A stretch of 36,233 bases of DNA from Planctomycetota bacterium (GTDB taxonomy: Bacteria > Planctomycetota > Phycisphaerae > WQYP01). The translations under genes and the position numbers were made by a program. Below the pieces are notes generated by a model. It was not told the DNA's origin, did no database searches, and saw only the letters and a list, made by a program, of their open reading frames with translations. The DNA lies in the NCBI GenBank assembly GCA_021805985.1, contig JAJZDN010000043.1:1-36233 (forward strand), given 5' to 3'. Positions 1 to 36,233 of this stretch are shown piece after piece. Position 1 is the first letter of the stretch. Each line of letters opens with the position of its first letter.

Positions 1-2067
1 GCGGGATATTACTACATTCAGGCAGGCAACGGCTCGGAACATTTACTGCTGATCAAAGTCTACCCCAGATTTACCTTTGATTCTCTGGCTGCGGTATCTC
101 TGCCGCTGGAGAAAATCCATGCGGCCATGGTCCAGTCCACCAAGGCTTTTCATTCACAATTTACTTTTGGAATGACCGGTCGTCCCGTGCTGGCCGCGGA
201 CGAAATGCGGATTACCACATCGGATAGTGACAAAGCCGAGACGCTGGCAATGATCGTCGTGCTGATCGGCCTGATCCTGATGCTGCGCTCCATCTGGATG
301 GGATTTGCTGCGGGAATCACCTTGGCCATCGCCATAGCCTGGACGTTTGGATTCGCCACGATTTTCGTCGGCGAATTGAATCTACTTTCCACCGTGTTTG
401 TCATTGCCCTGATCGGCATCGGCATGGATTATCTTATTCAGATCATGATGCGCTACCGCCGCGAAGCCCGGCGCTATGAAAGGCAACAGGCGATCTGGGC
501 ACGCGTGTTCCGATACGCCGGGCCGCCCATCGCCACCTCCTGCGCTGGAGCGGCTGGCGCATTTCTCGTGGCGTTGACCACTCATTTTAGAGGCGATGCG
601 GAATTGGGGTTAATCGCCGGCGGTGGATTGTTGCTGTGTCTGCTGGCGGGTTACACGGTATTACCTGCCCTGCTGGTCTTATTTCCCCCAAAACTCGGTC
701 AAGTGCAGCCCGCTAAGCGCTATACGGATAATCGCCCCCCGCCGCGCGCGGGTTTGAAAAATTTCCTGGGCCTGGGTCTTTGGCTGGCAATTCTTATCGG
801 GCTGATTCCCTTTGCCCTGCGGCTGCGGTTTGATCCGAATCTACTGGATTTGCAGGCCCGCGGCCTGACCTCGGTAAAACTTGTCAAGGAAATGCCCACA
901 TGGTACGCCGTGGTGCTGTCAAAATCCTTGTCACAACTGGCTCCCATTCAAGCCACGCTGGATAAAGCGGCAGCAAATGTCGATTCTTCGATACTGTCTA
1001 CCAGCAGTATTCTAAGTGCCGCTGCGAAACAGACATATCTCACCGCGCATAACGCGGCGTTGCGAAATATTCACTGGCATGATCCATCGGCGATAGCGAC
1101 TGGAGACCTTCCCGCCATCGCACAGGCCGCCGATGCCCTGGCCGACACTTGGAGCAAACCCATCCATGGCACAGAGCCAGCCGCCGTTGCCTCAACGCAG
1201 GAAGCGGTCGCAACGCTACGAGCGTTTGCGGCAAACTTGAATTCGGCAACCGGGCAGCAACGGGATGTTGCGGCGCAGCAGCTCTCCCGGTGGGAGACCC
1301 ATTTCAGCCAATCTCTCGCATCTGCGGCGGCGATGCTCACACCTGGTAAGTTGGATATGGCCCGCGTGCCTTTACAGATAAGCCGGCATTTTCGGGCGGC
1401 CAATGGTGAGTATGCTCTGTATATTTATCCACGTTTTGATCTATGGGATCAATCGCGCTTGCGGCAGTTCGTTGCTGCGGTACAGGGCACCGCACAAAAG
1501 CCCGGCCTGGTGCCAACCCATGTCAATTTAACGGGTATTGCGATTCAACTTTACCATTCCACAGAATCCATTCGCGCAGCCTTTATGCAGACGACCGTAC
1601 TGGCATTTCTGGTCGTCATTTTTCTGGTGTATTTGGATCTTGGATCCCTTGGGCGCACCGCCATGACTGTTTCAGTGTTGGCGCTGGGATTGCCGATGCT
1701 GGTGGGGATCATGGGGGTGCTGGGACTGAAATGGAACTTCGCAAACTTTTTTGCCATGCCGATTCTCATTGGTGCGGGCCACGAATACGGCGTATTTATG
1801 ATGCATCGTTACCGCGAGGCCGAACATAATCCGCGCCGCATCTGGCGGTTCTGGGATGTCAGCGAAAGGGCGCTGCTGATGTGTGCTTTTGTAACGTGCA
1901 GCAGCTTTGGCTTTTTGGGCCTTTCCCGTGACCGCGGCATCGCCAGCCTGGGTGTGATCATGGCGCTGGGAATTGCCTGTATTTATCTGTCGGCCATATT
2001 TGTCATACGTCCCCTGCTGACTTGGAGGCTGTCGCATAAAGGAGTATACGCGGCACGTCAGAATTGA
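1..2067 (+). CDS. RND/MMPL family exporter, HpnN-like (5' end outside window)
   Basis: The reading frame is open from the first base of the window, so the gene begins upstream and only the last ~688 residues are seen. It is an inner-membrane RND superfamily exporter of the MMPL type. Two membrane blocks flank a large periplasmic region rich in Ala/Gln/Ser. The first block holds the signature GIGMDYLIQIMMRYRRE and the second the matching IGAGHEYGVFMMHRYREAE, as expected for the two RND halves. Planctomycete homologues are usually labelled hopanoid-associated transporter HpnN, which moves hopanoids toward the outer membrane. The HpnN assignment is inference, because no other hopanoid gene lies in the window. 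It is the only plus-strand gene in the first 18 kb. The 289 bases after its stop hold no convincing gene. Confidence 0.85.
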   Translation, partial: AGYYYIQAGNGSEHLLLIKVYPRFTFDSLAAVSLPLEKIHAAMVQSTKAFHSQFTFGMTGRPVLAADEMRITTSDSDKAETLAMIVVLIGLILMLRSIWMGFAAGITLAIAIAWTFGFATIFVGELNLLSTVFVIALIGIGMDYLIQIMMRYRREARRYERQQAIWARVFRYAGPPIATSCAGAAGAFLVALTTHFRGDAELGLIAGGGLLLCLLAGYTVLPALLVLFPPKLGQVQPAKRYTDNRPPPRAGLKNFLGLGLWLAILIGLIPFALRLRFDPNLLDLQARGLTSVKLVKEMPTWYAVVLSKSLSQLAPIQATLDKAAANVDSSILSTSSILSAAAKQTYLTAHNAALRNIHWHDPSAIATGDLPAIAQAADALADTWSKPIHGTEPAAVASTQEAVATLRAFAANLNSATGQQRDVAAQQLSRWETHFSQSLASAAAMLTPGKLDMARVPLQISRHFRAANGEYALYIYPRFDLWDQSRLRQFVAAVQGTAQKPGLVPTHVNLTGIAIQLYHSTESIRAAFMQTTVLAFLVVIFLVYLDLGSLGRTAMTVSVLALGLPMLVGIMGVLGLKWNFANFFAMPILIGAGHEYGVFMMHRYREAEHNPRRIWRFWDVSERALLMCAFVTCSSFGFLGLSRDRGIASLGVIMALGIACIYLSAIFVIRPLLTWRLSHKGVYAARQN

Positions 2068-2356
2068 AGAGTTTATTGTGCTACCGCGAGGGGCACCGTG
2101 TTTTCCGTGACAGCACAGCGAATCATGATGCGTCAATTAGCTCAATGCGGGAGCGTTGAGTTGGCCGCGGGAATGGGGTCTGATGACACGATGCGTTTCG
2201 GCCCGTCGCGACTGGTGCTGTTTATGGCACGTGATCAGCGGCGGCCGGGGTTTATAAAGAATGCCGGGTTATGGCGTATACGCACGCCGCAGCCCCCATC
2301 GGATCGGCCGTCGCGGATCCGTGGTGCGGCAGAACGGTAAAAGCGCCGGGGTATCA

Positions 2357-2650
2357 TTAGCCGCGTGGATGCCGCAGCACCAACGCAACCTTCGCCGGAG
2401 CATTGATAGTGGTGGCAGTTACAGTTGCCGCCAGATGATTGACCGCAGGGACAGAGCGCATTCCATCGCGATGAAACTCCTCATCCCCGTCGCCGCGGTA
2501 ATCGCCGCCACCATCACCGTAGCCGCGACCATCGCCATAGCCGCGGTGCTCGTCGCCCCCTCCGCCGTAGAAACAGCCGCCGAGGCTTACAAGCATTACC
2601 GTAGCTAGAAATGGAATGGCAATAAGTTTGAAACGATTTTGGCACCTCAT
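2357..2650 (-). CDS. Small Gly/Tyr/Asp-rich lipoprotein
   Basis: Predicted 97-residue lipoprotein of unknown function. The N-terminus has a basic start (MRCQNRFK), a hydrophobic stretch and a lipobox-like LGGC ending at about residue 26, so the mature protein should begin with a lipidated cysteine. The first ~35 mature residues are low complexity, built of Gly-Tyr-Gly-Asp-like units (GYGDGRGYGDGGGDY). The remainder is hydrophilic with no recognised domain. The start is supported by a GGAGG Shine-Dalgarno sequence 9 bases before the ATG, and an extended -10 promoter lies about 105 bases upstream. Its neighbours point away from it or are separated by 170 bases or more, so it is probably monocistronic. 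Acidic, Gly-rich lipoproteins of this kind may bind metal or take part in envelope assembly, but nothing here decides that. Confidence 0.7.
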   Translation of the reverse strand: MRCQNRFKLIAIPFLATVMLVSLGGCFYGGGGDEHRGYGDGRGYGDGGGDYRGDGDEEFHRDGMRSVPAVNHLAATVTATTINAPAKVALVLRHPRG

Positions 2651-2753
2651 GATGAGAGTCCTCCATATAAGATAGCCAACCTATGAAACCTACCCATTAA
2701 TTCCCCTATTGCGGTCATCATGCGGCAAGACCGCCCCATATGCCCGCTGAACC

Positions 2754-2762
2754 ATTATAGCA
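2754..2762 (-). promoter_or_regulatory. Extended -10 promoter for the lipoprotein gene
   Basis: On the minus strand the sequence TGCTATAAT is a perfect TATAAT -10 box preceded by the TGn extension. No good -35 box lies at 16-18 bases, which is usual for extended -10 promoters. The predicted 5' leader of about 100 bases contains a 6-bp dyad (GCGGTC at 2711-2716 and GACCGC at 2729-2734). Confidence 0.55.
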
Positions 2763-2823
2763 CGCTGCCACCCGGACGTTACGAGACGGGGTAATAATCA
2801 AAAAAAGTCCGCTGGCAAACCGC

Positions 2824-4470
2824 TTACAGGTTGTCAATGTACGCTTGAATTTCTTCCATGGGCAAGGCGGAATTTACCGCAACATATAAAATCATCACAC
2901 TAAATACTGCCACGACAATCACATCATAGGGAAATTTCAGGAAGCCCAATCCACCCGTCATACTTTTGGAACCGATGTAGTCCAAAAACCATAATCCACC
3001 CAGATACGGAAACACCCACCACGTGCTGTTCCATGGCAATGCGGCGATGCTATTATGTTTGATGACTCGCCACAGCAAGAACACCACCAGCGCTGCAGCC
3101 ACGACTGCCAGGAGAAAACTAAGCGTCGCCACCCCAGACCAGTACACAATAAGGTTAGAAATAATAAAAGTAACGGGCACCAGGATTCGGGCCATGGGCA
3201 CGCGAAATGGCCGGGCGGTGCCAGGCAAGGTGCGCCGCAGTGAAAGCAATACCACCGGCCCAATGCCGTAGGACAAGACCATCACATCCGAAATTTCATT
3301 GACCATTTTATGCCAGCTCGGAAAAGGCAGCATAAATAAACACCCCACGGCAAAGCTTACCACCCCGGCCGCCCATGGCACGCCGAAGCGGTTGAGCCGC
3401 TGCAAGGAATTGTGAATAAGCCCGGCTTCACTCATGGCACCAATGACCCGTGAGGAAGTTGTCGCGTAGATAAATCCGGTGCCGCCCGGGGATACAATGG
3501 CATCGGCATACAGCAACATGGCAAGCCAAGCCAAACCAATACCGGAAGCCAGCGCTGCCAGCGGACCCGCACCGACGGAAAATCCTTTGGCATGGTCCAG
3601 GGCACCCCAGCCATATTTGGTCAAGTCGGCAGGGCTGATCGCCATAACAAATGCCAGTTGCAGCCCCACATAAATGACGATTCCAATTACCACAGATCCG
3701 ATGACCGCGATGGGAATATTACGCTGCGGCCGGGAAGTTTCACCGGCTAATTCCACGGCCTGCCGAAACCCCAGAAAACTGAAAATAACCCCTGCTGTTC
3801 CCAAGGCGGTAAATATGCCACGAAAGTTCGAAGTCATCTGATGGGGTTGTATATGCAGGTTGGCGGTATGGTGCGCGGCAATAAGCAATCCAAAAATGGT
3901 CACCAGCGGCACGGCCAGTTTCCACCAGCCGGCCACGGTAGTAATACGCATGACCCATTTAATTCCAAACAGGTTCAAGACCGTAAAAAAGGCGAGCATC
4001 AGGACCGCAAAGCCGAAACCGGCGGGCGTCAGGGCGTGATTCTTGGGATATATTAGCCACGGCCAGATATTGGCCATATAACCCAGCGTAGCCAGCACTT
4101 CCACGGGTGCTACGGAAACGTAGCCTAAAAAAAGTATCCAGCTCCAGATACGCGACAAGAGCACGCCGTGGCTTAGATGCGGAAAATGCACGACGGCACC
4201 ACTGCGCGGAAACATCGTCGCCAATTCCGCATAGACCAGAGCCAAAAGCAAAATAGCGATGCCGCCGATCAGCCAGGAGAAAACACTTAATGGCCCGGCC
4301 TGCTGCGCAGCTTCCATTGGACCTTTGAGCCAGCCCGAACCGATAATGCCGCCAAGGCTGGCGTACAACAGGCCAATGACCCCTGCCTCACGCCGCAATC
4401 CGCTTATCTTGCCTGATGTTTCTGCCATGCCTGCCATCAACTCCTGCGCGACTTGCTCGCTGCTTACCAC
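2824..4470 (-). CDS. APC superfamily amino-acid permease (YveA-like)
   Basis: A 548-residue inner-membrane amino-acid/polyamine/organocation transporter with about 12 hydrophobic segments. The first transmembrane helix carries the unwound substrate-binding motif as GGIIGSGWLKGP, in place of the more common GTGIF. The following helix has the ELATMFPRSG motif typical of the family. The GSGW form resembles YveA-type aspartate/proton symporters, but the substrate cannot be fixed from sequence alone. The start shown is a GTG that overlaps the stop of the upstream GH92 gene by 7 bases, which implies translational coupling. An ATG 11 codons later (position 4437) has AGGAG close upstream and could be the real start. 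Being co-transcribed with a secreted mannosidase suggests import of products released from glycoproteins or other glycoconjugates. Confidence 0.88.
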   Translation of the reverse strand: MVSSEQVAQELMAGMAETSGKISGLRREAGVIGLLYASLGGIIGSGWLKGPMEAAQQAGPLSVFSWLIGGIAILLLALVYAELATMFPRSGAVVHFPHLSHGVLLSRIWSWILFLGYVSVAPVEVLATLGYMANIWPWLIYPKNHALTPAGFGFAVLMLAFFTVLNLFGIKWVMRITTVAGWWKLAVPLVTIFGLLIAAHHTANLHIQPHQMTSNFRGIFTALGTAGVIFSFLGFRQAVELAGETSRPQRNIPIAVIGSVVIGIVIYVGLQLAFVMAISPADLTKYGWGALDHAKGFSVGAGPLAALASGIGLAWLAMLLYADAIVSPGGTGFIYATTSSRVIGAMSEAGLIHNSLQRLNRFGVPWAAGVVSFAVGCLFMLPFPSWHKMVNEISDVMVLSYGIGPVVLLSLRRTLPGTARPFRVPMARILVPVTFIISNLIVYWSGVATLSFLLAVVAAALVVFLLWRVIKHNSIAALPWNSTWWVFPYLGGLWFLDYIGSKSMTGGLGFLKFPYDVIVVAVFSVMILYVAVNSALPMEEIQAYIDNL

Positions 4471-6824
4471 CTCTTCGGGCCCGTGGACAGCGACGGGGGC
4501 GCATCGCCGCGCGCCGCAGCCCAGCTTTTATTCGGGGCAGCCCCGGCGGTCACATTCCATGTGCCACCCTGAAATACCATCTGCTCCGGCAGCCACGGTT
4601 TATTAAGAGGTTTTCCATCCAGCGTCGCGGATTGGATGTACATATTTTTTCCCCCGCCGTTGGGTGTGGTAATTATGAAGGTTTTGCCGGGATGCGTCGC
4701 GTGCAAGTGGATGGTGATTTTTGCGAAGCGCGGCGTTGTGAGTTCAAAATCCGGTGCACCGGGATCCACCTGATACAATCCAATCTGCGTTAACACGTAC
4801 CAAGCTGACATTTCACCGCAATCATCATTGCCCGCACTGCCGACCTTACTCCAAGCCATTCCAAACGGCGAATCCGTAAAGGATGTATCGGCGTTTTTCT
4901 CCACCCAATATTGACTGCGCCATGGCTGGTGGCAATAGTCAAAAAGATACGGTGCTTCCAAGTCCGGCTCATTCGTGGGATCATATTGACCCGTAACAAA
5001 AAAATGCTGCAGCCGGGCCTCAAAGGGCTTGTCACCACCCATCAGCGCGATCAAGCCCTGCACATCCTCCGGGACCAGCCAGTTGTACTCCCAAGCCGAC
5101 CCTTCACAGTAAATTTGGTAGTTATACTGATCGCGTGCTTGTTTGCTTAAGGGCATCCACGCCCCCTGAGCATTTCTCCCCTGCATGAACATGGTGGCGG
5201 GGTTATACATGGAAGTATACTGCAACGCATCGCCGAACAGGATGCTGGCCGTCTGGGACTTATGTAAATCCAACGCCAGGTGCCCCAGCGAGGCGTACGC
5301 AATATCGGTTTCCTCCGCCGATGCCACATTGGTATTTATCGGAAAAATACCGCCATACCTCTGGCCGGCCAAGCTCCCATAATCGCGGACCGAACTCAAA
5401 TCGGCGTGGCCTTTGAGATAATTCGGAAAACATTGCTGAACCATCGCCCGATAGACGGCGTGGATATTAAAGTGGTGCAGCCCCGCCTGCCAAATTTCAG
5501 TCAGGCAGTTGGTTAAAGGAAGACCGTTCATGATACCGGTGGGCCGGTTCGCAAATGGCCAGCGATCGATAAATCCAAGTTGCCTGGCCATCTCCACCAC
5601 CGATTGCGCCATGTCCTGCACTCGCTGCGGCTCAATGATCGTCAACAGCGGCATTTCACTTCGGTAGATGTCCCAACCTGACCAATTGGCGTAAATATGC
5701 CGGTGGCCCGCCGGTACATGATGAATTTTATTGTCATAGCCGATGTACCGGCCATCCACATCATCAAACACATTCGGCAACAGCAGGGCATGATACAGTG
5801 CGGTGTAAAAAATCTTCCGGCGATTTAACGTACCGCCATGGACAGTAATTACCGCCAGCGCCTTGTTCCACCGGGCATGGGCCTGCGCACGAATGGCGCT
5901 GAAACTAAAATGCGGTATTTCTGCCGCCAAATTTTTCTCCGCTCCGCCCAGACTGACAAATGATATGCCAATGCGAACCTTGACCACCCTTGCATGGCTG
6001 GATACCGGATAACTTACAAAAGCTCCGATCGGTGGACCCGGAAGACGCAGCTTGGGACCCGTGCCTTTGGAGGTAATGGCCGCGCCGACATTCCGGGCTT
6101 GAACCTCTTTCCTGGCACCCGGGGCAATGGTGGCTCCCCGCCAGAGTCCGCTGGTCTTGAATGGCTGACTGAATTTCATAACAAAATAAACGGTGAAAGG
6201 TTCATTGGTTTGGCAAAACGTTAAACTCGTAACCGATCCGCTGATAGTGTGGTCGTTGACAACATGAATGCTGGAACCAACCGTGGTGGTTAAGGTGTGG
6301 CTGATGGGAACTAAAATATTGGCCTGCTTGCCGGCGGGAAATGTAAATTTTGCCATGCCGCAATGCGTGCTTGCGGCTAATTGGGCGTTAATACCCCATG
6401 TTTTCATAAACACCCGATAATAACCAGGCGAGGCTGCCTCCCGCTTGTGGCTGAAATCAAAGCCATACTGCTTGGGCTGCACCTGTACCGGGCCGGTAGT
6501 GGCAGTGAAAAACACGTCGCCATAATTCGGACATCCGCAGCCGCTGAGATGCGTCATGCTGAAACCACTGCTATGGTGCTGCTGGTAGATGTAGTAACTA
6601 TTGACGTGCATATCCGGGCTTAGTTCCACCATACCGAACGGCACGATTGCCCCCGGCACTATATCACCCCCCTGGGCGGTGCCCACAAACGGGTTAACCA
6701 ATGCGGCTAAATTCGCACCGCAGGCCATGCCGCCGGCCGGTAACATCAGCACCAAACTTACTATCACAGCTTTGGCCGCTGAAGAGAATCGCAAAAACCG
6801 TTTGGAAAACACAATCAACCTCAT
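4464..6824 (-). CDS. Secreted GH92 family alpha-mannosidase
   Basis: A 786-residue glycoside hydrolase of family 92, calcium-dependent exo-alpha-mannosidases that trim mannose from N-glycans and mannans. The family signature near the mature N-terminus is clear (VNPFVGT, then GAIVPFGMVELSPDM). The block EGSAWEYNWLVPEDVQG holds the expected acid glutamate, and GNDDCGEMSAWYVL holds the conserved aspartates and C-terminal motif. A signal peptide covers about the first 38 residues, so the enzyme acts in the periplasm or outside the cell. I chose the ATG at 6824 over a TTG at 6848, because a strong AAGGAG lies 10 bases before the ATG and the TTG would put extra residues ahead of the signal peptide. 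It overlaps the downstream permease gene, forming a two-gene operon. Confidence 0.93.
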   Translation of the reverse strand: MRLIVFSKRFLRFSSAAKAVIVSLVLMLPAGGMACGANLAALVNPFVGTAQGGDIVPGAIVPFGMVELSPDMHVNSYYIYQQHHSSGFSMTHLSGCGCPNYGDVFFTATTGPVQVQPKQYGFDFSHKREAASPGYYRVFMKTWGINAQLAASTHCGMAKFTFPAGKQANILVPISHTLTTTVGSSIHVVNDHTISGSVTSLTFCQTNEPFTVYFVMKFSQPFKTSGLWRGATIAPGARKEVQARNVGAAITSKGTGPKLRLPGPPIGAFVSYPVSSHARVVKVRIGISFVSLGGAEKNLAAEIPHFSFSAIRAQAHARWNKALAVITVHGGTLNRRKIFYTALYHALLLPNVFDDVDGRYIGYDNKIHHVPAGHRHIYANWSGWDIYRSEMPLLTIIEPQRVQDMAQSVVEMARQLGFIDRWPFANRPTGIMNGLPLTNCLTEIWQAGLHHFNIHAVYRAMVQQCFPNYLKGHADLSSVRDYGSLAGQRYGGIFPINTNVASAEETDIAYASLGHLALDLHKSQTASILFGDALQYTSMYNPATMFMQGRNAQGAWMPLSKQARDQYNYQIYCEGSAWEYNWLVPEDVQGLIALMGGDKPFEARLQHFFVTGQYDPTNEPDLEAPYLFDYCHQPWRSQYWVEKNADTSFTDSPFGMAWSKVGSAGNDDCGEMSAWYVLTQIGLYQVDPGAPDFELTTPRFAKITIHLHATHPGKTFIITTPNGGGKNMYIQSATLDGKPLNKPWLPEQMVFQGGTWNVTAGAAPNKSWAAARGDAPPSLSTGPKRW

Positions 6825-6885
6825 ATAAAATAAACTCCTTAACCGCAAGGCTTAAAGCTCTTCCCACCTTGATTGCAATCCGCAA

Positions 6886-6915
6886 GTTATACACTTGGAA
6901 TGTGCGAAGACGCAA
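6886..6915 (-). promoter_or_regulatory. Possible promoter for the GH92-permease operon
   Basis: On the minus strand TTGCGT (6915-6910) and TATAAC (6891-6886) are separated by 18 bases. The -10 matches consensus at 5 of 6 positions and the -35 at about half. The leader before the GH92 start codon would be about 55 bases. The rest of the 178-base gap up to the transposase stop shows nothing else clear. Confidence 0.4.
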
Positions 6916-7002
6916 ATGCCGCTTCCCATCACTCGCTAGCGGTACTAAAATAATTTCCCGATTTGCGAGAAAAGAGACAGGACATAACTGGTTTCTGCAT
7001 TC

Positions 7003-7704
7003 CTAGACTTGGATCTTCCTGGGCCGTCCTTCGGGGCGAATGGTGTGCTCCAGGTTTAAGGTTAGCGCTGTCTGGCGCAGCCATTGCTCATCACCGAATG
7101 GCCGGCTGCGATTTTCGCTGGCCTTCAGTTGAATCAATTCTTTTTTCGTTGGCACCGCGTTGACGGCGGCGGTCCACGGCTTCAAGGCCGGCCGGCGGCC
7201 TTGTGGGCCCGCGGACAGCATTTTCCTCATGGCGCGACTATGTTCATCGTCGGAGGTTTGATGGCGCAGCCACAAGCTTCCCCAGCGCCACTGCTGGGCT
7301 CGTTTTACTACCCCCGCAGATAAGGCATTGCGTTCCACATGGCGACATACCGTGCCTAGAGGCTCACCGGATTGAACCGGGAACGCCTTGAACCTTCCCT
7401 GGTACAGAGGTCCCCCTCTCACCGAACCGTGGGCTATCCGCCAGCGCAGGGAGTGGGTATGCGCTAAGGCACGAAAATAAGCCGTCACCTCATCATCGCT
7501 GCGCGGCCAAACCACAAAATGCCAATGGTTCTTCATCAGACACCAGGAAATGATCCGCAAGGGCACGCGCCGGTACGCCTCAAGCATGACTTGCTCAAAC
7601 GCGGCATAGTCCTGGTCACCATGAAACAGGCTGATGCGCCCCGCCGACCGGTTCAGTACGTGGTAAACATATCCCCCGGGACAATATCGTGCTTTTCTAG
7701 CCAT
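7003..7704 (-). CDS. REP-associated tyrosine transposase (RAYT, Y1/IS200-like)
   Basis: A 233-residue single-strand DNA transposase of the Y1 HUH superfamily, RAYT branch. The N-terminal PGGYVYHVLNRSAGR motif is typical. The HUH motif appears as HWH in KNHWHFVVWP (about residues 60-70), followed by the family block GPLYQGRFKAFPV and then HVERNALSAGVV. Such proteins are usually single-copy domesticated transposases that mobilise REP palindromes rather than themselves. No inverted or subterminal repeats marking a complete IS are evident on either side. The only nearby dyad is a short CCGGC/GCCGG pair at 7838-7850 in the gap to atpD. The gene follows atpD in the same direction, in the place where atpC normally sits. 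It ends with a basic C-terminal region. Confidence 0.9.
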   Translation of the reverse strand: MARKARYCPGGYVYHVLNRSAGRISLFHGDQDYAAFEQVMLEAYRRVPLRIISWCLMKNHWHFVVWPRSDDEVTAYFRALAHTHSLRWRIAHGSVRGGPLYQGRFKAFPVQSGEPLGTVCRHVERNALSAGVVKRAQQWRWGSLWLRHQTSDDEHSRAMRKMLSAGPQGRRPALKPWTAAVNAVPTKKELIQLKASENRSRPFGDEQWLRQTALTLNLEHTIRPEGRPRKIQV

Positions 7705-7901
7705 GGTGTCATGCTACCGCAGACCACCAAATCCGTCAAACTAGCTACGTCCCCGTTTCGCTGCAGGGAGTAAAGAGGATGGTTTCGGCAATAGTTTTGG
7801 CGGGGATGGGGGCGAGGCGCATGAGGGTGCTTTACCACCGGCAGAGCCGGCGGCTTTGTGGGGGAAACGGCGGGTTTTGGGGGGATGGGGTGCGGCCGCT
7901 T

Positions 7902-9350
<1,449 letters not shown>

Positions 9351-9438
9351 CTATTTCTACTTTTGCTTTTCTGTGTTAACGTCAACTTCCAATAAACGAA
9401 CCGGGATATACATCCGCGGCCCATGAGTTTTCCAATGG

Positions 9439-10335
9439 CTACTTTAAAGCCTCGACCCCGCCCATAAGTTCCGACAATTCACTGGTAATTTGCGATTGCC
9501 GAGCCCGATTGTATTCGCGCGTCAAGTGTTTGATCATGCTGTCCGCATTTTCCGTGGCCGCCGACATCGCCATCATCCGGGCGATCTGCTCAGAAACCGA
9601 TGCGTCCACAAAGGCTTGAAACGTGGTCGCCCGTACCATCGTCGGCACCAGGCTTACCAGCAACTCTCCGGCGTCCGGTGAATATTCACTGCAAGCATCA
9701 AGCCGACTGGGCCGCGATTTGCCCGATTCTTCGATTTCCAGCGCTTGCACCGGCAGCACATCCGCCGCGGTAGCTTTCTGCTGGCCGACGCTGATAAATC
9801 GCATATAAACAATTTTGATTGCATCCACCGTCTGGCTGGAAAAATCATCCATCAGAGCTTGGGCAACCGGCAGCACTTCCTCAAACGTGGCATTATCGCT
9901 GATGCCGGTGTAGGCGGCCTTGACCTCGCGCCGGGCGAAGCGGAAGTAAGCCGCCCCTTTTCGCCCAGCCACGTGGATATCCACCTGCTGTCCGGCTTCT
10001 TCTAACTGCCGGATATTTTGCATCGCCACGCGCAGTATTTGACTGTTGTAACCGCCCGCCAAACCACGGTTACTGGTAACTACCAGAATAGCGGTTCTGC
10101 GGCAGGGAGTGCGCCTGGCCAGCAGGGGGTGCCGCTGAAGTTCTGCCGAACCTTGCGCCCCCAGCAGTGTATCTTTAACAATGGCGTCAAGCTTATCAAG
10201 ATAGGGCCGGGTGCCTTTAGCGCGTTTCAAGGCGCGCTGAAATCTGGCGGTGGCCACCATCTGCATCACGCGTGTGATTTTGTAGATGTTGCGAACCGCC
10301 TTGCGTCGCTTAGTTATTTCTCTGGCCTTCGCCAT
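9439..10335 (-). CDS. atpG: F1Fo ATP synthase subunit gamma
   Basis: A 298-residue gamma subunit, the central rotor stalk of F1. The N-terminal helix begins MAKAREITKRRKAVRNIYKIT and continues with TRVMQMVATARFQRA, the conserved region that contacts the alpha/beta catch loops. The block VVTSNRGLAGGYN and the C-terminal LTREYNRARQSQITSELSEL are both diagnostic. Length is typical for bacterial gamma (about 290). It lies 34 bases downstream of atpA and 100 bases upstream of atpD. That gap has no obvious promoter, so the genes are probably co-transcribed. Confidence 0.97.
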   Translation of the reverse strand: MAKAREITKRRKAVRNIYKITRVMQMVATARFQRALKRAKGTRPYLDKLDAIVKDTLLGAQGSAELQRHPLLARRTPCRRTAILVVTSNRGLAGGYNSQILRVAMQNIRQLEEAGQQVDIHVAGRKGAAYFRFARREVKAAYTGISDNATFEEVLPVAQALMDDFSSQTVDAIKIVYMRFISVGQQKATAADVLPVQALEIEESGKSRPSRLDACSEYSPDAGELLVSLVPTMVRATTFQAFVDASVSEQIARMMAMSAATENADSMIKHLTREYNRARQSQITSELSELMGGVEALK

Positions 10336-10369
10336 TACAGCACTCTGCCTGTCTTATTCATTACTTGCC

Positions 10370-11989
10370 TTATCGTTTCGGAGCCGCCGCTTCCCGTTGC
10401 TGCGGGGCCTGACCAACTGCCGCGCCCGGCATGGCGGGAAGACCTTCAATTTTCTTGCGGGTTAATGGAGAAACGTTGGAAAAATTTTTGATGACTTCTA
10501 CAACTTTGGCTTCCAGTTCAGGCGTCAGTTCGCGTTTCTGCGCCAGTTCTGTGCGAACCGCTGCCCCTGAGGCGTTCCAGAAATCGAGAAAATCGCGTTC
10601 CCACTGGCCCACATCCTTCAAAGCGACGGTATCCAAAAATCCCTGGGTGGCAGCGTAAATAACCACGATCTGATCGATGACATCCATGGGCTGATACTGC
10701 GGCTGCTTAAGGATTTCCACCATTCGGGCACCGCGGTCCAACTGCTTCTGGGTGGCCGAGTCAAGGTCTGTACCAATTTGGGTAAAGGCTTCCAGGGCAC
10801 GATACGCCGCGAGATCTAACCGCAACGATGCCGCGACTTTTTTATGTTTCATCGCCTTGATTTGGGCCGCTCCGCCGACGCGGCTTACCGAAATACCCAC
10901 GTTAATGGCTGGACGCACGCCGGCGAAAAACAGATCCGGTTCCAGATAAATCTGGCCGTCGGTGATGCTGATGACGTTGGTGGGAATATAGGCGGATACT
11001 TCGCCTTCCTGCGTTTCAATAACCGGCAACGCGGTTAAAGAGCCGCCGCCATTTTCCTTGGACAGTTTGCATGCCCGTTCCAGCAATCGGCTGTGGAGAT
11101 AAAACACATCGCCGGGATACGCCTCACGTCCGGGCGGCCGGCGCAGCAGCAGAGATAATTGCCGATACGCCTGGGCCTGTTTGGAAAGATCATCATAAAC
11201 GCACAGGGTTGCTTTACCCTGCCACATGAAGTGCTCGGCCATCGCACAGCCGGCATACGGTGCGATATATTGCAGCGGCGCGGAATCTGAGGCTCCCGCC
11301 ACCACCACGATGGTGTAGTCCATCGCGCCGTTTCGCTTTAACACGTCTACCACGCCGGCCACAGTTGATTCCTTGCCGCCAATGGCAACGTACACGCAAA
11401 TAACTTCATCCGGCGTGCCGGCAAATTTCTTCTGATTGATGATTGCGTCAATGGCAATGGCGGTCTTACCGGTTTTACGGTCACCAATGATCAATTCACG
11501 CTGACCGCGGCCGATAGGAATCATGGAGTCAATAGCCTTGATACCGGTTTGCAGCGGCTCTTTTACCGGCTGCCGATCGGCAATTCCAGGGGCGATCACA
11601 TCGACCTTGCGGCGATCCGAGGTCTGAATTGGTGATCCGCCATCAATGGGCTGTCCAAGTGCATTGACCACCCGACCCAGGAGGGCCCGCCCTACCGGCA
11701 CGGAAAGCAGTTCTCCGGTGGATTTGACGACATCGCCTTCTTTGATGTGCGAGCAGTCACCGAAGATAACCGCACCGACGGTCTCTTCTTCCAGGTTAAA
11801 CACCTGACCATACATATCATTGCCAAAATCCAGCATCTCTCCGGCCATGGCGTTGGACAGGCCATAGATCCGCGCTATACCGTCGCCGACTTCAATGACT
11901 TTACCAACCTGACTTACGTCAAGCCGATCTTCAAAACCGGCAATTTCTTTTTCCAGGACTGATGCTATTTCGTCAACTCTGAATTTCAT
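10370..11989 (-). CDS. atpA: F1Fo ATP synthase subunit alpha
   Basis: A 539-residue non-catalytic nucleotide-binding alpha subunit of F1. The P-loop GDRKTGKT is at residues 169-176, and the arginine finger region [10 protein letters not shown], which completes the beta active site, is intact. The N-terminal [18 protein letters not shown] stretch is the beta-barrel domain. The protein is about 30 residues longer than many bacterial homologues because of a C-terminal tail rich in Ala, Pro and Gln ([18 protein letters not shown]). The start ATG has AGGGTG five bases upstream. It sits between atpH and atpG in the standard order. Confidence 0.98.
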
Positions 11990-12074
11990 ATTATCACCCT
12001 GACGTTACGTCGCCTTGTTCTTCGTTTTTTTTCCAACATTCCAAGGAAGCTGATCCGGCACCCGGATCAGGACT

Positions 12075-12668
12075 TCAAGCCTGCGCGGCTGGAGCCTTAT
12101 TAAGTCCGGCCATCATACCGCTGTGCAACTGGGACTTCATGGCCCGTAAGCGTCGCTTTACGGAACCATCAATAAACATATCTCCAATTTTTAACTGTAC
12201 GCCCCCCAGCAAAGATGCATCCACCGAGACGGTTAAATCAATCTCCCGGCCAAGGCTCCGCCCGGCGGACTCGGCGATACGCTGTTTTTCATCTTCAGCC
12301 AGCGGCTGCGCACAGACGACCTCAATGCTTAAGCGGTTGTTGCGGATACGCTGCACTTCGTCAAAGGCCACAGTAAATTCCCGCAACATATCCAGCCGGT
12401 CCCGCCGCGCCATGGCTTGCAGCACGGATAGCGTTAAAGCGTTCACGGAGCCGACTACGGCTTGCTCAAGGAGTTTTAATTTCTCGGCGGTATTCACATT
12501 GGCGGCCTTGAGGAACCGATCCAGCCGCGGAGCTGCGGCCAGCAAAGCTCCGAGAGATTCCATGTCCGCCTTCACATCCGCCGTCTGACCGGCCCGCTGT
12601 GCCGAATCATAAAGCGCAGCAGCATACACCCGCCCGATAGCCATGTATTGCGATTCTTTTTGTTCCAT
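12075..12668 (-). CDS. atpH: F1Fo ATP synthase subunit delta
   Basis: A 197-residue delta subunit (OSCP), the peripheral-stalk cap joining the b subunit to alpha. The opening region with AIGRVYAAALYDSAQR and the C-terminal block VSVDASLLGGVQLKIGDMFIDGSVKRRL are typical of the family; the latter is its most conserved motif. A helical middle section lies between them. It is the fourth structural gene of the operon, with 71 bases to atpF and 85 bases to atpA. The Shine-Dalgarno signal is weak. An internal ATG in QYMAIGRVYA is an alternative start about eight codons in. Confidence 0.95.
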   Translation of the reverse strand: MEQKESQYMAIGRVYAAALYDSAQRAGQTADVKADMESLGALLAAAPRLDRFLKAANVNTAEKLKLLEQAVVGSVNALTLSVLQAMARRDRLDMLREFTVAFDEVQRIRNNRLSIEVVCAQPLAEDEKQRIAESAGRSLGREIDLTVSVDASLLGGVQLKIGDMFIDGSVKRRLRAMKSQLHSGMMAGLNKAPAAQA

Positions 12669-12739
12669 AGAAGTCTATCCAAGTGATCCACAGCCGTGCT
12701 GGCGGATCGTTAATTCCCAGATCATTAATTCCCGGATCG

Positions 12740-13387
12740 TTAATTCATGGTGCCAGCCAACTGAGCCAGCGATTCATCCAGAAGCTTTCGCTGATCATTG
12801 GCGTTGATTTCACGGCCGATGATTCGCGATGCGATTTCCACGCTGATATCCGCCGTTCGACTGGCAATATCTGACAAGGCCTGCTGCTTGGCAGCCTCAA
12901 TATCGCGTAAGGCCTGATCCTTCAGGGCACGCGATTCGGATTCCGCCCGTTGGCGAATTAAATCGGCAGCTTTGGCGGCATCCGCCTTGGCCTGCTGGAG
13001 TTGTTGCGAGGCCTGGCGTTGCACTTCCGCAATTTTTTCCTCTAATTGCTTGCGCGTCTGTTCCACTTGTGCCTGAGCATCTGCGGCGGCTTGAATGCTG
13101 TCACGAATGGCGTTTTCCCGGCTCTTTAATCCATCAATAAGTGGACGCCATGCATATTTGCCCAATACCGTCAGCAGCACCACAAATATCAGCAAGGTAA
13201 TCAGGGCCATGCCGGCGTTAATCGACATCAATGAGGCACCGCCACCGCCACCGCCGCCAGAGGTCGCCGCGTGTGCCATACTTGTTGACGCGCCAAGGGC
13301 CGCTACGGCACTGACCGCGGCCCACCGCATGGCGGTGGAACGATCAACATTTCGCGCTTTTGCAGATTTGCTTTCAACGCATTTCAT
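12740..13387 (-). CDS. atpF: F1Fo ATP synthase subunit b with signal-peptide-like N-terminus
   Basis: A 215-residue b subunit forming the peripheral stalk. An N-terminal extension precedes the membrane anchor: basic residues, a hydrophobic Ala-rich stretch and SMAHAAT, which looks like a cleavable Sec signal ending near residue 40. A run of seven glycines follows, then the true anchor (MALITLLIFVVLLTVLGKYAW, about residues 60-80), and then a long Ala/Gln/Glu-rich coiled coil. Canonical b subunits begin at the anchor, so the extension is unusual, although I recall similar extensions in planctomycete b subunits. The ATG at 13387 was chosen because AAGGTGA lies upstream, in preference to a GTG two codons earlier. 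Confidence 0.94.
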   Translation of the reverse strand: MKCVESKSAKARNVDRSTAMRWAAVSAVAALGASTSMAHAATSGGGGGGGASLMSINAGMALITLLIFVVLLTVLGKYAWRPLIDGLKSRENAIRDSIQAAADAQAQVEQTRKQLEEKIAEVQRQASQQLQQAKADAAKAADLIRQRAESESRALKDQALRDIEAAKQQALSDIASRTADISVEIASRIIGREINANDQRKLLDESLAQLAGTMN

Positions 13388-13499
13388 GAACACTCACCTT
13401 TTTTCCAACCTGGAATACCGATACATCTATACCGGCATGTAACCCGGCGGGGGCAAAATAAGCTCCGCCACCCATCGGGAAACGTCAGTTGGAAGTTTA

Positions 13500-13802
13500 T
13501 TAAAGACCACCGTTCCGAATTAGAACGATCATCACCAGCACCAGCAGAAGGAATGTAAATCCTTCAATAATGGCTGCCGCCAGAAAGAACTGCGTGCGGA
13601 TGGTGTTAATCAATTCCGGTTGACGGGCGGTGGCTTCGCACATGCTGCCGCCGATGGCACCTACGCCTGCACCAGCGCCGCCTACACCGGCTCCGCCGCC
13701 GATTAAAGCGCCGGCAATTTCGATGGCCTGGGTTAATTCGTGCATCGAGTTAACGCCCTGGGTCATCACCGCGTGTCCGGTTTGAACTGTTGTTGGATCC
13801 AT
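13500..13802 (-). CDS. atpE: F1Fo ATP synthase subunit c
   Basis: A 100-residue c subunit, the proteolipid of the rotor ring. Helix 1 carries the Gly-rich packing motif (GGGAGVGGAGAGVGAIGG, about residues 35-52). The polar loop has R-Q-P at 60-62, and helix 2 carries the ion-binding glutamate at residue 80 in AAAIIEGFTF. The residue after the glutamate is Gly, and the Gln, Ser/Thr and Tyr ligands of sodium-type rings are absent, so proton coupling is the better reading. The ATG at 13802 has AGGAG nine bases upstream. An in-frame GTG at 13859 would add 19 residues without support. The first ~22 residues before helix 1 are longer than in most c subunits. Confidence 0.95.
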   Translation of the reverse strand: MDPTTVQTGHAVMTQGVNSMHELTQAIEIAGALIGGGAGVGGAGAGVGAIGGSMCEATARQPELINTIRTQFFLAAAIIEGFTFLLLVLVMIVLIRNGGL

Positions 13803-13873
13803 TTGATAAAACTCCTGTTGCCTTAAACCTTCTATAAATTCAGCATCACGCCCCCACACGGGGCGTGTAGTTA

Positions 13874-14863
13874 TTAATGTTCTGCCGACATCGCCTCGGC
13901 AATATACGCCGCACTTAACAGCGTAAATATGTACGCCTGCAAAAACGCCTCCAGCAGGTGCAAGGCCTCAAAGGCCGTGCCAAATAAAATCACCGGCACA
14001 CCCGTAACGGTTCTGACAAAATACCCGCCGAAGGAAAATATAATGCTCACCAGTACCGCCACCACCAGTGGGCCGGACATCATCACCGCGAATAAACGCA
14101 TACATAATGCCAGCGGCTTAACGAACGTTCCCAGCAATTCCAGCACAAACATCAGTGGCCAGATGACCCATGGAACCCCCGGCGGCACAATATGCTTGAG
14201 ATATTTTGCAACGCCTATTACTGCTGCCACCGGCCAGGCTCGCGTGGAAGCACCATCAGCGGCATGATGCGTACCGGTAATATCTGCAGCAGCGTGACCC
14301 GTACGGATATGCGGCGTGTGATGCCGTCGGGCGGTTCGGATAAATTCTGCCAACCCCGACACGTGCACCGTAAAGAATGTGCAAACTGCCAAGGTCGCGG
14401 TGACGCTTAAATCTCCGGTGGCACCGCCCCAGAATTCCGGAATGTGGGTACCGCAGGCTGAATTAAATAATTGAATCAATTCATCAACGGGCAACATTCC
14501 GAACAGATCAGCGAACAAAATGAAGAAGAATGCCGTCCATAGATAAGGAGTAAATGTTACCGCCCATTTGCCCAGCATAGGTTCAAAGGTGTCGCGCTGG
14601 AGGAAAACCAGTAATGCTTCAAAAAAATTACGAAATCCTGTGGGCACCGGCTTGGTTTTCATCCGCCGAGCCATGGCGGGAAAAATAGCCAGCATCAAAC
14701 CCGCGGAAAGTAATAGCATTAGAACGTGATTGTTAAAATAAAAGCTCTGGCCGAAAAGATGAAATAAGGGGTAGGGATATAAATTATGGGCAACGGTCCC
14801 ATTAAGTACGTTGATTTCGGCTAGACCCCCCGGTCTGATGACATTGGGCAGCGTAAAAACCAT
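13874..14863 (-). CDS. atpB: F1Fo ATP synthase subunit a with His-rich insertion
   Basis: A 329-residue a subunit, the stator half-channel protein of Fo. The essential arginine is at about residue 256 in the motif KPLALCMRLFAVMMSG, and the final helix has EALHLLEAFLQAYIFTLL, typical of the second half-channel. The protein is longer than the usual ~250-270 residues. One reason is a hydrophilic His/Ala/Thr-rich insertion at about residues 177-210 that includes two His-His pairs, placed between membrane helices. In the arginine motif the common Asn (RLFANM) is Val. It lies 71 bases upstream of the c subunit's chosen start. Confidence 0.96.
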   Translation of the reverse strand: MVFTLPNVIRPGGLAEINVLNGTVAHNLYPYPLFHLFGQSFYFNNHVLMLLLSAGLMLAIFPAMARRMKTKPVPTGFRNFFEALLVFLQRDTFEPMLGKWAVTFTPYLWTAFFFILFADLFGMLPVDELIQLFNSACGTHIPEFWGGATGDLSVTATLAVCTFFTVHVSGLAEFIRTARRHHTPHIRTGHAAADITGTHHAADGASTRAWPVAAVIGVAKYLKHIVPPGVPWVIWPLMFVLELLGTFVKPLALCMRLFAVMMSGPLVVAVLVSIIFSFGGYFVRTVTGVPVILFGTAFEALHLLEAFLQAYIFTLLSAAYIAEAMSAEH

Positions 14864-15011
14864 AACTCTTCAATCCGATTGCGGTTCTCGTTCCGACACC
14901 AACCCGCCAGAGCTGATTCGGGCCAAAACTTTTACCAGAAAACACGTCCGGCGTCAATGCCGGCCGCTATAAAAACGTCGCTGTGCTCGGGAGCGATCCA
15001 CCGTATGTGCG

Positions 15012-15440
15012 TCATACTTTGGAGTGTTTAATCACCCATGAAGACGCTACGCTTTCAGCAATTAACAGCACAAAATAGAATGCCGCCAACCATAACAACG
15101 TCACGGTTTTATGCAGATTCGGCGGTGCCAAAGCAATAACGATGATCGCGCCCAGCGCCACACCCACCAGCCGCGTCATGTTCGCCAGAACTGCACAACG
15201 CAGCAGCAAAATCGCGGAGCGCCCGATCAGCACTACCATCGGCAGCACCGCCAGCAGGCCTACCACCGCACTTACCAGCCCGGCCGCCAGCATTTCCCGC
15301 ATATACAACGGACGATGCAGCAGCGGCATTATCAGCATGGCCACCACCATTGCCGCACCAGTTGCCACCAGCGGCGTAACGGTCAATCCCAACCGCAGCC
15401 AGGAATTGGGAACCGGAGGTATTTCCGCCTGATCAGTCAT
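15012..15440 (-). CDS. AtpI-like small membrane protein of the ATP synthase operon
   Basis: A 142-residue hydrophobic protein with about four predicted membrane helices, in the position of atpI. AtpI-type proteins help assemble the c ring or supply magnesium in some bacteria. Sequence identity to classical AtpI is low to my eye, so the assignment rests on size, topology and position. The open frame extends upstream to 15551. The likely start is the ATG at 15440, whose ATGACTGA overlaps the stop of the preceding gene by 8 bases and fits translational coupling. The 148 bases between it and atpB hold no clear gene. Confidence 0.72.
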   Translation of the reverse strand: MTDQAEIPPVPNSWLRLGLTVTPLVATGAAMVVAMLIMPLLHRPLYMREMLAAGLVSAVVGLLAVLPMVVLIGRSAILLLRCAVLANMTRLVGVALGAIIVIALAPPNLHKTVTLLWLAAFYFVLLIAESVASSWVIKHSKV

Positions 15441-15834
15441 CTGAATCAGTGCCCTTCTTAGAGGCCTCTTGGCCATCCGTTGTGCCGTTTTTACCCGCCG
15501 CAGTTTCATCCTGATGCAGCAACATTTTAATTTGGAGATATAAATCCCCAATGACGGCCACGCAGATCATGATGACCGTAGCAATTCCATGCCAGCGGAA
15601 TGTATGATCCAACCATTGACCCAGCAGGCCAAAAATCAATACCACCGCCAGGAATTCAATTCCCATCGAGGTAAAGCGCCGCAGTCCCGATGCCCGCCTC
15701 GCAGGACTTTCCTGCCCGGAAGACGATCCCGAAACCCCAGTCTTTAATTTATTGGACGCATGACGCTCCAAGCGGTCCAATGCTGATTTAGCACCGCCTG
15801 TTTTCGTTTCTTTCGTCGGCTCATTTTGTACCAT
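15433..15834 (-). CDS. AtpZ/AtpQ-like subunit, first gene of the ATP synthase operon
   Basis: A 133-residue protein. The N-terminal ~65 residues are hydrophilic (Lys/Ser/Gly-rich), followed by two membrane helices: MGIEFLAVVLIFGLLGQWLD, then IATVIMICVAVIGDLYLQ. The two-helix hairpin with G-x-x-LD resembles the AtpZ/AtpQ family (putative F0F1 ATPase assembly or magnesium/calcium channel subunit), which commonly heads atp operons before atpI. The start is uncertain. The open frame reaches a TTG at 15891, but that lies inside the promoter -35 box. The ATG at 15834 follows the predicted transcription start by only ~20 bases. Confidence 0.75.
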   Translation of the reverse strand: MVQNEPTKETKTGGAKSALDRLERHASNKLKTGVSGSSSGQESPARRASGLRRFTSMGIEFLAVVLIFGLLGQWLDHTFRWHGIATVIMICVAVIGDLYLQIKMLLHQDETAAGKNGTTDGQEASKKGTDSDD

Positions 15835-15862
15835 GGCCGCTACCGTCCACCAACTACCCTCC

Positions 15863-15891
15863 TTTGTACTATTTTTCACAAAGTATGTCAA
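15863..15891 (-). promoter_or_regulatory. Sigma70-type promoter of the ATP synthase operon
   Basis: On the minus strand a perfect -35 TTGACA (15891-15886) and a -10 TACAAA (15868-15863, 4 of 6 matches) are separated by the optimal 17 bases. Transcription would begin near 15856, leaving a very short leader before the ATG at 15834. It lies in the 144-base gap between the first atp gene and anmK. A weaker possible -10 (TATACT) lies at 15962-15957. Confidence 0.7.
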
Positions 15892-15978
15892 GCGCTGGAG
15901 TTTGAAACAACTTCATCCATTGCTATTCGCTCCGTTGGGATAAACTACGCCTAATAAGTATAGCAAAGTTTGGTAAGG

Positions 15979-17199
15979 TTATGAAAATATGGCAGCAGTG
16001 GGCGGCTTTATTCTGCCCGGTCCCGGCGTAGCGACGCTTCCCAGAATAACGGGACATTGCGCGCCCGTCGCACACGGGATGTTGCCAGGGATGCGTTGCA
16101 GCGTCAAAGCGGCCAGGACTGCAAATGACAACGCCTCTTTGGCTGGGTTGATAATGCCATATTCAGAAATGTTGCGCACTTGATAACATTGGAGAACGGT
16201 CAGATAGGTCCGCAGACGCTCCACCAATACCGGGTTTTCCGCGCCGCCGCCGCAAAGGATAACTTCCTGCGGCGCTTGCGGCAAATACCGGCGATAACTT
16301 TCCGTGATACTCCAGGCCGTAAGTTCCAAAGCAGTGGCCAGCAGATCGGGGCAACTGACTTTTCGGAATTGCTTCATCATGGATCGGGCCAGTGGTTCGC
16401 CAAAAAGTTCACGGCCTGTGGATTTAGGGGGAGCCAAATCAAAATACGGCATGGCTTCCAGCTTGTGCATCAGCGGTCTGTGAACCCGCCCCGCCGCCGC
16501 CAATCGCCCGTCCTTATCAAACGCCATCTTGCCCCCCGTTGAGAGCTTGACAAAGGCGTCCATGAGCATATTGGCTGGCCCGGTATCAAACGCCATTATT
16601 TCCTGCGTTGCTCCGCGCGGCGGCAAATAAGTCACGTTGGCAATACCGCCCAGATTCTGGATACAGCGCGTGCGTTTGCTGTGCGTCAAGAGCAGCTTAT
16701 CTATCAGCGGAACCAGCGGTGCCCCTTGGCCGCCAACTGCCATATCAGCCGGGCGAAAATTTCCCACTGTGCAAATCTGGGTCAGCGCGGCGATGACCGT
16801 GTTGTCGCCAATTTGCAGCGTGCTGCCGGAGCGACGTTGTGATGTTGGAGGCAGATGGCAAATGGTCTGACCATGACTGCCGATGGCAATAATTTTTGAT
16901 TTGTCCACGCCCGCCTTTTGCAGAATATTATTTACAGTTCCGGCGAATTCTCGTGCTGTAAGCATATCAAGTTCGCAAATTTCCGCGGTGGCCGTTTTGG
17001 CCGGTGCCATTACCGCAAGAAGTCGCTTCCGCAATTCGCGCGGCCAAGCCTGCTGATGATGCACCAGCACCGAAGCCTTCAGAGCGTCGCCAGTGCTGCG
17101 CAAACGGACCAGGGCTGCGTCAATACCGTCTACGCTCGTGCCGCTCATCAATCCGATATACAACCCGTTGCGAATGGGAATAGATTTCAATTTCGTCAT
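15979..17199 (-). CDS. anmK: Anhydro-N-acetylmuramic acid kinase
   Basis: A 406-residue cytoplasmic sugar kinase of the AnmK family. It hydrolyses and phosphorylates 1,6-anhydro-MurNAc to MurNAc-6-phosphate during peptidoglycan recycling. The N-terminal YIGLMSGTSVDGIDAAL is the family signature. NLGGIANVTYLPP and FDTGPANMLMDAF are the central conserved motifs, and CGGGAENPVLVERL is the C-terminal nucleotide-site block. The ATG at 17199 was chosen because AGGA lies about 10 bases upstream and it starts 11 bases after the previous gene ends. An ATG at 17256 would overlap that gene by 45 bases. It is transcribed with the YihY-like gene. The C-terminal tail of about 30 residues (Pro/Ala-rich) exceeds the usual family length. 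Confidence 0.95.
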   Translation of the reverse strand: MTKLKSIPIRNGLYIGLMSGTSVDGIDAALVRLRSTGDALKASVLVHHQQAWPRELRKRLLAVMAPAKTATAEICELDMLTAREFAGTVNNILQKAGVDKSKIIAIGSHGQTICHLPPTSQRRSGSTLQIGDNTVIAALTQICTVGNFRPADMAVGGQGAPLVPLIDKLLLTHSKRTRCIQNLGGIANVTYLPPRGATQEIMAFDTGPANMLMDAFVKLSTGGKMAFDKDGRLAAAGRVHRPLMHKLEAMPYFDLAPPKSTGRELFGEPLARSMMKQFRKVSCPDLLATALELTAWSITESYRRYLPQAPQEVILCGGGAENPVLVERLRTYLTVLQCYQVRNISEYGIINPAKEALSFAVLAALTLQRIPGNIPCATGAQCPVILGSVATPGPGRIKPPTAAIFS

Positions 17200-17210
17200 G
17201 CGTGAGGTTC

Positions 17211-18563
17211 CTACGTGCGGGCTGCCAATTCGGCCAGCGTGTGCTTTTTTCCCCATCCTGATTCCAGGTCATAGAACTCCCGCAGCCGCGGACGCTGTAG
17301 CACTTCTGACTCATCCGTTGCACGCATGGAATCCGACAAGGTATGGCAATGGTCTGATCCGGCGTGCATAAGTTCTTCGACGGTAATGGTTTCCGGCGCC
17401 TTGGCCAGAACATATTTCCTGGGCTGAGAGCCTACCGCCAGGATTAAGCCCGCTTTGGCCAAAGACGAAAGCAATTCTTCCGCCGGTTCCACCGCCAGAC
17501 CCAATTCATTGGCGGCACTTTCCGCGGTAAGCTTTTTCCCCTCATGGAAACGATGCACCATCAGAATTGCCACGGGTAATATCCACCGGCTATCGGTTAA
17601 CGTGGTTCTCTGCCCCCGGTTCAGCAGAAAACGCCGCTTGAGCACCGGGAAAAACTGGTTGATAAATGCCACTTCCAGGCCAATAAGCAGAAAATTCCAC
17701 GTTAAAAATATCCACAGCATAAACAATGGAATCAAGCCCAGATTGCCGTACCATTTGCCGTAACCCGCGACATCATGAACATAAAATCCAAAGCCAAATT
17801 TACCTGCCTCCCACAGGAATGTCGCCGCCAGGGCACCAATCGCCGCAGCTCGCCAGCGCACCTGGGCATTGGGAATCAATTTATAAATAACAAATATCAA
17901 CACCCAGTCGCCGGCATAACTGGCTAGAAGACCAAACGGGGTAAATTCGGCACCGCCAACATGCAACGATCCGGCCAGAGCGATAAATTTAGCCGAGGCA
18001 AAAAGCGACGCTGCAATCGCCAGAGGCCCCATGGAAAGCACACACCAATAAAGCGTAAATTTGCGGGGCCACGGGCGCTTTTCCGTGACGCGGTAAATGT
18101 GATTGAAGGCATTTTCAATGACGTTCATCAGACTGATCGCCGCCGCCAGCAGCGTAACAAACCCCACCACCCCGGTCCCCGGTGAGCGCAAAACAGTCCG
18201 CATTTTGTCAATCTGCCGGATAATGGTCTGAACGATAAATTGCGGTTTGGTCGTCGCCCCGCTGCCCCCCCGGTTGGAAAGCTGCGTTAATCCCAGCCGA
18301 TGTACCAATGACATTTCTTCATGGAGTATCTGATTCTTGGCCAGCACCAGTGACATCACCACCAGCACCAGCACCATGATGGGCAAAAGGCTGAAAAGCG
18401 TGCTGTACGTCATCGCTGCCGCCTGTTGGCCCGTGCGATCATCGGCCATTCGAACGCGCAGAATTTTCCAGCCGATCCGCAGATTAGAAAACCATCGTGA
18501 GGCTCGCCCCGGTTTACGCAAATCACTGGATTTATCGGGTAAAGAGGCCGCGACCTCCGGCAT
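17211..18563 (-). CDS. YihY/BrkB family inner-membrane protein
   Basis: A 450-residue protein with an N-terminal six-helix YihY/BrkB (UPF0761) domain and a soluble C-terminal extension. The family block QAAAMTYSTLFSLLPIMVLV appears at about residues 45-65, and the later FLWEAGKFGFGFYV and YGNLGLIPLFMLWIFLTWN stretches are also characteristic. Members were once called ribonuclease BN in error; their role is not settled, with transport or envelope functions proposed. The C-terminal ~130 residues look like a winged-helix domain (AANELGLAVEPAEELLSSLA), as in many family members. The ATG has GGAG seven bases upstream. It reads into anmK with an 11-base gap. Confidence 0.9.
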   Translation of the reverse strand: MPEVAASLPDKSSDLRKPGRASRWFSNLRIGWKILRVRMADDRTGQQAAAMTYSTLFSLLPIMVLVLVVMSLVLAKNQILHEEMSLVHRLGLTQLSNRGGSGATTKPQFIVQTIIRQIDKMRTVLRSPGTGVVGFVTLLAAAISLMNVIENAFNHIYRVTEKRPWPRKFTLYWCVLSMGPLAIAASLFASAKFIALAGSLHVGGAEFTPFGLLASYAGDWVLIFVIYKLIPNAQVRWRAAAIGALAATFLWEAGKFGFGFYVHDVAGYGKWYGNLGLIPLFMLWIFLTWNFLLIGLEVAFINQFFPVLKRRFLLNRGQRTTLTDSRWILPVAILMVHRFHEGKKLTAESAANELGLAVEPAEELLSSLAKAGLILAVGSQPRKYVLAKAPETITVEELMHAGSDHCHTLSDSMRATDESEVLQRPRLREFYDLESGWGKKHTLAELAART

Positions 18564-18709
18564 AAAATTTCTCCAGACTACTTACCTTCCAAAATCCCGG
18601 CCATCGCCGGAATCTTATGTATGATAACCGATACTGCTTAATTGCCGATAACCTTTGATTTAGCTAAATTACCGTCCTCCGCAGCCAGTCGCATGTCGCC
18701 AGACGGGGT

Positions 18710-18718
18710 TGCTACAAT
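18710..18718 (+). promoter_or_regulatory. Extended -10 promoter for the HPP gene
   Basis: The plus-strand sequence TGCTACAAT is a TGn-extended -10 box (TACAAT, 5 of 6 matches). No good -35 is present. It lies 82 bases before the HPP start codon, in the divergent gap with the YihY gene. That gap also has a CCGGC/GCCGG hairpin around 18597-18610. Confidence 0.45.
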
Positions 18719-18799
18719 ACGGCGTAACCGCTGCGACCGGTGGGCGAACCGCCACGTTCGGCTCCCGGCAGCATCGCCGGCTACAAAACAAGGAACGGT

Positions 18800-19357
18800 A
18801 TGAGAAAAAAACATTTTTTCAAGCAGGCTTTGGTTCACTGGCGTTCCGATAGTGAGGTTACTTTCGCGTCAATTCTCTGGTTTACCACCATGCTGGGCGC
18901 GATGGCGGGGCTGGATTTTTTGGCTGGTGGATCCACCCTCCACCGCACCATCTGGCTGGTGCCGCCTTTCGCCGCCACATTGAGCATATTGGTCCTACTG
19001 CCCTCAGCCTCGATCGCCCAGCCGATTCCTGTAGTGGCGGGATCAACGCTTGGTGCCACCCTGGGGGCAGGTGCCGCGATGATAGTGCACGGCCCATTCT
19101 TCGCAGTTATTATTGCTGGAATGACGCTCGTTATCCTATCGGTGTTGAGATTGTACCATCCGCCAGCGGTGGCGTTATCCATGTATCCACTTTTGTTGCA
19201 TCCCGGTGCTCTTTTTCCGTGGGCGGTAGTATTTCCGTTTACATTGGTGGCCGTGGGCAGCGCTGCGGCCCTGAGCCGCAGCATAAAATCCTGGCCCGCT
19301 TACCCGCGTCCGCTTCCTGCGCCCCCAGGGCTGGGGGGATCCGAGGGCCTGAATTAA
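18800..19357 (+). CDS. HPP family integral membrane protein
   Basis: A 185-residue protein with about four to five membrane helices. It carries the HPP-family signature YHPPAVALSMYPLL near residues 118-131 and the preceding glycine-rich VVAGSTLGATLGAGAAM. HPP proteins occur in bacteria and plant chloroplasts; some plant members are nitrite transporters of the plastid envelope, but the bacterial role is open. The ATG at 18800 has AAGGA six bases upstream, better than an in-frame upstream ATG at 18740. Its C-terminal ~20 residues are Pro-rich and hydrophilic. About 100 bases separate it from the next plus-strand gene. Confidence 0.85.
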   Translation: MRKKHFFKQALVHWRSDSEVTFASILWFTTMLGAMAGLDFLAGGSTLHRTIWLVPPFAATLSILVLLPSASIAQPIPVVAGSTLGATLGAGAAMIVHGPFFAVIIAGMTLVILSVLRLYHPPAVALSMYPLLLHPGALFPWAVVFPFTLVAVGSAAALSRSIKSWPAYPRPLPAPPGLGGSEGLN

Positions 19358-19456
19358 ATATGCCCTCACTTGCCAAGGCCCTGCCCGAAACACTATATTC
19401 GCGTGGCGGTGAAGAGTAGTACCTGTTTTGAGGGTTGATTGAAAGGCCTTATTTCT

Positions 19457-22400
19457 ATGACCTCGGTAAAAGAACCGGATTCCAACTTATTCCCCGCCTC
19501 GCATCGTGCCAATATGGCCGGATATATTCGCCTGCGGCTTAAAGCCTTGGGATTGGCCTCCATCCATGAAGATCACCACGATGGAGCGCTGGACGAATTG
19601 GCGGAAGGGCTTCTGGCCAATTTCCGTCAGAAAAGCCGACTGCTGAAAGACTATCGCGTCCCCGTGGATCAGCGCATAGAAGCGTTTTTAAACCGTCAGC
19701 TTGGCCCGCTGCCCCAGCCGTTGCGTCTGCCTGCATTAACGTTCAGCCTGAATCGCGCGGGCATTGCCCGTGAATTGTCACTACCCCGTCATGGCGATCA
19801 TATTGAAAGTTCCTACGTGTCAAGTTATCGCCTGCGCAATGGCGTGCTGCACAATCCGCGCAGCGACCGCCGCACCACCAAAGGAACTTTCCACGTTACA
19901 GATTGCGGCCTGCCAGTACCGGCGGACAAAATTGCCGTGCCACCCGCGGTTTACGCGGCCTTATTTCAACAGGCTCTTCAGCCGCCGCGGGAGTTGCTCA
20001 CACTGCCCTACGCCTCCGACGTGCCCGGCGGCGTAGCGGTCTTCTGCTCCCTGCTGTTACGGCCCATTGTTGTACCGGAAGTGCCAGGCGTGAGTCCTGA
20101 AAAAAGAATGGAAATTCATTTTTTCGCTCCCGGCAGCCTGGTCAGCAACCTGGATTTCGTTGAATCCATATTTGGTAACGCCGGCGACCCTGCGTTGCCG
20201 GAAAATGATGCCGCCTTGGATGTTGAACACTGGACCGGTCACACCGGCTGCGTGATCTTGGCCCCCCACCTTACGCAATGCACAAAAAAGCAACTCGGCC
20301 TGCCCCATTGGGATCATGCCACGGATCGGCAGAAACGCGACGGCATGTGCTGGAAAACGGCGGAAGAGCTGTATAACGGCGGCTCGGCGTTTAAGCTTAC
20401 CTGCCGCAGCGCCGCCGGCGTGATGGTCACACTGATTGCCGACAACTATTTCGGCTACTGCAAAAAGGAAGTTAAAACTCAGATCAGCTTTGCCGCCAAT
20501 CTTCTGGGCAACGCCGAAGAGGAACATGCCGGCGGCGCGGTGGCCTTTGCCAGTTACAGCCTGGGCACCGAATACACGCACCGCGAAAAATACTGGAACG
20601 GTCGAACCTTTGAAGATCTCGTACGTGATTATGGCACCATCATGACTGTCATGCCGGAAGGTTATGGCATTGATAAACGCTACCCGGACATTATTTACCT
20701 GCCCCATGAAGTTCACATGGATTTATATAAACTTCTCATAACGTGGAAAAAGGATGGCAACGAACACCATATTCCTCTGCTGGCGGACAAAATATATCTG
20801 ACTCCGTCCGGGGAGAAACTCTTTCTTAATAAGCATCCCGGCTCCGAGAGATTCCGTATTGTTGTCACCACCGCTGAAGGAACTTTCTGCCATAAGCCCT
20901 GCACAGTCAGCGGAGGCGGCAAAAGCGAAATCAGCAAAAGCCTCGCAGATTACATGATCTATGGTCCGATTTATATCAACAACCTTGAAGCGGACCTTCA
21001 TGAAGTACAAGCCATTCTCAATAAAGATCATTCCGTCCGCTGGGTGGCCGGAAAGCAGCCCCATGATTATGTCGCGACGGCCAGCCGCCCGATTCTTAGT
21101 CCGCGCCGTTCCCTGGGCAGTGTCATTAAATTGCTTACGCCCAGTGCGGATTACACCGATGAATACAACCGCTGGCTGACCGCCATCCCGGTTAATATCC
21201 TCGCGCTGGTATTTTTAATTAAGCGACTGTATCAGCCGGAATGGGGTGATAATTGGCGGCATCATTTTTCCGTGGACATTATCAATGGCGAAATGGGCCA
21301 TGAACTTAAAATGGATGAACGCAAGGCCGCGGGAACGTATCTACGGGTAGGCCTGTTGCCCAATGGCGCGTGGAATACCTTTAAAGTCCGGCAGGATTTT
21401 TTTCCCGCCGCCAAGGTGCAGATGGAGGATGACATCACCGCCTCTACGGTGATTCCGGCCCGCCTGTTGCCGTACCGTATCAGCTCCACCGACGCCCCAT
21501 CGGTTAAACTCACCATTAATGCCGAAACGCGCTTATTCCAGCGACCTGATGACGCGGTTTATCCCGGCTTGGATAAACAAACCGAATTGGATATGGCCAA
21601 GGATGACAATTTCCTTTCCAACTATGAACCCCTGGATACGCAGGCAGTCGGGCAGATCGTGGATCGAATTACCGAATTTGACGCCTATACCGAACCACTT
21701 AAGCGCATGTTGCGGCAAGCCGCCAACAGCGGACGTGGATATGTTGTTTCCTCCGCGCATCCAAGAATTGTCGACGGAAAGCCCAGCAAAAATCCGCGCT
21801 ATCTTCAATACCGGCCGGATTTGGCGCGCCCCCGGGAAACGTACCTTGCCCAGATGGGTGTCCGCCTGGCCCGGGCACTGCCGCTGAATGTGCCGATTGC
21901 ATTTCCGGTTGATGCAGTACTTTTGGGCCGCCGTAACAATCCGCCCGATACCAAAGCGGGCATTCGAGCCTTGGCCGTTTACAACCCCATCCATTATCAG
22001 GAATTGCCTGAACTGTTTATGGATTTTATCTGCTCGCTTACTGGAGCCAGCCCTTCCACCACCGGCGCCGGAAGTGAGGGGGCCTTAACTAAAGGTCCCT
22101 TTAACGCCCTGTTAACCACCGCCGATCTTAACGCTGCTCTGGTCAGCTACGTGCTGACGGATCTGGCTGGATTTTCATCCGCCGCGGGCTACGCCGGCCC
22201 CCAGCGCCGCTTTGGCCATGACATCAGCCTGCTGATTCCGGAACTCTGGTGTCGGCTCAAGCCGCAGGAACGCAATCCCGCATTTCTCATTGCGGGCGGA
22301 TACCTTGAGAAAATAGAAGACTTTCAATACGAAGGCAAAACAATTCCCGCCAGCCGCCTGGGCTATCGCGTGACTGCCCGCTTCATGCGGACATTCCTAG

Positions 22401-22915
22401 GCCGCATTTTTGATAACCCCGCCCGCGTGTTTGACGAAGCCGTTCTTAAGCCGGAACTTCAGGGGCTTGATGTATTTGTTGACGGCATTATGAACATTGC
22501 GGAAACGCAGCAGCGCGTGGCGTTGCAATATTTTGAGGATGGTTCGGTGCAGCAGGCCTGCCCGCCGATTCAGGCGATTTTGCACATCATGGCCTACGGC
22601 CAATTTGAAGGCAAAGATATTCGCCACCCGGAAATCCGCCGCATGTTCACACGCGATCATGTCATGTCCAGCAACTGGTATAAAAAACGTCTGGCCGCTA
22701 AACAAATGGTGGATATCAACCTTTGGACCCGACACGTGGCCTACCTCAAAGCCTACATCGAGCAAACCCGCGATGAAACCGGTCTGGAGGAATTACAGCT
22801 TTCCACCCGCCTGGACAAAGCCCAGGAGCAACTCGCCAATGTCAGCCGGGGCGGTTATCTTGAATCTCTGATTGGCACCATCGGCGTAGACCCGTGCCTG
22901 TATGGCCCGGCGTAA
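19457..22915 (+). CDS. Candidate PPi-type phosphoenolpyruvate carboxykinase
   Basis: A 1152-residue soluble protein with no signal peptide or membrane segments. Size and overall character fit the PPi-dependent PEP carboxykinases (EC 4.1.1.38), proteins of about 1100-1200 residues that interconvert PEP, CO2 and phosphate with oxaloacetate and pyrophosphate. A P-loop-like SGGGKSEISKS lies at about residues 482-495. It resembles the kinase-1a loops of ATP- and GTP-dependent PEPCKs without matching either. Other well-ordered blocks include AHPRIVDGKPSKNPRYLQYRP and GAGSEGALTKGPFNALLTT. I recognise the family by size and motif feel, not alignment, so the name is tentative. The ATG at 19457 has AAAGG ten bases upstream; a TTG at 19439 with GAGGG four bases upstream is a real alternative. 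folD follows after 12 bases. Confidence 0.55.
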   Translation: MTSVKEPDSNLFPASHRANMAGYIRLRLKALGLASIHEDHHDGALDELAEGLLANFRQKSRLLKDYRVPVDQRIEAFLNRQLGPLPQPLRLPALTFSLNRAGIARELSLPRHGDHIESSYVSSYRLRNGVLHNPRSDRRTTKGTFHVTDCGLPVPADKIAVPPAVYAALFQQALQPPRELLTLPYASDVPGGVAVFCSLLLRPIVVPEVPGVSPEKRMEIHFFAPGSLVSNLDFVESIFGNAGDPALPENDAALDVEHWTGHTGCVILAPHLTQCTKKQLGLPHWDHATDRQKRDGMCWKTAEELYNGGSAFKLTCRSAAGVMVTLIADNYFGYCKKEVKTQISFAANLLGNAEEEHAGGAVAFASYSLGTEYTHREKYWNGRTFEDLVRDYGTIMTVMPEGYGIDKRYPDIIYLPHEVHMDLYKLLITWKKDGNEHHIPLLADKIYLTPSGEKLFLNKHPGSERFRIVVTTAEGTFCHKPCTVSGGGKSEISKSLADYMIYGPIYINNLEADLHEVQAILNKDHSVRWVAGKQPHDYVATASRPILSPRRSLGSVIKLLTPSADYTDEYNRWLTAIPVNILALVFLIKRLYQPEWGDNWRHHFSVDIINGEMGHELKMDERKAAGTYLRVGLLPNGAWNTFKVRQDFFPAAKVQMEDDITASTVIPARLLPYRISSTDAPSVKLTINAETRLFQRPDDAVYPGLDKQTELDMAKDDNFLSNYEPLDTQAVGQIVDRITEFDAYTEPLKRMLRQAANSGRGYVVSSAHPRIVDGKPSKNPRYLQYRPDLARPRETYLAQMGVRLARALPLNVPIAFPVDAVLLGRRNNPPDTKAGIRALAVYNPIHYQELPELFMDFICSLTGASPSTTGAGSEGALTKGPFNALLTTADLNAALVSYVLTDLAGFSSAAGYAGPQRRFGHDISLLIPELWCRLKPQERNPAFLIAGGYLEKIEDFQYEGKTIPASRLGYRVTARFMRTFLGRIFDNPARVFDEAVLKPELQGLDVFVDGIMNIAETQQRVALQYFEDGSVQQACPPIQAILHIMAYGQFEGKDIRHPEIRRMFTRDHVMSSNWYKKRLAAKQMVDINLWTRHVAYLKAYIEQTRDETGLEELQLSTRLDKAQEQLANVSRGGYLESLIGTIGVDPCLYGPA

Positions 22916-22927
22916 TGAGGACGTGGC

Positions 22928-23818
22928 ATGACCGCCCGGATTATTGACGGCAAATTACTGGCTGCACAAATCAGAGAGCAGGTCTCCAGCGACGTTCAAG
23001 CCCTTAAGGCGATGAATCGGTCCGTACGCCTGGCTGCCATTCTTGCCGGCAGTTCCCCGGCCGCCCGCGTATATGCGGATAATCAGGCCCGCACCTTTGC
23101 CCAGGCCGGCGTGGAGTATGAACTTCATGAACTTGGGGATCAGATCACGCAAGCGGAACTTGACACTGTGCTGGCCACGCTGGCCAAAGACCCGAGCGTT
23201 ACCGGCATCATGGTACACCTGCCCCTGCCGCCGCAGATTAACACACAGCAGACACAATCTCATATCGACATATTAAAAGATGTTGAGGGCGTCAACCCTG
23301 GCAACATCGGCAACGTGCTCTATGGGCACCCCATCATCGCGCCCTGCACCGCCTTGGCAGCAGTGGCCCTTATTGACACGACTGGTGTGCCCTTGCAGGG
23401 AGCGGAGGTTACCGTGGTCGGGGCCAGTCGCATCGCCGGCCGCCCCGCCGCACTTTTGCTTACCGAACGCGGTGCCACCGTCACCGTCTGCCATATTCAC
23501 ACCCGTGATCTGGTCAGGCACACCCAACGCGCGGAAATTCTGGTCGTCGCCGTGGGCAAACCGGGACTCATTCAAGCCTGTCACGTTAGCCCCGGTGCGG
23601 TGGTGATCGACATTGGCATTAACCGCGTTACCGCGACAGATGCCACCGGCAAGAGCGTCACGAAAACCGTCGGCGATGTTGATTTTCAAGCGGTATCCGA
23701 AACAGCCTCATGGATCACCCCGGTCCCCGGCGGCGTTGGCCCCGTCACCGTCGCCATGCTCCTGAAAAACACCGTCCGCGCCGCCCGCCTGGTCCACGGC
23801 CTGGATCAGCCGTTCTGA
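22928..23818 (+). CDS. folD: FolD-family methylene-THF dehydrogenase with altered active site
   Basis: A 296-residue protein of the FolD family, normally a bifunctional methylenetetrahydrofolate dehydrogenase and methenyltetrahydrofolate cyclohydrolase. The C-terminal signature TPVPGGVGPVTVAMLL is intact, and the nucleotide-binding region reads VVGASRIAGRPAALLL. The three substrate-site positions differ from canonical enzymes. The catalytic lysine after the conserved tyrosine (YxxxK) is Gln53 (Y49-A-D-N-Q). The Gln of VQLPL is His97 (VHLPL). The second Asp of DVDG is Glu120 (DVEG). Changing the lysine abolishes cyclohydrolase activity in characterised enzymes, so this protein may be dehydrogenase-only or use another substrate. 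GAGGA lies seven bases before the ATG, and the gene is coupled to the upstream large protein by a 12-base gap. Confidence 0.92.
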   Translation: MTARIIDGKLLAAQIREQVSSDVQALKAMNRSVRLAAILAGSSPAARVYADNQARTFAQAGVEYELHELGDQITQAELDTVLATLAKDPSVTGIMVHLPLPPQINTQQTQSHIDILKDVEGVNPGNIGNVLYGHPIIAPCTALAAVALIDTTGVPLQGAEVTVVGASRIAGRPAALLLTERGATVTVCHIHTRDLVRHTQRAEILVVAVGKPGLIQACHVSPGAVVIDIGINRVTATDATGKSVTKTVGDVDFQAVSETASWITPVPGGVGPVTVAMLLKNTVRAARLVHGLDQPF

Positions 23819-23820
23819 AC

Positions 23821-23857
23821 GGTAAAATAAAAGTGGCCGTGAATCATTCACGGCCAC
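23821..23857. terminator. Hairpin terminator between folD and the accessory operon
   Basis: GTGGCCGTGA (23833-23842) and TCACGGCCAC (23848-23857) form a perfect 10-bp stem with a 5-base loop, directly after the folD stop. On the minus strand the stem is followed by TTTTATTTTACC, a good T-tract, so it ends transcripts from the accessory operon. On the plus strand no T-tract follows, so folD termination would rely on the hairpin alone. Confidence 0.8.
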
Positions 23858-23865
23858 AGGGAAAA

Positions 23866-23883
23866 GCGGAGAGAGTGGGATTC
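23866..23883 (-). other. tRNA-Ser-like 3' end, probable remnant
   Basis: On the minus strand GAATCCCACTCTCTCCGC equals the 3' half of a T arm plus the acceptor strand of many bacterial tRNA-Ser genes, and the terminator hairpin follows immediately. The matching 5' acceptor strand and a proper T loop (TTCGAAT) are missing: the bases before it read GGACCGA. A functional tRNA is therefore not supported. It may be an integration-site scar at the edge of the accessory region, or chance. Confidence 0.35.
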
Positions 23884-24235
23884 TCGGTCCGTTGCGATTC
23901 CCCCCTGTGGCGGAGTTAATAATACTGCGAAAACATTGTGTTTTGCAAGCGATCGGATTTTTGTTTTCTTATGACATTGCAGGCTGTCGCAATACCAAAC
24001 GCCACAAAAACGCCACAAAGTGTGGCGGGAGCATCTCACGATTTCAACGATGTTCATTTCATTACGGCCTGCCAGTTCGCAAGGCGGCCCCACGCCGCCA
24101 CTTGTATCCCAGGCTCCGACAGCTTCATTACTTCCACCGCCGCTGGGATAGCTCCCGGCGACGACCTTTACCGGGCCGAGACTTACACTCCCTGGAACAC
24201 TTCGCCTCTGCACGGCGCCTGGGCGTTCCCCGGCG
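23884..24235. other. Intergenic boundary, no gene seen
   Basis: This stretch between the tRNA-like fragment and the last accessory gene has no convincing coding frame. It contains the repeated unit CGCCACAAA (about 24000-24019) and a 7-bp hairpin CGCCACA/TGTGGCG at 24011-24027. Base composition shifts from A/T-rich near 23940-24010 to GC-rich beyond 24080. No integrase, direct repeat pair or origin could be recognised. Confidence 0.4.
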
Positions 24236-25534
24236 TCACTTTTTTTCGCGCGGACTTGGTGAAAGCAATTTCGACAGGCCGGACAGGTTTACCGCCATGG
24301 CCGCAAGCTGCGCCGGGGTACGCCGACCCGCTTTCCAACTTTGGTGGCCGACGCACCACAGCCGTCCGCTTTTCGTGAAACAAAGATAGTATTCAAACCA
24401 GGGACCACCAAACGCCCTGGACTTTTTACGACAGGATACAGCGTAAACGTCCTTCCCGCCGGTTCGCGTAAAGATTGCGGCGACCTGGGTCGATCCGTGA
24501 AAAAAATAAGAAAAGGAGGCTTGTGCAAACAGCCTCACCGCTTGGCGAACGGCCTTTCGGGCGTGCCGCACTGGCGGCGGGGTTACACCCGTGATCTGCA
24601 GCAGGAAGCTCTCCTCAGGCGAGAGGCGCTTTAGAATTTTTTCCGCAGTGGCGAGGGCTTGCCCCACTTGCGCACGGGGTAGCCCAAGGGCAAGCATCGC
24701 CTTGGAAACAACCGCACCAGCGCCAAAGCGGGCGGAGGGAAATGGCCAAAAGGATTCGCAGATCACTATCTTGTCGGGCGGCCAGAGGGATTTTTGTTTC
24801 GGCCATTCGCACTGCAGCGATGCGGTCGCGCTGGAATAATCTGCATCAATCTGAAACGCTCGCAGGGCGTGGGCCTTGGGCACGCCTGATGTCGAAAGCA
24901 CAAGCGACCGAGTGGGACCGGGGATCCAACCCGTCACACGGGCCATTCCATTGGACCACGCCCCCAAATAAATTGCGAAGGATCCTGCAGGTGGCGAGCC
25001 AGGGGGCGGAAACCCGGGAATTGGGGGCAGCAGGGGCCCAGTGTGTGCGGGCCTCTCCCAGTGGAGCCGATGGAGGTATCCCGGAGGTCCAATCGGGATC
25101 AGCTTGGTCTGGCTCTTTCCAGCGCCGTTAGAGGACGTAAAATGCCAGACTCCCCCCACCGCCCGGCCCCGGCGTGCCACAGGGTAGAGTCGCAAGAAGT
25201 CAATCCGTCCTGGCACCCCTAGCCGCTTGCCAAGGAAGTCAATTCTAGTCTTGGGGCGAAAGCGGAAAAACGCGGCTCGCACCGCCCTGATTGGAACTCC
25301 GACGGGGCCGCGGCATAGAGGCCAATGGGGCGACGGTGCCTTGGGGAGGTGTTTAACCGCAGTAAACTTTTCCCACGCCCCTGCGGGTCTAAGATCCCCG
25401 TCGCCTGAGCATGGAAGAACGGAAGGGACAATGGCAATCAGCAACGCGACAGAAAACACCTGCACGGACGAAATCATCCGGCCGGCACCGCGGAAAGTTA
25501 CGGACGCAAACATCTTTGCCAAACGGTCAAACAT
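24236..25534 (-). CDS. Unknown 432-residue protein coupled to the RHS gene
   Basis: I do not recognise this protein. Its ATG directly abuts the RHS stop (TGAATG) and is preceded by a perfect AAGGAGG, so it is made from the RHS transcript. A hydrophobic segment at about residues 20-42 (MISSVQVFSVALLIAIVPSV) suggests a signal anchor or signal peptide. It ends in a Cys (VLPC) that is not a canonical lipobox. The next ~150 residues are Pro/Arg-rich. The C-terminal half looks folded, with an Ala/Leu-rich helical part (ATAEKILKRLSPEESFLLQ) and a Trp/Tyr/Cys-rich end (FEYYLCFTKSGRLWCVGHQ). Its position fits an immunity or partner protein for the RHS tail, but at 432 residues it is large for an immunity protein. 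The terminator at 23821-23857 lies downstream. Confidence 0.7.
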   Translation of the reverse strand: MFDRLAKMFASVTFRGAGRMISSVQVFSVALLIAIVPSVLPCSGDGDLRPAGAWEKFTAVKHLPKAPSPHWPLCRGPVGVPIRAVRAAFFRFRPKTRIDFLGKRLGVPGRIDFLRLYPVARRGRAVGGVWHFTSSNGAGKSQTKLIPIGPPGYLHRLHWERPAHTGPLLPPIPGFPPPGSPPAGSFAIYLGAWSNGMARVTGWIPGPTRSLVLSTSGVPKAHALRAFQIDADYSSATASLQCEWPKQKSLWPPDKIVICESFWPFPSARFGAGAVVSKAMLALGLPRAQVGQALATAEKILKRLSPEESFLLQITGVTPPPVRHARKAVRQAVRLFAQASFSYFFHGSTQVAAIFTRTGGKDVYAVSCRKKSRAFGGPWFEYYLCFTKSGRLWCVGHQSWKAGRRTPAQLAAMAVNLSGLSKLLSPSPREKK

Positions 25535-28500
25535 TCACTCCTCCTTGAGCGTTGTGGTAAGCTCATGGAGTGCATTCCAGATTGACTCCACAGCGTGTTT
25601 TTTGCTCCCTGCTATCGACCCAGGAAGATAAAGGTTATTGGGGTCGTCAGATGACCGGTTGGCGCTCATGGGAATTATGCGCAGGTCATTGGTAGCGGCG
25701 GAAAGAAACTTGAGGTTTTGATAATTCGTCCCGCAGCAATACGAGTATGTGTAGGTACGTGTGTACGTTGCGTAGAGGTCCCAGATGTACAAAACACTAT
25801 TGAGGGTGATATTATCGGTCCACAGACTTACAAGCTTTGTTTCTGGGACCAAGTTGGCAACCCCCTTCACCGCAGCCTTCGCGATCTCGCCAAGCAGCCC
25901 GTGTCCGGAGGTCGAGTGGGATCCGGTGCTGGTGATCGTACCGAGGAACGCCCGATAGGAATTCGTTCGCGCTGCGCAGCACCCGGCGGTGCCAGCCGGA
26001 CAGGAAGGAAGCTTAACCAGTTGGCCGTATGTTATCTTGGGGTGGCCCATCTGAATCCCCTCGTGGGTCACGTACGACTCAATTAGTCCCGACGGATCCA
26101 TCGCCGCCACCGGCCGCCCCCCGACATACTCATACAAATTCACGCCGCCGGCGTAGCCGATGGGATCGCGTTGCAGCCAGCGGCCCAGCGCTGCGTTGTA
26201 GCTGCGGTTGCGGACGTAATACAATTCCGTTTCGGGATCGAATCTGTATCCGCAGAAAATGATTTCATTCGCACCGAAGTAGGACTGCGTGTCGTTGTCC
26301 GACCACCAGTTCCCTTGGTACGGGGCAGTGAAAATAATCGTATTTCCGTAGGCATCAGTGTCGTAAGCTTCGGCAATAGCGCCCGTTGAATTCGTCAACG
26401 CCACAGCCCGATACAGCAAATCTTGGAGCAGGTAATAAGTGCCGGCGGGCACGTTTTGCGCTCCCAGTGTGGTAAGTGTCGTAAGCTGGATGCACTCATC
26501 AATATAGGTCCCCCAGATGTATTGCTTGATGGGGGTGTCGGTGGAACCGGTTCCGCCGAATGGGTTGCGCTCCTCCCTCACTTGATTGCCCATATAGATA
26601 TAATCCGTCGTGCCATTGGGAACTGCCGAAGACAGCCCCCCGTTGGAAATCGTCTTGCGAATCCTCCGGTTAAATGCGTCCAGGACGTAGGCACCGAGTT
26701 GTTGCGGCGGGCGGGGTCCGGCACCGACGAATCCGATGGAAATTGGGCGGTTGAGGGAGTCGTACGCATAGGTCAGCGTGCCGTCGCTGGCCAGATTGCC
26801 ATTACTTGCACCGGATACGCCATCGTGCTGGAACGTGACCTCCGGGCTGGTCCCCACTGTCCGTTGAGTAATCTCATTGAGCTTGTTGTGGTTCCGCTGA
26901 TCGAAGGTCAGGTGGGAGCTAATCAGTTCCGCACCACTAAGCTTCCAGTTCCCCAAACCGTCCAGATCGTAGGTTCGCAGCGCAGCCGAGCCCGGCAAGG
27001 TGATGGGAGTTGCAACGCTGCCGCCGCCGGCGTTCTGATAGCCGCCGGTACCGCTTAGGGTCCCGCGTTGGTATTGCAAGAGCCTATTGATGGAATCATA
27101 GCCCGGCTGCGGCGAAGCGATATTGCCCGTGTTATCCACGGGTTGATAAAGGAAGCTTCTGCTTTCCGCGTGCAAGGCTCTTTCGTAATATTTATTGCCC
27201 GCCGGATCAAAGGCGGTGGTGTTGCCTACTACCGGCGTGGTGTTGTTGTAGGCAAAGGTTGTGGAATTGATGCCGCCGGATAGATACCGCTTGGCGATCA
27301 TTCTTCCGCCGCCCTCGTAGCCTAATCGGTCACTGGCTGGTGTGCCCCATGTGGGATTGGGAACGGTGTTGTATTGCACCGCACTGTGGGTTCTGGCATT
27401 GTTGAGCGTGGTTTGAATAATGCCGTTGCCCAGAGCGACTTCCGCCACGCGGCTGGGACCGAAGAATTGCCAACTGGCGATCACAGCACTGGTGGCTTGT
27501 TCTATAACTTGTTGCCTTCGGTAAAGCTTATCCAGGCTGTTATTGATCTGGCGGGCATTGGGGAAGGTGAACTGGCTGACGGGCAAAGACGTAAAGGCGT
27601 TGTTGGTGACATAGCGTGTGTTGCCGCCATAAGCTTGCTCTTCTTCGATGGTCCTCTGGATGGAATCATAAACTATTGTTACATCGGCATTGTTGCCATT
27701 GGCGGTATCACGGGCAAAGGTGGTTTGGCTTAAGCCGTTGTATTGGAAGCTCTGGGCGGTCGTGCCGCCGATGCCGGATGCCGGTGCGATGGTTGTATTT
27801 GTCTTTCGGCTCATAGGATCCCAAGTGTTGGTAAACTTCGATCCATTGCAATCGGTATATTGCACCACATCGCTGGCTAGGTCATAAACGAAAATTTCGG
27901 TCGAGCCGTCGTGAAGGGTCTGCGAGATTTTGCGGTCGTGTGAATCAAAGGCCCAGCGCGTCACACCGCCGCGATCATCCACCATCGCAATCTGATTGGA
28001 ATTGCCATCATATTCCAGGCTGGTCTGAATGCTCCCCGCGATCTGGCCTTGGCCGGAGGTGTTGAACGTGGTGCTTTGGCCATTGCCATTATTGACCGGC
28101 GGATTGCTGCCCAAACCGTTCTGGCGTAAGTGCTGGCGGGTTTCAAGCGATCTGTTGGCCCCGTCCCAAACCGTGATGGCGGTATTGCCCTTGGGATCAA
28201 TGTTTAATGTTACATTGCCTCGACTGTCATAACCGGTAAGGGTAATTCTGGCGAGATTGACACCCTGGGCTGGAGATATTGAGCCATCCGAACCGTTCTG
28301 GGCTAAAATCACTTGGCGGTTCATGCAATCCCACGCCATCAGGGTGGTAAACACTTCGGCTGTCTGCACCGGCTGGGTGATGGTCGATAGTTCCGTTCGC
28401 GTGACACCTACCGGATTGCCATTGTTATCAAAGGCTGTAGCGGTGGTGTTGCCCAGAGTATCGGTAGCCAGAATCGGGCGATTGGCCCCGTCATAAGCGG

Positions 28501-31500
28501 TGGTGCCGACCGCGGCGTTATCCATAGCGCCGGCGATGCTGCGGCTGGATCGGTCAAAGACCGTTCTTGTCAACACATAGCTGCTTCCACCGGTGGTCAG
28601 GGTCACGGTGCTGGTATTGGAATTGGTGGTGGAATTGGCGGCCAATCCACCACCGGTGTGGGTGACTGTTCTTCCTGAAGGGATATTGTTTGTTGGTACG
28701 CCGCCATATAGGCCGGTGTTGAGAAAGACATTCTGCTGGCTTTCATAAGCTCTGCCCGCTTCATCACAGCGGGTTTGCAGCAGTTCCAGCGGGACATTGT
28801 TGTTGCCGTTGCGATCGGTGGGCGTTGGGCCGTTGGGCGTACCGGTAATCTGCCTTTGGATATTCTGTCCTGTGGGGTCAAAGGTGTTGCTGGTTACTCC
28901 ACCGATACTGTCGGTTGCGGACACTATACGGTTAAAGCCATCGAAGGTATTGGCCAAGAGCCAGTCACCGGTTTGGGTAAGGGAACTGCCGGAGTTAAAG
29001 GCGTTGGCGATTGTGACACTGAGGCTGTTATTACTTGTGCCTCTTTGGGCCGAGCCGATGACATTAAGCAGATCGCCATTGGCGTCAAAGACGCTTACCG
29101 ATACCGAGCCGGGATCACTGCCGGGGACATAGCCGATGCGTTGGGCTATTTTCAAATCACGTTCGTCGTAATCGAATTGAACGTTATTGCCGTTGGGTCT
29201 GGTGATCTGGATTGCGTTCTGATTGGCATCAAAGCTGTAGCTGGTTACCAGGCTCGCGGGGTTGGAGCCTGTGGCGTCGATGTCATCTTGAATTCTGTCA
29301 TCGAGAATGTCAAAGGTGTACAAATTGGTAAACCAGCCGGGGCGAATGGTTCCGCCAGGGCCGCTTTGCATGGGGATATTGGCAGCCGATGATCCGTTGC
29401 CGGAGGGAATAAACTGGGCAAAGTCCGGATCGTTGGGATCAAGGCTTTCGTAGGCCACCTGCTGATCTTGAGTGTCAACACGGGTCGTGTTGCGGTTGGA
29501 ATCATAATACTGTTGTGTCTGGAATAAATAGGGAGCCGGGCCGGTGCGTAGATATTGCTCTCCCATTTCCGTACGCAGGTAGCTGGTGGTATTGCCGTTG
29601 GGATCGGTCACCGCCAGAGGGTTGCCCAAGGGGTCGTAGGCGCAGGTTGGGCAACCGGCTGAACCCGTGCCTCCTTCATAACGGGTGACCAGATTAAGAT
29701 ATTGGTCTGGCGTGTTGACGCGGGTGATGATATTGCCGGTAAAAGCTGCCAAATCGCCATCTTCTCCAACGAGATCCGTAACCTGGCTGGGATTGGCATC
29801 AACATGCACTTCCCGTAATCGGCCATATTGCTTATTGGATAGAAATGTGGGGGCGTATTGGCCATTGCCTTCGGGATCATTTTCGGGGTAGCGGACATAC
29901 ACCGTCAAGTTACCTTCCGGGTCGGTATATGTGGTGGTTTGGCCAGCATAGTTGTTGGTGTAAAGTTCCATTATCAATTGGGTCTGCCAGACCCAGGGTG
30001 TTGAGCCCGTGGAGGGTACGAGCTGGTAAATAGATGGGTGTTGAATTTTAACCACACTGCCCAGCGTCGCGGATGGGTTAAGCCCCGATGAATTGCCATC
30101 ACCGGTGCCGTCGCCATTAATATCGCCAAGATTGGTTTGAAAGCCGCCGGGCAAGCCACCGGCGATCATCTGGTTACTGGCATAAGTGACCAAGCTTTGT
30201 ATCTGCGCGGCAGTAAGCCCCAGCAGATTTTGCAGGGCACTGGAGCCGGTGATGGTGCTGGTCTGATTTTTCTGGTAGTCAAACGTGGTGATTGTGGCGT
30301 AGCGGCTGCGATTGGCATCGGTGGGTGTGGTGCCGCCATTCTGGGGTGTGAAGTAAATGTTGCTTCCGCTGTTGACGGCGATGGGATTGCTCTTTTCGTT
30401 AATTTCTGCGCACTGCTGGTTGTAAATCGGGTCAAAGAAGTACGTTTTGGTCAGTTGTGTCTGGCCGTTGGAACCAGGCCGGCTGGGTATACCAATGCTG
30501 TTACCGGGGAAGTGGGTTTCGGAGAGCAATAACCCTCTTCTTGGAGGGTAAAGCTGTGGCCCGGAGCCAAAGTCGATCATGCCGGTATCGTAGCTGTACG
30601 CCCTGCTGTCGCCGGCGGGAAAGACTTCCAGGAGCTTCTGATTTTGGTCGTTGTATTGGGTCCATGTGATATAGGGGCCGGTTTCCAGGCTGGATTTGTT
30701 GCGATTGGTGTTTTCCTGCTTCATAACGACCATGCCGTTGTAGTTAAAATTAAATATCTTCACATTGCCGTTGCGGTCGGTCATGGTGGTCTGGCTGACA
30801 ATTGGATCACTGGGATCAATGATGTTGGCAGGTAGACTGGCATTGCTGTAGCTGAAGGTAGAGGTGCCTCCAACGCCATTGGCGGGATCGCCGACGGTTT
30901 CGGAAACGACTGCACCGTAGTCAATGGCAGTAGAAGTCTGGCCGTAGGCGATAACGTAACGCGGCGCGGCATTGGCATAGACCGAGGCTATATCTACTGC
31001 TCGACTGCTGACAAAGGGCTGGGTTTGATTGGGGTACCAGATTTTAATTAAATCGTTCTGGCGGTTGGGGTCCGTGTTGTTGACATCATACTGGAACACA
31101 TAGGCTGTGCCGTCGGGATAGGTGTTGCCCGCTGGGGCGTTGTTGATGCTGGGCAGGATTATGGCCACCAAATGTCCCGGTGAATCATATTGGAAGTTGA
31201 TCTGTCGGCCCAGAAAATCAGTAAGGCCGCTACATTTATAACCGTAGGTGGCGTTGTAATAGGAATAGGTGGTTGTTCGGCCATAGGCGTCGGCGACGGA
31301 AGTCAATTGCGGTACAGCTGCGGTGCTGGTCCAGGTGAGCGTCTGGCTGTTGCCATAACGATCGGTGGTGCTTTTCATTCGGCCCGGCGTGGTGATCGAA
31401 GAATAAAAGCCGAAGAATTCCGTCACTGTGCCGGCGTTGCTGGTGAGGATAAATGTGTCATTGGCGGTTCCGGCATTGATTTCCACGAGTGTGGCCTGCG

Positions 31501-31975
31501 TGCTGTTGTAACCCGAGAGCCATTGGCCGTTGCCGTTATAGATAAAGGTTTCCTGCAGGTTGTCGGGGGTGGTCAGCACGATGTCGCCATTGGGCAATTG
31601 GCTAAGTTGGTAATTCTGGCTGTAGTTCCAATACAAGCCCACGAGGTCGTCAACGCCGTTATTAGAGAGGTATTGCAGGGAAAGTTGCCACGAGCCTCCG
31701 CCAATGGCCGGCGCGGAAAGCAAATCCAGTGAAAAGATAAATTCGCCCGTGGCCAGCATGACCGAGTTGCTTTGACTGGTGCTTGTTGTGCCCAGCGGAA
31801 AGGAACTCACCGGGCTGCTCGATCCGCAGCAACTACCGGTACACGGGCCGGGGTTAGGCTTGGGCCTGGGATGGTGATGATGGTGGTGATGATGATGATG
31901 GGGATTTGGATTAGGATTAGGATTGGGGCCCGGCCCCGGCGGGATGGTCTGGCAGTTATTCAAATTTGCAGCCAT
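25535..31975 (-). CDS. Giant RHS/YD-repeat protein with His10 N-terminus and variable tail
   Basis: A 2146-residue RHS family protein. Residues 1-50 are low complexity: an Asn-Cys-Gln at 7-9, Pro-Asn repeats, ten consecutive His at 26-35, and cysteines at 45, 49 and 50. There is no Sec signal. From about residue 55 to 1900 it is built of YD repeats (for example YDPLGNPLAVTDPNGN and YDSRGNVTLNIDPKGN), which form the hollow RHS shell. The RHS core lies at about 1909-1964, with RNRSYNAALGRWLQRDPIGY, and ends DPSGL, where such proteins self-cleave. The 182-residue tail after it is the expected variable effector; I see no known nuclease or deaminase motif, but it has two Cys-Cys pairs and a hydrophobic middle. 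GAGGAG lies 11 bases before the ATG. Confidence 0.95.
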   Translation of the reverse strand: MAANLNNCQTIPPGPGPNPNPNPNPHHHHHHHHHHPRPKPNPGPCTGSCCGSSSPVSSFPLGTTSTSQSNSVMLATGEFIFSLDLLSAPAIGGGSWQLSLQYLSNNGVDDLVGLYWNYSQNYQLSQLPNGDIVLTTPDNLQETFIYNGNGQWLSGYNSTQATLVEINAGTANDTFILTSNAGTVTEFFGFYSSITTPGRMKSTTDRYGNSQTLTWTSTAAVPQLTSVADAYGRTTTYSYYNATYGYKCSGLTDFLGRQINFQYDSPGHLVAIILPSINNAPAGNTYPDGTAYVFQYDVNNTDPNRQNDLIKIWYPNQTQPFVSSRAVDIASVYANAAPRYVIAYGQTSTAIDYGAVVSETVGDPANGVGGTSTFSYSNASLPANIIDPSDPIVSQTTMTDRNGNVKIFNFNYNGMVVMKQENTNRNKSSLETGPYITWTQYNDQNQKLLEVFPAGDSRAYSYDTGMIDFGSGPQLYPPRRGLLLSETHFPGNSIGIPSRPGSNGQTQLTKTYFFDPIYNQQCAEINEKSNPIAVNSGSNIYFTPQNGGTTPTDANRSRYATITTFDYQKNQTSTITGSSALQNLLGLTAAQIQSLVTYASNQMIAGGLPGGFQTNLGDINGDGTGDGNSSGLNPSATLGSVVKIQHPSIYQLVPSTGSTPWVWQTQLIMELYTNNYAGQTTTYTDPEGNLTVYVRYPENDPEGNGQYAPTFLSNKQYGRLREVHVDANPSQVTDLVGEDGDLAAFTGNIITRVNTPDQYLNLVTRYEGGTGSAGCPTCAYDPLGNPLAVTDPNGNTTSYLRTEMGEQYLRTGPAPYLFQTQQYYDSNRNTTRVDTQDQQVAYESLDPNDPDFAQFIPSGNGSSAANIPMQSGPGGTIRPGWFTNLYTFDILDDRIQDDIDATGSNPASLVTSYSFDANQNAIQITRPNGNNVQFDYDERDLKIAQRIGYVPGSDPGSVSVSVFDANGDLLNVIGSAQRGTSNNSLSVTIANAFNSGSSLTQTGDWLLANTFDGFNRIVSATDSIGGVTSNTFDPTGQNIQRQITGTPNGPTPTDRNGNNNVPLELLQTRCDEAGRAYESQQNVFLNTGLYGGVPTNNIPSGRTVTHTGGGLAANSTTNSNTSTVTLTTGGSSYVLTRTVFDRSSRSIAGAMDNAAVGTTAYDGANRPILATDTLGNTTATAFDNNGNPVGVTRTELSTITQPVQTAEVFTTLMAWDCMNRQVILAQNGSDGSISPAQGVNLARITLTGYDSRGNVTLNIDPKGNTAITVWDGANRSLETRQHLRQNGLGSNPPVNNGNGQSTTFNTSGQGQIAGSIQTSLEYDGNSNQIAMVDDRGGVTRWAFDSHDRKISQTLHDGSTEIFVYDLASDVVQYTDCNGSKFTNTWDPMSRKTNTTIAPASGIGGTTAQSFQYNGLSQTTFARDTANGNNADVTIVYDSIQRTIEEEQAYGGNTRYVTNNAFTSLPVSQFTFPNARQINNSLDKLYRRQQVIEQATSAVIASWQFFGPSRVAEVALGNGIIQTTLNNARTHSAVQYNTVPNPTWGTPASDRLGYEGGGRMIAKRYLSGGINSTTFAYNNTTPVVGNTTAFDPAGNKYYERALHAESRSFLYQPVDNTGNIASPQPGYDSINRLLQYQRGTLSGTGGYQNAGGGSVATPITLPGSAALRTYDLDGLGNWKLSGAELISSHLTFDQRNHNKLNEITQRTVGTSPEVTFQHDGVSGASNGNLASDGTLTYAYDSLNRPISIGFVGAGPRPPQQLGAYVLDAFNRRIRKTISNGGLSSAVPNGTTDYIYMGNQVREERNPFGGTGSTDTPIKQYIWGTYIDECIQLTTLTTLGAQNVPAGTYYLLQDLLYRAVALTNSTGAIAEAYDTDAYGNTIIFTAPYQGNWWSDNDTQSYFGANEIIFCGYRFDPETELYYVRNRSYNAALGRWLQRDPIGYAGGVNLYEYVGGRPVAAMDPSGLIESYVTHEGIQMGHPKITYGQLVKLPSCPAGTAGCCAARTNSYRAFLGTITSTGSHSTSGHGLLGEIAKAAVKGVANLVPETKLVSLWTDNITLNSVLYIWDLYATYTRTYTYSYCCGTNYQNLKFLSAATNDLRIIPMSANRSSDDPNNLYLPGSIAGSKKHAVESIWNALHELTTTLKEE

Positions 31976-32002
31976 GGTTCAATTACTCCTCGTCGTAGTA
32001 GC

Positions 32003-33163
32003 TCAGGTTAATGCCGCCGCACGGTTCTGGCGCGTGCCCAGGGGCCTCGGCTTTCTCAATGGGGATTGCATCGCGAAGCGCCCAGCGACCCTCGGCTTCG
32101 CCGCCGCATCAGGCCGCTTGATCGCCGGGCGTTTTAATCTCGCGGCCGCGCGTATCGGGGCAGCAGCCGCAGCGGGAACCGGCTGAACGGTGCGGCGCAG
32201 CAATTCCGGTGCGTTGCGGCGATTGCTCTGTGCCCGGCGTGCCGCCGCTTTCGCAGCGGATGACGCCCAAGTAAAAAGGCGGTTCAGGCCGGAGATATGC
32301 TCCGGAAAATCTTGTTTGAGCCGTTCGATATAACGGTTCACCAACGCCCAAGCGCGAACCGGCTCTTCCCGGAGCTTTTGTTTATCACCCCAGAGGTGTG
32401 TGGCAACGCTTTCATCGTGTGGTGGTCCCGGCAGCAATGCCCTCACCCTGGCACTGCGGGCCTTGGAGCACTGGGCCAATAAATACTGCTCTGCAAAGCA
32501 GGCGTGGTTGAATGGGTCATCGCCCGGATTGCCGGACATGAAGCGGATGGCCTGGGTTGTGGACTCTTCCCTGATCTTCTCGTTATTAAAAACGAGGAAC
32601 CCCAAGTTGAATTCCTCACCATCCCACGGGTATGCGGGACGATTATAGCCTGAGGGAATCGCATAGTTCCTTCCGTCCCCGCGTTCGTTGAACTCACGAT
32701 GCAGAAAAGTCACATCGAACTCTGCCCAATCGGCAACCGGCTTCCAAACCACCAGATCAACATCCAGAAAGGCCGCCGGCAACGCTGCTGCGCGGTAGGC
32801 AAAGACTTTCGGTGCAACCCAAAATGTGTCGTAGCGAATGCAATCCGGCATGGCATCGAGCACCGCCGTGTCAATCCCGGCGTCATAAATCCAGCTCAAG
32901 CCGAGACTATCGATAAACGCCGCGAATTCGGAATCAGCATACAGCCGCATGGGGCCGCTGTGCTTTCGCCAGTGCAACGCGCCAAGCGCCAGCGTGCAGG
33001 CCACGACAGGGTCCAACGGTTCTAAGCCAGCTCGCCCCCGCGCGCGAGCCGGGCGAAGCGAATAAACGTGATGGCCGGGAAGAGCGGCCGCGCAATCATC
33101 CTCAAAGAGTTTACGAATTGTCCGCTCCATGCTTGTTCGCCGCCATTCCAATTCACTCCACAT
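32003..33163 (-). CDS. GT-A-like glycosyltransferase in the RHS operon
   Basis: A 386-residue protein resembling nucleotide-sugar-dependent glycosyltransferases with a GT-A fold (the DUF6734-like group is my best guess). The N-terminal half carries the beta-strand block VVACTLALGALHWRKHSG, then YADSEFAAFIDSLGL. The metal-binding motif is AAFLDVDLVVWKPV, with DxD at about residues 134-136. A later GEEFNLGFLVFNN and a His/Glu-containing NHACFAEQYLLAQC complete the likely active site. The last ~70 residues are an Ala/Arg/Pro-rich basic tail of unknown role. The ATG at 33163 overlaps the upstream stop by 11 bases; no Shine-Dalgarno is evident, so coupling is likely. An ATG at 33130 is an alternative. 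It may glycosylate the neighbouring RHS or BACON protein. Confidence 0.78.
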   Translation of the reverse strand: MWSELEWRRTSMERTIRKLFEDDCAAALPGHHVYSLRPARARGRAGLEPLDPVVACTLALGALHWRKHSGPMRLYADSEFAAFIDSLGLSWIYDAGIDTAVLDAMPDCIRYDTFWVAPKVFAYRAAALPAAFLDVDLVVWKPVADWAEFDVTFLHREFNERGDGRNYAIPSGYNRPAYPWDGEEFNLGFLVFNNEKIREESTTQAIRFMSGNPGDDPFNHACFAEQYLLAQCSKARSARVRALLPGPPHDESVATHLWGDKQKLREEPVRAWALVNRYIERLKQDFPEHISGLNRLFTWASSAAKAAARRAQSNRRNAPELLRRTVQPVPAAAAAPIRAAARLKRPAIKRPDAAAKPRVAGRFAMQSPLRKPRPLGTRQNRAAALT

Positions 33164-34139
33164 ATAATGTTTGAGGCAGGGTCGGGTATCCCGGTCCGGG
33201 GCTAAGGGCAACGTAGACCCCGCCGGGCGTGGTTCCGCACAGCTTGACGTAGCCAGCCTGCTGAGGGGCACCGGCCTGGCCAGCCATCAGGAGGGAAATG
33301 ATCCAGCGCGATCCAGGACTCAGCGCCAAACCCGCGTCAGGGGCGAGAATTGCTGAAGGCGTGCAGTAAACAGGCTCCGCGGCGTAGATGCCATATCCCT
33401 CCCAGCAGAAAAACCCGATGTTGGTGTTGGTGCCGTAGACGCAGGGTGCCGCCCACTCCCCCGCTCCCACCATGACAACCTGCCCATCGTAATTCCCACC
33501 GACCCTGCTGAGCTGCGAACAGGTGGCGATCGCCGCTCCACCGTTCTCAGTGACCGGGCCACCTCGTATGAAGTAACTGCTCGCCAGCCCGGGCGGAACC
33601 TGGGTAGGCACGTCGGCATCATTCACTGTGACGGTCAGTTGCGTGCAGCCGACAATGTCCACGGCCACCAACCCACCCTGCGGCGGGTTGGAAATCGGCA
33701 GTGCGGTAACGGTCAGCGAAGCGCTGCCACTTGCATCCAATTTTCCGCTGGCGGGAGATACCGACAGCCAGCCTCCAGTGGAGGATGCGGAGGCTGTAAA
33801 CGCTGCGTTCGGGGGACCATATTGTATTTCGACGGTATAGGTGCCGCCCGCAGAAGGACAAAAGCTCAGATAGGCCGGGTGGATTTCCGCCGCGCAGCAA
33901 GTGGAGCAGTTGGAAAAACTTTCACCCATGTAGGCGGCGCTGGCATAGCTACCGCTCGCCGGGCTCTGCGGCTGTGCGTTGGCCGGAATTGAGTAACACG
34001 CGCCGTTGTACGCAAACGCGCCGCCGCTGCCGAGCAGACCTCCGGGGAGCAGGGGTTTACTCACCCACAAAGGCGTCGGCCCCGTGTACCCGGGACAGAG
34101 GGTGGCCTGAATGAACTGGCAATTCTGCGCGCTACCCAT
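33153..34139 (-). CDS. Cys-rich protein with BACON-like domain
   Basis: A 328-residue protein without a Sec signal. It begins MGSAQNCQ, sharing Asn-Cys-Gln near the N-terminus with the RHS protein. Cysteines continue at 15, 48, 78, 81, 82 and 94, including a C-x-x-C-C cluster. Residues ~95-173 resemble a BACON/Ig-like beta domain (GGWLSVSPASGKLDASGSAS, ending in LTVTVND), a fold often involved in carbohydrate binding or surface attachment. The C-terminal half is Gly/Ala/Pro-rich with further cysteines and ends in beta-type sequence (GYPTLPQTLYVE). The ATG has AAGGA seven bases upstream. It overlaps the glycosyltransferase gene. The protein may be an extracellular partner or adaptor of the RHS protein; its function is not known. 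Confidence 0.8.
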   Translation of the reverse strand: MGSAQNCQFIQATLCPGYTGPTPLWVSKPLLPGGLLGSGGAFAYNGACYSIPANAQPQSPASGSYASAAYMGESFSNCSTCCAAEIHPAYLSFCPSAGGTYTVEIQYGPPNAAFTASASSTGGWLSVSPASGKLDASGSASLTVTALPISNPPQGGLVAVDIVGCTQLTVTVNDADVPTQVPPGLASSYFIRGGPVTENGGAAIATCSQLSRVGGNYDGQVVMVGAGEWAAPCVYGTNTNIGFFCWEGYGIYAAEPVYCTPSAILAPDAGLALSPGSRWIISLLMAGQAGAPQQAGYVKLCGTTPGGVYVALSPGPGYPTLPQTLYVE

Positions 34140-34209
34140 GGATATTCCTTCGCGTAAGAGCGGGAGCCACCGCGGCCTGCAAATTGCAGCAGTAACCGGC
34201 TACCTCCAT
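34132..34209 (-). CDS. Possible 25-residue leader ORF with Cys-Cys
   Basis: A short frame, ATG at 34209 to TAG, overlapping the start of the BACON-like gene by 8 bases. AAGGCGGGG lies about 4 bases before the ATG. It encodes a peptide with Tyr-Cys-Cys-Asn-Leu-Gln near the middle. The overlap could couple translation of the next gene. It may be chance; the Cys-Cys pair is of interest only because neighbouring genes also have one. Confidence 0.22.
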   Translation of the reverse strand: MEVAGYCCNLQAAVAPALTRRNIHG

Positions 34210-34307
34210 CGCACCCCGCCTTGCTGCCGTTCCTGCTGGCAAGCCGACGACAATTCAGGCCACAAAACTCCCCTGCGCACGCCCCGAAACCGGCCCAGCG
34301 GGCGGTT

Positions 34308-34532
34308 TCAGCGGACGCTTCTGCGATTCCGGACTGCGCTTCGCCGCTCCAACCCGGGCGTTCGTACGGAGCGCTGGGGCGGCTGCCGCACCAACTCCCC
34401 GGCCCCCGAGCCAGTCCGAGCCGTGAGGCGAGCCGCATTTGGTAGACCGTGGCCTTGGGAAGCCGCGCCTGCGGACTGCCCCGGCAATTGCCGCCCCTGC
34501 TCCGGAAGTTTCCGTCCACCGCAGCATCCCAT
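34308..34532 (-). CDS. Small MGCCGG-type protein
   Basis: A 74-residue basic, Gly/Arg/Gln-rich protein that begins MGCCGGRKLPEQGRQLPGQS. It starts 20 bases after the upstream stop and has GGAG nine bases before the ATG, the arrangement expected inside an operon. No membrane segment or known domain is seen. Small proteins that open with a Cys-Cys-Gly are, in my recollection, common in phage-tail-like cassettes, but I cannot name a family. The region is GC-rich and has overlapping frames: one of 102 codons from a TTG at 34563 and one of 152 codons from 34519. The coding choice therefore rests on the start context. Confidence 0.45.
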   Translation of the reverse strand: MGCCGGRKLPEQGRQLPGQSAGAASQGHGLPNAARLTARTGSGAGELVRQPPQRSVRTPGLERRSAVRNRRSVR

Positions 34533-34552
34533 AGTGGTTTACTCCGCAGCTT

Positions 34553-34834
34553 TCACCGGCCAATGAACAGCCAGAACACAGCCGGCACCATCAGGCAGCC
34601 AAACCAAATCCACCCCTGTCGGTACATTGACCACCAGGGAAACGAGAGCAAAAGTCCCGTCCAGAAGCTAAAACAGATGTAACAATCCAGAACGCCATGG
34701 GCAAACCTGGGCAGTATTCTTCGCAGGACTTTTTCACGTACAAACGCACCCGGGCCATCCTTCGGCCAAACGACCAGAATCGTAAGGCCCATGGCCGAGA
34801 GAACGTAGGCGAGAAAAATCGTGAATTGCGCCAC
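34553..34834 (-). CDS. Small membrane protein with C-x-x-C / W-x-G motif, first gene of the RHS operon
   Basis: A 93-residue predicted inner-membrane protein with about three helices: FTIFLAYVLSAMGLTILVVW, then a segment around CYICFSFWTGLLLS, then GWIWFGCLMVPAVFWLF. The middle segment C-x-x-C-x-x-x-W-x-G recalls the DUF1360 family of small membrane proteins, whose function is unknown. The open frame extends to 34996, but that would run through the predicted promoter and an inverted repeat. A GTG at 34834 with GGAG seven bases upstream is the better start. The leader would be about 105 bases. The protein could anchor or assemble the exported components encoded downstream. Confidence 0.6.
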   Translation of the reverse strand: MAQFTIFLAYVLSAMGLTILVVWPKDGPGAFVREKVLRRILPRFAHGVLDCYICFSFWTGLLLSFPWWSMYRQGWIWFGCLMVPAVFWLFIGR

Positions 34835-34913
34835 ACAAGCACGCTCCACCAAAATCCAATGACTCGTTCCCGCACCCCGAAACCACAGCCGGACGAAATT
34901 CCGCTGTAGCGAA

Positions 34914-34943
34914 GCGCGTCGCCAGAAACTGCAGGCGACGCGC
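34914..34943 (-). promoter_or_regulatory. Perfect 10-bp inverted repeat at the RHS operon start site
   Basis: GCGCGTCGCC and GGCGACGCGC (10 bp each, 10-base spacer) form a perfect inverted repeat starting two bases downstream of the predicted -10 box. It covers the expected transcription start, so it could be a repressor operator or a stable 5' stem-loop in the mRNA. Confidence 0.65.
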
Positions 34944-34945
34944 GA

Positions 34946-34975
34946 ACAATAACGCGCTGCTGTCCGTGATGTCAA
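34946..34975 (-). promoter_or_regulatory. Sigma70-type promoter of the RHS operon
   Basis: On the minus strand a perfect TTGACA (34975-34970) is followed after 18 bases by TATTGT (34951-34946, 4 of 6 matches). It points at the small membrane gene and through it at the whole accessory operon. A/T-rich DNA upstream (34976-35010) may act as an UP element. Confidence 0.6.
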
Positions 34976-35334
34976 GCAAAAAATAAGGAAAGCCATAAAA
35001 AATTCCTGAGTATCCCATGAGGGATCAATAATGCTTCACCTTCCCTCCGTCGGCCGTTGCGCCACGGAATTGCTGTCGACAAAATCGCGGAGCCGACCCT
35101 CTTCCACCGACTTGCGCCGACAGGCAATCCTTTTTTCCGGTATGCCGCCAATCCCCTTGGCCATGCCGATTGGACTTTCCGCCAGCGATCGGCCACGTCC
35201 GTTCTGAACCACCCCTTCACATGTAACCAACCGTCATGTCCAGCCCACTGGATAATCCCAGAGAACCGCCCACAAGCTCCCAGAGCTTGATGCACGGCCG
35301 CTATTACGCATCGTCTACTTCGATAACTTTAATG
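34976..35334. other. Intergenic region, no gene seen
   Basis: A 359-base stretch upstream of the RHS operon promoter. It opens with A/T-rich DNA (TTTTTTATGG-like tracts near 34980-35010) and then becomes mixed composition. Several short overlapping frames exist on both strands, but none has a Shine-Dalgarno, a domain or consistent coding character. Confidence 0.4.
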
Positions 35335-35359
35335 ATGACACACATGATTTGTGTGTCAT
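35335..35359. repeat. Perfect 10-bp palindrome, possible operator
   Basis: ATGACACACA and TGTGTGTCAT flank a 5-base spacer (TGATT). The perfect arms, short spacer and A/T-rich setting fit a binding site for a dimeric regulator. It lies 18 bases before a small plus-strand ATG frame. No T-tract follows, so a terminator is unlikely. Confidence 0.55.
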
Positions 35360-35376
35360 GCGTTTCGATTTTGACA

Positions 35377-35649
35377 ATGTGGCATAAAGTTGGAAGGCAA
35401 GTTAAAAGAATCAGAACCCAGAATTTCGTAAGTGTGCATTCCGCCACCACTTACAAAGAACCTGATGCGTTTGGCTGGATTCCACTGGGTTCTGCCAAAA
35501 AGTCCGGCAGCCAATGGCATCCGGAAAGAATGATGGGATGCCACTTAAGTGTTGTAAAAGCAAAGAGATACAAGAATCGGGATGCCAAGTCTTTTACTCT
35601 TGCCTTCCACTTTCCAATCGCTGAAATCAACGCTTTGGGATGGTTTTGA
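35377..35649 (+). CDS. Possible 90-residue basic protein, unrecognised
   Basis: A short frame beginning MWHKVGRQVKRIRTQ, rich in Lys, Arg, His and Ser, ending INALGWF. Base composition is clearly more A/T-rich than the GC-rich flanks, which suggests a different origin. A TTGACA directly precedes the ATG and a palindrome lies 18 bases upstream, but there is no Shine-Dalgarno sequence. No domain was recognised. It may be a gene fragment or non-coding. Confidence 0.25.
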   Translation: MWHKVGRQVKRIRTQNFVSVHSATTYKEPDAFGWIPLGSAKKSGSQWHPERMMGCHLSVVKAKRYKNRDAKSFTLAFHFPIAEINALGWF

Positions 35650-36233
35650 GACGTTGCCGATCAGCGGGACAAGAGCGGGCACGCGGGGCAGTCGGTGCGA
35701 AATGCTGCGGCGGCTATGGCACGCGGTGCAGGGGGAATTGAGAGTTGCTGGGCACCTCCGGCCAAGGTGTAAACCGTTCAGGGCTGAGCTTTCAGGCGTT
35801 GCCGGGAGGGGGAATCTGCGCTACGCCGGATGCGCCCTTTGAGAGCCAGATTGTCATTTTGGCAGACGCTCGGCGATCGCCGATGCGGGGCGAAAACAGA
35901 GCGCGTTGGCGGTGCGGGGAGCCTTCGGCGGAAGCCGTTGGCCGGGCTACGCTCCGGTTGAGTTACCGTCCGTAGGTGGACGTAACGGCGGAGTCGGTTG
36001 GCTTGGCGACGGGCCGTCCGCAGGGCTCGACTCGACACAGAAGATGATGGTCTGGGGAGCCAGGCGGTGAAGGTTATTGGGGTTTCACGGAGCGCCCTGT
36101 GGGCGCGTGTTCCGGGAAACCTTGGCGGTTGTTTAGTCGGCTTGATCGGGGAAAGAACAGGGCCTGCTTGACAGCCTGTTGGCGCGGATCGTCGGCATCG
36201 CCGGGAGCCATTGGCCCACGCGACAAGCAGCGC
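35650..36233. other. GC-rich structured region without a confident gene
   Basis: This end of the window is GC-rich and contains several potential stem-loops. The clearest is at 35962-35986: GTTACCGTCC pairs with GGACGTAAC around a 6-base loop with one bulged base. A minus-strand frame is open from the window edge to 35778 (about 152 codons), but it is Arg/Pro/Ser-rich and not protein-like. It could be a degenerate mobile element, a structured RNA, or the flank of a gene beyond the window. Confidence 0.35.

What the first reader, a model, noticed from the sequence alone, without database searches (positions are those of the whole stretch)
7003..7901. ATP synthase operon lacks atpC; a RAYT transposase occupies its place
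All other F1Fo genes are present in standard order, but only 197 bases follow atpD before a same-strand RAYT gene, and no epsilon-like frame exists there. Epsilon is required for coupling and regulation, so it must be encoded elsewhere, be replaced, or be lost. Insertion or rearrangement linked to the RAYT is possible.
Basis: partly seen in the sequence, partly recalled or inferred. Interest (0 to 1): 0.5.

Follow-up and report, generated by a model that had tools for sequence, protein, structure and literature searches.

The report
ATP synthase epsilon gene moved away
In this uncultured planctomycete the last gene of the ATP synthase cluster is not lost but sits alone elsewhere in the genome, an old rearrangement that the mobile-element gene now beside the cluster did not cause, and related bacteria show the same cluster in several more scattered pieces.

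Summary
In detail: the window has atpI-like, atpB, E, F, H, A, G and D in standard order, no atpC or remnant, and a same-strand RAYT gene 197 bases after atpD. The suggested cause does not hold. The assembly has one epsilon gene, full length, alone on another contig (G000:C175:52631-53035, minus). In 22 of 22 family genomes where both genes were found they lie on different contigs. Wider comparison shows graded dispersal of the atp operon in Phycisphaerae: C apart in this family; G, D and C each apart in f6 and f15; B-E-F-H, A, G, D and C at five places in f4. rplB-rpsH linkage is kept in 17 of 18 genomes checked, so this is not general operon decay. Best reading: an ordinary F1Fo synthase whose epsilon comes from a stand-alone gene, probably the first step of a stepwise dismantling; a single origin is likely, not proven. 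A lone epsilon is already known from Aquificae and Beggiatoa.

The parts
7902..9350 (-). atpD, F1 beta, now the last gene of the operon
   Evidence: TIGR01039 761 bits, cut-off 463
7705..7901 (.). atpD-RAYT gap where atpC would be expected; no epsilon or remnant
   Evidence: filter-off HMM and tblastn negative
7835..7857 (-). REP-like palindrome, one of 79 copies in the genome
   Evidence: 79 matches with up to 3 mismatches, reversed-pattern control 0; common frame seen in 30 of the 79 loci, a few of which show the same copy
7003..7704 (-). RAYT (REP-associated tyrosine transposase family); HWH motif present, conserved Tyr replaced by His; a late arrival at this site
   Evidence: Y1_Tnp above Pfam cut-off; alignment of 12; at atpD in 2 of 23 family regions
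9439..10335 (-). atpG, F1 gamma
   Evidence: TIGR01146 272 bits, cut-off 194
10370..11989 (-). atpA, F1 alpha
   Evidence: TIGR00962 788 bits, cut-off 484
12075..12668 (-). atpH, delta/OSCP
   Evidence: PF00213 133 bits, cut-off 22.3
12740..13393 (-). atpF, Fo b
   Evidence: PF00430 76 bits, cut-off 28
13500..13859 (-). atpE, Fo c
   Evidence: PF00137 29.6 bits, cut-off 24
13874..14863 (-). atpB, Fo a
   Evidence: PF00119 152 bits, cut-off 33.9; TIGR01131 113 bits, cut-off 102.6
15433..15891 (-). atpI-like ATPase_gene1 protein
   Evidence: PF09527 29 bits, cut-off 26.6

Best explanation
The cell makes an ordinary F1Fo ATP synthase. Eight of its genes (atpI-like, B, E, F, H, A, G, D) form the usual operon in the window; epsilon comes from a single stand-alone atpC on another part of the genome. 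Shown: atpC is the only epsilon found in the assembly, is full length and aligns over most of its length to solved epsilon chains, has GGAG six bases before its ATG, and forms one clade with the other epsilons of the family. Inferred: it is transcribed on its own and its product assembles into F1. The separation happened before the family radiated, probably in an ancestor shared with two other Phycisphaerae orders, in which the operon later broke up further (G and D, then A). The RAYT with its REP-like palindrome came to lie downstream of atpD later and is unrelated to the move.
For: One PF02823 match in the genome, 64 bits against a cut-off of 27, in a 134-aa ORF, 52 kb into a 157-kb contig. 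It matches solved chains (2rq6 over residues 9-126, E 2.7e-12). Of 28 family genomes, 22 have both atpC and atpD found, and in 22 of 22 they are on different contigs; in 21 of the 22 the contig runs at least 1.4 kb past atpD (G026 only 152 bases). In single-contig genomes G029 and G056 of other families the two are over 1 Mb apart. atpD loci: family 13 of 13 (of 24 genomes with atpD) have G upstream and no C; order of G048 30 of 30 and order of G032 17 of 17 have neither G nor C within about 1.5 kb; intact controls 8 of 9 have both. F1 tree: f1+f6+f15+f4 one clade, SH-aLRT 93. Epsilon tree: 24 family rows one clade, 96. rplB and rpsH stay within 6.5 kb in 17 of 18 genomes checked, the 18th (own) being cut at a contig end.
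Against: The own epsilon is below the NCBIfam epsilon cut-offs (TIGR01216 61.1 against 67.25), and Pfam shows only the N-terminal domain. The first F1 tree, with f2 and a simpler model, did not recover the clade of split families; in the second its support is not starred, and f1+f9 is not rejected (p-AU 0.22). In the epsilon tree f4 groups with f12 and L194, not with f1/f6/f15. Neighbours of atpC are shared only between some genera of the family, so no single new site can be shown. There are no expression data.
Confidence: 0.9

Rival explanations
1. The RAYT or its REP elements displaced or deleted atpC from behind atpD in this genome.
For: RAYT and a REP-like palindrome sit exactly where atpC would be.
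Against: G000 and G007 alone, 2 of 23 regions, have this RAYT at atpD; G002, G004 and G006 of the same genus have a convergent TPR-protein gene there and no atpC (TPR assignment from G002); the split is family-wide. Both RAYT copies at atpD have His at the position that is Tyr in the ten other aligned homologues.
Confidence: 0.03
2. Assembly or binning artefact: atpC really follows atpD and was misplaced.
For: G000 is a 197-contig draft.
Against: atpD and atpC both lie inside contigs with other genes around them; five other same-genus genomes give the same atpC neighbours; single-contig genomes G029 and G056 of related families show distances over 1 Mb.
Confidence: 0.02
3. The native atpC was lost and a foreign epsilon gene was acquired elsewhere.
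For: Epsilon is short and diverges fast; f4 epsilon groups away from f1/f6/f15.
Against: Family epsilons are one clade (96) and lie with f6 and f15 (93), much as in the F1 tree.
Confidence: 0.05
4. atpC left the operon independently in this family and in the orders of f6 and of f4/f15, rather than once.
For: Further separate cases exist: f3, and named locus L231 with no C in the 4 kb after D (minimum of 3 changes); f10 G059 has its own partial dispersal; backbone support is modest.
Against: The better F1 tree joins the three groups (93).
Confidence: 0.3

Closest known systems
Split F1Fo loci of Aquificae and Beggiatoa (Koumandou and Kossida 2014, PMC4154653, passages seen)
   Same: The locus is cut between beta and epsilon and at other junctions, so epsilon is encoded apart from beta.
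   Different: Different phyla. That paper lists planctomycetes (2 species) among lineages whose locus is not split. Here the split marks a family and whole orders sampled in Phycisphaerae and comes in graded states.
Two-part atp loci of cyanobacteria and Bacteroidetes, beta-epsilon apart from the rest (PMC4154653 and PMC5709465, passages seen)
   Same: atp genes divided between loci, conserved over large clades.
   Different: There beta and epsilon stay together; in this family epsilon is apart and beta stays with gamma.
RAYT/REP system
   Same: A Y1_Tnp-family gene with an HWH motif beside a palindrome that is repeated in the genome.
   Different: Below the NCBIfam cut-off, and the conserved Tyr is His in both copies at atpD.

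Membership tests
F1 epsilon subunit (atpC), off-window gene G000:C175:52631-53035 | Pfam epsilon beta-sandwich domain PF02823 above gathering score | tested here: met
   64.2 bits against 27; 63.4
F1 epsilon subunit (atpC), off-window gene G000:C175:52631-53035 | NCBIfam TIGR01216 equivalog cut-off | tested here: not met
   61.1 against 67.25 bits; the 18 other NCBIfam models hit are all epsilon models and all below their cut-offs. Filed as epsilon on Pfam, solved structures and being the sole copy, not on this model.
F1 epsilon subunit (atpC), off-window gene G000:C175:52631-53035 | Aligns over both domains to solved epsilon chains | tested here: met
   2rq6 residues 9-126, E 2.7e-12; 7p2y 7-133, E 2.2e-6; 27 distinct chains in all, some of them the homologous mitochondrial delta
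F1 epsilon subunit (atpC), off-window gene G000:C175:52631-53035 | Binds gamma and c-ring, couples and regulates | not testable with these tools
   needs biochemistry
RAYT | Y1 transposase domain above Pfam cut-off | tested here: met
   PF01797 35.8 against 23
RAYT | NCBIfam REP_Tyr_transpos cut-off | tested here: not met
   42.9 against 80 bits
RAYT | HUH motif | tested here: met
   HWH in the alignment; the motif's role is recalled
RAYT | Catalytic Tyr | tested here: not met
   RHVERN in window and G007; Tyr at that position in the 10 other aligned homologues; that this is the catalytic Tyr is recalled
RAYT | REP palindromes near the gene and across the genome | tested here: met
   79 copies, one 131 bases from the RAYT start; that this RAYT acts on them was not tested

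The most novel reading that the evidence does not exclude
One clade of Phycisphaerae took its ATP synthase operon apart from the 3' end in order: epsilon left first (this family), then gamma and beta each became single genes (order of f6, and f15), then alpha (f4), leaving Fo plus delta (B-E-F-H) as the last linked block, while the ribosomal S10-spc cluster stayed linked. Subunit ratio must then be set by separate promoters and translation rates rather than by co-transcription.
Probability: 0.55. Interest if true: 0.6.

Novelty: new variant of a known kind. Interest (0 to 1): 0.42.

Why it matters
The atp operon is a textbook case of conserved gene order, often explained by the need for fixed subunit ratios and ordered assembly (PMC5709465, passages, argues this way). 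A set of living relatives with one, two, four and five atp loci, and with the rplB-rpsH linkage kept, would let one test how far co-transcription is needed for stoichiometry. It also qualifies a published statement, based on two species, that planctomycetes keep the locus whole: in the named sample that fits Planctomycetia (26 of 29 loci with G-D-C) but not Phycisphaerae (5 of 21).

Tried and rejected
Looked for a decayed atpC behind atpD with tblastn and a filter-off HMM: nothing. Looked for a common new home of atpC to show that one event moved it: in 34 regions, neighbours inside the family are shared only between genera g1 and g4 (a ClpX-type zinc-finger-like protein, 24.9 bits against a Pfam cut-off of 27) and between g2 and g11; hits between families differ in distance and strand and look generic. 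Tried to date the split by tree: the first tree (56 rows, of which 10 of the 80 named loci) left the backbone open; the second, without f2, with 10 of the 22 f1 rows and a mixture model, gave the clade. I dropped f2 because of its 0.94 branch and left out G037 because its atpD is only 53% identical and its gamma is below the family cut-off. In the count of changes G044, whose contig ends in atpD, was coded intact and L197 was left out. General operon decay was set aside by one control, rplB-rpsH. The PADLOC scan of three large window proteins was empty. Literature: nine searches. Those naming Phycisphaer- terms gave 0 papers, 6 papers seen as listing only and 12 listed of 157; none of the titles concerns atp gene dispersal there, but only two papers, PMC4154653 and PMC5709465, were opened, as passages, and the library lacks most subscription journals.

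Full report
Observation. The window carries the atp operon on the minus strand: an ATPase_gene1-like atpI, then atpB, atpE, atpF, atpH, atpA, atpG and atpD. atpD ends at 7902; the next ORF, 7003-7704 on the same strand, starts 197 bases on. No epsilon gene or remnant is in the window.

Where epsilon is. The genome (4.68 Mb, 197 contigs, 95.5% complete) has one match to the epsilon domain PF02823, at G000:C175:52784-53020, in a 134-aa ORF at C175:52631-53035 (coordinates by way). It aligns over most of its length to solved chains (27 distinct sequences at E up to 0.001, epsilon or the homologous mitochondrial delta; best 2rq6, E 2.7e-12, residues 9-126). It is above the Pfam cut-off but 6 bits under TIGR01216. 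It stands alone: a divergent ClpX-type zinc-finger-like gene on one side and, on the other, a convergent ORF of no NCBIfam family. Six bases before its ATG is GGAG.

Age of the split. I searched 61 genomes (own plus 60 relatives, 17 families, one class) for atpC and atpD. Both were found in 46. In the own family (f1), 22 of 22 have them on different contigs; the other 6 of 28 f1 genomes lack one or both genes in the assembly. Outside f1, 9 of 24 are split (f3 1, f4 3, f6 4, f15 1) and 15 of 24 have the two genes within about 2 kb. The split is real where contigs are whole: in G029 (one 3.88-Mb contig) and G056 (one 3.62-Mb contig) they are over 1 Mb apart whichever way round. In f1, alpha, gamma and beta genes share a contig in 21 of the 23 genomes where all three were found; the other two (G020, G021) have them on short contigs.

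The RAYT is a late arrival. It is found downstream of atpD in 2 of 23 f1 regions examined, this window and G007 of the same genus (some regions are short: L068 1.7 kb, L081 0.3 kb, L083 1.0 kb). In G002, G004 and G006 of the genus a convergent gene (a TPR protein in G002) follows atpD directly and there is no atpC. In the F1 tree G006, without the RAYT there, is the sister of G000, so its gain or loss is recent. The family of this RAYT is multi-copy and patchy: 4 matches in the own genome, one of them a fragment, and 33 of 61 genomes with any at E up to 1e-10. Between atpD and the RAYT lies a palindrome with 79 copies in the genome (up to 3 mismatches; reversed-pattern control 0); G007 has a diverged copy at the same place. 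Among 12 aligned homologues (the best locus of each of 12 genomes; the own genome's other copies were not aligned) the Tyr of the RYVERN-like motif is His only in the two copies at atpD; that it is the catalytic Tyr is recalled. So this RAYT is probably inactive as a nuclease, and it does not explain the missing atpC.

Wider pattern. Positions of atpA, atpG and atpB and of atpH, F, E around them give these states. f1 and f3: B, A, G, D together, C apart. f6 (4 genomes) and f15 (1): B-E-F-H-A together, G, D and C each apart. f4: A, G, D, C and B apart in G030, G039 and G056, with E-F-H beside B in the two checked (G030, G056); in G056 B, A, G, D and C lie at 0.75, 3.40, 1.04, 1.44 and 0.32 Mb of one contig. 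f10 G059: B-E-F-H-A, G, and D with C 1.9 kb on. Extending the sample, atpD has neither G nor C within about 1.5 kb in 30 of 30 atpD loci from the order of G048 (31 genomes searched, 30 with atpD; two loci, L359 and L360, are cut near one end) and in 17 of 17 from the order of G032 (18 searched); f1 gives 13 of 13 G-D without C, intact controls 8 of 9 G-D-C, the ninth being G059. Among the 80 named loci, of 21 placed by NCBI in Phycisphaerae 13 have gamma with no atpD after it, 5 have G-D-C, 1 has G-D without C and 2 are cut; of 29 in Planctomycetia 26 have G-D-C, 1 gamma without atpD, 1 no C and 1 is cut; the other 30 have no class or belong elsewhere.

Specific to atp. rplB and rpsH are within 6.5 kb in 17 of 18 of these genomes; in the own genome a piece of rpsH lies at the contig end about 5 kb from rplB. 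So the dispersal is not general decay of operons, at least against this one control.

History. A tree of AtpA+AtpG+AtpD (42 rows, LG+C20) joins f1, f6, f15 and f4 (SH-aLRT 93) and f6+f15+f4 (97); the fewest changes of the 'C off' state are 3. The earlier tree with f2 and a simpler model left this open, and a tree with f1+f9 is not rejected (p 0.22). The epsilon tree has f1 as one clade (96) near f6 and f15 (93), but f4 elsewhere on a long branch. A single early loss of linkage of C, then of G and D, then of A is the simplest account, not a proven one.

Names. Equal contig lengths point to G018 as JAJYZF010000009 (isolate FK5.bin10), G014 as JAJYFE010000040 (DBS1-1.bin91) and G016 as CALCHA010000187 ('uncultured Phycisphaerales bacterium'). 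The class is therefore taken as Phycisphaerae; the family's formal name was not found.

Known or not. Koumandou and Kossida 2014 (PMC4154653, passages) report beta/epsilon splits in Aquificae and Beggiatoa and an unsplit locus in planctomycetes (2 species). PMC5709465 (passages) lists common incomplete units, none with a lone epsilon in the passages seen. I found nothing on Phycisphaerae in nine searches, most results seen as listings only. A lone epsilon is thus a known kind; the clade and the graded dispersal are what looks new.

Noticed in passing
window 7835-7857 and 78 other places in G000: REP-like palindrome with a longer common frame (CACAAAGCCGCCGGCTCTGCCGGYGGTGG), 79 copies; which RAYT, if any, serves it was not worked out.
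   Followed up: partly
L064 (G007) 5466-6155: A 230-aa ORF of no NCBIfam family lies between atpD and the RAYT in G007 but not in the window; in the window a GH92 gene (4464-6848) stands where same-genus genomes have the convergent TPR-protein and following genes.
   Followed up: partly
G031, G040, G049 (f5), G036, G053 (f10), G046, G054 (f11): No F-type alpha, beta, gamma, epsilon or a subunit found at the thresholds used, four of the seven in genomes at least 95% complete: possible loss of the F-type ATP synthase.
   Followed up: no
L259, L261, L262, L268: In 4 of 4 Myxococcota loci gamma is not followed by atpD within the stretch held; possible further lineage with a split locus.
   Followed up: no
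L255 and L199: L255 is named Leptolyngbya but came in among planctomycete loci (not placed in a tree); L199, named Thermoanaerobaculia, falls inside Phycisphaerae in the F1 tree: mislabelled bins or gene transfer.
   Followed up: no
window 25535-31975 and 19439-22915: A 2146-aa RHS-repeat protein, and a 1158-aa protein without any Pfam match at E up to 0.001.
   Followed up: no

Follow-up and report, generated by a model that had tools for sequence, protein, structure and literature searches.

A probable family of Rhs polymorphic-toxin cassettes in Phycisphaerae with a shared leader, a small membrane protein gene and a swappable accessory module

Results

A six-gene cassette that recurs across contigs and species

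The window examined here, a stretch of 36,233 nucleotides from an uncultured planctomycete, carries six tightly packed minus-strand genes between positions 24236 and 34849. Along that strand these encode a membrane protein, an MGCC protein, a BACON protein, a glycosyltransferase-like (GT) protein, an RHS protein and a partner protein. The features of the locus are as follows.

34946..34975, minus strand: leader promoter, with TTGACA at 34975-34970, an 18-nt spacer and TATTGT at 34951-34946
34917..34940, minus strand: 7-bp stem CGTCGCC ... GGCGACG, directly after the -10 box
34553..34849, minus strand: small CxxC membrane protein, ~93-98 aa, with two to three hydrophobic segments
34308..34532, minus strand: MGCC small protein, 74 aa, with a conserved start (M[GA]CCGGRKL.EQGRQL) and a variable remainder
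33153..34139, minus strand: BACON protein, with a conserved Cys-rich N-terminal domain of ~84 residues and a variable C-terminal part
32003..33130 (alternative start 33163), minus strand: glycosyltransferase-like protein, with DUF6734 and DVD and NLG motifs
25535..31975, minus strand: RHS protein, 2146 aa, with N-plug (residues 70-144), YD shell and Rhs core end (residues 1897-1964)
26087..26167, minus strand: DPIG-X19-DPSG aspartyl-protease motif of the Rhs C-plug (residues about 1937-1963)
25538..26083, minus strand: variable C-terminal tail of the RHS protein, about 182 aa
24236..25534, minus strand: partner protein, 432 aa, with a hydrophobic segment at residues 26-42 and a TGAATG junction with the RHS gene
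23833..24027, minus strand: terminator-like hairpins (24027-24011 and 23857-23833), 0.2-0.4 kb past the last gene

All six open reading frames of the first-pass annotation are present, separated by gaps of 20, 168, 22 and 27 nt and then 0 at the TGAATG junction, with the 22-nt gap between the BACON and GT genes becoming an 11-base overlap if the GT gene starts at the in-frame ATG at 33163. The membrane gene has in-frame candidate starts at 34849 or 34834, and the 147 aa given for it by mechanical listing was corrected to about 93-98 aa. Substitutions were counted at codon positions 1/2/3 between the window cassette and its paralog, which lies on a different contig (C119) of this genome. These fell mainly on the third position (membrane gene, 1/4/15; BACON N-terminal part, 16/9/47; GT, 28/24/48; RHS, 293/246/687), which establishes that the cassette genes are truly coding, with a weaker third-position bias for the MGCC gene (26/21/44).

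The paralogous cassette on C119 has the identical six-gene order, which was also found in a sister species (G006:C88), and partial versions occur in G007 and G006:C64. The first-pass annotation had made its proposal of a new system dependent on finding homologues of the partner genes beside RHS genes elsewhere, and these two further cassettes show that they are. The C119 copy of the MGCC protein is 61% identical, others occur in G006:C88 and G006:C64, and G007 gives an out-of-frame match.

A shared leader and a small membrane protein gene define the conserved unit

The membrane gene, present in eight full or partial copies in this genome, is common to all cassettes. All 12 loci that show enough sequence have an RHS gene 0.4-9 kb from this gene, including one (L078) in which the RHS is divergent (about 28% core identity). 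In the other direction, G024:C88 carries a related RHS for which no membrane gene is visible upstream, a point against the link. No Pfam family was found for the membrane protein, and a relation to DUF1360, suggested by a CxxC-FW pattern, is not claimed for want of a Pfam match. The partner, MGCC and membrane proteins had no significant match in PHROGs, PADLOC or NCBIfam, and PDB sequence searches with the GT, BACON, membrane and partner proteins returned nothing meaningful.

Both the single TTGACA promoter and the terminator proposed at first pass were recovered, the latter as the terminator-like hairpins downstream of the partner gene. Taken alone, the promoter is near chance (9 sites found vs 6.6 expected). 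Alignment of ten loci nevertheless shows it conserved ahead of the membrane gene, with the -35 box kept in 13, and a covariance model (R1) matched only seven membrane-gene copies in this genome (E <= 4e-11; next best, E = 0.007). The 7-bp stem that follows is probably an RNA 5' hairpin, judging from the pattern of its variation: changes in nine sequences are one-sided and mostly preserve a G-U pair, with no two-sided compensatory changes among them. The cassette as originally delimited is recurrent, with a conserved unit that is wider than first stated and comprises the leader and stem, the membrane gene and the RHS gene.

The slot between membrane gene and RHS gene holds interchangeable modules

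In the window, the slot between the membrane gene and the RHS gene is occupied by the BACON and GT genes. Identification of the latter as a glycosyltransferase draws on a DUF6734 match below the Pfam cut-off (E = 3.3e-5; 23.9 bits vs 27) and on DVD and NLG motifs of the kind usual in GT-A enzymes; its AlphaFold2 model (pLDDT 36.4) was too poor for fold comparison. Copies 87-89% identical were found in C119 and G006:C88 only. Other cassettes carry in this slot UDP-galactopyranose mutase (UGM) fusions, GT2/GT9-like enzymes, a methyltransferase or sulfotransferases. The BACON and GT genes are thus one of several interchangeable modules and not defining parts of the system. Sister cassettes of the UGM type have their sugar gene in this slot but on the opposite strand, so that coupling there is by linkage and not by a single transcript; the one-operon arrangement is therefore not general. 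A pairing of each type of RHS N-terminus with one sugar module was also considered and rejected, as G024:C72 combines a UGM module with a different N-terminus.

This variability bears on a possible, if rather unlikely, alternative, namely that the locus is a hypervariable island in which RHS and surface-glycan genes are neighbours only through diversification of both at shared recombination hotspots, with the GT, BACON and MGCC genes having no direct role in RHS function. Such an origin would fit the variety of glycan genes, often carried on the opposite strand, that fill the same slot; the contrast between G004 and G006, whose cassettes differ although the adjoining serine recombinase and flanking gene are the same; the position of the L077 cassette within a long glycan-biosynthesis region; and the transposases in or beside cassettes. 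However, the window-type GT and RHS genes are spaced by 27 nt on one strand and have been kept together in three cassettes from two species at 87-89% identity, and across the whole group the cassettes come with both the membrane gene and the leader.

For the BACON protein, a BACON_2 domain was matched in the window copy (residues 116-171; E = 1.8e-6, Pfam), in line with the first-pass annotation, whereas the conserved part is not this domain but a novel N-terminal Cys domain. Among 397 genomes of the class, the latter was detected at six places, all within three genomes of the genus, and one further match was marginal. The AlphaFold2 model (pLDDT 36.9) was again too poor for fold comparison. 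Since the BACON match is to a viral BACON model, we considered whether the cassette could be a remnant of a phage tail or receptor-binding locus, an origin that also draws on a weak Mtd-like match (E = 0.005) in a 332-aa protein of the L077 cassette and on a single homolog of the membrane gene in a contig with a viral classification. We regard this as highly improbable, as the membrane protein had no match among 50,697 phage records, BACON-type proteins had none in IMG/VR, PHROGs matches were insignificant except for Rhs itself, and PF04717 is absent from the genome. In the 18 kb of the IMG/VR contig that were read, an RHS gene was seen alongside transposase and recombinase genes, and no virion gene was recognised.

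The RHS protein has the layout of a polymorphic toxin

Sequence comparison indicates that the RHS protein is laid out as an Rhs polymorphic toxin, with a predicted N-plug, YD shell, protease motif and exchanged tail. RHS core and YD repeats were matched in NCBIfam (1e-18 and 3.6e-12), and the N-plug matched DUF6531 below the Pfam cut-off (E = 4.9e-4). The DPIG-X19-DPSG motif aligns with Tse5 (8cp6) and Rhs (7q97) and corresponds to the DPXGX18-19DPXG motif described for the Rhs C-plug (PMC10684867); read off the sequence, its Asp positions are retained in sister copies, with P and G varying. Beyond this motif, tails are 12-29% identical (13-24% in one comparison) while the RHS cores are 83-88% identical, and core identity between copies breaks at residue ~1600 or ~1900. 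Only two pairs among 15 tails are related, and none matched a known toxin family in Pfam. The tail is probably the toxin domain, and would be the toxic part of the protein.

The gene product downstream is, from its position and sequence, probably an immunity protein. Partner proteins matched no known immunity family. An N-terminal hydrophobic segment was found in 12-13 of 15 partners, against 29% of the 78 ORFs used as controls (Fisher test, p <= 4e-4), as scored by an ad hoc hydropathy rule, partly after inspection of the partners; such membrane or signal segments would be expected of immunity to envelope-acting toxins. Displaced pairs of Rhs end and partner lie downstream in C98, G004:C6, G024:C72 and G005, a layout matching that of rhs-CT/rhsI orphans (Poole 2011, PMC3150448). 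Tail switching and paired downstream genes favour the contact-toxin reading given at first pass, in which the RHS protein would be toxic. At 290-460 aa, the partners are large for immunity proteins, which counts against a toxin/immunity reading.

Delivery routes

The N-terminus of the RHS protein is a Cys/His/Pro low-complexity region without a signal peptide: no signal-like segment was found (maximum hydropathy 0.52 over the first 75 aa). Pfam scans of the protein detected neither a PAAR nor a WXG/LXG domain, and PF04717 (VgrG/spike) is absent throughout the 95.5%-complete genome. These searches bear out the first-pass statements that the protein lacks a signal peptide, VgrG or PAAR and that standard type VI delivery is unsupported. 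No transporter-like gene of the CDI type (CdiB) was recognised in the cassettes read. A type VII-like export through WXG100/FtsK was rejected: a WXG100 and FtsK locus occurs in this genome at C52 but lacks a neighbouring RHS gene, and adjacency to RHS was seen in G005 only. The "surface display" once suggested is not supported for an RHS protein without signal peptide or anchor, nor is "self-contained" for a cassette that has no secretion machinery, its small membrane protein being a candidate only. This want of a recognised delivery route in the cassette weakens the best explanation.

The low-complexity N-termini, PSPSPS in L077 and His/Pro/Gly-rich elsewhere, raise the alternative that RHS and BACON are not toxins but secreted giant adhesins, glycosylated like serine-rich repeat glycoproteins. 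Dedicated variable glycan enzymes beside a giant protein of this kind and a BACON domain of putative binding type would agree with it. Against it, neither a signal peptide nor an anchor nor accessory Sec genes were seen, Ser and Thr are scarce in the low-complexity N-terminus of most copies, and toxins are where a protease motif, switched tails and orphan pairs of tail and partner would be expected. We therefore judge it improbable.

Discussion

Comparison with known systems suggests that the combination of genes in this cassette looks new, with an Rhs protein that is itself of a known kind; a search of open-access full text found no literature linking RHS genes with dedicated glycosyltransferases. 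T6SS-associated Rhs toxins (Tse5/Tsi5, RhsP, Tre23-type) share the YD shell, the DUF6531-like N-plug, the C-plug DPXG-X19-DPXG, the switched C-terminal tail and the downstream partner. The closest solved relative of the RHS protein is Tse5 (8cp6; E = 1.8e-13), a pore-forming Rhs toxin (PMC10684867). Unlike these toxins, the RHS protein here has no PAAR and a Cys-rich low-complexity N-terminus, is encoded in a genome without a VgrG/spike domain, and is accompanied by an accessory membrane protein and glycan genes. CDI/rhs loci with orphan modules (PMC3150448) share the displaced sets of core end, tail and partner downstream of a full-length gene, whereas the cassettes here have no CdiB or other known exporter, and their partners mostly have membrane or signal segments. 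The WapA-type Rhs proteins of Gram-positives combine Rhs repeats with a variable toxin tail and no T6SS. S. suis WapA is one example (PMC12704120). The cassette RHS shares these properties, its tail being a probable toxin, but lacks signal peptide and wall-binding domains. Serine-rich repeat glycoprotein loci carry dedicated, variable glycosyltransferases, and resemble the cassette in placing a giant low-complexity-bearing protein beside variable sugar enzymes; they differ from it in that the cassette has no accessory Sec system, lacks a Ser-rich acceptor in most copies and encodes an Rhs shell.

On balance, we think it probable that the locus belongs to a family of Rhs polymorphic-toxin cassettes with a shared leader, a membrane gene and a swappable accessory module. 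In such a cassette, the leader promoter would drive the CxxC membrane gene and, in the window version, the downstream operon through to the partner. The RHS protein would probably fold as a closed YD-repeat shell, plugged by the N-plug and C-plug, from which the C-plug aspartyl protease would release the variable tail as the toxin. The partner would act as the matching immunity protein, held at the membrane or periplasm because, as we propose, the envelope is the target of most tails. Core end, tail and partner would be exchanged by recombination, with displaced tail-partner pairs piling up downstream, and the genes between membrane gene and RHS would form an interchangeable accessory module. 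Within it, the GT would probably decorate the RHS and BACON proteins or a surface glycan of the producer, which may let the particle be recognised, attached or tolerated, and the BACON protein, with its constant Cys-rich N-terminus and variable C-terminus, may serve as the target-binding part.

More tentatively, and in a form we hold to be unlikely as a whole, the cassettes could constitute a new contact-toxin platform in Phycisphaerae, in which the CxxC membrane protein would export or anchor Rhs in place of a type VI spike, a dedicated glycan module would decorate the toxin particle or producer surface, and one cassette-specific leader would co-regulate the toxin repertoire.

Some Rhs toxins have no recognisable delivery route; as the membrane gene is tied to RHS across cassettes and divergent RHS types, it is a specific candidate in which to look for the missing one. 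The common leader suggests a co-regulated set of toxins within one cell, and with the swappable sugar-enzyme modules it can be tested directly whether toxin deployment is linked to glycosylation of proteins or of the cell surface.

Gene content and recurrence of the cassette

The window corresponds to contig C6 in a metagenome-assembled genome of 4.68 Mb (completeness 95.5%, contamination 3.6%), whose relatives are Planctomycetota/Phycisphaerales metagenome-assembled genomes. All six minus-strand genes claimed by the first-pass annotation were found at 24236-34849.

Genes of the window cassette
34849 or 34834 (start) to 34553 (end), minus: small membrane protein
34532-34308, minus: MGCC protein, 74 aa, beginning MGCCGG
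34139-33153, minus: Cys-rich protein with BACON domain
33130-32003, alternative start 33163, minus: glycosyltransferase-like protein
31975-25535, minus: RHS protein, 2146 aa
25534-24236, minus: partner protein, 432 aa

Successive genes are spaced by 20, 168, 22 and 27 nt, the third gap becoming an 11-base overlap with the alternative start at 33163, and a TGAATG junction follows between RHS and partner. Changes relative to a paralogous copy are enriched at codon position 3 in the membrane, BACON, glycosyltransferase (GT) and RHS genes, with a weaker enrichment in the MGCC gene, and this concentration indicates that these are real genes. Elsewhere in the window, a Y1 (IS200-like) transposase domain protein, REP-associated in appearance, is encoded at 7003-7704, with a glycoside hydrolase 92 gene on one side and the ATP synthase operon on the other, and a 1157-aa protein without Pfam match at E<=0.01 adjoins folD (19439-22915).

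A second complete cassette copy is located on contig C119 of the same genome. Its GT is 87% identical to that of the window and the N-terminal part of its RHS 93%, and one additional gene carries a duplicate of the Cys-rich N-terminal domain. G006:C88, from a sister species, has the membrane, MGCC, BACON, GT (89%), RHS (90%) and partner genes in the same order as in the window. Many cassettes run into contig edges, where their visible gene content is partial: genome G007 retains a membrane gene, an MGCC-like stretch (out-of-frame match) and a BACON gene before its contig ends. A deleted version of the window-type cassette is found at G006:C64. Since the cassette recurs in these contigs, the partner genes do occur beside RHS genes elsewhere, and the proposed gene order holds. 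Within the class (397 genomes), the BACON protein's Cys-rich N-terminal domain was found in 3 genomes of this genus, plus 1 marginal match elsewhere (E=8e-4), and is rarer than the membrane protein.

A membrane gene and leader common to the cassettes

Three further RHS genes of the same genome, on contigs C167, C98 and C197, likewise have the membrane gene ahead of them, separated from it by different sugar genes. Overall, an RHS gene lies 0.4-9 kb from the membrane gene in 12 of the 12 loci with enough visible sequence (C6, C119, C167, C197, C98, G004:C6, G005:C53, G006:C88, G006:C64, G024:C72, L077 and L078). The membrane protein is rare in the phylum (2/392 genomes). In Phycisphaera RI_212 (L077) the membrane protein is 52% identical and its gene is on the opposite strand, while in an IMG/VR contig (L078) it is 60% identical and still followed by an RHS gene despite only ~28% core identity. 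The exceptions are degenerate membrane-gene copies (a stop codon in G004:C93, fragments in G011 and C152) and a related RHS without visible membrane gene at G024:C88. Two more copies of the leader with a truncated membrane gene are found at or near contig ends (L013:1-305; L023, on contig C79), so the genome has more cassettes than could be read. Contig L085 (IMGVR_UViG_3300037605_000034), classed as viral, encodes the membrane protein together with a transposase, a serine recombinase and an RHS protein that has a LamG insertion; no virion gene was recognised within 18 kb, and the contig is probably bacterial.

Upstream of the membrane gene, cassettes share a T-run, TTGAC[AC], 18 nt, TAT[TC]GT and then a 7-bp stem; in G007, G005 and G006:C64 the T-run and -35 box are retained but the -10 region differs. 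Substitutions in the stem are one-sided and mostly retain G-U pairs, a pattern more in keeping with a hairpin in RNA than with a palindrome in DNA, but none of the base pairs has a compensatory change on both sides. A whole-genome scan with a covariance model returned 7 leader matches, all at membrane-gene copies (E 1.6e-22 to 3.9e-11; next match E=0.007); as the model was trained on several of the same loci, its informative part is the lack of other strong matches. The window promoter considered alone is near chance. The TTGACA promoter of the first-pass annotation is therefore judged real from leader conservation and these cassette-only matches rather than from its single-site score, and the cassettes probably share their regulation.

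Exchangeable sugar genes

Across the various cassettes, the sugar enzymes encoded between membrane gene and RHS (around them in L077) include UDP-galactopyranose mutase (UGM)-DUF3431, GT2, Mannosyl_trans3, methyltransferase, sulfotransferases, a PLOD-type GT, and a capsule/GT25/sulfotransferase fusion. The UGM-DUF3431 fusion is found in C167 and C197, and GT2 with a GT9-like protein (read by eye, without Pfam match) in C98. A DUF6734 match below cut-off, along with DVD and NLG motifs, supports a glycosyltransferase-like assignment for the window GT. Related observations include UGM/DUF3431-type fusions of 739-980 aa adjoining RHS genes (L014:2306-4525, L041:1990-4932) and a 332-aa protein weakly matching the Mtd phage receptor-binding protein in the slot of the BACON protein (L077:6063-7061).

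These sugar modules can be read in two ways, either as decorating the toxin particle or surface, or as linked passengers of a hypervariable island. In genomes G004 and G006, one and the same recombinase and flanking gene adjoin different cassettes, which suggests that cassettes are exchanged at one site; a serine recombinase and a gltB-like gene lie upstream of two different RHS cassettes (L038:3143-4702 in G006, L039:2688-4247 in G004). The single operon initially proposed applies to the window type and not to cassettes in general, since the sugar gene of UGM-type cassettes is on the opposite strand.

RHS tails, partners and delivery

The RHS protein shows every part of the Rhs polymorphic-toxin architecture, with a DUF6531-like N-plug (below cut-off), YD repeats, and an Rhs-associated core ending in DPIG-X19-DPSG. 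DUF6531 has been described as the N-plug, and DPXG-X18/19-DPXG as the aspartyl-protease motif releasing the tail (PMC10684867). Identity to the C119 copy is ~90% to residue ~1600, 55-72% to ~2000 and 23-29% beyond; the corresponding figures for G006:C88 are 81-97% up to ~1900 and 12-18% past 2000. Only two related pairs were identified among 15 tails compared. C98, G004:C6, G024:C72 and G005 also contain, downstream, fragments of the core end that each come with a separate tail and partner, resembling the orphan modules previously described (PMC3150448).

Neither tails nor partners matched a toxin or immunity family in Pfam. Using our own hydropathy rule and selection of partner ORFs, a hydrophobic N-terminal segment was detected in 12-13 of 15 partners vs. 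23 of 78 control ORFs. Hydrophobicity is also seen in some tails, and the closest solved relative of the RHS protein is Tse5, a pore-forming Rhs toxin; together, these features suggest that many tails may act on the envelope.

No signal-like segment was found on the RHS protein, so the "surface display" in the first-pass annotation is not supported. Its "self-contained" cassette is not supported either. No PAAR domain was seen in a Pfam scan of RHS, and the PF04717 spike domain is absent from the genome in a whole-genome search (positive control in E. coli). A WXG100/FtsK locus on contig C52 is isolated from RHS; G005 is the one genome in which such a locus adjoins RHS genes. This conserved type VII-like locus (L084:16313-18501 on C52; L079/L081 on G005:C53) encodes a WXG100 protein, an FtsK-type ATPase and a further protein that has an Imm33-like match; it sits beside an mnmE-like gene in the window genome and adjoins an RHS array in G005. 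The sole constant candidate for export or anchoring is the CxxC membrane protein, a role that is hypothetical.

Contig C98 (L013) matches contigs L040 and L063 of G024, which belongs to another genus, at 98.9-99.6% identity across 8 kb, the same inserted transposase included. This similarity may reflect recent transfer or misbinning of C98, and our conclusions are independent of this contig. The cassette as such is confirmed, and the family represents a genuine, recurrent variant of Rhs polymorphic toxins that apparently has not been described before.
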